From the NCBI GenBank assembly GCA_022511025.1, contig JAFLSI010000004.1, forward strand, positions 4,329 through 48,247: DNA of 43,919 bases. The letters run 5' to 3'. Positions 1-43,919 of this stretch are shown in pieces (position 1 is the stretch's first letter; every line of letters starts with the position of its first letter). The stretch is from Rikenella sp. (GTDB lineage Bacteria > Bacteroidota > Bacteroidia > Bacteroidales > Rikenellaceae). The notes beneath the pieces were generated by a model. That model saw only the letters and a list, made by a program, of their open reading frames with translations. It was not told the DNA's origin and searched no databases. A program made the translations under genes and the position numbers.

Positions 1-753
1 CGGCCGCGTCGCGGCGTCGATCCGCGTGAGGGCCGGGGGTTCGCCTGCGGCCGGATCGCCGCCGGTGAGCACCCACAGCCGATCGTTGCAGTCGATCGCG
101 ATCGAAGCGGGCTGAAACCCGACAGGTATGCGGTCGCACACCCGGTCGGTCTCGGTGTCGACCACCAACAGCCGGTCGTGGCCGCTCCAGCAGTTGACGA
201 ACAGGTAACGGTCCCATTGGACCATCTGTTCGGTCGATCCGTTCTCGGGGGTCATCTCCGGACATTCGATGTAACCGGCGATCCGGAAACTCCGGGGGTC
301 GACGATGCAGATGCGGTTGTCCCAGAGCTGGGTTACGTAGGCTTTGTCGTCGCTCAGAAAGTGGATGTAACGGGGCGAAACGAACCCGGTGATGCGCCCT
401 TTCTCCCGAAAGGTGCGGGTGTCGATGGCGAAGATTACGCCGGAGTTGTTGACGACGATCCAGCCGACGGAGCCGCGAACGACCATCGACTGGGCCACAT
501 CGCCCAATTTCTGGGCGTTGGCGCGGGCGAAGATTTCGTTTTCGACCTGTTTCGCTTCGGGGTCGTAGAACGAGAGCGAGGCGTTGCCGTACATGAAGTT
601 GCCTTCGTTGACGACGAACAGCCCCCGACCGCCGGCCGTATCGAAGCGTTCTTCTTCGATGGGGCCGTATTTCATGCACCCGCCGAGCAGCCACAAAACG
701 GAGGTCGCCCAAAAGGCGGAACGGCTCAAAAAGGGAGGAAACGGGCGATTCAT
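1..753 (-). CDS. BtuG-like surface beta-propeller lipoprotein (partial, C-terminus off window)
   Basis: The reading frame is open from an ATG at 753 to the left edge (251 codons) and is absent from the ORF track because it has no stop inside the window. The N-terminus is MNRPFPPF followed by a hydrophobic stretch and the lipobox LLGGC, so it is a lipoprotein. Near residue 50 there is NEGNFMYGNASLSFYDP, typical of Bacteroidales YncE-like/DUF5074 propellers, followed by repeated blades with patterns such as VVDTETDRV. BtuG proteins belong to this kind of fold; they bind vitamin B12 at the cell surface and hand it to the TonB transporter BtuB. The B12 assignment rests mainly on the cobalamin riboswitch immediately upstream on the same strand. 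Without that, it would be only a YncE/DUF5074 lipoprotein. A btuB-type gene may lie beyond the left edge. Confidence 0.75.
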   Translation of the reverse strand, partial: MNRPFPPFLSRSAFWATSVLWLLGGCMKYGPIEEERFDTAGGRGLFVVNEGNFMYGNASLSFYDPEAKQVENEIFARANAQKLGDVAQSMVVRGSVGWIVVNNSGVIFAIDTRTFREKGRITGFVSPRYIHFLSDDKAYVTQLWDNRICIVDPRSFRIAGYIECPEMTPENGSTEQMVQWDRYLFVNCWSGHDRLLVVDTETDRVCDRIPVGFQPASIAIDCNDRLWVLTGGDPAAGEPPALTRIDAATRP

Positions 754-855
754 GGGTGTGGTGGGCGCGGCGCCGGAAACGGAAAAGATACGGCCTCCCT
801 GTGTGCCGCCGATCCCGCCCCGTAGTCCCGCAGGGGTCAATCGTGTTGAAACTTC

Positions 856-1070
856 GTACTCGGCCACAAGGCAGGTCTTCTGACTCGTCTCCTCCGCGCG
901 ACGCCTTCCCGGTGCAGGCACCAGTGGCTCAGAGTGTGCGCGGAGCCGCCTTTTTCCGAAAGTTTCCGAAAGGCAGAGACTCACAGCAACGGGCATTGTC
1001 GCCGAATCGCACGGCGTTCCCTTTTGTTCCGGCCGGAGGATGTTCCGCGCCGAAAACCTTGTGCGGGTAC
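856..1070 (-). promoter_or_regulatory. Cobalamin (adenosylcobalamin-type) riboswitch
   Basis: Read on the minus strand, the segment contains the B12 box AGTCAGAAGACCTGCC (870-885), the conserved core GCCACTGG near 921-928, and a 5' half GGGAACGCCGTGCGATTC followed by TGCCCGttgCTGTGAG. These match the conserved order of the cobalamin aptamer. The ends can pair as P1 (cacaag near 1065 with cttgtg near 868, plus outer gtac/gtac). It lies about 100 nt upstream of the BtuG-like start at 753 and directly downstream of a TAACTTTG promoter box, so it should repress that gene when B12 is abundant. Confidence 0.92.
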
Positions 1071-1100
1071 AAAGTTAACAATCCTCTGCCATTCGCCAAA
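1070..1100 (-). promoter_or_regulatory. Bacteroidales-type promoter for the riboswitch transcript
   Basis: On the minus strand there is TTTG (1097-1100), a 19-nt spacer, then TAACTTTG (1070-1077). This fits the Bacteroides sigma factor consensus TTTG-N19-21-TAnnTTTG. Transcription would begin just upstream of the riboswitch aptamer. Confidence 0.7.
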
Positions 1101-1135
1101 CGGTTTCGCCCCTCTATCGACCGACGGGGACAAGA

Positions 1136-2242
1136 TCAAAGAGAATTTTCCTTTTTCGGGGGTCGCTCCGGCAGCCGATACCGGTAGATCACATCATCGT
1201 TGTCGGTCGTCCCTAACGCATACAGCAGCCGGCGGGATTCATCGACTGCAATCCGGCTGACCATCCGGCCCAAATCCCAGCGGCTCACCGCTTGTCCACT
1301 GAAGTCGTAAACCTCCACCGCAGAGTGTACGGACCGGACGTCGTCCGTCTTACACCCCTGATACAGGGCATAGATCAATGAGTCGGAACACCTCAGATCC
1401 GTATAGCCGATCGTCAGTTCGTCCACCTCCCCGGCGGCTACCCGTTCGTCCGGCCGCTCGACCCGCTCGCCGATCGCCCATACCGGCACCAACCGCCCCG
1501 CTTCGAACTGCCATCTTTCGATCCGGTCCATAAACAGGTATCCCAAAACCACCTGCTCCCGAACCGACGCCATCGAGAAGTCGTAGAACATCCGTGCGCC
1601 GCCCGGCGGCTTCGGCCGCAGCAGCAGGTCGGGAGAGCCGAGGGTCGAATCCCGAACGAAATCGACCCAAGCCAAGGTCAACGCTTCGCCCGAATCGTAC
1701 TTCACGAGAACGGTCGAATCGTTCAATACCTCTGCGTCGTACACCACGCTGTAACGTGTTCCCGGCCCTCCGATCCGATACTGGTGTTCCAGACTCCATG
1801 CGTCGTCCGCTATCCGCCACCGATCCAGCCGGCCGAGCTGCCGGTCGCCGACCCAAACTGTCCGGCCGGCCGAACTGCTGCCGGCAAGAAAAGGTTTCCG
1901 ATATTCGATCGGTCCGCCGCCGATCGACCCGCCTGTCGCGAACAGTTGCAAGGGGTCGCCTGCAAAAGCGAACAATATCGAGTCTTTGTTCTTCGGACTC
2001 AATGCAACCAGCGTATCTGCTCCATTCCATCTCCAATCCGTCGGAGCTACATAGGCTCCGCGGAGCAGAATCGAATCGCAGACCAAAGAGACGGCCGGCC
2101 GATCGACTCGCGGAAAAACAGGAACGGGCGGAGTCTCCTCCGTCCGCGAACCGCAACCGACCGACAGTCCGACACTCAACATCCACACGGCCCGACCTAA
2201 AACCCGCCGGCCCGCCGAAGCAACAAAAACGGTTCTATCCAT
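1136..2242 (-). CDS. BF3164-like beta-propeller lipoprotein
   Basis: A 368-residue protein with an N-terminal signal sequence ending in the lipobox LSVGC (about residues 22-30), so it is probably a lipoprotein facing the periplasm or cell surface. The body carries repeated WxxxDTLVALS / SLIYALYQG-type strands expected of the TolB-like 6-bladed propeller family annotated as BF3164 in Bacteroides. GYTDLRCSDSLIYALYQG near residue 280 is the most family-like segment. It starts at ATG 2242, because the hydrophobic segment and lipobox follow at a normal distance. It is last in a minus-strand series with the truncated NVEALA-like ORF just upstream. Ligand and function are unknown. The codons are GC-rich like the neighbours. 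Confidence 0.6.
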   Translation of the reverse strand: MDRTVFVASAGRRVLGRAVWMLSVGLSVGCGSRTEETPPVPVFPRVDRPAVSLVCDSILLRGAYVAPTDWRWNGADTLVALSPKNKDSILFAFAGDPLQLFATGGSIGGGPIEYRKPFLAGSSSAGRTVWVGDRQLGRLDRWRIADDAWSLEHQYRIGGPGTRYSVVYDAEVLNDSTVLVKYDSGEALTLAWVDFVRDSTLGSPDLLLRPKPPGGARMFYDFSMASVREQVVLGYLFMDRIERWQFEAGRLVPVWAIGERVERPDERVAAGEVDELTIGYTDLRCSDSLIYALYQGCKTDDVRSVHSAVEVYDFSGQAVSRWDLGRMVSRIAVDESRRLLYALGTTDNDDVIYRYRLPERPPKKENSL

Positions 2243-2278
2243 TCTGATGTCTCCTGTTTTATTTCCATTTTCCAGAAC

Positions 2279-2380
2279 CTATACCTTCGCGCCGCTCACA
2301 AAAGCAGTCGGATCCTCCGCCGCCCCGACGCTCAGCAGCACGACACCCGATACCAGCAAGTTTTTCGCCCGCTTTTTCAT
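2279..2380 (-). CDS. Truncated NVEALA-like secreted peptide (33 aa)
   Basis: This ORF is too short for the ORF track. It encodes MKKRAKNLLVSGVVLLSVGA followed by 13 more residues. The first 20 or so residues closely match the intact NVEALA peptide at 4726-5004 (MKKRTKILLVSGVALLLSAG), so it is a paralogue that has lost everything after the signal segment, including the NVEALA motif. A stop codon (TAG) ends it before any cysteine-containing core. It lies between two propeller lipoprotein genes, just as the intact peptide does. It is probably a decayed copy, although a tiny exported peptide cannot be excluded. Confidence 0.6.
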   Translation of the reverse strand: MKKRAKNLLVSGVVLLSVGAAEDPTAFVSGAKV

Positions 2381-2437
2381 GATAAAAGACTTTCAGGGAA
2401 GAAAAAACTGCCGAGTACGATTATACTATTTGGGGAA

Positions 2438-3499
2438 TCATTCCCAATCATTCGGATCGAAACGCAATTTCAACAAATGGTACTCTCCGGTCTCGGCATC
2501 CTCGTACGTGCCATAGATTATCCCGCCCGGTTCGTCCACACAAATCTGTTGCACCACCCGGTCGAGGTTCATCCTGAATACCGGATTGCCCTCCCAGTCG
2601 AACACCCGGATCGACCGTGCCCCATACGGAGCTTGACTGTCGCAAAGAAGCGCATAAATATACCGGTCGGAAGCCTGCAAATCGAGAAAACCGTCTATGG
2701 TTTCATCGACCGCCGCGACCCATTTCGGCCGAGTGCCTTCGACGACCCGATAGATCGGCGGCGCGATGGCCAGCAGTTTCTCGGAACGGATCGAATCGCG
2801 ATCGATCGAAAAAATCTCCAAGGCCGCACCGAGATAACAACTCACGGCAAAATGCCTCCCGTCAGCGGTGGCACAGACGTGCGGTTCGTAATTCCAAACC
2901 GAACGGTTCGCCTCTTCGTCCTCCGTCAGCAGCGGGTAGTCGGAATAGAGCACCCGCACGCTGTCGCCCGCCAACCTGCCGAAACGGAGCGGATCGACAT
3001 GGCCGAACACGTAACAATCCTCTCCCGCAAAGAAAATATCGCCGAAATGAGCGCCCCGCAGATTTTGCAACTGACCGGCATACCGAACCGAATCGCCTGC
3101 ACTGAGAGGCATCCGATAGCGTAGCAACTTTTTCTGTCTTCCGTCCCAAACGACCATGCCGTTTCTCCGGTCGAGGGAGATCGAACCCGGCGAGATCACC
3201 TCGCCCGGCCCGCGTCCCTTGCGGCCGAACGAGTAGAGGAAATGTCCGTCGTGCGTCGAAAAGAGGTGAAAAGCCTCGGTGCGGTCGAAATAGTCCGACA
3301 CGACCAGCAGACTGTCGTATCGAATCAACTGCTGAGGATAGGAAAACAGGTAGTCGTCGTTGAATATTTCGGTCGAATAACTTTTTTGTTTCTCCGGTTC
3401 CTCCAATCCGGCAAATTGCACCACCTCTGTCTTATTCCGACAGCCCCACAACAAAAGAACGGCAACCGCCGGACAAAAAAGAAGATTGTAGAACCTCAT
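2438..3499 (-). CDS. BF3164-like beta-propeller lipoprotein
   Basis: The ORF track opens at a GTG (3526), but the ATG at 3499 gives MRFYNLLFCPAVAVLLLWGC, a clean lipoprotein signal with lipobox LLWGC, so that start is preferred (353 aa). The mature part has YFDRTEAFHLFSTHDGHFLY followed by FGRKGRGPGEV, the F-x-x-G-xGPGE turn seen in Bacteroidales 6-bladed propellers, then further blades to VDEPGGIIYGTYED near the C-terminus. The likely role is an envelope-anchored propeller of unknown ligand. It follows the gene at 3568-4665 by 68 nt and is probably co-transcribed with it. Function beyond the fold cannot be read from the sequence. Confidence 0.65.
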   Translation of the reverse strand: MRFYNLLFCPAVAVLLLWGCRNKTEVVQFAGLEEPEKQKSYSTEIFNDDYLFSYPQQLIRYDSLLVVSDYFDRTEAFHLFSTHDGHFLYSFGRKGRGPGEVISPGSISLDRRNGMVVWDGRQKKLLRYRMPLSAGDSVRYAGQLQNLRGAHFGDIFFAGEDCYVFGHVDPLRFGRLAGDSVRVLYSDYPLLTEDEEANRSVWNYEPHVCATADGRHFAVSCYLGAALEIFSIDRDSIRSEKLLAIAPPIYRVVEGTRPKWVAAVDETIDGFLDLQASDRYIYALLCDSQAPYGARSIRVFDWEGNPVFRMNLDRVVQQICVDEPGGIIYGTYEDAETGEYHLLKLRFDPNDWE

Positions 3500-3567
3500 A
3501 ATCAACCGATTAACATATTCCGACACACCATTTCATTTTTCCGCCTTCCAAACAAACAGCTCTTGTC

Positions 3568-4665
3568 TCAAAGCGCTGCGCGTCGAATCTGCTCCTCGCC
3601 CTGCTCCAAATCGACCGTATGGAAATAGAGATACCGATCGTCCGGCGTTACGCTGAAGCCCCCGTTCACCTGACGGTCCATGTGTAACATCCGGACCGGA
3701 TCGCCGTCCCATGTGAAAACATGAATCCGACGATACTGCTCTTCTTCCCGACCTGTACGGGGATCGCCGAACGTACGCCCCGATTCGAGCAGGTAAATAT
3801 AGCGATCGCTCACCGCCGCACTGTATCCGTATCGGGATTCATCCTTGTATCGGATATTGAATCCGTCGGCCGCAACGCTGAATTGCGGCCGATCGTTGTA
3901 AAGCACCCGTATGTCGGTCGCACGGCCCTGCTCCAAACGGAATGTCTGGACATAGCCGCCGTATCGGGCCATATAGACGAACCGTGGCTCGGTCGGATGT
4001 TTCGCCCACCGCCCGGAGTAAGCTATCGACAACGCCATCGGATCGAATGCGTTGCTGTTAGGCTCCGGACAAGCGAGTCCCACGGCGCGACGCGTCGTGT
4101 CTCCCCGAGTGTATAAAGCGGCCAGGTCCGACGATTCGTAATCCGGCCGAGTCAGCAGCGCCACCGAATCGACGACCAGCCAAGTGAACATCTTCGGTTT
4201 GTCCGGATAATCCCACTTCCCCCATTGCCGGGGGTCGAGAATCCGTCCCGCTCCAGACGACAGGTCGATCCGATAGAGTTTCGTCGCGAAAGACATGTTG
4301 TCGGCCAACACATAGAGCGCTTTTTCGGCCGGATCGACTTGCAGGTAGGACTGAATCACCTCGTCCGGACCCGACCCGCGACGTACGAAGTTTCCCTGAC
4401 CGAGCAGCGAGTCTCCACAAATACGAAATAGTTCGTACTCATAATCGGCCTGTCTGGAATATGCCGTGATCAGCCACTCGCCGCAGACATAGGCCCCGGA
4501 GGTGCCCAGCAGCGAACGATCCGGAAGCAACAGCTCCGACGCGATCTCCGCCTCTTTCCCCGTCCAGTCGTAAACTCCCGGTTCGCTTTCGGTCTGTCCG
4601 GAGCAACTCCACAATACGATAGCCGGTACGACCGCTACCATACAGCGCAAGAATGATTTTTTCAT
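3568..4665 (-). CDS. BF3164-like beta-propeller lipoprotein
   Basis: The long ORF begins at 4722, but its first 19 codons read through the terminator hairpin of the upstream NVEALA gene. The ATG at 4665 gives MKKSFLRCMVAVVPAIVLWSC with a lipobox-like LWSC, so the protein is 365 aa. The body contains FVRRGSGPDEVIQ, equivalent to the GPGE turn of this family, and regularly spaced hydrophobic/aspartate blades ending with YLYFHTVDLEQ. It is adjacent to an NVEALA peptide gene, an arrangement repeated in Bacteroidales genomes. Transcription may depend on read-through of the hairpin at 4681-4719. No ligand can be assigned. Confidence 0.65.
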   Translation of the reverse strand: MKKSFLRCMVAVVPAIVLWSCSGQTESEPGVYDWTGKEAEIASELLLPDRSLLGTSGAYVCGEWLITAYSRQADYEYELFRICGDSLLGQGNFVRRGSGPDEVIQSYLQVDPAEKALYVLADNMSFATKLYRIDLSSGAGRILDPRQWGKWDYPDKPKMFTWLVVDSVALLTRPDYESSDLAALYTRGDTTRRAVGLACPEPNSNAFDPMALSIAYSGRWAKHPTEPRFVYMARYGGYVQTFRLEQGRATDIRVLYNDRPQFSVAADGFNIRYKDESRYGYSAAVSDRYIYLLESGRTFGDPRTGREEEQYRRIHVFTWDGDPVRMLHMDRQVNGGFSVTPDDRYLYFHTVDLEQGEEQIRRAAL

Positions 4666-4674
4666 AATCCAAAT

Positions 4675-4719
4675 TACAAAAAAGCGGACAATCATATTAA
4701 TTATATGACTGTCCGCTTT
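4675..4719 (-). terminator. Rho-independent terminator after the NVEALA gene
   Basis: AAAGCGGACA (4681-4690) pairs with TGTCCGCTTT (4710-4719). On the minus strand the stem is followed by TTTTTTGT. It sits 7 nt past the NVEALA stop codon and 10 nt before the next start region, so it would separate peptide expression from the downstream propeller genes unless partly leaky. Confidence 0.8.
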
Positions 4720-4725
4720 CAAACA

Positions 4726-5004
4726 TTAACAATTTTTCATACCATAAATCTTTATTGCTCCCTGCGAACCATCACCATAAACAGTATCGAATGTGCAAAC
4801 ATCCATTTCTTCTCCAGGACAACACGGGATATTAACAGGTTTTTCCCCATTTCCTGCATCCACCGCCAACGCTTCGATATTGGCCAGCGTCAGGTCGGAA
4901 ACAGCCGTCTCTGTCTGAGCCGCTTTCAGGAAATTGATCACAGCTCCGGCGCTCAGCAGCAGGGCTACGCCCGATACCAACAAAATTTTAGTCCGCTTTT
5001 TCAT
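4726..5004 (-). CDS. NVEALA-family secreted peptide
   Basis: 92 residues from the ATG at 5004; the ORF track start nine codons upstream is not needed. MKKRTKILLVSGVALLLSAGAV is a typical signal segment, TLANIEALA at about residues 41-49 is the NVEALA motif, and a short Cys-containing tail with PCCPGEEMDVC and a final Cys follows. NVEALA proteins are small exported Bacteroidales peptides of unknown function, usually found next to 6-bladed propeller lipoproteins, as here. The gene has its own promoter-like element and a strong terminator. The 13 nt CTTAAACTTTTTT just before its start is also found before the lanthipeptide precursor at 41040. Confidence 0.85.
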   Translation of the reverse strand: MKKRTKILLVSGVALLLSAGAVINFLKAAQTETAVSDLTLANIEALAVDAGNGEKPVNIPCCPGEEMDVCTFDTVYGDGSQGAIKIYGMKNC

Positions 5005-5007
5005 AGT

Positions 5008-5020
5008 AAAAAAGTTTAAG
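5008..5020 (-). promoter_or_regulatory. Shared CTTAAACTTTTTT leader element before the NVEALA start
   Basis: The 13-nt string (minus strand) ends 3 nt upstream of the NVEALA ATG. The identical string ends 4 nt before the ATG of the lanthipeptide precursor (41045-41057). A shorter version, TTAAACTTTT, precedes the gene at 40737. No Shine-Dalgarno is visible, so it may act as an A/U-rich translation initiation enhancer. Confidence 0.45.
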
Positions 5021-5038
5021 ATGTAAAACAAAAATTGT

Positions 5039-5069
5039 CAAAGACAATTATACAACTTTTCTACTCAAA
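5039..5069 (-). promoter_or_regulatory. Putative promoter of the NVEALA gene
   Basis: On the minus strand there is TTTG (5066-5069), a 19-nt spacer, then TGTCTTTG (5039-5046), one mismatch from TAnnTTTG. It lies 35 nt upstream of the NVEALA start codon. Confidence 0.5.
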
Positions 5070-5113
5070 AACAAAATATTCAGACAGATCTATCTTTCTT
5101 TTATCTCCCCGCA

Positions 5114-6259
5114 TTAGAGTTTCAGGGTGTAGAACACAAGTACGCAGTCGCCGTCGTCGATCCGTTGCCGCACGTCGTCCGGCAAGGCTGCGGCAGCCTC
5201 CGGATGCCTCTCCTGCAACACAGCCTCGGAGTCCGGCGTGATCCAAGTTACGAACGTCGAATCGCTCAGCGCATACCCCCCCATCACGCGAGCCCGAATC
5301 AGATTATGGTCGTTGTCGTCGATATAAACCTTGCCTGTCCGCCGGTCCGCTGCAACGTTGATCCAGTCGTCCTGGGGTTGCGACACGAGTCCGAGCAGAT
5401 ACGGCCCAACTACAAGCGGCATATCGAACTCGTAATAGCCGAAGTCTTCGCGATGCGATTTGGATTTCACCTCCAACCGCTGGTCGTACGGAATGCGGTA
5501 TTTTTCGGGAAAGTTGAACCGGATGCCGCCGACCACCTCGCCCCGACGGTCGTAGAGGTAGATCGAATCGCAGCACTCTTTTCTCCAGACGAACAGCGAG
5601 TCGGAATTTTCCGAAAGAAAAACCCGTGTATCCTGTTCGCCGTACAGTTGCTTTTTCCACTGCAAGTTCCCCCGGTCGTCGGTCCGGTACAGTCCATACC
5701 GATCCTGCGGAATTTCTTTGTAATAAATATCGCCCGACCACAACAACCCATCCTCGCAAGCCACACACGAACTTACCGCCCGCTCCGGCAGAGGCTGCTG
5801 TTCGACGAAATCCCCCGCCAGCGTATAAACCACCAATTTGTCCGCCCTCAGGTCTGCCACAAAAAGCAGGCTGTCGCGAATCGTAAAGCCTTTCATGCTG
5901 AGCAACTCTCCCGGTCCTTTCCCCTCGCGACCGATGTGTCGCCGATAGCGTCCGTCCGTCCCGAAAACCCGAATCCCGTATCGCGGCGCTGATTGACTGG
6001 CGTCCATCACATAGATTTCGTCTCCCCGTATCAAAATTTTTTTTATGCTTACCATAAGACTTTCTTTCGTACTTTCGAGCGGTACGTAGCGAACCTCCGA
6101 AACCAACTGTCCGAATGTCTGCCCCGGTTCTACTTTCCACTCGATCGTCTCGAAAGCCCCCTCCCCCTCTTGCAGAGTGTTATTTTGTTGTTGTGCGCCC
6201 CCGCAGGCGCACAACAACAAGCAACAAACGGGTAACCAAAGTAAATGACGCATCTTCAT
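5114..6259 (-). CDS. 6-bladed beta-propeller lipoprotein
   Basis: The preferred ATG at 6259 gives MKMRHLLWLPVCCLLLCAC, a lipoprotein signal with lipobox LLCAC (381 aa). The domain then opens with VSEVRYVPLESTKESLM, a hallmark start of Bacteroidales 6-bladed beta-propeller proteins, followed by YVMD and FGTDGRYRRHIGREGKGPGE, the conserved GPGE turn. Later blades include GRSGDIYYKEIP-like strands and a SDSLFVWRKECCDSIYLYDR repeat. It is therefore a full-length member. It lies upstream of the NVEALA gene on the same strand, 109 nt away. The family binding partner is unknown; many members are surface or periplasmic lipoproteins. Confidence 0.75.
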   Translation of the reverse strand: MKMRHLLWLPVCCLLLCACGGAQQQNNTLQEGEGAFETIEWKVEPGQTFGQLVSEVRYVPLESTKESLMVSIKKILIRGDEIYVMDASQSAPRYGIRVFGTDGRYRRHIGREGKGPGELLSMKGFTIRDSLLFVADLRADKLVVYTLAGDFVEQQPLPERAVSSCVACEDGLLWSGDIYYKEIPQDRYGLYRTDDRGNLQWKKQLYGEQDTRVFLSENSDSLFVWRKECCDSIYLYDRRGEVVGGIRFNFPEKYRIPYDQRLEVKSKSHREDFGYYEFDMPLVVGPYLLGLVSQPQDDWINVAADRRTGKVYIDDNDHNLIRARVMGGYALSDSTFVTWITPDSEAVLQERHPEAAAALPDDVRQRIDDGDCVLVFYTLKL

Positions 6260-6321
6260 CAAAATTTTAATCCAAGTACAATGATACAATGTTTTATGGC
6301 AAAAAACAAATATTCAGCACC

Positions 6322-7242
6322 TCACCGACTCTTCGGCTCCCGGTACGAAACATCGTGCCACAGCCGCCCCCAACGCACTTTCCCGCGACTCCGGTCGTAA
6401 GAATAGGCCACCCGCGTTACCACCCCCAACACGAAAACCTCCGGCACGAATCCCCAGTAGCGCGAGTCCATCGACGCTACGGTGTTGTCGCCCGCCGCAA
6501 AGTAAAAGTTGTCCTGAAACGTGTAGTGCGTAATCACGCTGTCTCCCAACACCGTCCGGCGCAACGAGTCGATCCTCGGCCGGCAGCCGGTCTCGTACTC
6601 CACTGCGGCCGCATACAGCGCGATATTCGAGGTGTCCAACGGAATGCGGTCTCCCTTTCGCGGCACATAGACCGGCCCGAAGTCCCGAATCGTCCACCGG
6701 CCCCAGGCCGAATCCGGCGCGAGGGTGTAACGCGACTCCGGCGGATAGAGCGACAGGTCGTAAAAAGCCAGCTGCCGCTGGTTCTCCGGCACACCGACAC
6801 TCCCGTCCACCCCCCGCACCCGGATAACCCCCCGCTCGGCATAGACCGAATCCCCCGGCAACCCTACGCAGCGCTTCACGAACAACGTGTTGAAATCGAA
6901 CGCGATCCGTCCCCAACCCCGGGCATAGGGGTAGTTGAAGACGATGATGTCTCCGCGCTGCAACGGCCGGTATCCGCGGTATCTCCACCGCCGGATGTCG
7001 GGTTTTTCGGCCGCCATGCTCTCGAAACTGCGGTGGAGCCGGGCGCCGAAGATCGCTTTGTTGACGATCACGCGGTCGCCGGCCCGAAGCGTGGGGTGCA
7101 TCGAATCGGTCGGCACCGAAAACATCTCCCAGCAGAAAAAACGCGACATCACCATGAAAGCCCCCGGCGCCAAGACGATCAGGAAAATCCCGATGCCCCT
7201 CAACAGCTGCTGCCACCAGGGCCGTTTGTGTCGTACGGTCAT
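6322..7242 (-). CDS. lepB: Signal peptidase I
   Basis: This is the membrane-bound serine protease that removes signal peptides from secreted proteins. The ATG at 7242 is preferred over the TTG used by the ORF track, giving 306 aa. One N-terminal membrane segment spans about residues 14-32. The catalytic serine is in SVPTDSMHPTL (Ser47) and the general-base lysine in FVKRCVGLPGD (Lys123). The C-terminal box GDNTVASMDSRYWGFVP is the conserved box E region. An insertion between the lysine box and the C-terminal box is normal for Bacteroidales LepB. A TATCTTTG box lies 28 nt upstream. It is probably transcribed alone or into the propeller genes. An export function fits the many lipoprotein and peptide neighbours, although those lipoproteins would use Lsp instead. 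Confidence 0.9.
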   Translation of the reverse strand: MTVRHKRPWWQQLLRGIGIFLIVLAPGAFMVMSRFFCWEMFSVPTDSMHPTLRAGDRVIVNKAIFGARLHRSFESMAAEKPDIRRWRYRGYRPLQRGDIIVFNYPYARGWGRIAFDFNTLFVKRCVGLPGDSVYAERGVIRVRGVDGSVGVPENQRQLAFYDLSLYPPESRYTLAPDSAWGRWTIRDFGPVYVPRKGDRIPLDTSNIALYAAAVEYETGCRPRIDSLRRTVLGDSVITHYTFQDNFYFAAGDNTVASMDSRYWGFVPEVFVLGVVTRVAYSYDRSRGKVRWGRLWHDVSYREPKSR

Positions 7243-7269
7243 ATTTTCAGGGTGTTTACTACTATGCGA

Positions 7270-7277
7270 CAAAGATA
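7270..7277 (-). promoter_or_regulatory. TAnnTTTG -7 box for lepB
   Basis: TATCTTTG on the minus strand, 28 nt before the lepB ATG at 7242. No clear -33 TTTG is seen at the usual distance. The TTG start proposed by the ORF track would begin inside this box, which supports the ATG. Confidence 0.5.
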
Positions 7278-7344
7278 CACGCTTTTGCGGGGAGAGTATC
7301 GGAAATTTCCGTTGCCGAGTCTGTTATTTTTCCGGTTTTCCTGT

Positions 7345-7352
7345 TACATTTG
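7345..7352 (+). promoter_or_regulatory. TAnnTTTG -7 box for the plus-strand propeller gene
   Basis: TACATTTG, 23 nt upstream of the ATG at 7376, matches the Bacteroidales -7 consensus. It forms a divergent promoter pair with the lepB box about 70 nt away. Confidence 0.5.
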
Positions 7353-7375
7353 CAAAAATCCGAAAACCTCTCTTC

Positions 7376-8539
7376 ATGAAATTTTTGATCTTGTTTGCTT
7401 TGACGATCGGCCTGATTTCGTGTGCCGAGAGGGTGTCGGACGGGTCTGCAGGAGAGGGCTGGATTACGCTTCGGATCGATCCGGGGGCGATCTCCGAACC
7501 CGAACTGAAGATCGACAGTTTTGTCGATTCCGTCCGGTTCGTCAAATTAGAAACGACCGAACGGTGCATAATCGGACAAATCTCCCGGCTGTTTTTCATA
7601 GACAGCCTTCTTGTTGCTGTAGACAGCAAAGCCGGCACGCTGCTGTTTTTCGACAACCGGGGAAAATACCTCCGTACATTCGACAAACGAGGCAGAGCAC
7701 CCGGCGAATACACCCGAATTACGTGTGCCCTTTACGATTCGATCCGGCAGCAGATCGCGATCTACGACGGTCCGATGCGGAAATTGCTGTTCTACCGTCT
7801 GGATGGCATATTGATCCGGGAAATTCTGGATTTTTGCGAACAGGCGGTCATTCGCGATCTGATCAATCTGCCGGACGGCTCTTTTCTGTGTTATTTGCCC
7901 GATGCGGTCGTGGGACAGAGAGGGTATGACGATCGGTATATCGGACTTTGGAAAGTAGACAGTGCCGGCCGCTTTGTCAAGAACTTTTTGACATACCGCA
8001 CCCTCTACCCCATATCGATACCTCGATACGGGGCCTACCTAACCCATTTAGACGGAGACCGAATCGGATTCACTGACGGCGTAACGGGCGATATCTACCG
8101 TTTTGAACAGGATTCACTGTACAAATACATCGCCTACGACATCGTCGGACCCAAGATTACCGATTTCCCCGACCGACAAGCCGTACCGGGGAGTGAGTTC
8201 GCTTATGTCGGGCCGATGTGGGCCGAACAAAAGGGGGATTACGTCTATTCCTTCTGGAGCGACGACCGGGATCTGTTTCCGGTGCTTTACTCCGGTCGGG
8301 ACGACCGGCTGACGGTGGCAGAACTGCCCGACCGGCGGTATGTCGTCGGACAGCATGTGCCGAATAATCGGAACCGCGTCATGACGCTGGTCGTTACCGG
8401 GGAGGATATTTTGTTGCAGCAGTCGTTCTCTTATCCGGAAGAAATCGAACGGGTCGTTCTGCGGCAGGTGGAGGGCATGACCGAGGAACAGATCGCCGAG
8501 ATGAACCCTTTAGTGGAGATATGGCACATAAAACCCTGA
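7376..8539 (+). CDS. 6-bladed beta-propeller lipoprotein
   Basis: The ORF track entry begins far upstream inside lepB. The real start is the ATG at 7376, which gives MKFLILFALTIGLISC, a lipoprotein signal with lipobox LISC (387 aa). The protein shows FVDSVRFVKLETTERC at the domain start, then AVDSKAGTLLFFDNRGKYLR and FDKRGRAPGEYTRI, the conserved GPGE-like turn with A in place of G. Near the C-terminus is VEGMTEEQIAEMNP, a short helix shared by this subgroup. A degraded paralogue follows at 8751. It is transcribed away from lepB, with a TACATTTG box upstream. Its role is unknown beyond being an envelope-anchored propeller. Confidence 0.75.
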   Translation: MKFLILFALTIGLISCAERVSDGSAGEGWITLRIDPGAISEPELKIDSFVDSVRFVKLETTERCIIGQISRLFFIDSLLVAVDSKAGTLLFFDNRGKYLRTFDKRGRAPGEYTRITCALYDSIRQQIAIYDGPMRKLLFYRLDGILIREILDFCEQAVIRDLINLPDGSFLCYLPDAVVGQRGYDDRYIGLWKVDSAGRFVKNFLTYRTLYPISIPRYGAYLTHLDGDRIGFTDGVTGDIYRFEQDSLYKYIAYDIVGPKITDFPDRQAVPGSEFAYVGPMWAEQKGDYVYSFWSDDRDLFPVLYSGRDDRLTVAELPDRRYVVGQHVPNNRNRVMTLVVTGEDILLQQSFSYPEEIERVVLRQVEGMTEEQIAEMNPLVEIWHIKP

Positions 8540-8604
8540 ACCGAAGGAGGGGGCTATGGGGTGGGACTATAAAACGATCGGTTTAGCCTCCCGTCAATTT
8601 TTAC

Positions 8605-8728
8605 TTGGCACAAAGCAGGATGTTCTTGTTGCCAAATGTCGAATCCTCATTCGGCCTGTGCCATGGGTGAAACAGGCACGTGTTAATTTTTGCTGATCCG
8701 GGTGGCTATTTCATCGAAACAGCCACCC
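8605..8728 (+). other. Intergenic segment with three successive inverted repeats
   Basis: Between the intact propeller gene and its decayed copy there are three short stem-loops: TTGGCA/TGCCAA (8605-8635), GCCTGT/ACAGGC (8654-8677, followed by a T-rich GTTAATTTTT), and GGGTGGCT/AGCCACCC (8700-8728). The second could be a weak terminator for the upstream gene. No ORF is seen here. Confidence 0.35.
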
Positions 8729-8750
8729 GCTTGTAAACTACGATCCCATC

Positions 8751-9447
8751 ATGAGAAAACTATTTTCCTTGTTGCTGCCGTGCCTGTTGCTGGCTTGTGG
8801 AGAAAAAAGGGCGAAGGTGTCGGTCGATGAGACACAAACCATAACGATTCCTGTCGATTTCAAAGAGTTGCAGGATGCTAAAATCCAATTGTCGGATTTC
8901 ATCGATTCGGTGGTTTGGATTCCGCTGGAACTGACCCCGGAATGTGTTATCGGTAAGATTTCGCACGTCTATTTTTCAGACAGCTCGATTCTGATTACAG
9001 ACTCAAAGGCTGGGACATTGCTGTTCTTTGACAGGAACGGCAAATATCGCTACAAGATCGACCATCGGGGCCGGGGTACGGGAGAGTACGCCGCAATCCG
9101 TCATGCACTATACGACTCGGCACGACATCGCATTTGGGTTTACGACGACATTTTGAGCAAAGTAATCTGTTACACCTTGGATGGAACCCTGATCCGGGAA
9201 ATTCCAAACTTCAACGAAGGATATGTCATTCGCGATCTGGTCGATCTGCCGGACGGTCGGTTCCTATGTTATACCGACGATGGATTCGTCGGCCAGGGAC
9301 AAGGGATCGACTCTTCTTTGGCTGCTCGATTCCGATACCTCTACGCCTAAAACAAAAGAGAGGATCAGAAATCTGATCGAGGGGATGAGTCTCGACGAAG
9401 TAGAAAATATGAATCCGGTTCTGCAACTTTGGTTTGTCAGATCGTAA
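8751..9447 (+). pseudogene. Decayed 6-bladed beta-propeller lipoprotein (internal deletion and frameshift)
   Basis: The N-terminal part in one frame (MRKLFSLLLPCLLLAC, lipobox LLAC, then SVVWIPLELTPECVIG and KIDHRGRGTGEYAA) is clearly paralogous to the gene at 7376. That frame stops at 9350 after an unrelated tail. In another frame, ending at 9447, the family C-terminus IEGMSLDEVENMNPVLQLWF is intact and aligns with VEGMTEEQIAEMNPLVEIWH of the paralogue. About 155 residues of middle blades are missing and the join is out of frame, near 9290-9310. The copy therefore cannot make a complete propeller. A 199-residue truncated product from the first frame is possible but unlikely to fold. Confidence 0.8.
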
Positions 9448-9467
9448 TAAAAAACAGTCGAACGTTG

Positions 9468-9835
9468 ATGAAACCGATATGGCTATTTTCGGCGGTGTTT
9501 CTGCCGTTTTTTGCGAGTTCCTGCCGAACCCGCAACATACAGAAAACAATCGAAGCATTTGTCGGTCAGACAATCGTTTTGCCGGACAACATGCAGCCCG
9601 TGTTAATCGGAACAGCATCGACCGAAGTACGATGCTTTTTCGCTACCCTATGTACATCGACCGGGAATGCCGTTTCCCAGCCCTCAACCCAACCCTGCCG
9701 AAAGATCCCCGATTGCACGTTTTCTTACTCGATCACGAGAACCGCGTCGTGCTGGTTGGGAGTCCTATCGGGAACAAGAATCTGTGGGAGCTATACAAAC
9801 AACAAATAGAACACCTGACAGCCGAGACCGAATGA
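9468..9835 (+). pseudogene. Decayed thioredoxin-like lipoprotein gene
   Basis: From the ATG at 9468 the frame reads MKPIWLFSAVFLPFFASSC (lipoprotein signal), then FVGQTIVLPDNMQPVLIG, the opening of a Bacteroidales family of short redoxin-like lipoproteins found near NVEALA and propeller genes. The frame then loses sense. A different frame continues with RLHVFLLDHENRVVLVGSPI and WELYKQQIEHL up to 9835, which is the end of the same family. The expected middle, with a Cys-containing thioredoxin-type active site, is missing, so both a deletion and a frameshift have occurred. Family recognition is from memory of the motif and moderately certain. That two frames make one gene is seen directly. Confidence 0.6.
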
Positions 9836-9836
9836 G

Positions 9837-11678
9837 ATGAACGACCGCTTCCCTACCCACCTGTCGCGCACAATCGCCGGGGCCGTGATTTTGGCCCTTG
9901 TCGGAGCCGTCGCCGTCGTTTCGTACCGGTACATCGACCCGACCATCACCTTGCGAGATTACTATGTCCGGTTCGTGATCGGGATCGGCGCGGCCGTCGC
10001 TTTCCTCTGTCTGTGCCAAACCCGGAGGATCGACTGCTGCGTCGCCGACCTACTGATCCTGCTGTTCGGAGCCTATTGCACCGCCAACGGCTGGTTGTCC
10101 GGCAGCGAGCCGGACAACCAGCCTCCCGTCTTCATCCTGAGTCTTTCCCTGTACTTCACCGTACGCATCTTCCTCGCCTTCTGCCCGAAAATCGCACAAG
10201 GAATCCTGCTGGCCATCCTGCTCTCCGGACTCTACGAAGGATTCGTCGGCCTGCGGCAGCTGTTCGGCGTCCAAGTTTCGGCACATCCGCTCTACAAATT
10301 CACCGGCACCCTGCACAACCCCGGCCCCTACGCCGGATACATCGCAGCCGTCGCCTGCATCGCCCTCTGCTTCATCCTGCGGAACTACCGGAACATACGG
10401 CTCGTGAAAACACCCCATCCGACCCGATTCATCCGACAAAACCTGACCGTCAGGAACGGACTGTTCGGCGGCAGCTGTTTGATGCTTGCGGTCTGTTGTC
10501 TGCTGCTTCCGGCATCGATGAGCCGGTCGGCTTGGCTGAGTTTGGCTCTGACAGGCAGCCTCATCCTCCTGCGGGAGACCGGAGCGGGACAACGGCTCCG
10601 ACAGTTCTGGCGCGAACACCGGAGAGCAGGACTCACCCTGATGCTGTTGAGCTTCGCTCTGCTGACAGCGGTCGGCATCGGGACCTACAGCCTGAAACAG
10701 GGTTCGGCCGACGGCCGGCTTTTGATCTGGCAGGTCTCCGCCCGCTTGGCCAGACAGCACCCGCTGACCGGAATCGGCACGGGCAGATTCGCCCCCCGAT
10801 ATGCCGAAGCGCAGGCCGAATATTTGGCCACCCTGCCCGAAGCGGCCCCCGAAATTCAGGTGGCCGGCACCCCCGACTACGCTTTCAATGAATACCTCCA
10901 CCTGCTGGTGGAACAGGGAGGGATAGGCTGCCTTCTGGCTCTGTCAGTGCTGTTCTTCACCTTCCGGCATCTCCCGCGCGACAACCGGGAGTTTCTCTAT
11001 GCAGCCGTCGCCCTGCTCATCTTTGCCCTGACCTCTTATCCCTTTCACCTATGGCCCACCTCGATCCTGTTCCTCCTCAGCCTCGCCGTCCTGAACAGCG
11101 GCCGGAGAGGGGTCGACGGCAAACCGGCGCTGCTGTTCTTGCTGCCGGCGGCAATCGCGTTTTATGCCTGGTGTTGGCCGAAATGGAGCGAGGAGCTGAA
11201 AGCCCAGTCCGAGTGGAACCGGCTGCGCCCGCTGTACCATGCGAAACTCTATCGGACCGTCGTGCCAGACTACGAAAAACTCTACGGGCAGCTGAACGGC
11301 GAGGCCCGCTTCCTCTATGAATACGCCTATGTGCTCAACCAGCTCGAACGCTACGCCGAGAGCAACCGGATCATCGACCGGGGGATCGGGTTGGACAGCG
11401 ATCCCATGTTCTACAACATTCGGGGGAACAACTGCCGGGCATTGAAAGAGTACGACCGGGCCGAATCCGATTACCGCCACGCCTATGCCCTGCTGCCCAA
11501 CCGGTTGTATCCGCTCTACCTGCTGACCCGGCTCTACTTCGAACAGGGAGACACCCTCCGAGGGGAGAGGGCGGCCCGTGCCGTTCTGGAGTTCCGGCCC
11601 AAGGTGTCCTCCCCGGCTACGGCCAGCATGAAAAGCGAAGCGGAAAAACTGTTGAACGAGGTGGCGAAACGGGAATAA
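9837..11678 (+). CDS. O-antigen-ligase-like (Wzy_C) membrane protein with C-terminal TPR repeats
   Basis: 613 residues. About ten hydrophobic membrane segments span residues 15-410, with a large periplasmic loop containing GRLLIWQVSARLARQHPLTG and IGTGRF (about 291-320) and the FNEYLHLLVEQGG motif (about 352-364) typical of Wzy_C proteins. Helical TPR-like repeats follow (about 460-600: LNGEARFLYEYAYVLNQLER, then AESDYRHAYALLPNRLY). The Wzy_C superfamily includes WaaL O-antigen ligases, Wzy polymerases and PglL/PilO-type protein O-oligosaccharyltransferases, so the exact acceptor is open. Its start overlaps the end of the decayed thioredoxin-like gene, and it is convergent with the RND operon. 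A related architecture is encoded at 31033-33381 in the lanthipeptide operon. Confidence 0.75.
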   Translation: MNDRFPTHLSRTIAGAVILALVGAVAVVSYRYIDPTITLRDYYVRFVIGIGAAVAFLCLCQTRRIDCCVADLLILLFGAYCTANGWLSGSEPDNQPPVFILSLSLYFTVRIFLAFCPKIAQGILLAILLSGLYEGFVGLRQLFGVQVSAHPLYKFTGTLHNPGPYAGYIAAVACIALCFILRNYRNIRLVKTPHPTRFIRQNLTVRNGLFGGSCLMLAVCCLLLPASMSRSAWLSLALTGSLILLRETGAGQRLRQFWREHRRAGLTLMLLSFALLTAVGIGTYSLKQGSADGRLLIWQVSARLARQHPLTGIGTGRFAPRYAEAQAEYLATLPEAAPEIQVAGTPDYAFNEYLHLLVEQGGIGCLLALSVLFFTFRHLPRDNREFLYAAVALLIFALTSYPFHLWPTSILFLLSLAVLNSGRRGVDGKPALLFLLPAAIAFYAWCWPKWSEELKAQSEWNRLRPLYHAKLYRTVVPDYEKLYGQLNGEARFLYEYAYVLNQLERYAESNRIIDRGIGLDSDPMFYNIRGNNCRALKEYDRAESDYRHAYALLPNRLYPLYLLTRLYFEQGDTLRGERAARAVLEFRPKVSSPATASMKSEAEKLLNEVAKRE

Positions 11679-11688
11679 ATCGCGCCCT

Positions 11689-14600
11689 TTATTTCTTCAT
11701 CGGCAGCAGAATCGGCAGGAAAAACAGAATCGCCACCAAAGAGAAGAGCATCCCTCCCATCGCCCCCGCCGCGAACGAGAACCAGAACGGTTCGCGGCTG
11801 ATGACCACGAACGGGATCAACCCCAGCACAGTCGACAGCACGGTGAGCATAATCGGAACGATTTTGCGGTTATAGGCCCGGAGATAGGTCCGCAGCCCCG
11901 CCCGAATCCCATTCCTCCGCAGGGTGTTGTAGTCGTTGATGAGGTAGATGCCGGCATTGACCACCAACCCGCTCAGCAGCACGAACGAAGCGAAGCCCCC
12001 TTGGTCGAACTTCAGGCCGAAGCAGTAGAAGGTCAGAAAGACGCCGATAAACGAGATGGGAATCATCGCGATAATCACCAGCGGCTGACGCAGGGACTCG
12101 AAAAGAATCGAGCAGATGAAATAAATGATCAAAATCACCAATCCCAGCAATCCGTAGGGTTTCCCGTCGTTATCCCCTCCCCACCAGCCCGTGCTGCGGT
12201 TGTCCCGGACGCTGTAGCCCACCGGCAGCTCTTTCCGGAGCCGTTCGACCTGCCGCGCGGTGAACCGCGAGGCCAATTCGTAAGAGCCTACGAAGTCGAA
12301 AGCCACGAGCAGCGAGTACTGCTGGTTGTATTTGTAGATGTTGTTTCCCGAACGGCGTTTGGCCATGCTGCCCAAGTCGGCGAGTTTCACGTTCCGGTCG
12401 CCGAGGGTCAGAATGTCGTTCTGCATATGCCAGGCGTCGAACCGGTCGGCCTCCGACGAGACTAACACCGCCTGCTCCATCGCGCCCCGGTTGTAGAACG
12501 ACGGCAGCGAACTGCGGTACACCTGCTGGCGCAGTGCCCGGTAGTACTCCACCGGGCTGATGCCGTAGAGGGCGAAACGCTCGAAATCGAAATCGAGGTA
12601 AAATTCGGTCCGGCCGTCGCTGCCCCGGAAATCGAACCGCCCCATGATCTCCGGATCCGACACCCGCGGGTTGGTCGAAAGCGAATCCGCCAAAGCCTGC
12701 GCATAGCGGTAGAGCTGCTCGTAATTATACCCCCGCAGCGTAATCCAGTTCGACTTCCAGCCCGAACTCAGGCTGTTGTTGAATCCCTGCCCCACCCCAT
12801 GGATGCTCCATGTCGCCCCTCCCAAGCTGATCGCCTTGGAGGTGCACAGGTCTTTGAGCCGGAAAGCGAACCCCGTCTGTTCGGCCTCCGGAGTGAACGT
12901 TACCGTGATCCGGCCGTTGTCGTAGCCGGTGATCGAGGTGCGGAACCGGTCGATCTCGTCGAACCCGCTCAGGAAGTTCTCCATGTCCTGCATGGTCTCG
13001 TTCAGCTGGTGCACCGTACACCCTTCGGGCAGTTTGGCGGCGATCACCAATTGCGTCCGCTCCGGATTGCCGGAGAAATTGGAGTTGTAGACCTCTTTGG
13101 CAAAGAGGCGCATGGAGCCTCCCAACGCCCCCTCGACATAGGTTTTGGCCTTTTGCTGGTACCAGCTGCTGCCGATCGTCGCATTGTAGGCCCGCACCCA
13201 AAGGGTCGAGTCGCGCTTCGGTTCCCCTTTGTGTTCGATTTTGGCCGGGAGCAGCTGCACGGGCAGGCCGAAGCCCAGCACCGCCGCCGCAATATACACC
13301 CCTTTGAACCGTCTGCCGTGCCGCAGGAAACGGCCGTAACCCGCCGTCAACCGGGCCACCCGCCGTTTCCCGCGCGTGCGGTACCTCCGGCGCAGCCGCC
13401 CCGGCCGGTCATGAACCGGACACTTGTCCAACAAAGCCGGTATAAAAAGCACCGATATCGCCATCGACACGACCAAGTTGATGACGATGACGGCACAGAA
13501 ATCGGTCAGATTTTCACGCTGGCTCTCCGGCAGAAAAAGCACCACGCTCAGCGCCCCGATGGTGGTCAGCAAGGCCCCCATGATGGCCAGAAAGACCCGC
13601 CGGTCGCGAAACCGGCCGTAGTGGTCGATCATGATGATCGAGGTGTCGATAATCATCCCCAGCGACACCGTAATCCCGGCCAAAGAGTAGAGATGGATCT
13701 CCAGTCCGAAAAGGTTGTAGAAGATGAACGCGACCAACACATTGCCGGCCAAGGTCAGCACGATCATCCACAGGTAGCGGAAACTGCGGCTCGTGAGGAA
13801 GACGAAGAGCAGCAAAATCAGCACCGACAGGCCGGTTCGCCAATAGATCTTGTTCAACTCTTTGCGGATGTAGTCGGAGGTGTCGTCGACCAGAGTCAGG
13901 GAGTAGCCCTCCGGCAGATCGGCGGCCATACGGTCCGCCTCGGCCTTGAGCCGGTCGGTCAGCACGAGGGTGTTGACATGTTTCTCGGCATAAACCGTGA
14001 GGTTGATGTTGTTCAGGCCGTTGATCCGGTAATAGGTGTTCGGCTGTTTCTGCCGGTGTCCGATCGTGGCGATCTCGCCGAGCCGCACCATGCGGCCGCC
14101 GGTGTTCTTGACCAGCAGATCGTCCCACTGCTCCGGCGGCAGCGGGGTCTGTCTCAGCCCCACGCGGATTTGCCTCAAGCCGCCCCGGTCTCCATCCGAA
14201 GCTGCGACCGACCCCAGTCCCAACTGGTCATTCCGGTTCCATGCCTCGAACGAGGCTCGTATATCCTCTGCCGTAATGCCCAACGTGGCGCAGCGGTTCG
14301 GATCGAACGTTACGATCCACTCGAACGGGGTCGCCCCCGTTACCGAGACGTTGTTCACCCCCTCCATTTTGGAGAGCGGTTCGGCCAGATACTGCTCCGT
14401 GTACCGGGCGATCTGCCACGTCGGCAGGTCGGCGTTGATGGTATAGGTCAATACCGGTGAAGCGCTCTCGCCGTCTATGCCGGTCGAGAGCTGCGGATAG
14501 GAGACCCCCTCCGGCAGCGAGGCGTAAAGCTGCCGGATCCGGGACGAAATCTCGAACCGGATGGCATCCATATTGGCCTCTTTCTTGAAAGAGAGCGACA

Positions 14601-14865
14601 CCGTGCCGCCGTCCTTGTACGAGGCGGAATACATCTCCTGTATGCCCGAAACCGAGGCGAGCGCCCCTTCGATCTTCGAGGTTACCTCCTGTTCGACCAC
14701 GCGGGCCGAGGCTCCCTGCCATCCGTACCACACGCTGATCCCTTTCTGGCTCACCCGAGGCGAATACTGGATGCTGAGCAGCGGGATCATCGCCCCCCCG
14801 ATCAGCATCAGGGTCGCCATCACCAAGATCACCGTGAACGGGGAGATATGCCGTCGGTCGGTCAT
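11689..14865 (-). CDS. RND efflux permease (HAE1/AcrB-type), second subunit
   Basis: 1058 residues, the usual length for inner-membrane RND transporters, with TM1 at about 12-32, a periplasmic porter domain, TM2-6 at about 342-480, a second porter domain, and TM8-12 at the C-terminus. Such pumps export drugs, bile salts or lipids using the proton gradient. In TM4, where AcrB has two aspartates, this protein has GMIIDTSIIMIDH (Asp407 then Thr). In the TM10 region the usual Lys-Asn is replaced by LVVNAGIYLIND. Proton relay may therefore differ from AcrB. The start overlaps the stop of the other RND gene by 4 nt (ATGA), which implies translational coupling and probably a mixed trimer or paired pumps. 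It is last in the operon. Confidence 0.88.
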   Translation of the reverse strand: MTDRRHISPFTVILVMATLMLIGGAMIPLLSIQYSPRVSQKGISVWYGWQGASARVVEQEVTSKIEGALASVSGIQEMYSASYKDGGTVSLSFKKEANMDAIRFEISSRIRQLYASLPEGVSYPQLSTGIDGESASPVLTYTINADLPTWQIARYTEQYLAEPLSKMEGVNNVSVTGATPFEWIVTFDPNRCATLGITAEDIRASFEAWNRNDQLGLGSVAASDGDRGGLRQIRVGLRQTPLPPEQWDDLLVKNTGGRMVRLGEIATIGHRQKQPNTYYRINGLNNINLTVYAEKHVNTLVLTDRLKAEADRMAADLPEGYSLTLVDDTSDYIRKELNKIYWRTGLSVLILLLFVFLTSRSFRYLWMIVLTLAGNVLVAFIFYNLFGLEIHLYSLAGITVSLGMIIDTSIIMIDHYGRFRDRRVFLAIMGALLTTIGALSVVLFLPESQRENLTDFCAVIVINLVVSMAISVLFIPALLDKCPVHDRPGRLRRRYRTRGKRRVARLTAGYGRFLRHGRRFKGVYIAAAVLGFGLPVQLLPAKIEHKGEPKRDSTLWVRAYNATIGSSWYQQKAKTYVEGALGGSMRLFAKEVYNSNFSGNPERTQLVIAAKLPEGCTVHQLNETMQDMENFLSGFDEIDRFRTSITGYDNGRITVTFTPEAEQTGFAFRLKDLCTSKAISLGGATWSIHGVGQGFNNSLSSGWKSNWITLRGYNYEQLYRYAQALADSLSTNPRVSDPEIMGRFDFRGSDGRTEFYLDFDFERFALYGISPVEYYRALRQQVYRSSLPSFYNRGAMEQAVLVSSEADRFDAWHMQNDILTLGDRNVKLADLGSMAKRRSGNNIYKYNQQYSLLVAFDFVGSYELASRFTARQVERLRKELPVGYSVRDNRSTGWWGGDNDGKPYGLLGLVILIIYFICSILFESLRQPLVIIAMIPISFIGVFLTFYCFGLKFDQGGFASFVLLSGLVVNAGIYLINDYNTLRRNGIRAGLRTYLRAYNRKIVPIMLTVLSTVLGLIPFVVISREPFWFSFAAGAMGGMLFSLVAILFFLPILLPMKK

Positions 14866-17800
14866 GACTTGCGTTTGCGATAGATGTGATAGTAAAAGAG
14901 AGGGATGATGTAAACGCTGGCAACGGTGCCGAAGATCATCCCGCCGATAATGGCCAGCGACAGCGGCCGCTGGAGGTCGTTCCCCATCCCGCCCGAAAAG
15001 AGAAACGGCACGATAGCCAGAATCGTGGTCAGCGAGGTCATCACGATCGGTTTGAAGCGCCGGTCGCCCCCGGTGAGCACGACCCGGAGAATGCCGTATC
15101 CTTCCCGGCGCAGGCGGTTGAAGGTATCGACTTTCAGAATGGAGTCGTTAATGACGATCCCGCTCATCACCACCAACCCGATGAGCGACATCAGGTTGAT
15201 CGTCGCGCCGCACGCCCACAGCACGAACAAAGCGCCCGAGAGGTCGACCACGATCTCGGAGAGGATGATGAACGGCTGGACGAGCGATTCGAACTGCGAA
15301 GCCAAGATGAAATAGAGCAGCAGCAGCGACACGGAAAAGACCAGAATGAGCTGTTTCAGCATGTCGCGGTTGTCGAACCAGCTTCCGGAGAACCCGGCCT
15401 CGAAATTCGCATCCCGGTCCACCGCCCCGCGGACAGCCGCTATGGTCTGCGGCACCGCCCGGTCGGGCACGTCGAGGTTCAGCGGGTAGTACTCCCCTTC
15501 GTTTCCGGAAACGATGCGGCGCAGGTCGCGGTCCGGACTCTCGGTAACCAACCGGCCGACGGGAATCTCCACCTTGTCGGCCGACAGCACGGTCAGCTCG
15601 GCCAGCAGCCTCTGCACGCTCTGCTGCTGCCTCCCTCCTAACGACACGGGCAGCGAGTATTGCCCCTGCCGGATCTCCAGAATCCGGTTCTCGTTGAACG
15701 CGCGTTTGAGGGCGGAATAGAGGGTGTTGTAATCCACTTTGTAGAGCGACATCAAGTCGCGGTCGGCATACAGCGTAATGTGTTCCTGCCACGCGACCGG
15801 TTCGACCGGCACCGCTCCGGCGAGGCTGTCGGCAATGGCGGCGAGGAGCCGGTTGAGTTTGTCCGGTTCGGCCGTCCCGCCCGCCGCCCGCAACCGGGCT
15901 GTCAGGAGGGCTGCCTTGTCGGCAAAAATCATCTCGAAGATATTTCCGGCCTCTTTCGTCCGGAAGAGGGCATCCGGGAAAGCTGCCTGCACATAAGCCT
16001 GCGCCCGCGCCACGACCGGTTCCAACGAGTCCGGATCGGAGACCCGGACATAGACGAGCGATTCGTTCCCCGAGATATCGGCGGTGTGCGACAGCACGAA
16101 CTGCTGTTGTCCCGCCAGCACCGTGGCATGCACCACCGCCCGGCCCAAAGCGCCGACCAACTCTTCCGAGCGGCTGCGGTTCTCCTCCGGGGGTATCGGC
16201 TGGTTCCAGTCCACGTGCAGAATCACCTCCTCCTTGTCCATAGCGGGCATGGCGCTCTTGTCCAACTCGACATAGAAGAGCGCGCCGGCTGCGGTAAACC
16301 CGACCGCCAAGAGCAGCACGAGCCATTGGTGGCGGAACACCCACCGCAGGCTCTGTTCGTAAGCCCGCTCCATGTTGCGCACTCCGATCCGCTGCAAGAT
16401 GCGGTTCCGCCCCCGTCGCTGCTGTCTCCGGTAGAGCAGATAGTAATAGACCGGGATCGTCGTCATCGCCACGATCAAGGAGGAGGCCAGCCCGATGGCC
16501 ACGGCCATCGCCTGGTCATAGAACATCGCGCCGGCAATCCCGCTCAGGAAAATCAGAGGGACGAAAATCGAGCAGGTGGTCAGCATCGAGCTGAGCAGGG
16601 CGGAGAAGACTTCGCCCGCCCCGGCAATCACCGCCTCTTTGAGGGTATCGCCCCGGTCCCAGCGCTGGGAGATGTTGTCGATCACGACAATGGAGTTGTC
16701 GACCATCATCCCGAGCCCCAGCATCAAGCCGGACAGCGAGATAATGTTAATCGAGATTCCGATGAGGAAGAAAAAGAGCAGCGACACGACCAACGACAGC
16801 GGTATGGTCAGCGTAATCAGGAACGGCGCGCGGAAGTCCTGCATAAAGAGGCAGATCGCCAGACAGGCCAGCACGGCTCCGACAATGAGGTTGTTTTTGA
16901 GGTTGCCGATCGAGTAGTCGAGCAGCTGGGTCTGGTCGCGCGTAACGGTGAAGTCGATGTCGGGATAGTCCCGTTCGAAGTAGTCGACCAGCTGCCCCAC
17001 TTCGGACTTGAGATCGCCCATGCGGGCGTCGGACTGTTTGATCACGGCCATCGTAACGGCCTCCCGCCCGTCCGAAAGCACCATCCCCTGCCGGGCCTGC
17101 GGCCGCTCGGTAACGGAGGCCAGTTCGTTCAGCCGGTAGATCCGCCCGTCGATACTGAGCGGTATCCGTTCGATATCCTGCCGGCCGCCGAGCGTGGAGC
17201 TGAACCGGATATCGTACTGGTACTGTCCGTCCCGCACGGTCAGGTTGCCCATGTCGATGTTGTTGGCCCGGATGGCCTGTCCGATCTGTTCGGGGTCGAT
17301 GCCCATCGCCTCGATCCGGGCCATGTCGGGGGTTACGACCAATTCCGGGTAGAGCCGGCCGCTTATATCCACGAACGCCACTTGCGGCAGCTGTTCGAGC
17401 CGTTTGGCAATGACGGTGGCCGCAAAGTTGCTCATCTCGATCAGGCGATTCTCGCGGGCCGTCGGACTGAGCGCCCGGGTTTCGGGCCGGTCGGCCAAGG
17501 TCAGGTTGAGATAAAAGGCCGGGATGTCCGTCGCGCTGGCTTTCACGACGGTCGGCCGTTCGATCTCCTTGGGTAGCGACCCCATGGCCCGGTCGATCCG
17601 TTCGTTGACGTCGATAAAGAGGTAGTCGATGTCGGCTCCGTAGTCGAACTGCAAAAAGATAATCCCCACGCCGTCTTTGGCCTCGGCGGTCATTTCGCGG
17701 AGGTGGCCGGTCTGCATCAGCTGCGACCGCAGCGGATTGATTACCGAAGCCTGCAACTCGCGGGCCGGGGTGTTCGGCGCATTGACCCGCACGGTGATCT

Positions 17801-17924
17801 GCGGAATGTCCACCTCCGGCATCAAGGAGATGGAGAGCATCCCGCTCGCCACGATCCCCAGCACGACCACGGCGATGGTGCACATCGTAACGGCGATGGG
17901 CCGTTCTATCAATTTGCGGATCAT
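14862..17924 (-). CDS. RND efflux permease (HAE1/AcrB-type), first subunit
   Basis: 1020 residues with full RND architecture: TM1 (about 12-32), a porter domain with VNAPNTPARELQASVINPL near 47-66, TM4 with GLGMMVDNSIVVIDNI (Asp409-Asn410 in place of the Asp-Asp pair), and a C-terminal membrane half with GIVINDSILKVD where AcrB has its conserved lysine. It pairs with the 1058-residue permease downstream and with the adaptor and TolC genes upstream. Together they make a complete tripartite exporter with two different RND subunits, comparable in layout to MdtABC. Substrates cannot be inferred. Its start lies 6 nt after the adaptor stop. Confidence 0.9.
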   Translation of the reverse strand: MIRKLIERPIAVTMCTIAVVVLGIVASGMLSISLMPEVDIPQITVRVNAPNTPARELQASVINPLRSQLMQTGHLREMTAEAKDGVGIIFLQFDYGADIDYLFIDVNERIDRAMGSLPKEIERPTVVKASATDIPAFYLNLTLADRPETRALSPTARENRLIEMSNFAATVIAKRLEQLPQVAFVDISGRLYPELVVTPDMARIEAMGIDPEQIGQAIRANNIDMGNLTVRDGQYQYDIRFSSTLGGRQDIERIPLSIDGRIYRLNELASVTERPQARQGMVLSDGREAVTMAVIKQSDARMGDLKSEVGQLVDYFERDYPDIDFTVTRDQTQLLDYSIGNLKNNLIVGAVLACLAICLFMQDFRAPFLITLTIPLSLVVSLLFFFLIGISINIISLSGLMLGLGMMVDNSIVVIDNISQRWDRGDTLKEAVIAGAGEVFSALLSSMLTTCSIFVPLIFLSGIAGAMFYDQAMAVAIGLASSLIVAMTTIPVYYYLLYRRQQRRGRNRILQRIGVRNMERAYEQSLRWVFRHQWLVLLLAVGFTAAGALFYVELDKSAMPAMDKEEVILHVDWNQPIPPEENRSRSEELVGALGRAVVHATVLAGQQQFVLSHTADISGNESLVYVRVSDPDSLEPVVARAQAYVQAAFPDALFRTKEAGNIFEMIFADKAALLTARLRAAGGTAEPDKLNRLLAAIADSLAGAVPVEPVAWQEHITLYADRDLMSLYKVDYNTLYSALKRAFNENRILEIRQGQYSLPVSLGGRQQQSVQRLLAELTVLSADKVEIPVGRLVTESPDRDLRRIVSGNEGEYYPLNLDVPDRAVPQTIAAVRGAVDRDANFEAGFSGSWFDNRDMLKQLILVFSVSLLLLYFILASQFESLVQPFIILSEIVVDLSGALFVLWACGATINLMSLIGLVVMSGIVINDSILKVDTFNRLRREGYGILRVVLTGGDRRFKPIVMTSLTTILAIVPFLFSGGMGNDLQRPLSLAIIGGMIFGTVASVYIIPLFYYHIYRKRKS

Positions 17925-17930
17925 GCCCTG

Positions 17931-19022
17931 TCAGCGTTTGATTTCGACCTCCGATCCGTCGGCCAGATTCAGGTTACCCGACACGATCACCGCATCCCCC
18001 ACGTTCAGTTCCGCCCCCCGGTCTGCATTGGCGACCACGGCATGCGAGTCGCTGTTCGACATTTCGATGAGCACATACGTCCACATCGCTTTGCCCGTCT
18101 GCGGGTCGTAGCGGAACAGCACTTCGCGGTCGTCCCGCACCAACACGGCGCTCTTCGGAACCACCAATTTGTCCGGCACGGCGCTTTCGATATAGACTTT
18201 CACGTTCATCCCGTCGATCAGGCCGCCGGGATTGGGAATGCGGGCCGTAACGACGATCTGTCCCTTGTCGTCCACGGTCGGATTGATCTGGGCCACCTCT
18301 CCGGCATAGCGTTTCGCCGGCTCGACGAATGTCGCCACCGACACCGGCTGCCCCACCCGCACATGGGCCAACTCGCTCTCCAGAATGTTGAACTCGACGT
18401 CGAACGAGCGGTCGTTGATCACCGAACAGAAGAAGTCGCCTTTCGGGTTCTCGTGCAGTTTGGTTTTCAGGTTGGCGATCTTCCCGTCGAAAGGCGCGGT
18501 GAGCACACAGCTCTCCAAGGCCAGCCGGGCGCTCTCCAATCCGGTAACCGCTCCGTCGTACCCTGCCCGCAAGCGGGCGATCCGCATCGTCTCCTGCGGG
18601 ACTTTAGTCGAATCGGCCACATGATACCCGAACCCCAACAAAGCATCTTGGAGATCCATATCCGCCTTTTGCATCGCCTGTCGGGCCTGCTCCAACCGGA
18701 GTTTCGCCTCCCGGTCGTCGAGCCGGGCGATAACCGCCCCTTGCGAAACCGCGGTGCCGTTCCCGCCGGCCAGCCAGACCACGTTCCCCGAACCGGAAAA
18801 CCGCAGGTCGCTTTTCTGTTGAGCCCGCAGTTTGCCGTTGCTGATCAGTTGCGAATGGAACAGGCCCCGGCGCAAAATCAAGGTATCCACCGGATTGGCA
18901 ATCTGGACCTGCTCTTTTTTATTGACGACGGTCTCGGCCGTGTCGCCGTCCGCTCCGCCGACACAAGAGACCAAGCCCCCGATTGCGCCGAGCATACAGG
19001 CGGTTCGGAAAAATCGAATCAT
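17931..19022 (-). CDS. RND periplasmic adaptor (membrane fusion protein), lipoprotein
   Basis: 363 residues starting MIRFFRTACMLGAIGGLVSC, a lipoprotein signal with lipobox GLVSC. After the lipobox comes a barrel-sandwich (lipoyl-like) segment, NGKLRAQQKSDLRFSGSGNV, then VVWLAGGNGTAVSQGAVIARLDD, a coiled-coil hairpin rich in Glu/Arg/Ala (about 115-170), a return lipoyl half with TAPFDGKIANLKTK, and a beta-barrel segment. It should bridge the inner-membrane RND pair and the TolC outer-membrane channel encoded next to it. It lies 9 nt after the TolC stop and 6 nt before the first RND gene, so the four genes form one operon. Confidence 0.88.
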   Translation of the reverse strand: MIRFFRTACMLGAIGGLVSCVGGADGDTAETVVNKKEQVQIANPVDTLILRRGLFHSQLISNGKLRAQQKSDLRFSGSGNVVWLAGGNGTAVSQGAVIARLDDREAKLRLEQARQAMQKADMDLQDALLGFGYHVADSTKVPQETMRIARLRAGYDGAVTGLESARLALESCVLTAPFDGKIANLKTKLHENPKGDFFCSVINDRSFDVEFNILESELAHVRVGQPVSVATFVEPAKRYAGEVAQINPTVDDKGQIVVTARIPNPGGLIDGMNVKVYIESAVPDKLVVPKSAVLVRDDREVLFRYDPQTGKAMWTYVLIEMSNSDSHAVVANADRGAELNVGDAVIVSGNLNLADGSEVEIKR

Positions 19023-19031
19023 ACGAAATCG

Positions 19032-20528
19032 TTATTTTTCAATGGCAACGGCATCGAAGCTGTTCACGATGTTCCGCATGTGCAGAAAGTCGAACAGGGT
19101 GTACCGCTGTATGGTATAGTAATAGTTCCAGTAGTTCTGCAATTCGGTCAGATAGCCCATGTGCGCCGTGTTGCGTTCGCTTTGCGCCGTGTTGAAGTCG
19201 AGCACGCTGATCTGTCCGGCCGCAAACTGCCGCAAAGACAAGGCATACCGCTCGGCAGCCACCGAGTCGGCCTGCGCCGAAATGGAACATTGCAGGTTCT
19301 GGTTGTTGAACTGCATGACTTTCAGGTAAATGTCCTGTTTCCGGTCGATGCGTTCCTTGTCGATCTCGGCCTCGACCACCTCTTGTCGGGAACGGGCCAT
19401 CCGCACCCGTCCCTTGGCCACCCCGCCGTCGAAAATCGGCACGGTGATCCCCATGCGGACCGTCTCCTGATCCAGCGGATTGCGGTACACGCCGCCGATC
19501 GTCTCCGCCACTTGGTTCAATCCGAAACGGGCATAGACATTGGCCTGAGGCCTCCGATTGGCCTTGGCTTGGGCCACGTTCATCTCGGCTTCGAGCTGAC
19601 TGATCCGGTGGCGGTACTCGAACGAGGTATTGGTGAGCGAAAGCCGGTAGGCTTCGTCGACCGAGATTTCGATATCGGCCATATTCTCCGGTATCCGGAG
19701 CACCACCGAGTCCTGCTCGTCATACCGCAAATACGATTTCAGCTTCGCCGCCGCCAGATCGAGCTGCAATTGGTTGGTATTGATGGACATCTCCTCGTTC
19801 AGCAGCCGCAGTTCGAGCTGCATCAGGTCGTTTTTGGAGATGGAGCCGATCCGGAACCGCTCCTGCGAAATTTTGTAGAGGGTGTCGGTATTGGCGTGGT
19901 TCTGACGGGCTATCTCCAGATTCTGCTGGGCGATGAGAAAACTGAAAAAGTACTCCACGGCGGTCGCCGTAATGGACTCCATCGACTCCAAATACTCATA
20001 CTTGGCCTTCTCGTACCGCACCGGTTCGATCCGCTTGTCCCACTTGAGTTGGTTGAATCCGCCGATCGGCTGGTTCAGGATCAGGCTCACCGGCGATGAA
20101 TTCCAGGTTACCTCCCGACTCGGCGAAAACTGGTCGAGCCGGTCCAGTCCGCTGTAGAGCTGCACGTTCCCGCCCGTAGCCGCAATATTCTGCTGGAGAT
20201 ACAGCCCCAGCGAGTTGCGCATGGCGTAGTTGTCCACGTAATTATACCCCCCCGTAACGGCATTCTGCAAAGAGGTGTAGGATTTGTCGAAATTCGGAAT
20301 GGTTCCGCTCAAGGAGAGGGACGGCAGCATCTGCGCCTTGTACGACCGGTACTGCCAGTATTGGCTCAGGTAGCTGTGCTTGGCCATCATCGCGTCGACC
20401 GAATGGCTCTGGGCGCGGGAGATGGCCTCCGGCAGACTCAGCCGAACCACAGCCGCACCGCCGGACAAACTGCACACCGTCAGGATCGCCCCGATGAATC
20501 CTTTTTTTATCTGTCGATGGAGTGTCAT
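19032..20528 (-). CDS. TolC-family outer membrane efflux protein (RND operon)
   Basis: 498 residues from the ATG at 20528; the ORF track start at 20567 is a TTG inside the promoter box. A signal peptide (MTLHRQIKKGFIGAILTVCS) is followed by LSLPEAISRAQSHSVDAMMA, the N-terminal helix of TolC-like proteins, and two helix-turn-helix repeats, including GGVYRNPLDQETVRMGITVP near the middle. It would form the outer-membrane duct for the RND system. It is the first gene of the operon, behind a TAATATTG promoter box, and divergent from the RdrB-like gene. It resembles the TolC protein at 26276 in layout (VDAMM/VDAMV segments, YRSYKAQMLPSL versus YRNYKAELLPSL), so the two are paralogues. Confidence 0.9.
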   Translation of the reverse strand: MTLHRQIKKGFIGAILTVCSLSGGAAVVRLSLPEAISRAQSHSVDAMMAKHSYLSQYWQYRSYKAQMLPSLSLSGTIPNFDKSYTSLQNAVTGGYNYVDNYAMRNSLGLYLQQNIAATGGNVQLYSGLDRLDQFSPSREVTWNSSPVSLILNQPIGGFNQLKWDKRIEPVRYEKAKYEYLESMESITATAVEYFFSFLIAQQNLEIARQNHANTDTLYKISQERFRIGSISKNDLMQLELRLLNEEMSINTNQLQLDLAAAKLKSYLRYDEQDSVVLRIPENMADIEISVDEAYRLSLTNTSFEYRHRISQLEAEMNVAQAKANRRPQANVYARFGLNQVAETIGGVYRNPLDQETVRMGITVPIFDGGVAKGRVRMARSRQEVVEAEIDKERIDRKQDIYLKVMQFNNQNLQCSISAQADSVAAERYALSLRQFAAGQISVLDFNTAQSERNTAHMGYLTELQNYWNYYYTIQRYTLFDFLHMRNIVNSFDAVAIEK

Positions 20529-20564
20529 ACCCGTTTCCGAATCGTTACATTGGCATAAGCAATG

Positions 20565-20596
20565 CAATATTAGCTTTTTATGACGAATTATGCAAA
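20565..20596 (-). promoter_or_regulatory. Promoter of the RND efflux operon
   Basis: Minus strand: TTTG (20593-20596), a 20-nt spacer, then TAATATTG (20565-20572), one mismatch from TAnnTTTG. The TolC ATG at 20528 lies about 30 nt beyond the expected transcription start. Confidence 0.55.
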
Positions 20597-20699
20597 TTTT
20601 GACCCGTGCCGGATCCAGCGGGCACTGGGATCGAACGATTTTTCACTGTACGATCTCCAAAAATCAACGTATTATTTACGATTAACATCGTCGATTTTT

Positions 20700-20707
20700 T
20701 ATATTTG
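20700..20707 (+). promoter_or_regulatory. TAnnTTTG -7 box upstream of the RdrB-like gene
   Basis: TATATTTG matches the Bacteroidales -7 consensus exactly. The ATG at 20820 lies 112 nt downstream, leaving a leader of about 105 nt. This shows the RdrB-like gene has its own transcript, separate from the divergent efflux operon. Confidence 0.5.
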
Positions 20708-20819
20708 CAATTTTGGGATTCGGATCGAATCCGAACACAGGGATCGCTGAACTACCCTTTCGGACCGGCCCGCTTCGGCGGCGGAGGCTGTGTCCGGGAG
20801 GCAAAACAGAAGGGGAATC

Positions 20820-23483
20820 ATGACCAATTTGAGGGCCGTCATCGAACTGCTTTTCGCCCGGGCCAACGCCCGGCAGGAACTCGCTTCGCTCTTCGCCTCC
20901 GACCCGCAGCAGGAGCAGCAGGAAGAGGGGAAGAGGGAGCGCTTCGTGGCTGCCTACCAGCATCATTTCCCGCGGCGATACAACGACGACCAGGTCGAAT
21001 CCCTCTACCGGATCGTCCGGAACGAATGGGAATTTCTGCCCGGCGACGAGGAGAGCGGTTCGACTTTCCGAACCGACCGCCGCCATCCGCTCCACACCCT
21101 GCTGCATTTCGGACTCGCCGTTCTGCGGGAGGAGGAGGGCAACCCCGTCTGCGACTACCCTCAACTCCTGCGCTGGCGCGACTTGGCGCTGACGCTCGGC
21201 GAAGAGCTTTTCACCACCTCGTTTCTGGCCTACCGCGACAGGGAGCGTAGCTGCGAACGCGACTACTTCGGCTGGAACGTCATCATCGGCCACAACAACG
21301 ACGAACTCAATGCCCTCTTCCGCGAAGAGAGACTCTCCGAGCTGCACTTCCACCTCAGGGGATCGACCCCGCTCTTCGACCTGAGCTGGATCGGCCTGAT
21401 GAACCATACGCTCGACCGGGACCAAGCGTTCGAGGCGCTGGGCCTGTCGCAGCAGCCCGACATGCTGTTCCGTCCGGAGGAGGTCTACGCCTCGCTGCAC
21501 ACCCTGACGATCTGGGCGGCGGCGATCCGGGCGGCCCTTTTCAAACACCTGATCCGCAAGGAGAACGAGCTGCCCGCATTCCTGTGGCAGCTGACCGGCA
21601 CGGACGACCGGCGGGTGCAGGAGCCGCACCTGACCGAACTTCAGCGCGAAATCGACCGCCTGCAACGGGAGAACGGCCGCCTCTACAGCGGCGAGGTCGT
21701 CGACTATGCCGTCCCGCACTCCCTGCCCGACCGGGAGACCGCCGGCCCGCTCAGCCTGACGATCTACCACGGCGAGCGGCAGCTGCTCTACACCGCTTTC
21801 CGCCACATCTTCCGTTTCCAACCCGGCTACCGGACGATCCGCCAGCTGCTGTATGTCTATCTGATCGCCAAAATCCGGCTGCGGGCCGAGATCGTCCAAC
21901 TCAACGACCACCGCTTCGGATTCAAAAACTTCCAGCGGCACGCCCGGCGTACCTACTTCATCCCGTCCGGCTCGATATACGACCGCCTCGTGAGCAACCT
22001 CGCGATCCACATGACGCTGGCGCCCGGCCATATCGACTACATCGAAGTGCGCATCCCGCCCCAAGAGTCGGAACAGGCCCTGCACGATGTGATCCGGCAG
22101 TTCGACGAGGAGGTCGCCGATCCGTTCGAACCGGAGAAACGACCGGTCGAGGCCGGCCCCGTCTATCCGTACCACTACATTCTCCATTTCATCAAAGAGA
22201 AAAACGAGACGGATGCGGCAGAGAACGGCGCCACCCCATTGTTCTACCCTCCCCGCAGCTACGCCCTGCGGGAGAAGGTCCGGCGCCAGACTTCGGCGAT
22301 CGATGCCTTGCGGAAAAGCAGGCTCTCTTCGCGCCGCCGCATCGTCGGGATCGACGCCGCCAGCTCCGAAAGCGACCAACGGCCCGAAGTATTCGCCACG
22401 GCCTATCGTTTCCTCAAATACCACTCCGCAGCGCCGGCCGGCACCGGTCGACCCGACGACGGAACGCCCGATCTGGGCTTCACCTACCACGTGGGCGAAA
22501 ACTTTTGGGATATGGCGGACGGATTGCGTGCCGTCCACGAAGCGCTGCTCTTCCTCCACCTCGAGTGCGGCGACCGGCTCGGACAGGTCTTGGTGTTGGG
22601 GATCGAACCGGAATACTACTACCGGCGCTGCCACCAACATGTCATCATGAGCGCCCAGAACTTTTTGGACAATGCGGCCTGGATGCTCGCCATGCTGCCC
22701 CGGACGGGCGAAGCGCCCCTGCCGGCCTTGAAAACCCGGCTGGAGGAGTGGTTCCACGACTACTACGACCGGATCTACGGCTGGTCGCACCGGCCGGTTA
22801 CGCCCGAACTCTATTTTCAGGCCTGGCTGCTGCGCGGAGACGACCCGCTTCACTACCGGCCCCGTTCGTCTCCGTCCGAACCCTTCGAACCGATCTTCAC
22901 CGACAACTGGAGCCGGGCGGGGATCAATGAGCCGAAGTCCGAACCGCGCATCGAACGTACCGGCCCGATTGTCGATCTTTACACCGCCTATCACTACGAT
23001 CCCGACGTACGGACCCGGGGGAGGATTCCGGTCGAAGAGCAGGTTCCGGAGGAGTATGTCGAGGCGATCGGACAAATCCAGCGCTTCTTGCGGCGCAAAA
23101 TCGCCGCAAGACAGCTTTTGGTCGAGACCAGTCCCAGTTCCAACTACCTGATCGGAGAGGAGAAACGGTACGACCGGAATCCGGCGATCAAGCTCTACCC
23201 GGTCGGCTCGCCTCTTGCGCCGACCCTCCGGACGATCGACGTCTCCATCGGCACCGACGATCAAGGTATCTTTGCGACCGATCTGGAAAACGAATATTCG
23301 CTGCTGGCTTTATCGTTGGAGAAATCCACCGGTCCCGACCGGAAACCGCTGTACAGCCGGGCCGGCATCTACGACTGGTTGCGCCGCATTGCCCGCATGA
23401 GCCGCGAACACCGGTTTTTCCCCCGGGTGCAGAGAGAGAGGCACCCCGGATCCCCTCCGGCACCGGATGATTCGGCAGAATAA
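20820..23483 (+). CDS. Solitary RdrB-like large adenosine-deaminase-fold protein
   Basis: 887 residues from the ATG at 20820, chosen because AGAAGGGGAATC precedes it; the ORF track uses a GTG 10 codons earlier. Adenosine deaminase motifs appear in order: LHFHLRGST (His176, His178, metal ligands), YHVGE (His557, Glu560), VETSPSSN (769-775) and GTDDQGIFATDLENEY (Asp813-Asp814). About 380 residues separate the first two motifs, against about 200 in ordinary ADA. Such large proteins are known as RdrB of the RADAR antiphage system, which deaminates adenosine or ATP. The catalytic His of ADA (GHG motif) appears as Gln589 in RLGQVLVLG. No RdrA ATPase is encoded in the window. The gene is monocistronic between two efflux operons. 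RdrB-like is the best call; an unrelated amidohydrolase role is possible. Confidence 0.7.
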   Translation: MTNLRAVIELLFARANARQELASLFASDPQQEQQEEGKRERFVAAYQHHFPRRYNDDQVESLYRIVRNEWEFLPGDEESGSTFRTDRRHPLHTLLHFGLAVLREEEGNPVCDYPQLLRWRDLALTLGEELFTTSFLAYRDRERSCERDYFGWNVIIGHNNDELNALFREERLSELHFHLRGSTPLFDLSWIGLMNHTLDRDQAFEALGLSQQPDMLFRPEEVYASLHTLTIWAAAIRAALFKHLIRKENELPAFLWQLTGTDDRRVQEPHLTELQREIDRLQRENGRLYSGEVVDYAVPHSLPDRETAGPLSLTIYHGERQLLYTAFRHIFRFQPGYRTIRQLLYVYLIAKIRLRAEIVQLNDHRFGFKNFQRHARRTYFIPSGSIYDRLVSNLAIHMTLAPGHIDYIEVRIPPQESEQALHDVIRQFDEEVADPFEPEKRPVEAGPVYPYHYILHFIKEKNETDAAENGATPLFYPPRSYALREKVRRQTSAIDALRKSRLSSRRRIVGIDAASSESDQRPEVFATAYRFLKYHSAAPAGTGRPDDGTPDLGFTYHVGENFWDMADGLRAVHEALLFLHLECGDRLGQVLVLGIEPEYYYRRCHQHVIMSAQNFLDNAAWMLAMLPRTGEAPLPALKTRLEEWFHDYYDRIYGWSHRPVTPELYFQAWLLRGDDPLHYRPRSSPSEPFEPIFTDNWSRAGINEPKSEPRIERTGPIVDLYTAYHYDPDVRTRGRIPVEEQVPEEYVEAIGQIQRFLRRKIAARQLLVETSPSSNYLIGEEKRYDRNPAIKLYPVGSPLAPTLRTIDVSIGTDDQGIFATDLENEYSLLALSLEKSTGPDRKPLYSRAGIYDWLRRIARMSREHRFFPRVQRERHPGSPPAPDDSAE

Positions 23484-23522
23484 TTTCGTGAATCCCTCGG
23501 TTTGCGCCGATCGGACCTCTAC

Positions 23523-25013
23523 TCAGAACCTGCGTGCCGTTCCCCGGTCGTTGCGGAAGATGCGCCGGTAGTAGGTTCGTCCCGTGCGTTTGTCGAAAAG
23601 GCAGTAAATCCCGCCGTCCGGAATCCCCGACACGGTATAAACCGGCGAGCCGCCCCCGGCCGATTGGCAAACCGTTGCCTCCGACCGCTGCCACCCTTCG
23701 GGAGTCCAATACGCCACGTATAAACCCCCGGCATCCAACGTGTCGACATCCCGGGGCCGGATCAAAGAGGTTATATCGATCGTTACCGGCCGGCCGGTAT
23801 CCGCCCCGTAGTAGTGCAGATTGCCCCGCGGATCGAGCCGGAACGGACGCCCCGCCTGTCGAACGGACCGATCCGACACATAGACCGGCAAATACAAAAT
23901 TCCCCGTCCGATCTCTTTGAAAAGGGCTTTCCCCTTCGTCGGCGGAGCTTCGGCCGGCACGGCCGGCCGCCAGCGTTCGTTCCCGAACACCGCCAGCGCT
24001 GCCCGTTCCCCCGCCTCAGGGGCCGAGTCGAATGCCACGGTCGGGGTCGATACGGCTACATATTCCGACGTAACATCCCGATAGTACGGGTTGCCGAACC
24101 GCTCGGCCGATTGCGGTTGCGGTTCGAACTCCTGACGGAAAATCTTCGGCGGACCGGCCGCCAACCATTCGCCCGTGTCGAGCATCACCGGATTGCCCTC
24201 CTCGTCGAAATAGACCGCCTCGACATGTCCCCCGTCCGAGGTTCCCCACACCGGGATCACATCTTTCGTGGCGGCAATCCCCATCGCCCGCAAGGCCAGC
24301 ACATAGATGTCGGCCGTCGAATTGCACTCGCCCCGACCGCAAGCGAACGCCTCCTGCGGCGTGAAGGCCGGTTTCAGCATCAAAGCCTCCGCATGGAATC
24401 CGAACCGGCTCTTTACGTCCCGAATAATCAACCGGGCGACGGTGCGTATATCTTTCGGACCCGCCAGCGTGTCGACCATCGGCTCGTAACGGTCCCGAAA
24501 GAAGGCCCGCCAGTCGGTCAGCTCTTCGACGTCGATCCGGTAGGGCAGGACATAATGCAGAAAAAGCGAATCGGAATAGTGAGCCGCCCACGGATACCGC
24601 TCTCGTGCCGCGAATGCCCGGTCGATATTCCGGATCAGGTAGTCTGCGGTCATCGTCTCCGCATCGGCTTCGGTCCGGTACCGGACCGAAAGCCCGGCCG
24701 AGTCGAGTACCTGCCGGTAGTTTTTCCCGGTAATCTCCGGCCGGTAGAGCGAAAAGCCCTCCGCCACTCTCCCCGACGCGTCGAGCAGGTCGAACGTATA
24801 GGTATAGTGTCCCCGGAGGTTCTCCAGCAGAAAAGCGGCCGCAGCGAGCCGTTCCGGTTCGCCGGCATAATGCTCCGCCACCCGGAGCATCTCTCCGTTC
24901 CCGGTCGCCTCGGCCGCCCGACGCGCCCGATGCAATGGCCCGTCGGAACAGCCGACCCAAGCGAAAACCCCGCTCAGCAACCAAACGACAGCGATATACC
25001 TGCGCATAATCAT
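23523..25013 (-). CDS. Transglutaminase-like lipoprotein
   Basis: 496 residues. ATG 25013 overlaps the HlyD stop by 4 nt; a second ATG at 25007 is also possible. The N-terminus RRYIAVVWLLSGVFAWVGC carries a lipobox WVGC. The transglutaminase-like catalytic set is present: Cys in CGRGECNSTADIYVLALRAM, His in GGHVEAVYF and Asp in VMLDTGEW. The C-terminal third (about 370-480) is beta-rich, with DGGIYCLFDKRTGRTYYRRI. Members of this superfamily in bacteria are mostly peptidases or amide hydrolases acting on cell-surface peptides. It is the last gene of the ABC/TolC/HlyD operon and may process the exported cargo or modify the envelope. The real substrate is unknown. Confidence 0.75.
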   Translation of the reverse strand: MIMRRYIAVVWLLSGVFAWVGCSDGPLHRARRAAEATGNGEMLRVAEHYAGEPERLAAAAFLLENLRGHYTYTFDLLDASGRVAEGFSLYRPEITGKNYRQVLDSAGLSVRYRTEADAETMTADYLIRNIDRAFAARERYPWAAHYSDSLFLHYVLPYRIDVEELTDWRAFFRDRYEPMVDTLAGPKDIRTVARLIIRDVKSRFGFHAEALMLKPAFTPQEAFACGRGECNSTADIYVLALRAMGIAATKDVIPVWGTSDGGHVEAVYFDEEGNPVMLDTGEWLAAGPPKIFRQEFEPQPQSAERFGNPYYRDVTSEYVAVSTPTVAFDSAPEAGERAALAVFGNERWRPAVPAEAPPTKGKALFKEIGRGILYLPVYVSDRSVRQAGRPFRLDPRGNLHYYGADTGRPVTIDITSLIRPRDVDTLDAGGLYVAYWTPEGWQRSEATVCQSAGGGSPVYTVSGIPDGGIYCLFDKRTGRTYYRRIFRNDRGTARRF

Positions 25014-26257
25014 TCCCTGATTTTGAGTTTGGATTCGTCGCGGTAGCGGCTCATGTCGCTGACGATGACCGTTTCGCCCGGCAGCAACCCTTCGACCACC
25101 TCGACATATTCGTAACTGCTCTCGCCCAATACCACCGACCGCTTCCGCGCCACCCCGGCCGAGACCACCCACAGTTCGTACCGACCCGGCCCCCGGTAAT
25201 ACGACCGGTTCGCGATCCGCACCGCATCGTCCTTCACCGAGTTGATGATGAAAACATCCGCTTTCAATCCCGACCGCAATTTCGGGTCGTCGTTTTCGTC
25301 GAGCGCCACCGTGAACTTGATCTGTCCGTTCGCCACCGCCGGCACCACATTCCCCACCGACCCGGCGAGCTTCGTGCTCCCGAGCTCGACCACCACGCGG
25401 TTCCCCGGCGCGATCTTCTCGGCATAAGAATCCGCAATCTCTCCCTCGACCTTGAAGTGCGAGAGGTCCGAAACGATCGCCAACTGCGCCCCCTGAGCCA
25501 CCGTCGCCCCGATCTGATCGTTCACCCAAGTCAGCGTCGCCGACCGCGGCGCCCGCACCTGTGCATCGCCCATCGTCTTCCGGGCCAAGGCGAAGTTCTT
25601 TCGGGCGATGTTGTAATCCAAGTCCGTTACCCGCATGTCCGCTTCGGTATTTTTCACCAAATTGGCATACTTGAGCTTGAGCTGCTCGTACTGCATCCGC
25701 TGCACCGCCAGTTCCAGTTCGGCCTGCCGGATCTTGTCGGCCGTGCTGGCCCCGATGCTGTCCAAGTAGCGTTCGTTGCGCAACTGTACCTCGGACCGCT
25801 GCAACCGCATGCTGTCGATCCGGATCTGCATGGCCATCTCCGACAGCTGCGTTTCGGCATTCGACCGCTGTTGCTCGATCTTGCTGCGTTTCATCTCCAA
25901 CTCGTCGCGCTGACGTTCGAAGTCGGTGTTCGTCGCCGCCAAGTCGAGCCGCAGAATGGTATCCCCCGCTTCGAGCCGCTCGCCGGACTTGCGGTAGACT
26001 TCGAGCACTTTCGACGCCACGGGCGAAGCGATAATCTCTTCGAACAGCGGAACCACCTTGCCTGCCGCCGTAACCGACACCTCCAACACCCCCCGGTCGA
26101 CCGTCGAGAGGGTGATCGTCGAGGCATCGACCCCCGATCGCAGCACGCTCACCAACACAATAAACACGACAACGATTCCGGTTCCCACCGAGGCCAGTTT
26201 GACGATCTTTTTCCGCCGCCGCCGGCGAAGAATCTCCTGAGGTATTTGCGTATCCAT
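25010..26257 (-). CDS. HlyD/MacA-family efflux adaptor
   Basis: 415 residues. A positively charged N-terminus (LRRRRRKKIVK) is followed by one membrane segment (about 20-40), so the protein is an inner-membrane-anchored adaptor. A lipoyl-like half, VTAAGKVVPLFEEIIASPVA, precedes a long coiled coil (about 105-230, rich in RQRDELEMKRSKIEQQ-type sequence). The second lipoyl half is APRSATLTWVNDQIG, followed by beta-barrel segments to VVEGLLPGETVIVSD. With the ABC genes and TolC next to it, it forms a MacAB-TolC-like tripartite exporter. It lies 18 nt after the TolC stop and is translationally coupled to the transglutaminase gene. Confidence 0.88.
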   Translation of the reverse strand: MDTQIPQEILRRRRRKKIVKLASVGTGIVVVFIVLVSVLRSGVDASTITLSTVDRGVLEVSVTAAGKVVPLFEEIIASPVASKVLEVYRKSGERLEAGDTILRLDLAATNTDFERQRDELEMKRSKIEQQRSNAETQLSEMAMQIRIDSMRLQRSEVQLRNERYLDSIGASTADKIRQAELELAVQRMQYEQLKLKYANLVKNTEADMRVTDLDYNIARKNFALARKTMGDAQVRAPRSATLTWVNDQIGATVAQGAQLAIVSDLSHFKVEGEIADSYAEKIAPGNRVVVELGSTKLAGSVGNVVPAVANGQIKFTVALDENDDPKLRSGLKADVFIINSVKDDAVRIANRSYYRGPGRYELWVVSAGVARKRSVVLGESSYEYVEVVEGLLPGETVIVSDMSRYRDESKLKIRE

Positions 26258-26275
26258 AGTGAATCCTATTTCCGG

Positions 26276-27781
26276 TTACAGGTCCATAAAGTCATAGACG
26301 ATCCGGCTCCGCGTCCCAAAGTCGAACAGCGTGATCTGCCGCAGGTTATACAGATAAAGCCACGAATAGTAGAGCTGGTCGATGTAGTTCCGCCGCGCAG
26401 TGTTTTCCTCGTTCTGCGCTGCATTGATGTCCAGGACGTTGATCTGCCCCATGACGAACGTCTCGAACGCGGTCCGGTACCTCTGCCGGGCCACGGTATC
26501 GGCCGTGCGGTACAAAGCGGTCAGTTCGCTCTGGTCCTGATAACGCTGCACGGCCATTACTACCGTCTGGTCGAAGTCGAGGTTGTCTTTCCGCACCCGG
26601 TGTTTCTCGACCTCGGCCTGCGACTTGGCCAGCTGCACCCGTCCGCGGCCCTTGCCCCAGTCGAGGATCGGAATCCGCACCCCTAAACTGGCCACCTGAC
26701 GATTCTGCAAATCCCGATAGCTCCCCCCGATCTTCGCATCGCTGCCCGTGAAACCCACCGAGGCATAGACATTCACCTGAAAGCCCCGTTCGACCCTCGC
26801 CTCGGCAATGATCTGCTGTGCCTCCAAAAACCGACGCCGGGTATTCGCCGTGATCGGATTGTTCTCCCGCGCCAGATCCATCACCTCGGCCAAATCCACC
26901 GGATAGTAAGGCGCCGCTTCCGGCACCTCCGCCTCGATCCACAGGTTGCCGTTCAACCCCAAGTAGTTCCGCAACGACTGGACGCGTTGTTCATAATCCT
27001 GCCGGGCCGTAACCACGGATGCCGTGGCATTCAGTTTGCCGAGCCGCAACTGCAACAGGTCGTTGTCCGAGATCAACCCCAAACGTTTCTTCCCTTCGGC
27101 AATATCGTACAGTTGTGTGGCATTCCGCAAGGTCTGCTCGGCTATCTCGAGATTGGAGGCTGTCAGCAGCAGGTTGAAATAGTGCTGGATGGTCTGAATC
27201 GCGACGGTCTCCATGTTCACGGCGAACTGCTGTTGCGCCTCGCGGTACCGCTCCGGTTCGATCTTCATCGACCACCGCAGCGGTCGAGAGGTTATCAACG
27301 GTTGTTCGAGCGTAACGACCGCCGGCACACTGAGCCAGCTGGTCCGCCGGTCGCCGTCTAACTGGTCGATACGTTGCAGCTGCGACTGGACGGAGATCGT
27401 CCCGCCCGTGTACGGAATGTTCTGACTCAGCGACAATCCGGCGTTTTCGGTCAGCAGACTGCTGGGTACGAACTCATAGCTCCCGTCCTCTTTCTGGTAG
27501 CTCGACAGCGATTTGTTCAGACTCGGCAGCGTCCCGTTGAAAGTGAGCGAGGGCAACAGCTCGGCTTTGTAGTTCCGATACCGCCAATACGCAGCCCGCA
27601 TGGTATTCTTGGCCACCATCGCATCCACCGACTGCACCGAGGCCAGCGCCAGTGCCTCGTCTAATGTGAGTCGCAACGTATCGACCGGAGCGGGTCCGGA
27701 TTCCCGGGTACTCGCGACAGACGGCGATTGGAAGACCGCCGCCAACAATCCGATAATGAGCCCAAGCGTACCCCGTTTCAT
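26276..27781 (-). CDS. TolC-family outer membrane efflux protein (ABC operon)
   Basis: 501 residues with a signal peptide (MKRGTLGLIIGLLAAVFQSP) and the TolC helical repeats: LTLDEALALASVQSVDAMVA at the N-terminus and GVRIPILDWGKGRGRVQLAK in the second half, the conserved turn before the second helical hairpin. It should form the outer-membrane channel for the adjacent ABC exporter. It is a paralogue of the TolC protein at 19032-20528. It lies 16 nt after the ABC permease stop. Confidence 0.9.
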   Translation of the reverse strand: MKRGTLGLIIGLLAAVFQSPSVASTRESGPAPVDTLRLTLDEALALASVQSVDAMVAKNTMRAAYWRYRNYKAELLPSLTFNGTLPSLNKSLSSYQKEDGSYEFVPSSLLTENAGLSLSQNIPYTGGTISVQSQLQRIDQLDGDRRTSWLSVPAVVTLEQPLITSRPLRWSMKIEPERYREAQQQFAVNMETVAIQTIQHYFNLLLTASNLEIAEQTLRNATQLYDIAEGKKRLGLISDNDLLQLRLGKLNATASVVTARQDYEQRVQSLRNYLGLNGNLWIEAEVPEAAPYYPVDLAEVMDLARENNPITANTRRRFLEAQQIIAEARVERGFQVNVYASVGFTGSDAKIGGSYRDLQNRQVASLGVRIPILDWGKGRGRVQLAKSQAEVEKHRVRKDNLDFDQTVVMAVQRYQDQSELTALYRTADTVARQRYRTAFETFVMGQINVLDINAAQNEENTARRNYIDQLYYSWLYLYNLRQITLFDFGTRSRIVYDFMDL

Positions 27782-27797
27782 GACATTCCGTAACAGA

Positions 27798-30224
27798 TTA
27801 TTCGTTGTGCAACGCCTCGGCCGGACTCACCCGAGAGACCTTGTATGCCGGGTACCACGCGCTGAAGACCGAGAAAAAAAGCATCACGGCCAGCGTCGCC
27901 ACCACTCCGAGCACCACGACTCCGTTCCACGAGTAAACAAAAACAGCCAACAGGAATCCCGGCACCGCTGCCAACAAAGTCAGCACGACGCTCTCAGTCA
28001 TCACCATCCCCACGAGCCGGTTTTTGGTCGACCCGACAGCCCGACGCAAGGCGAACTCCTCGACCCGCTTCCTCGAGTACAACCAAAACAACCCGAAGGT
28101 CCCAACAAACCCGAAAATCAAAAAAAATACCGTCGGAATCCCCTGGGCAATCAATGGTGCGGTTCCTTTCAGAATCTGTTCCGTTTTGTAGCGTTCCATG
28201 TCGGCCACATACGGTTCCACCCGGTTGTCCTCGCCGATCTCCTTCTTGAACCGCCGGTAAAACTCGTCCGAAAACTCCTCCTTGTACTGCGCATCGGTCA
28301 GCCGCGCACAGCTATAATTGTCCCCGGTAGTTCCCATGCTCTGTAAAAAGTAAGAGGTACTGACCAACGCCATCGGTTTCGACTCCGGATCGAAAGCATT
28401 TGTCCGGAAACCGGCCAAAACACCGACTACACGGAATTCCCGACCATCATAAAAGTTCAATTTCTTACCGACCGCTTCATGCCAGCCGAGCGAGTCGGCA
28501 AACGAGCGCGAAATAATGATCGGTGTGTAATCGGTCTGCCCGGTCGGCAACCATTCGCCCTCGTCCAACACCGGCCTCAAGACTTCGCTCGCCGTCGGAT
28601 CGGCCGTCGTCATGAGTACCGGATAGTTTTTTCCCTCCGACTCGAAAGTGAAAATCATCCCGGTTGAAGGCGCACCGTAAGGCAACAGATTATTGGTCCG
28701 TGTTACCCCCTCGACATACGACAACTCTTCGCTCATCTCCTTCCCGATGCGATTCAACACCTGAATTCCCTCTGCGACACTATTCCAAAAATTATAGCCT
28801 GGCGGTGTGGTGAATCCGAAAACCATCGTATTGTCGGTGTCGAGCAACCCCGGCGCCCGAAACACCCGAATCTTATTGAAAACGGAGACCATACAGAACA
28901 TCAATACTCCGAATACCAATGCTTGTTCGATGTAAATACCTATGAATTTTTTTCGTCGTCCGAGCACCGACGTATCCATCGAGTTCTGCTCACCGCCTTT
29001 GAGGGTCCCGGCGATATTGCGCCGCACGGCCACCCATGCCGGTATCCCCCCCGACATCAGCGCGAACAAGACCGACAGCGGCAGTACCCCCAGCAGAACC
29101 ACCCACCAGTTCATCGCCCCCAACAAGCTCGCCCCCTCGCCCGTAGTAACGTCCAAAATATAGGTTTCGATCAGGTCAAACGTCGGATAGACCAGCAACA
29201 ACCCCAGCACGGTCCCGATTAGGACCAACACCAGATTTTCGCTGATCATCTGCAAAAAAGCCTGCCCATTGGAAGCTCCCAACGCCCGCCGCAGGGCGAT
29301 CTCTCCGGCCCTGGTCTCGATGTTGGCCGTACTCAACGTAACGATATTCACGGCCGGAATCACCAACAACACCAGAATCACGACCCAAATCCCGTAGGTC
29401 AGCATCCGGTCGCCAATCAAGGCCGTAATCTCTTCGCGCACGGTATGCAATTCGGTCGGTTCGACGATCTCTTTGTCCTGTTGTCCCCAATGGTGCCTTG
29501 CCGCCCGCATCACATTCTCTTTCATCTCCGCCACCGGCATCGTGGCGGGAAACAGGTATTCGATCGTATAGTCGCTCCACCCCGACGGAACCCCTTTGTT
29601 ATAAACGTAGGGCAACCAAAGCGTACTCCATTCGTTGGCCGACAGCGACGAGAAGTCGGCCACCACGCCGATAATCCGGAACGTGTTCCGTTGCAGGTCG
29701 ATGGTTTGGTCCAACGCCTCCTCCGGACTGCCGAAATACTTGCGGGCGTTGCTCTCCTTGATCACCGCCACCGGGGTAGCCGTCTGGTAGTCTTCGATCA
29801 TAAAAGCACGACCGGCCACGAAGTCGAAGTCGTGAATATCCCAATAATCTCCATTGACATAATTGGCCACGACGTTCTTGAGCTTTCCGCCGATCACCGG
29901 ATTGACCGATTCGACGTGCGACACCCCCATTTTCTCATACCCCTTCACCAAATCCCGCATCGAAACCACATCCTGCACTTCCCATTGACAGTAAGCTCGC
30001 CAATCGTGTTCCGGTCCGTAGTCGGTGTACATCCGCCCCAACCGGATCGTCCGGTCGGCATTGCCCAGCGGAGCTTCATTGCTGCTCACCGTATGGACCA
30101 GCTGCAGAAGAATAATGACGAAAACGAACGTCAGCGCCGTCCCCAAGATACAGAACAACGCATAGGCCTTATTGTGCCGGATATGGTAGAGTGCCGAACG
30201 AAGATAGTCCGATAACCGTTTCAT
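27798..30224 (-). CDS. FtsX-type ABC transporter permease (MacB-like, duplicated)
   Basis: The ORF track entry is extended by 89 codons that shadow the ATPase gene. The ATG at 30224 gives MKRLSDYLRSALYHIRHNKAYALFC (808 aa). There are two FtsX halves, each with an N-terminal membrane segment, a MacB-like periplasmic domain and three C-terminal membrane segments (first half about 22-410, second about 435-805). GLFWLYSRKRVEEFALRRAVG and RAGEIALRRALGASNGQAFL are the characteristic FtsX coupling regions. The 800-residue tandem form is common in Bacteroidales. It works with the ATPase at 30266. MacB-type systems use mechanical force to push periplasmic substrates through TolC. The cargo is unknown. 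Confidence 0.88.
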   Translation of the reverse strand: MKRLSDYLRSALYHIRHNKAYALFCILGTALTFVFVIILLQLVHTVSSNEAPLGNADRTIRLGRMYTDYGPEHDWRAYCQWEVQDVVSMRDLVKGYEKMGVSHVESVNPVIGGKLKNVVANYVNGDYWDIHDFDFVAGRAFMIEDYQTATPVAVIKESNARKYFGSPEEALDQTIDLQRNTFRIIGVVADFSSLSANEWSTLWLPYVYNKGVPSGWSDYTIEYLFPATMPVAEMKENVMRAARHHWGQQDKEIVEPTELHTVREEITALIGDRMLTYGIWVVILVLLVIPAVNIVTLSTANIETRAGEIALRRALGASNGQAFLQMISENLVLVLIGTVLGLLLVYPTFDLIETYILDVTTGEGASLLGAMNWWVVLLGVLPLSVLFALMSGGIPAWVAVRRNIAGTLKGGEQNSMDTSVLGRRKKFIGIYIEQALVFGVLMFCMVSVFNKIRVFRAPGLLDTDNTMVFGFTTPPGYNFWNSVAEGIQVLNRIGKEMSEELSYVEGVTRTNNLLPYGAPSTGMIFTFESEGKNYPVLMTTADPTASEVLRPVLDEGEWLPTGQTDYTPIIISRSFADSLGWHEAVGKKLNFYDGREFRVVGVLAGFRTNAFDPESKPMALVSTSYFLQSMGTTGDNYSCARLTDAQYKEEFSDEFYRRFKKEIGEDNRVEPYVADMERYKTEQILKGTAPLIAQGIPTVFFLIFGFVGTFGLFWLYSRKRVEEFALRRAVGSTKNRLVGMVMTESVVLTLLAAVPGFLLAVFVYSWNGVVVLGVVATLAVMLFFSVFSAWYPAYKVSRVSPAEALHNE

Positions 30225-30265
30225 AAACCTTGGTTTTAGATGAATCTTTTGGGGGTTGAACCCTC

Positions 30266-30934
30266 CTACGCCTGAATCCGGCCGTCTTCCATCCGCACGA
30301 TGCGAGAGGTCTGCTCCGCAATTTTGCCATCGTGCGTAACCATCACGATCGTCGTCCCTTCCGCATTGAGCTGCTTGAGGATCGACATGATCTCGGCCCC
30401 CATCTTCGAGTCCAAGTTCCCGGTCGGCTCGTCGGCCAGGATCACCTCCGGCGCACCCATCAAAGCCCGCGCAATCGCCACCCGCTGACACTGGCCCCCG
30501 GAAAGTTGCGTGGGAAAGTGCTTCATCCGGTGCGCCAAGTCCACCTTTGCCAACACCTCCTCTGCCCGTTTGCGCAACTCAGCCCCGCTCATCTCTTTCG
30601 GCCGGTAGTGCATCGGCAGCAGTACATTGTCCACCACGTTCAACGCAGGAATCAGATGAAAACTCTGGAAAATGAAGCCGAGTTTCCGGTTTCTGAGTTG
30701 TGCGAGCTGCTTGTCGCTCATCCCGGCGCTGTTCACCCCATCAATGGAGAGTGTCCCGGAGGTCGGCTCGTCCAACAGACCCATAATGTTGAGCATCGTG
30801 GACTTCCCGCACCCGGACGGTCCCATAACGGAGACAAACTCTCCCTTATCGATCGTGAGGCTCACGCCGTCCAACGCGCGGGTCTGAACCTCGCTCGTGT
30901 AAAATACCTTGCTGATGTTGTCCAATGTAATCAT
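30266..30934 (-). CDS. ABC transporter ATPase (MacB/LolD-type)
   Basis: 222 residues, the length of a stand-alone ATPase subunit. Walker A is GPSGCGKST, the Q-loop is in FIFQSFHLIPALNVVDNV, the signature is LSGGQCQRVAIARAL (a Cys where Gln is usual), Walker B is VILADEPTGNLD, and the switch His is in MVTHDG. The X-loop and the IPALNVVDNVLLPM segment are typical of the MacB/LolD family. It powers the FtsX permease encoded 41 nt downstream and heads the five-gene operon ATPase-permease-TolC-HlyD-transglutaminase. No strong TAnnTTTG box was found in the short gap to the AT-rich island. Confidence 0.92.
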   Translation of the reverse strand: MITLDNISKVFYTSEVQTRALDGVSLTIDKGEFVSVMGPSGCGKSTMLNIMGLLDEPTSGTLSIDGVNSAGMSDKQLAQLRNRKLGFIFQSFHLIPALNVVDNVLLPMHYRPKEMSGAELRKRAEEVLAKVDLAHRMKHFPTQLSGGQCQRVAIARALMGAPEVILADEPTGNLDSKMGAEIMSILKQLNAEGTTIVMVTHDGKIAEQTSRIVRMEDGRIQA

Positions 30935-30973
30935 AGCTCGTTATTGTATTGACCAACTCTTTCCGGATTCTCA

Positions 30974-31015
30974 AAATTAAAAAGTATTTCTCATATACTG
31001 CATCTGATACGAGAA
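30974..31015 (-). terminator. Putative terminator at the end of the lanthipeptide operon
   Basis: TTCTCATAT (30988-30996) pairs with ATACGAGAA (31007-31015) with one G-U. On the minus strand the stem is followed by an ATACTTTTTAATTTT tract. It lies just past the last island gene and next to the composition boundary. Confidence 0.55.
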
Positions 31016-31032
31016 TTTTAAAAGATTCGCAT

Positions 31033-33381
31033 CTAATTAATTAACGGCAATAGACTACGAGATAAAGGGGATGGATAATGTCCATCATGCCAAGATAAAA
31101 CATTATAAATACGATAAAGCCGCATTGCTTGATCTGAAAAAACGTATTGTTGATTATTGAGAACTTGTTCATATGATGCAGCCTTAGCTGTGTCATTCTT
31201 GAGAATCCAGAAATGCCTTAATTTCTCAGAGATAAGGGGATCCCATTGATCTAAAATATAAGCTTTGTGATAACACTGATAGGCTCGATCAAGGTTGTTG
31301 GCTTCGTAAATACTTCCTAACGTCATCCATGCACGACTTAGGTTAGGATAATGTTGAACAACAGATTCTAAAATTTGAGTTGCAAGAATAGTATCTTTCA
31401 ACTGTAATTCTATGCTTGCCCATTTTGCCAAAGTTTGATAATTATGAGTTTGGTGTGCCTCTTGTTTAAGTTGATCCCGGGCTAAAAGTAATAGCTGTTT
31501 AGTTTCTTGTGGATGATATTTTGTAAAATCAGAAAAGAATTTGGTATACACAAGGCTCGGAGCAACAATCAAGGCCTTTGCATATAATTTGATGGCTTCG
31601 GCCACAGAACAATTTTGTTCATGGTATTTTCCTAAACTAATCAAGTATAAAGGAGTATGAGGGGCCAAATACAACGCTTGCTCCAAGTGTTGTTTTCCGG
31701 CCAAAGTATCTTTTAATGCTAAATGAATCCAGCCTGCATTATGCCAAAACATAGGCTCCTTAATTTGACATTGCGAAGCAGTACTGCATACTTTGAGAGC
31801 CTCGGTTAAACTTGGAAAGGATATTGGGGACTGAAATAATGCACAGCTGTCAAAATTATCATGTTTTGATTCAACAAGGAACAATGCTTTATTATTCCAT
31901 AATATAGGATTACTAGGATCAATTGTAATTGCGGCCTCTATTTGCTGTAATGCAATTGTTCGATCTCCTTTTTCGATAGCCTCGATCGCACGATTGTTGT
32001 ACGATTGTACATCGGATTGCTTTTGCTGTAAATGCAAAACTTCCGGCACAAAAAATACAGCTAAAAACAATATAATTTGTTGGCTTGGCATGAAAAAATT
32101 GACAGAATGTTTTGACTTTGCCAAGGAGGGTAACATTAAAATCAACAAAACCGTAAAATATAGGCAGATCGATTGTTGAAATAATGTTGTAAAAGTCAGT
32201 TCTCGTATCAAAAAAGAGCATAACCCAGCCAATAATACGATGGTGATAAAAGCTTGGTCTACATGACCGGTTTTAATTTGAATGCGGATATATCTAATTG
32301 GTCGAGCAATGATAACAATCAGCAATATGAGATAAATAACAAAGCCTACAATGCCTTTTTCCAAGATGAGTTGTAATAAAATATTATTTACTCTACCGGT
32401 ATATGAAGCACCTGTTTGGTTTGATATCATCAATGATTCAAGTTTATAATTACCATTCCCAATACCTTGCCAAGGATGTTCTCTAATTATTGTTCCTATT
32501 TGCTCCCATCGATCAAGACGTCCCATAGCACTTTGCATTTGTACACTGTTGACATCCGTTGTGGTCAAACTAAACAGTGGTTTTGAGATTGGTAAAAGAC
32601 AAAGTAAAAATGTGAAAAAACAACCTGTTGTCATCCAACGAAATACTTGACGGCATCCCAAATGGACATGACATTGAATTGCGGCAATGACTACAATAAG
32701 TATAAATAGAATCCAAGCCAGAATAGCTCCTCTTGACAGGGTGTAAATAATAGCCAAACTGATTATCCAAGGACACAGAAAGGTGATATATTTCCAATAA
32801 GACGAAGTATGAAAAATGGTATAAATGGAAAACGGAAGAAATACCAGTAAAATAGCAGCCCAATCATTAATCATTAAACCATTTGCATCTAACAAGAATC
32901 GTAAGGACACCAAGTCATGGGGACGAAAACCTTCCTGCAACATGGTGTCATAAAAATCATAACAGGTGTATAACAGACTGACAGCTACGATAATCCCAAT
33001 AAAAGTGGCTCCATAGGCCAACCATTTCAATCCTAAGTCATTGAGATATGCTCGGCCTCCGAGATAAACTAAAATAGCTGCAAGTAGGTTGGTTGTTTCA
33101 AATGAAGTATATGATAATTGCTTTGTACAATAGTGAAGAAATAACTCAAAACAAAAGATGAATATAAAAATAATATCAGTTATCGTAATAACAGACTGGG
33201 ACACTTTGATGGACTGCTTGCGCTGAATGGCAATAAGATCATTAAGTTGTAGAACAACTAACGCAGGTAAAACAGGCAATAAAAACACATCGGTAAGGTT
33301 ACCTTGAGGTAAAAACAGTAAATATCCCGTGATTAGGAATAATCCAACCATAAGATACTGTTTGAATCGTATTGTTAACAT
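31033..33381 (-). CDS. O-antigen-ligase-like (Wzy_C) membrane protein with TPR repeats, lanthipeptide operon
   Basis: 782 residues. About ten membrane segments span residues 8-420, and the Wzy_C loop contains GRLDRWEQIGTIIREHPWQG and IGNGNYKLESLM (about 285-315), followed by NNILLQLILEKGIVGF. The C-terminal 350 residues are TPR-like repeats (for example GDRTIALQQIEAAITIDPSN, then LEQALYLAPHTPLYLISLGK). The layout is the same as the 613-residue protein at 9837, but the sequence is AT-rich and diverged. It is the last gene of the lanthipeptide operon, 60 nt after the HlyD gene. The family can transfer glycans to lipid or protein acceptors, so a role in decorating the peptide or a cell-surface receptor is a guess. 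It is not a known class I lanthipeptide component. Confidence 0.75.
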   Translation of the reverse strand: MLTIRFKQYLMVGLFLITGYLLFLPQGNLTDVFLLPVLPALVVLQLNDLIAIQRKQSIKVSQSVITITDIIFIFIFCFELFLHYCTKQLSYTSFETTNLLAAILVYLGGRAYLNDLGLKWLAYGATFIGIIVAVSLLYTCYDFYDTMLQEGFRPHDLVSLRFLLDANGLMINDWAAILLVFLPFSIYTIFHTSSYWKYITFLCPWIISLAIIYTLSRGAILAWILFILIVVIAAIQCHVHLGCRQVFRWMTTGCFFTFLLCLLPISKPLFSLTTTDVNSVQMQSAMGRLDRWEQIGTIIREHPWQGIGNGNYKLESLMISNQTGASYTGRVNNILLQLILEKGIVGFVIYLILLIVIIARPIRYIRIQIKTGHVDQAFITIVLLAGLCSFLIRELTFTTLFQQSICLYFTVLLILMLPSLAKSKHSVNFFMPSQQIILFLAVFFVPEVLHLQQKQSDVQSYNNRAIEAIEKGDRTIALQQIEAAITIDPSNPILWNNKALFLVESKHDNFDSCALFQSPISFPSLTEALKVCSTASQCQIKEPMFWHNAGWIHLALKDTLAGKQHLEQALYLAPHTPLYLISLGKYHEQNCSVAEAIKLYAKALIVAPSLVYTKFFSDFTKYHPQETKQLLLLARDQLKQEAHQTHNYQTLAKWASIELQLKDTILATQILESVVQHYPNLSRAWMTLGSIYEANNLDRAYQCYHKAYILDQWDPLISEKLRHFWILKNDTAKAASYEQVLNNQQYVFSDQAMRLYRIYNVLSWHDGHYPSPLSRSLLPLIN

Positions 33382-33441
33382 GTTTTTGTTCGTTATTTTT
33401 TAACGTTGTAAGACTGTCCTTTATAGCAACCTTTATCTTTA

Positions 33442-34428
33442 TTAAGATTGAAAATGGATTAATTTTTGGATTAATTTAGGAGTACTGATAGTGATCTTAG
33501 CAGGGGCTGAAATGTTTTTTGAATACCGAAACCAAGGCAGGCTCAATGTTCCATTGGAAAAAACGACTCTAATGCGACAACCTTCTTGCTCTGTTAAAGG
33601 GGCCAAGTCAGAAACCATCCCAGATAGAATATTTTTTTGTAAATCAGGGAATGCCTTTAAATCTATGCGTACCGATTGACCTATTTGGAGTTTGCGACAA
33701 GAGGGGCCAATTACAACCATTTCACCATACAATGCAATGGGCGATTGAGTTATTGGCAGGATAGAAGCTACAATATCGCCTGTTTTAATACGAGAAGAAG
33801 AAGAAGAAATGTATATGATCTCACCTGAAGTAGGTGCTATTAATAAACAAGTTTTGACTCGGTCAAGAATGCAAGAACTAAGGGCGATATTTGCTTCTCG
33901 AACAGAGTTCCTAAGATTATATAGATGTTGTTCATATTGATAGAAATTATTATGTGCCGTGTTTTTATATAAATGCAAAGTTTCATAAGCATTGATTAAA
34001 ATATCGAGTCGGGTTTGTAGTTCGATATCAAGATTTTGCAATGCCTTGCTCTTCCTTAATAATGCAGTGTCCATTAGATTGGAATCGGAGAATTCCTTGA
34101 GATAATCTTGTAAGAGAGTAATTGATGTATAACTTGTTTCATTGCGAAGCCAAGCAATAGGTGTCCCTGTCTTGACAATAGCATGATTGTTGCAAAGCAA
34201 GGTATCCAGAATCCCGTCAGTAGATACGGCAACATTTTCCGGAGCAGGATCCGTTTTTATTATCAATATTCCGGAAATAGTTTCGGGAACAGTTATAAAA
34301 CATGATCCGACTAAGATTCCGATAAATATAAGAAATATCACCGATATGCCCCAGCGGACAAGCCGAGAGGGGATATGCCCCATGAGGTCATCTATCTCCG
34401 GACTATGAGATAATTCGTTGTATGGCAT
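33442..34428 (-). CDS. HlyD-family secretion adaptor (lanthipeptide export)
   Basis: 328 residues from the ATG at 34428; the longer ORF begins at TTG inside the exporter gene. A cytoplasmic N-terminus of about 30 residues is followed by one membrane segment (GISVIFLIFIGILVGSCF, about 28-46). A lipoyl-like half (AVSTDGILDTLLCNNHAIVK), a coiled-coil (about 100-185), and the return half APTSGEIIYISSSSSRIKTG then follow. Bacteroidales bacteriocin exporters pair a C39 peptidase-ABC protein with such a HlyD protein to carry the peptide across the envelope, presumably using a host TolC. There is only 1 nt between the exporter stop and this start, so translation is coupled. Confidence 0.85.
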   Translation of the reverse strand: MPYNELSHSPEIDDLMGHIPSRLVRWGISVIFLIFIGILVGSCFITVPETISGILIIKTDPAPENVAVSTDGILDTLLCNNHAIVKTGTPIAWLRNETSYTSITLLQDYLKEFSDSNLMDTALLRKSKALQNLDIELQTRLDILINAYETLHLYKNTAHNNFYQYEQHLYNLRNSVREANIALSSCILDRVKTCLLIAPTSGEIIYISSSSSRIKTGDIVASILPITQSPIALYGEMVVIGPSCRKLQIGQSVRIDLKAFPDLQKNILSGMVSDLAPLTEQEGCRIRVVFSNGTLSLPWFRYSKNISAPAKITISTPKLIQKLIHFQS

Positions 34429-34429
34429 T

Positions 34430-36637
34430 TTAATTACCCAATTCAAGTTGATTTCTTACCAAATTATAATAATGACCTTGAAGTCGAGTCAGTTCTGTAT
34501 GAGTCCCTTGTTCTACAATACGACCTTGATCCAAGACAACAATCTTATCCGCATTCTTAACAGTGCTCAATCGATGTGCAACGACAATAACCGTCTTATC
34601 CTTAAACAGTTGAGTCAGATTTTCCATAATCGTCCGCTCATTATTGGCATCCAAGGCATTTGTGGCTTCATCAAAGAGTAAATAGTCAGCATCTTTATAC
34701 GCAGCTCGGGCGATTAACATACGTTGTCTTTGTCCACTGCTCAGACCGTGTCCATCCGCTCCTATCTGAGTATCATATCCTAAAGGAAGCGCATTAATAA
34801 ATGAATCAATATTACCTACTTGTGCTGCAGCTCGGACACGATCCATATTAGGAACCTCATCTGAAATCGCAATATTGTTAGCAATTGTATCTGAAAAGAT
34901 ATAACCATCTTGCATGACAACGCCACAGTGTTTTCTCCATAAACTGTCGTTATATTGCGTCAAGGGAATATTCCCCACCATTATACTCCCTTCTACAGGT
35001 TGGTAAAATCCGAGAATTAATTTTAACAAAGTTGTTTTGCCACTACCACTCGTCCCTACAATCGCAGTTGTTTGATGCGCTGGAATAGTTAGATTTATTT
35101 GGTTTAAAACTTTTTCGGATTGTGGACCTTCGTATTGAAATACGACATTTTTAAAGCAAATATCTTGAGCGGATGGCAGGTAGTTGATTTTGTTTGTTTG
35201 TTTACTCTCTTCATCCGAATTGTTTTGGACTTCATCGAGTCGTTCCATACTTAGTTTGGCATCTTGGGCCGTTTGGATGAACCCGATAAATTGGACAATA
35301 GGGGCATTCAATTGCCCAATAATATATTGTAATGCCATCATCATTCCGAGGGTCATTTGTCCTTCAATGACGACTTTGGCTGCTAAAAACGAGATTAAGA
35401 TATTCTTAGCTTGATTAATAAATAACCCTCCTACTTGTTGAACTTGTTCTAAAGCCAATCCTTTTATTTCAATTCTGTATATTTGAGCTTGAATGCGCTC
35501 CCATTTCCACCGTTTTTGTTTCTCACAAGTATTGAGTTTAATATCTTGCATCCCGGAGATCATCTGAACCAAACTGGATTGATTTGTAGCTGCCTGTTGA
35601 AAGCGTTTATAGTCTAATTCCCGCCGTCGCTTAAGAAAGATTAGAACCCATCCAACATATAAGGAGCTACCCAGCAGAAATATCCCAAGGATTAGCAAGT
35701 TATACCAAGCCATAACAATGCTATATGTTACGAAAGTGATCAGGGCCATTGTAATGCTGATGCATGTGCCAGTCAGAAAGTTCTGAATTCGTTTTGAGTC
35801 ATCAATCCGTTGAAGCAGATCCCCAATTCGTTTAGAGTCAAAAAAAGCGATCGGAAGCTTCATCAATTTGCTTAAAAAGCCCGAAACTAATGTAATCCCG
35901 ATGCGCGTAGTAATATGCAGCATTAACCAGCTGCGGATGAGTTCATTTACAGTCTGGCCTATAGTCAACATTACTTGGGCCGTTAAGATCAGAATGATAA
36001 AATGCAGATCATCATTACCGATCCCTATATCTACCATTGATTGTGTCAAAAAAGGTAGAATCAAGCTAATAATACTGCCTGTTAGTAATCCCAGTAGAAT
36101 TTGAAAAATGTATTTCCGATAAGGTTTAAGATGCCGGAGAATATTAATCAATGAAAGTCCATTAGTGGTAATACTGGTTTCGTCATCTTGAAAAAAACTC
36201 GGAGTTGGCACTAAAAGTAAAGCTAAACCTACAGGGATATTCTCTACAGTAGAGGTTGACCAGCATTTTAGAAATTCATCTTTGTTATATTGCAACAATC
36301 CACTATCAGGATCAGCAACATAAATTATAATACTTCCATTTTTGCGTCGACGAATCTGATACACCACCACAAAATGATGCTGATTCCAATGAACGATACA
36401 AGGTAGAGTAACAGAAGAATATAATTGCTCCCAAGTAATACGCACCCCTTGACTGCGGAATCCAATAGTTTCTGCAGCCTCACTTATCCCAAGCATCGAA
36501 ACTCCTTCTTTCGTGATGTAGCATTTGTTACGTAATGTTTCCAAAGAATAGTGTCGACCATAAAATCGCGCAATCATACGTAGACAGGCCGGACCGCAGT
36601 CCATAACATCTAACTGGGGATAGAATGGAAACTTCAT
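34430..36637 (-). CDS. Peptidase-containing ABC exporter (C39 domain)
   Basis: 735 residues in three parts. An N-terminal C39 cysteine peptidase (about 1-140) has its catalytic Cys14 in LDVMDCGPACLRM, preceded by Gln8, with His88 in HHFVVVY and Asp109 in VADPD. Six membrane segments follow (about 165-440). A C-terminal ATPase has Walker A GTSGSGKTT, signature LSSGQRQRM (Ser in place of the usual first Gly) and Walker B YLLFDEATNALD. Such exporters cut double-glycine leaders and export the peptide in one step. The precursor at 40816 has a GG leader ending (LKDAKGG), so it is the natural substrate. It follows the elimination-domain gene by 30 nt. Confidence 0.92.
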   Translation of the reverse strand: MKFPFYPQLDVMDCGPACLRMIARFYGRHYSLETLRNKCYITKEGVSMLGISEAAETIGFRSQGVRITWEQLYSSVTLPCIVHWNQHHFVVVYQIRRRKNGSIIIYVADPDSGLLQYNKDEFLKCWSTSTVENIPVGLALLLVPTPSFFQDDETSITTNGLSLINILRHLKPYRKYIFQILLGLLTGSIISLILPFLTQSMVDIGIGNDDLHFIILILTAQVMLTIGQTVNELIRSWLMLHITTRIGITLVSGFLSKLMKLPIAFFDSKRIGDLLQRIDDSKRIQNFLTGTCISITMALITFVTYSIVMAWYNLLILGIFLLGSSLYVGWVLIFLKRRRELDYKRFQQAATNQSSLVQMISGMQDIKLNTCEKQKRWKWERIQAQIYRIEIKGLALEQVQQVGGLFINQAKNILISFLAAKVVIEGQMTLGMMMALQYIIGQLNAPIVQFIGFIQTAQDAKLSMERLDEVQNNSDEESKQTNKINYLPSAQDICFKNVVFQYEGPQSEKVLNQINLTIPAHQTTAIVGTSGSGKTTLLKLILGFYQPVEGSIMVGNIPLTQYNDSLWRKHCGVVMQDGYIFSDTIANNIAISDEVPNMDRVRAAAQVGNIDSFINALPLGYDTQIGADGHGLSSGQRQRMLIARAAYKDADYLLFDEATNALDANNERTIMENLTQLFKDKTVIVVAHRLSTVKNADKIVVLDQGRIVEQGTHTELTRLQGHYYNLVRNQLELGN

Positions 36638-36667
36638 GCGTTACTGATAAGTGCTTGTGATCAAATA

Positions 36668-37546
36668 TTACTCTATTATCGAAAGATTTCGCGCCTTCAC
36701 AGACTTATAATACTTATCTAAGCAATGATACACGACTAATTCACAAAGGCGGTTTTTAGATCTAAACCATCGGTTCATAGTCATATGCAGGTAACTACTC
36801 ATTAATTGATCTTTTGGAATTTCCCATTCTCGTTTGGTATTATTCCAAGATGCTAAAAGAGTATATAATTCTTGCTTCCGAGCAGCATAAAGGGAGTCCC
36901 TGGCCAGAGAGGCACTTTGATGAGTTATGATATTCTCTATCTGATGACGCCATTGTCGGTATTTATCATTTAACTGGCCTGAATACGGTTGTTTCTCACA
37001 CTGAAATTCAGAACGAAAAGTTGTACTCGATCGTTCTAACAATCGGCATTTGTCATCCAATGTATATCTGCCGGCCTCTAATAAATCATCAATCAAACGA
37101 AAAGAGGATAACCAACGAACTTGCTCAGCATCAGACGTCTGGTGTATGGCATCGAGCAAGGTGAGTAAATACTTGCTATCAATACAAAAAACAGATTCCG
37201 ATAATGCCATATCTTGCTGACCATAACGTTCGATTTCTCGATGATATGTGTCGCACATAATATTCCATAATAATCCATTCTCCAGACATATGGACAAAGT
37301 CTGGTGGATTTGTTCAAATATAGTACTGTAATTATGAGGTTCTATAATGTGAAGCCGAAGACGAATGTGAAAGTGAGGATCGCTATAACGAATGAAAAAA
37401 TACTCCTGTATTTGACTGCTCTCAACAAGTTGAAATAGCAACGGCTGTAAATACTTGAGCAGAATTGTATCCGCACTCTTATATCCAGTATACAATTTAA
37501 AGTAAAGCCATTCGCTGCCTGGGATGTAGTGGCGTATTATTTGCAT
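36668..37546 (-). CDS. Thiopeptide-type bacteriocin biosynthesis protein (LanB elimination domain)
   Basis: 292 residues equivalent to the C-terminal elimination domain of LanB (SpaB_C family), encoded as a separate protein. Its opening YIPGSEWLYFKLYTG and FIRYSDPHFHIRLR are the conserved N-terminal part. YHREIERYG (Glu104, Arg107) matches the glutamate-elimination active-site motif, and SSYLHMTMNRWF (His254) is the conserved C-terminal His motif. It removes glutamate from glutamylated Ser/Thr of the precursor to give dehydro-residues. Full-length LanB is about 1000 residues; 713 plus 292 equals that total. The gap to the glutamylation gene is 9 nt, so the two likely form one complex. Confidence 0.88.
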   Translation of the reverse strand: MQIIRHYIPGSEWLYFKLYTGYKSADTILLKYLQPLLFQLVESSQIQEYFFIRYSDPHFHIRLRLHIIEPHNYSTIFEQIHQTLSICLENGLLWNIMCDTYHREIERYGQQDMALSESVFCIDSKYLLTLLDAIHQTSDAEQVRWLSSFRLIDDLLEAGRYTLDDKCRLLERSSTTFRSEFQCEKQPYSGQLNDKYRQWRHQIENIITHQSASLARDSLYAARKQELYTLLASWNNTKREWEIPKDQLMSSYLHMTMNRWFRSKNRLCELVVYHCLDKYYKSVKARNLSIIE

Positions 37547-37555
37547 GTTAAAACG

Positions 37556-39697
37556 TTAATTCCGATGTAAAGCAAAAATAAATTCATTGGTGAAAGGAGT
37601 AGTCGGTGATTTAATTGGATCAAACAGAAACTCCATGACAGAAAAATAAGGTCGTAACCCTATTTCTCTAAACATAGCCCGAATACTGATAGGATTGTGC
37701 AGATCAACCAATAATTCATGATCCGAGTTAGCAATGATAAATTGTTGGGGTAATTTTTGTCTTTGTGATAGTTCTAACATAGCACACATTAAGGATTGAT
37801 CATCTAATTCCGCATTAGGCAAATCACTGGTTTTTAGTCGCCATTGTTGTCGACTAAGAACATGTCCTCTATAGGTCACACGGGGTAGATAGTCGACTAT
37901 ATTTGCCCAATTACCCCATTGAAAATCTAAATTTGTCCGTAACCCTTGTGATTGTAAATCACAAAGGAATCTGTATATAGGTAAACTACGCCATACATAG
38001 TTGTGGGCAGAAGTTAATCTTGGAATGATTTCTTTGTTCAATTTGCATGAGCGTAAATGAACTCGATCCTGTCGTATGCTAATCATTAAATCCGATATAG
38101 GAATTTGTTGATCCGCTGCTAAATGGGAATGCCCCAGATATGGAATTTCATATTCACGCAGTATAGGCCGAAACAAGATATTGCCTATCCGAGCTGCAGG
38201 TAAGTGGATAACTTCTGCAACAATTGCATCGGGATATAATTCAGACTCTTTCTGTGTGATAGCCTTTACTAATTGATAGACAGAAGGGTCCAAATGTGAG
38301 AATCTGCTAATAAGATTGGCGGCAGAAGTTCCACCCACAGAATGAATATAAAATTGACAGGGAGAATCGGATAACATTCGACACATGACTTGCAATGTTT
38401 CCGGAAATGTACCTTGTGTATCGGCATTCGCAGGCAAATCTCGCTCATCTAATATGATCTCTGTTTCTCCCTTTTGTCTTGCCGCTATATATTTGTTATA
38501 CAAAGCATCATTTAAGATTACCGGTGTGAATTGTGGATCTTGAGTCGGCAAACGAAGATCATCGATAAAACGGTTAATATCTGCTTGATTTTCATTTATT
38601 GGATACCCTAAGCCTAAATCATTATCTAAAACTTGAGCCAAAGGCATTTCTTGTTGTTCATAACGTTCAAGAAAAGCAGATTTAAATAACTCCAATGGGG
38701 TATTGGAAAATCGATAAGATGTATATTTCGTTAAAAACGAAATTATATCTAACAATTCTTTTTGAATTTCATAGTTAAGGGTTATTTGGGCTGGTTTATA
38801 TAAGTCGGTTTGGATTAGATATTTGGGATTATATTCGCAATCCAATTTTTCGACTTCTTGTGTCAGGGCATTGTAGAGTGTAGGTATCTCAGCCGGAATT
38901 GAATTATCAATCGAATGAAGTAAATCTTGAATGCGGCTTAAGGAATACTGATACGACTCCGTATTCTGTAAAGAACGAAGTCTGTGTAACAAATATTCTA
39001 AGGGATCCTCTCCCGTAACTGCGATTTCCAATTCATTTTTCAACAACTGAGATTCGATAATTTCAGCAATAAAACTTTTGGCATCTTCCAGTGTTATTTG
39101 CTCTGTGATAATATGTTGAGCCAATTCTTCAATAGTGGCTCCAGAACGCGCCGCATGTAAAACGGTTGTTAAATACTCTGAGTGCTCAACACTACAAGTC
39201 CGATGAATTCTTTGGGTTTGATGATAAATGTATTCAACATAGCGTAAAGTACCCCCGAAATTATAAATACTGTCATTAGGAAAATATCGTAGTTGATTCG
39301 CTATGACAGGCTGTTTTGTCAAACGATCAATCAGATCGGATAACAGGCTCATATCTAATCGGGAACAAGGCCTGTAATTTGCTATTTCAGGTAGTATGAT
39401 TTTTGTGTCTGCAGCAAAGTACCCAACTGAACACCCTGCAAACAAACCAAATGGTGTACATCTGGTTTGTGAGCGAGAGATGTATTTATAAAGTGTAATA
39501 TCTATCCTTAATTGTTCCTTATTGAACTCGTGAGCTTTGATTTTTTCTCTATAAAAATCAGGAGAAGACAGGAACAAGGCTCCGTCAAAAAAATCTCGTT
39601 GGCATTCGTCGGTTATTACTCCTACCCGATCGGTCCAAGGGAGGCTAGGCGTCCTGACGATAAACGAAGGAAATAAGGAAAAAGGGCAAGAATTCAT
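37556..39697 (-). CDS. Lantibiotic dehydratase, glutamylation domain (split LanB N-terminal part)
   Basis: 713 residues corresponding to the Lant_dehydr_N domain. LYKYISRSQTRCTPFGLFAG at about 69-88 is the signature around the tRNA/peptide-binding residues (Arg75, Arg79, Thr81). Further conserved blocks are RLDMSLLSDLIDRL, QTDLYKPAQITLNYEI, FYIHSVGGTSAANLISRF and RGHVLSRQQWRLK. The domain uses glutamyl-tRNA to activate Ser/Thr of the precursor. The elimination domain is absent from this chain and is supplied by the next gene, so the dehydratase is naturally split rather than broken: both parts are intact. Its start overlaps the upstream CarbReg stop by 4 nt (ATGA). Confidence 0.9.
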   Translation of the reverse strand: MNSCPFSLFPSFIVRTPSLPWTDRVGVITDECQRDFFDGALFLSSPDFYREKIKAHEFNKEQLRIDITLYKYISRSQTRCTPFGLFAGCSVGYFAADTKIILPEIANYRPCSRLDMSLLSDLIDRLTKQPVIANQLRYFPNDSIYNFGGTLRYVEYIYHQTQRIHRTCSVEHSEYLTTVLHAARSGATIEELAQHIITEQITLEDAKSFIAEIIESQLLKNELEIAVTGEDPLEYLLHRLRSLQNTESYQYSLSRIQDLLHSIDNSIPAEIPTLYNALTQEVEKLDCEYNPKYLIQTDLYKPAQITLNYEIQKELLDIISFLTKYTSYRFSNTPLELFKSAFLERYEQQEMPLAQVLDNDLGLGYPINENQADINRFIDDLRLPTQDPQFTPVILNDALYNKYIAARQKGETEIILDERDLPANADTQGTFPETLQVMCRMLSDSPCQFYIHSVGGTSAANLISRFSHLDPSVYQLVKAITQKESELYPDAIVAEVIHLPAARIGNILFRPILREYEIPYLGHSHLAADQQIPISDLMISIRQDRVHLRSCKLNKEIIPRLTSAHNYVWRSLPIYRFLCDLQSQGLRTNLDFQWGNWANIVDYLPRVTYRGHVLSRQQWRLKTSDLPNAELDDQSLMCAMLELSQRQKLPQQFIIANSDHELLVDLHNPISIRAMFREIGLRPYFSVMEFLFDPIKSPTTPFTNEFIFALHRN

Positions 39698-40737
39698 AAA
39701 AGATCATTTTTGGCTTGTTTCCATCGATGGTAGACAACCTGGATATTGGACAAAGTAAATTGGACTTTCTGTTTGCTTTGGGTGTAATTTGCCCAATAAT
39801 TTACTCGACTCGGAATTAATACCGTGTTCAGTCTGGGTTTTTGGTTCTGATATTCTACGAAATCCGCATTGATTTGAAATTCGCCTTGAAATCCTTTATT
39901 GAAGATATTGAACTCGATTCGACGGATATGGCCGGTATCCCGATTGAGTTTTACCAAAATCTGATAAGATACGCCACCGGACTGCGGAGCGATATCGGGG
40001 TAAACAATCCGAAAAACATGTTCGTCATGTTCTTCACCAAGATACCGATAGCGTGGGTTGTAAGGCCCGAGTTGTCCTTGTGCGATATAACCGATGACCG
40101 AATGAATACAATCTAATCCCAAATGAAGTTGGTGATGGATAATAGGATTCAATTGAGAGGTGTCATTGGCCGTAGTCAGTTGATATTGATTGTTGAAGAA
40201 AGCATAGGGAGAAGAGAAATATGGGTTTGGATCCGGAGAAGAGAGGCGATTGCCGGCCTCGAGTTTACCGCTAATCCGCGCATTTCGTGCCGTATTTTGT
40301 ATGTGCATGGAAAAATCAGCGGTCAATTTGGCATCATAATTTATGAAAGGTACTTTTCTGAAGTATTTCTGGAAGAGTCTTTTTTCATTTGCAGGCGCTG
40401 TAACCGTAACTGTTTCTGCAGTTAATACCGTAAAATGTTCTTTCAGGGAAAACCGGTATTCACCTTGTTTTCGCAGCTTGGCAGTGTACACAACTTGTGC
40501 AGGTTCTGTTCCGACACAGATCGCTTTTATGGTATCTCCTTCCTGAATCTTTTCCGTTGAAAGGGTAGCTCGTCCTGTCGAGTCGGTGATCGCCACAGCT
40601 GAGCCATTCACATAAATATAGGCAAATGGTAGATCCTCTTTTTCGTGATTACGAACATGCAAACGTAGATCCTGAGCCTGCGTGGAAATAGATCCGAAGC
40701 CACAAAAAACAACAAAAAAAGCAATGTAATATTTCAT
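39694..40737 (-). CDS. Secreted protein with carboxypeptidase-regulatory-like domain
   Basis: 347 residues with a Sec signal (MKYYIAFFVVFCGFGSISTQAQ). Residues about 25-110 form a CarboxypepD_reg-like beta-sandwich: LPFAYIYVNGSAVAITDSTG, then RATLSTEKIQEGDTIK and ending FTVLTAETVTVTAP. The remaining 230 residues are beta-rich without recognised motifs (VYPDIAPQSGGVSYQILVKL, NKGFQGEFQINADFVEY). This N-terminal domain is common on Bacteroidota outer-envelope proteins, where it precedes TonB receptors or sits alone. It lies in the operon between precursor and dehydratase, so a role in peptide maturation outside the cell, receptor function or self-protection is possible but unproven. Its composition is somewhat less AT-rich than that of its neighbours. 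Confidence 0.7.
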   Translation of the reverse strand: MKYYIAFFVVFCGFGSISTQAQDLRLHVRNHEKEDLPFAYIYVNGSAVAITDSTGRATLSTEKIQEGDTIKAICVGTEPAQVVYTAKLRKQGEYRFSLKEHFTVLTAETVTVTAPANEKRLFQKYFRKVPFINYDAKLTADFSMHIQNTARNARISGKLEAGNRLSSPDPNPYFSSPYAFFNNQYQLTTANDTSQLNPIIHHQLHLGLDCIHSVIGYIAQGQLGPYNPRYRYLGEEHDEHVFRIVYPDIAPQSGGVSYQILVKLNRDTGHIRRIEFNIFNKGFQGEFQINADFVEYQNQKPRLNTVLIPSRVNYWANYTQSKQKVQFTLSNIQVVYHRWKQAKNDLL

Positions 40738-40760
40738 GGTATGTGAAAAGTTTAAATGTC

Positions 40761-40797
40761 AATATCGTTTGGTAGAAATAATCTACCAAACGATATT
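40761..40797 (-). terminator. Perfect 16-bp hairpin after the precursor gene (attenuator or partial terminator)
   Basis: AATATCGTTTGGTAGA (40761-40776) is the exact reverse complement of TCTACCAAACGATATT (40782-40797) with a 5-nt loop. It lies between the precursor stop and the next gene. The stem is not followed by a long U-run on the minus strand (GACATTTAAAC), so it is more likely a transcript-stabilising or leaky element than a full terminator. Such stems often raise precursor levels over downstream enzymes. Confidence 0.6.
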
Positions 40798-40815
40798 ACA
40801 AGAATTTAGAAAATT

Positions 40816-41040
40816 TTAGAATGCACACTTTTCCCAAGAACATTCTTTTGCATCCAGCGTCTTACAGGTATCTTGACTCCACTGCGGTTCACAATTACGG
40901 GTTTTTTCACAACAAGTCAAATGTGTACACTCCCCGATAGTGGTGGTCCATCCGCCTTTAGCGTCTTTGAGCTCGTCGTTGTTCAACGTTCCGATAACCT
41001 CTTTGTGAAGAGATAATCCTGTGAGTTTTTTCTTTTCCAT
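40816..41040 (-). CDS. Class I lanthipeptide precursor (GG-Bacteroidales leader)
   Basis: 74 residues. The leader contains LTGLSLHKEVIGTLN and ends LKDAKGG (residues 24-30), as in the Bacteroidales natural-product precursor family with a double-glycine cut site. The core (31-74) contains 7 Cys (38, 43, 44, 50, 59, 67, 72) and 10 Ser/Thr, so up to seven (methyl)lanthionine rings are possible, though disulfides could also form. It also has three Trp (31, 54, 69) and an even spread of charges (Glu, Lys, Asp). Maturation would use split LanB, LanC and the C39 exporter, all in the same operon. It is the second gene of the operon, 53 nt after LanC, with the CTTAAACTTTTTT element just before the ATG. 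Confidence 0.9.
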   Translation of the reverse strand: MEKKKLTGLSLHKEVIGTLNNDELKDAKGGWTTTIGECTHLTCCEKTRNCEPQWSQDTCKTLDAKECSWEKCAF

Positions 41041-41044
41041 AACG

Positions 41045-41057
41045 AAAAAAGTTTAAG
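41045..41057 (-). promoter_or_regulatory. CTTAAACTTTTTT leader element before the lanthipeptide precursor
   Basis: The same 13 nt as before the NVEALA gene at 5004, here ending 4 nt upstream of the precursor ATG. The identity between an AT-rich island gene and a host-like peptide gene suggests a functional initiation element or shared descent of the 5' leader. Confidence 0.45.
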
Positions 41058-41093
41058 TGAGAAATTAATAAAAAAGCATTTTAGCCCTTTATC

Positions 41094-42977
41094 CTATGAG
41101 AGCATCATCGCTTCATCCCAATCCGTATTTTGCTTGTCGAAAATCGAAAGCAGGGCAAGTCCGACCCCAACACTACCTTCCAACAAGGAATCCGAGGCCA
41201 CCGGGTTTGAATTTTCTGTTGAAATCCTAAAAAAGTAGCCGGTATCGGATTCCGGGGTTTGCATCTGTAATGTTACTTTAATCCAGTATATCGCGGCATT
41301 ACGAAACTCGACACACCCTGTCTGATGGAACAATTTATTATACATGTGGATAAGGCCTGCAGTTCCATGACAAAATTGGGCGTCACAAATATTAACTTGC
41401 TCCAAATTCTGTCGAGATGTTGTTGCAATTAGTTTATCCAGAAAGATCTTTTGCCAAGCGGTATTCTTAGTTAGAATGGCGTGTCTATAAATAATAAACA
41501 AAGCGGATAAGTCGCCATAACACCAAGCCAATCTCGAGGTTATGGGACGTATATTTTGCTTTTTATGATATACATCACAATAAACAGAATAAGGATAAAA
41601 TGATCCTGCTTGATCTATCGGTTGTTCATTCAAGAGATAAAATCGGACCAATCCATCTCCCAATTGACAACTTAATTCAGGTTCAATGTTTAAATGATAA
41701 CATTGATCTAGAAAATATAAAATGCCAGCAGTCCCATGAGCTAACCCAAAATCATAATTTGGAGCTTTATATCGACTATGCACAGGCCACAATAACTCGC
41801 CGTCTGCTCCTTTCTCCATCTTTTTCTGTATGTGGCGTAATGAATATTGTAGATCCGGAATAGAGTGGCGACGTATAAAATATCGTGCAATACTTAGCAT
41901 GCCATGCATTACATCAAACATATCATATCTGACAAGATTTTTCATGTGCATACGAAGCGTAGCATCTAACAGATCAAAACAACTTTGTTCTGTATCGATT
42001 AAATCTTTTTGCGTCAAATAAGATATTAACCATCCAAAACCGGCCAAACCATCGCAAAATGTAGGGCATAGCTCTTCATGAGTAGTTATATATTCTAAAG
42101 TCTTATCTAAAAAAGCATTTAATTTAAGAGAATAACGTTCATTTTTAGTATATAAATATAATTGCGCCATAAAAAGCGCTATTCCTGTCGTTCCTGTATA
42201 AAGACCAAAGTTCTCAATATCAGAATTATTAGTTAGATAATAATCCGCAATACGATTGACTGAATTTTTGACAGCAGATCCAAGATCATGTTCTGGCCAA
42301 TCAACAAAATTCATAAATTTATTCCCAGAACGGTATATTTCGCTTAAAGGACGAACAGGCGTAAAGAGATCGATATCTAAATCACTCTGTGTAGATGGAT
42401 TTATAGATCGACAAAATACGAGTCCCGATAATGGATACTCAAGACTTCCTTTTATGGGAAAAACTATTTCTGATTTGCAATGAGCCAAACGAAAAAGCCT
42501 TGCTTCATGACTGAAACCCGAATTAGAGTCGTCCACAACAAAATAATAAGAACCTTGATCGAAAGTTCGGGTAAAAGTAACGGCAAATATTACGGAGTCG
42601 GATTGTAAAGCATTTATAGAATCCATACTCCACACAGGCGAAACGGGTATCGGAATTTCATTGGAATGTAACAGTAATCCCCAAACGGCACTTATGTGAT
42701 TTTCCGATAAAGCATCCAAAAAAATGTTTTGAGTACATGTCGAAGTCGAGCGAATGTATAACATCAATTTACTGGCGACCGGCATATTCGACAATGCGAG
42801 ATTATCGTTGTTGGAAGAATCAACGATGATTATACCGTCGCAACAAGGTTGTATGCCGGTAATAAAGGCCAATAGTTGATCGGTATTCGATCGATGTTCG
42901 CAAAATACAATTAGCCTGTGTTTTTGCTGTAAAAAATCGGCAGGCGCTCTATATAAATATCGGATGCCGGCAGCCAT
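41094..42977 (-). CDS. LanC-family cyclase with degenerate GT2-like N-terminal domain
   Basis: 627 residues, about 210 longer than a typical LanC. The C-terminal part (about 230-627) is a LanC toroid: GLYTGTTGIALF, GLAHGTAGILYFL (His414), WCYGDLSALF (Cys486) and FCHGTAGLIHMYN (Cys536, His537), giving the zinc ligands Cys486, Cys536 and His537. It joins Cys thiols to dehydro-residues. The N-terminal part has a family 2 glycosyltransferase appearance: LIVFCEHRSNTDQLLAFITG, then IIIVDSSNNDN, WGLLLHSNEIP where GT2 enzymes have LDADE, and HEARLFRL. The metal-binding Asp residues are missing, so it may be a binding or docking domain rather than an enzyme. It is the first gene of the operon. Confidence 0.85.
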   Translation of the reverse strand: MAAGIRYLYRAPADFLQQKHRLIVFCEHRSNTDQLLAFITGIQPCCDGIIIVDSSNNDNLALSNMPVASKLMLYIRSTSTCTQNIFLDALSENHISAVWGLLLHSNEIPIPVSPVWSMDSINALQSDSVIFAVTFTRTFDQGSYYFVVDDSNSGFSHEARLFRLAHCKSEIVFPIKGSLEYPLSGLVFCRSINPSTQSDLDIDLFTPVRPLSEIYRSGNKFMNFVDWPEHDLGSAVKNSVNRIADYYLTNNSDIENFGLYTGTTGIALFMAQLYLYTKNERYSLKLNAFLDKTLEYITTHEELCPTFCDGLAGFGWLISYLTQKDLIDTEQSCFDLLDATLRMHMKNLVRYDMFDVMHGMLSIARYFIRRHSIPDLQYSLRHIQKKMEKGADGELLWPVHSRYKAPNYDFGLAHGTAGILYFLDQCYHLNIEPELSCQLGDGLVRFYLLNEQPIDQAGSFYPYSVYCDVYHKKQNIRPITSRLAWCYGDLSALFIIYRHAILTKNTAWQKIFLDKLIATTSRQNLEQVNICDAQFCHGTAGLIHMYNKLFHQTGCVEFRNAAIYWIKVTLQMQTPESDTGYFFRISTENSNPVASDSLLEGSVGVGLALLSIFDKQNTDWDEAMMLS

Positions 42978-43033
42978 AGCTATTACAAAATAAAGTCGAT
43001 TAACCTCTTGTTAGCATGTCATCTTGCTACCAA

Positions 43034-43041
43034 CAAATATA
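43034..43041 (-). promoter_or_regulatory. TAnnTTTG -7 box of the lanthipeptide operon
   Basis: TATATTTG on the minus strand, 57 nt before the LanC ATG at 42977, matches the Bacteroidales consensus. The -33 TTTG is not evident. This is the only consensus box seen upstream of the operon. The rest of the gap to 43227 is AT-rich and holds no convincing gene. Confidence 0.55.
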
Positions 43042-43227
43042 ATCTTTTTATTAGAAATTTTATTCGATTATAATTTTTACAAGTAAATAAATTGGCAACT
43101 ACATACAAATCTACAACAATGGAGTTACCAAATCAAATCAGTACATCAAAATATATAGACGGGTATTTGATTCTTTTACAGATGAATAGATGAACACTGT
43201 TTAGTCAACCGTCTCAGGGGACAGCAT

Positions 43228-43740
43228 TCACCCCTGTTTTACATACTCAACAAATTCTTGAGGGCAAGAACAACTGAAAACATATTTTTTATTGCCATTA
43301 GTACGGATGAAGATCAGATTATTCAACTCGGTTGCATACATGGTATAACGACCCAATCCATTATTCCTGAACCGACCACAATAGCCCCCTGCGCCACCGC
43401 TGCCGAAAGTTCGTATAGAATTACTTATATCGGATTTCGAAATTCGTCGGATCTCGATGATTTCGCTTCGGGGTATTTGGAGCGAACCCAACAACCTTTT
43501 TACTATTATTTTTTCGTTATTCGCCTCCAATCGTATCGGCATATAGCCAAACACCATTATAACCGCAGCTAAAAAAACAATCAACAAGTACCGCAACCAA
43601 AGCATCTCTACCGGCCACGCAGACGATCCCAAACGAAAATTTACCCCGACAAAAACGAGCACAAACACAATAGTCATTGTCCACACTCCGCCACTCCAAT
43701 GAAACGGAACGGAAATACGATTACTGTTAAAATCCATCAT
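43228..43740 (-). CDS. Small membrane protein with bacterial PH-like domain
   Basis: 170 residues. Two membrane segments (GVWTMTIVFVLVFVGVNF about 18-35; YLLIVFLAAVIMVFGYM about 51-67) are followed by MPIRLEANNEKIIVKRLLGS and IPRSEIIEIRRISKSD, the pattern of bacterial PH-like domains (membrane-anchored, function unknown). The C-terminus (KKYVFSCSCPQEFVEYVKQ) matches such proteins. The gene is preceded by TATATTTG at 43776. It lies between the AT-rich island and the tRNA gene and is intermediate in composition. It is not part of the lanthipeptide operon, judging by its own promoter and the 250-nt gap. Confidence 0.75.
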   Translation of the reverse strand: MMDFNSNRISVPFHWSGGVWTMTIVFVLVFVGVNFRLGSSAWPVEMLWLRYLLIVFLAAVIMVFGYMPIRLEANNEKIIVKRLLGSLQIPRSEIIEIRRISKSDISNSIRTFGSGGAGGYCGRFRNNGLGRYTMYATELNNLIFIRTNGNKKYVFSCSCPQEFVEYVKQG

Positions 43741-43775
43741 AGTATTCGAGATTCTTCAACCAACTCCGAATCAGC

Positions 43776-43783
43776 CAAATATA
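43776..43783 (-). promoter_or_regulatory. TAnnTTTG -7 box for the PH-domain gene
   Basis: TATATTTG on the minus strand, 35 nt upstream of the ATG at 43740. It lies just past the tRNA terminator, so the gene has a separate transcript. Confidence 0.5.
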
Positions 43784-43810
43784 CGACTTAAATACGAAAA
43801 CACCCTCTTT

Positions 43811-43853
43811 GAAAAAAATAAAAACGCTTTGGAAATAGCGATCCAAAGCGTTT
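43811..43853 (-). terminator. Rho-independent terminator of the tRNA transcript
   Basis: AAACGCTTTGG (43822-43832) pairs with CCAAAGCGTTT (43843-43853). On the minus strand the stem is followed by TTTATTTTTTTC. It lies 10 nt past the tRNA 3' end. Confidence 0.85.
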
Positions 43854-43862
43854 AGGAAGGTG

Positions 43863-43919
43863 TAGCGAGAGAGAGACTTGAACTCTCGACCTCATGATTA
43901 TGAATCATGCGCTCTAACC
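43863..43919 (-). tRNA. tRNA with CAU anticodon (Met, or Ile2 if lysidine-modified), partial
   Basis: The minus strand reads GGTTAGAGC (end of the D arm), an anticodon arm CATGA-TTCATAA-TCATG with anticodon CAT, a variable loop, and a T arm GAGAG-TTCAAGT-CTCTC, then the acceptor strand TCTCGCT with discriminator A. CCA is not encoded. The 5' end lies beyond the right edge. Whether it is elongator Met, initiator or Ile2 cannot be told without the acceptor 5' strand. Confidence 0.9.

Follow-up and report, generated by a model that had tools for sequence, protein, structure and literature searches.

The gene described here most likely encodes a class I lanthipeptide cyclase that carries a pseudo-glycosyltransferase domain: in a 43,919-nucleotide stretch of DNA (the window) from Rikenella sp., a gut bacterium, a complete LanC is preceded in the same open reading frame by a domain that appears to descend from GT2 glycosyltransferases and to have lost their active site. 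The interpretation favored on balance is a working LanC joined to a SunS-like, GT2-derived domain that would be catalytically dead and would have retained a binding role. Class I LanCs are usually single-domain proteins, and little is understood of the way in which they recognize a substrate independently of LanB; a LanC with a dead peptide-glycosyltransferase domain is a clean case for asking whether an ex-catalytic domain has been kept for peptide docking. Among open-licence papers, no title or opening of an abstract described a LanC with a glycosyltransferase domain.

Table 1. Features of the fusion gene and its cluster (window coordinates)
Feature	Position	Strand	Basis
Promoter-like site, Bacteroidota type, upstream of fusion gene	43106..43137	-	3 matches in window vs 0.49 expected by chance
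Fusion gene, GT2-like domain + LanC cyclase, 627 aa	41094..42977	-	open frame; PF05147 on residues 255-624
Degenerate GT2 (SunS-like) domain, residues 1-235 (GT-alignable ~12-225)	42273..42977	-	profile searches, alignment
VDSSNNDN, counterpart of GT2 LDDxSTDD; first D kept, second lost	42801..42824	-	alignment
HSNE (residues 104-107), counterpart of GT2 DxDE; QSNE in R. microfusus	42657..42668	-	alignment
RLFR (residues 160-163), counterpart of GT2 RMFR	42489..42500	-	alignment
Complete LanC domain, residues 236-627	41097..42272	-	PF05147, NisC alignment, alignment of standalone LanC relatives
D355, counterpart of NisC D141	41913..41915	-	NisC alignment
H414 (GLAHG), counterpart of NisC H212	41736..41738	-	NisC alignment
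R482 and zinc ligand C486 (RLAWCYG)	41520..41534	-	NisC alignment
Zinc ligands C536 and H537 (FCHG)	41367..41372	-	NisC alignment
Lanthipeptide precursor, 74 aa	40816..41040	-	NF038153 E=4.7e-7, above cut-off
CarboxypepD_reg-like protein, probably secreted	39694..40737	-	weak PF13715, E=0.007
LanB N-terminal dehydratase (split LanB)	37556..39697	-	PF04738 E=1.6e-144
LanB elimination domain, separate protein	36668..37546	-	PF14028 E=6.3e-62
C39 peptidase / ABC exporter	34430..36637	-	PF03412, PF00664, PF00005
HlyD-like adaptor	33442..34446	-	TIGR01843 E=5e-5, below cut-off
O-antigen-ligase-like Wzy_C / TPR membrane protein, last cluster gene	31033..33381	-	PF04932 + TPR

A complete LanC with an N-terminal addition

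The original prediction of a GT-like/LanC fusion gave the correct coordinates and no strand, and the three strings on which it drew are all present in the protein: IIIVDSSNNDN (from residue 50), HSNEIP (104-109), and HEARLFRL (157-164). PF05147 (LANC_like), the sole Pfam domain of the protein, matches with E=7.2e-39 and 133.8 bits (gathering cut-off 23.2), covering profile positions 3-349 of 350. Catalytic and zinc-binding residues were assigned by alignment to NisC (2g02), followed by a check of positions. The zinc triad (C486, C536, and H537), which had been predicted to be whole, and the catalytic D355, H414, and R482 are all present; because all six NisC positions are occupied, the cyclase looks complete and is predicted to be a working lanthionine cyclase. 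It shares with class I LanCs of the NisC type the whole domain, the D/H/R residues, the C/C-H zinc triad, and a position beside LanB (PF04738, PF14028) and precursor (NF038153) genes on the same strand, but differs from them by an extra 228-residue N-terminal domain of GT2 derivation. Alignment with standalone LanC relatives begins at residue 229 or beyond, so the ~228 residues before that point have been added and do not belong to a normal LanC.

The fusion is as non-standard as had been supposed. It was found in none of >60 other LanC matches from samples of the order, phylum, and class, whose open frames reach at most 454 aa, compared with 627 aa for the Rikenella protein; within the genomes sampled, the search for the same fusion elsewhere in Bacteroidota recovered only a copy in R. 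microfusus.

Gene cluster context

The fusion, precursor, LanB, and C39 genes are closely spaced on one strand, and by its predicted gene content the locus is a complete split-LanB class I cluster to which the fusion gene belongs. The precursor has a 44-residue core with seven Cys, eight Thr, and two Ser, and a leader that ends in GG and contains LSLHKEVIGTL, fitting the LxLxKx5L motif reported for class I leaders of Bacteroidetes (PMC7268733). The cluster is probably an acquired island, because its G+C content (35-40%) falls below that of most of the remaining window (roughly 52-62%); the values for the fused domain (0.39) and the LanC part (0.37) are similar. Across positions 30000-43919 of the window, G+C drops from about 0.6 to 0.35-0.40 over the cluster. 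Directly downstream (25010-30934, minus strand) lie ABC ATPase, MacB/FtsX permease, OEP, and HlyD efflux genes, a possible export or immunity set.

In a published survey, LanB was reported to be absent from Bacteroidales (PMC10352776). Contrary to that report, LanB-bearing class I clusters were found in many Bacteroidales genomes besides the one in the window (31033-43010), and the Rikenella cluster adds to the evidence for class I lanthipeptides in this order.

GT2 ancestry of the N-terminal domain

No Pfam or NCBIfam model matched the first ~228 residues of the protein or the corresponding R. microfusus domain; weak Pfam matches to ArsP_2 and DUF5054 fell below cut-off and were rejected. The two domains match each other with E=1.9e-10, and a two-row profile built from this pair was searched against 384 Bacteroidales genomes. 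Its best matches after the window itself were G324 C29 (6.4e-7), G273 C5 (9.1e-7), and G324 C3 (4e-6), followed by G176 C29 (1.2e-5) and G199 C20 (2.3e-4). All five are GT2 proteins by Pfam (PF00535 and/or PF13704), the tandem proteins being over the cut-off and the G176 protein below it. In the reverse direction, a GT2-only profile run against 3442 frames retrieved the R. microfusus domain with E=6.3e-14, ahead of every generic GT2. The window domain alone matched this profile weakly (E=0.002), and with E=3.7e-4 once R. microfusus had been added to the profile. Against shuffled sequences, the GT2-only profile scored the R. microfusus domain at 51.1 bits (best shuffle 8.6) and the window domain at 17.6 bits (best shuffle 6.4), and the motifs are co-linear between the Rikenella domains and the GT2s over ~190 residues. 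With homology detected by profile searches in both directions, descent of the N-terminal domain from a GT2 glycosyltransferase is supported, and the proposed GT2 likeness of residues 1-220 stands at the level of sequence.

Searches of the PDB with the pair or a single sequence gave nothing significant; an eight-row profile matched the solved structures 7msp and 7msn (named SunS), 7msk (a GT2-like protein), and GmaR. One GT2 relative has a match to TIGR04195 (SunS) in its second GT2 domain (E=6.3e-6, below cut-off); the window protein has none. AlphaFold models made from the two-sequence alignment reached pLDDT 31.8 for the window domain and 40.6 for the R. microfusus domain, and a fold search with the latter returned no match of any kind below E=0.37, an outcome given no weight in either direction. 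An hhalign ranking with a single-sequence profile produced no GT2 enrichment; it was dropped as a test of ancestry because all of its targets were single sequences of generic GT2s, outside the SunS-like subfamily.

At least three of the GT2 relatives are encoded either within radical-SAM/GG-leader peptide clusters of Bacteroidales or next to a C39 exporter and a LanC-like gene. One such locus (L161) encodes a TIGR04149 precursor, a TIGR04148 radical-SAM maturase, a TIGR04150 pseudo-rSAM, a C39 exporter, and HlyD; another (L165) encodes a TIGR04149 precursor together with the beginning of a radical-SAM-like protein; and a third (L163) encodes a C39 exporter, HlyD, and a LanC-like protein. The GT2s of the TIGR04148/TIGR04149 clusters are the closest sequence relatives of the N-terminal domain, but DxDE, NR, and LHF are preserved in them and none is joined to a LanC. 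The SunS/ThuS S-glycosyltransferases (TIGR04195, GT2), among the nearest solved relatives, are likewise found with C39 exporters; they stand alone, whereas the Rikenella domain lacks DxD and other catalytic motifs and is fused to LanC. As part of the explanation that we find rather probable as a whole, the N-terminal domain would stem from a GT2 peptide glycosyltransferase of the SunS-like kind that belonged to RiPP clusters of Bacteroidales. A fusion step would be easy to picture given such an origin, since these clusters include LanC-like neighbors. An exchange of domains of this kind would link radical-SAM/GG-leader clusters with class I lanthipeptides in Bacteroidales.

Loss of the glycosyltransferase active site

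In five aligned motif columns, most GT2 relatives have LDD, NRN, DxDE, RMFR, and LHF, where the window domain has VDS, TQN, HSNE, RLFR, and LVF and the R. microfusus domain has WDR, GKR, QSNE, RMFR, and MLL. Both Rikenella copies keep the first D of LDD (D53), the E of DxDE (E107), and the RxFR stretch, and in both the two Asp of DxD (H-S-N in the window, Q-S-N in R. microfusus), NRN, the second D of LDD, and LHF are replaced. The lost residues are, we presume, those that hold metal, sugar-nucleotide, and acceptor in GT2 enzymes. The domain had been called degenerate from HSNEIP in place of DADE, and the motif columns of both copies agree. The S-N-E common to copies that are 29% identical in the GT-like domain (37% in LanC) suggests that the loss is old and came before their divergence.

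Distribution and the R. microfusus relic

A scan of ~85,000 species genomes, of low sensitivity, returned one relative of the N-terminal domain, in R. microfusus DSM 15922 (L075, the same place as G001). No further copy was found in the 268 Rikenellaceae genomes searched, and no relative on plasmids or viral contigs. The R. microfusus frame comprises the GT-like domain followed by roughly the initial third of LanC (L075:9938-11406, plus strand). It is followed directly by a frame 38% identical over 125 aa to the C-terminal end of the window Wzy_C/TPR protein, and the precursor, LanB, and exporter stretch is missing between the two. No LanB reached the cut-off anywhere in this genome, and a tyrosine recombinase lies upstream. 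By this arrangement of the sequence, what R. microfusus carries is a remnant, left by deletion, of the cluster found in the window, and the known copies of the fusion number two, one of them a relic.

Proposed function and alternative explanations

Dehydration, cyclization, and C39 cleavage and export are the standard class I steps. In the Rikenella cluster, LanB would dehydrate Ser and Thr of the precursor core, LanC would then close the rings, and the C39 exporter would cut after GG and export the product. The pseudo-glycosyltransferase domain may hold the precursor peptide or tether LanC to LanB or the exporter, and the product would bear lanthionine rings and no sugar from the fusion protein. 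Non-catalytic docking would be the likeliest use of the N-terminal domain, and the joining of an intact frame in the window to an intact LanC, despite the old loss of the active site, is counted in favor of retention of the dead domain. A more specific proposal, put forward tentatively, is that a retired peptide glycosyltransferase has been re-used as a precursor-binding module, such that LanC would recognize the peptide directly and not depend on LanB to do so. If so, this is a route to substrate recognition in RiPP enzymes by a domain different from the RRE. The TIGR04150 pseudo-rSAM, which differs from the Rikenella domain in fold and reaction, offers a precedent: it too is a relative of an enzyme, is presumed to be inactive, and has been retained in peptide clusters of this kind.

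A reading of the N-terminal part as a LanC extension, ordinary or unrelated, with no GT2 relative is extremely unlikely: the lack of a Pfam or NCBIfam match, the fold search without a GT-A match, and the negative hhalign ranking would fit it, but profile matches in both directions with shuffle controls and the co-linear motifs argue otherwise, and the fold search used a model of pLDDT 40.6 and gave nothing significant of any fold. An active bifunctional enzyme, transferring sugar to the precursor independently of metal to yield a glycosylated lanthipeptide, is very unlikely. The SunS-like character of the ancestral family and its link to RiPP clusters, the retention of E107 and D53, the existence of GT-A enzymes that work without DxD, and the separate normal GT2 of a Rikenellaceae LanB cluster (G999) would all suit such an enzyme. 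In both copies, however, DxD has lost its two Asp, and NRN, LHF, and the second D of LDD are replaced as well. The suggestion in the original prediction that the domain could add a glycan is unsupported, because DxD, NRN, and LHF are lost in both copies and no second glycosyltransferase was found among the cluster proteins tested by Pfam.

The main rival, though on the whole unlikely, is that the domain is a vestige: a GT2 domain fused by accident or from neighboring glycosyltransferase and LanC genes, then inactivated, and now a passive appendage serving folding or stability at most. The loss of the active-site motifs is consistent with this, as are the faster divergence of the GT-like domain than of LanC, the ability of standalone ~400-aa LanCs to manage without such a domain, and the decay of the entire cluster in R. 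microfusus. Against a vestige, the window retains an unbroken frame over all 228 codons, DxD was lost before the copies diverged to 29% identity, leaving time enough to trim a useless in-frame domain, and the two copies have in common residues seen only in Rikenella (IDLFTxV...IYR).

Related architectures in Rikenellaceae

In another Rikenellaceae genome, one different fusion near a TIGR04157 glycosyltransferase (L064:895-2589, also L067:1969-3612, both minus strand) likewise has a ~240-aa N-terminal tailoring-enzyme domain followed by a LanC-like domain. It differs from the Rikenella fusion in that the N-terminal domain is a PF13578 methyltransferase and the LanC part matches PF05147 in its first stretch only. 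A Rikenellaceae LanB cluster (L076:1598-14221, plus strand) contains a separate intact GT2, a DUF5722 protein, and a LanC-like protein, and is a candidate for production of a glycosylated lanthipeptide.
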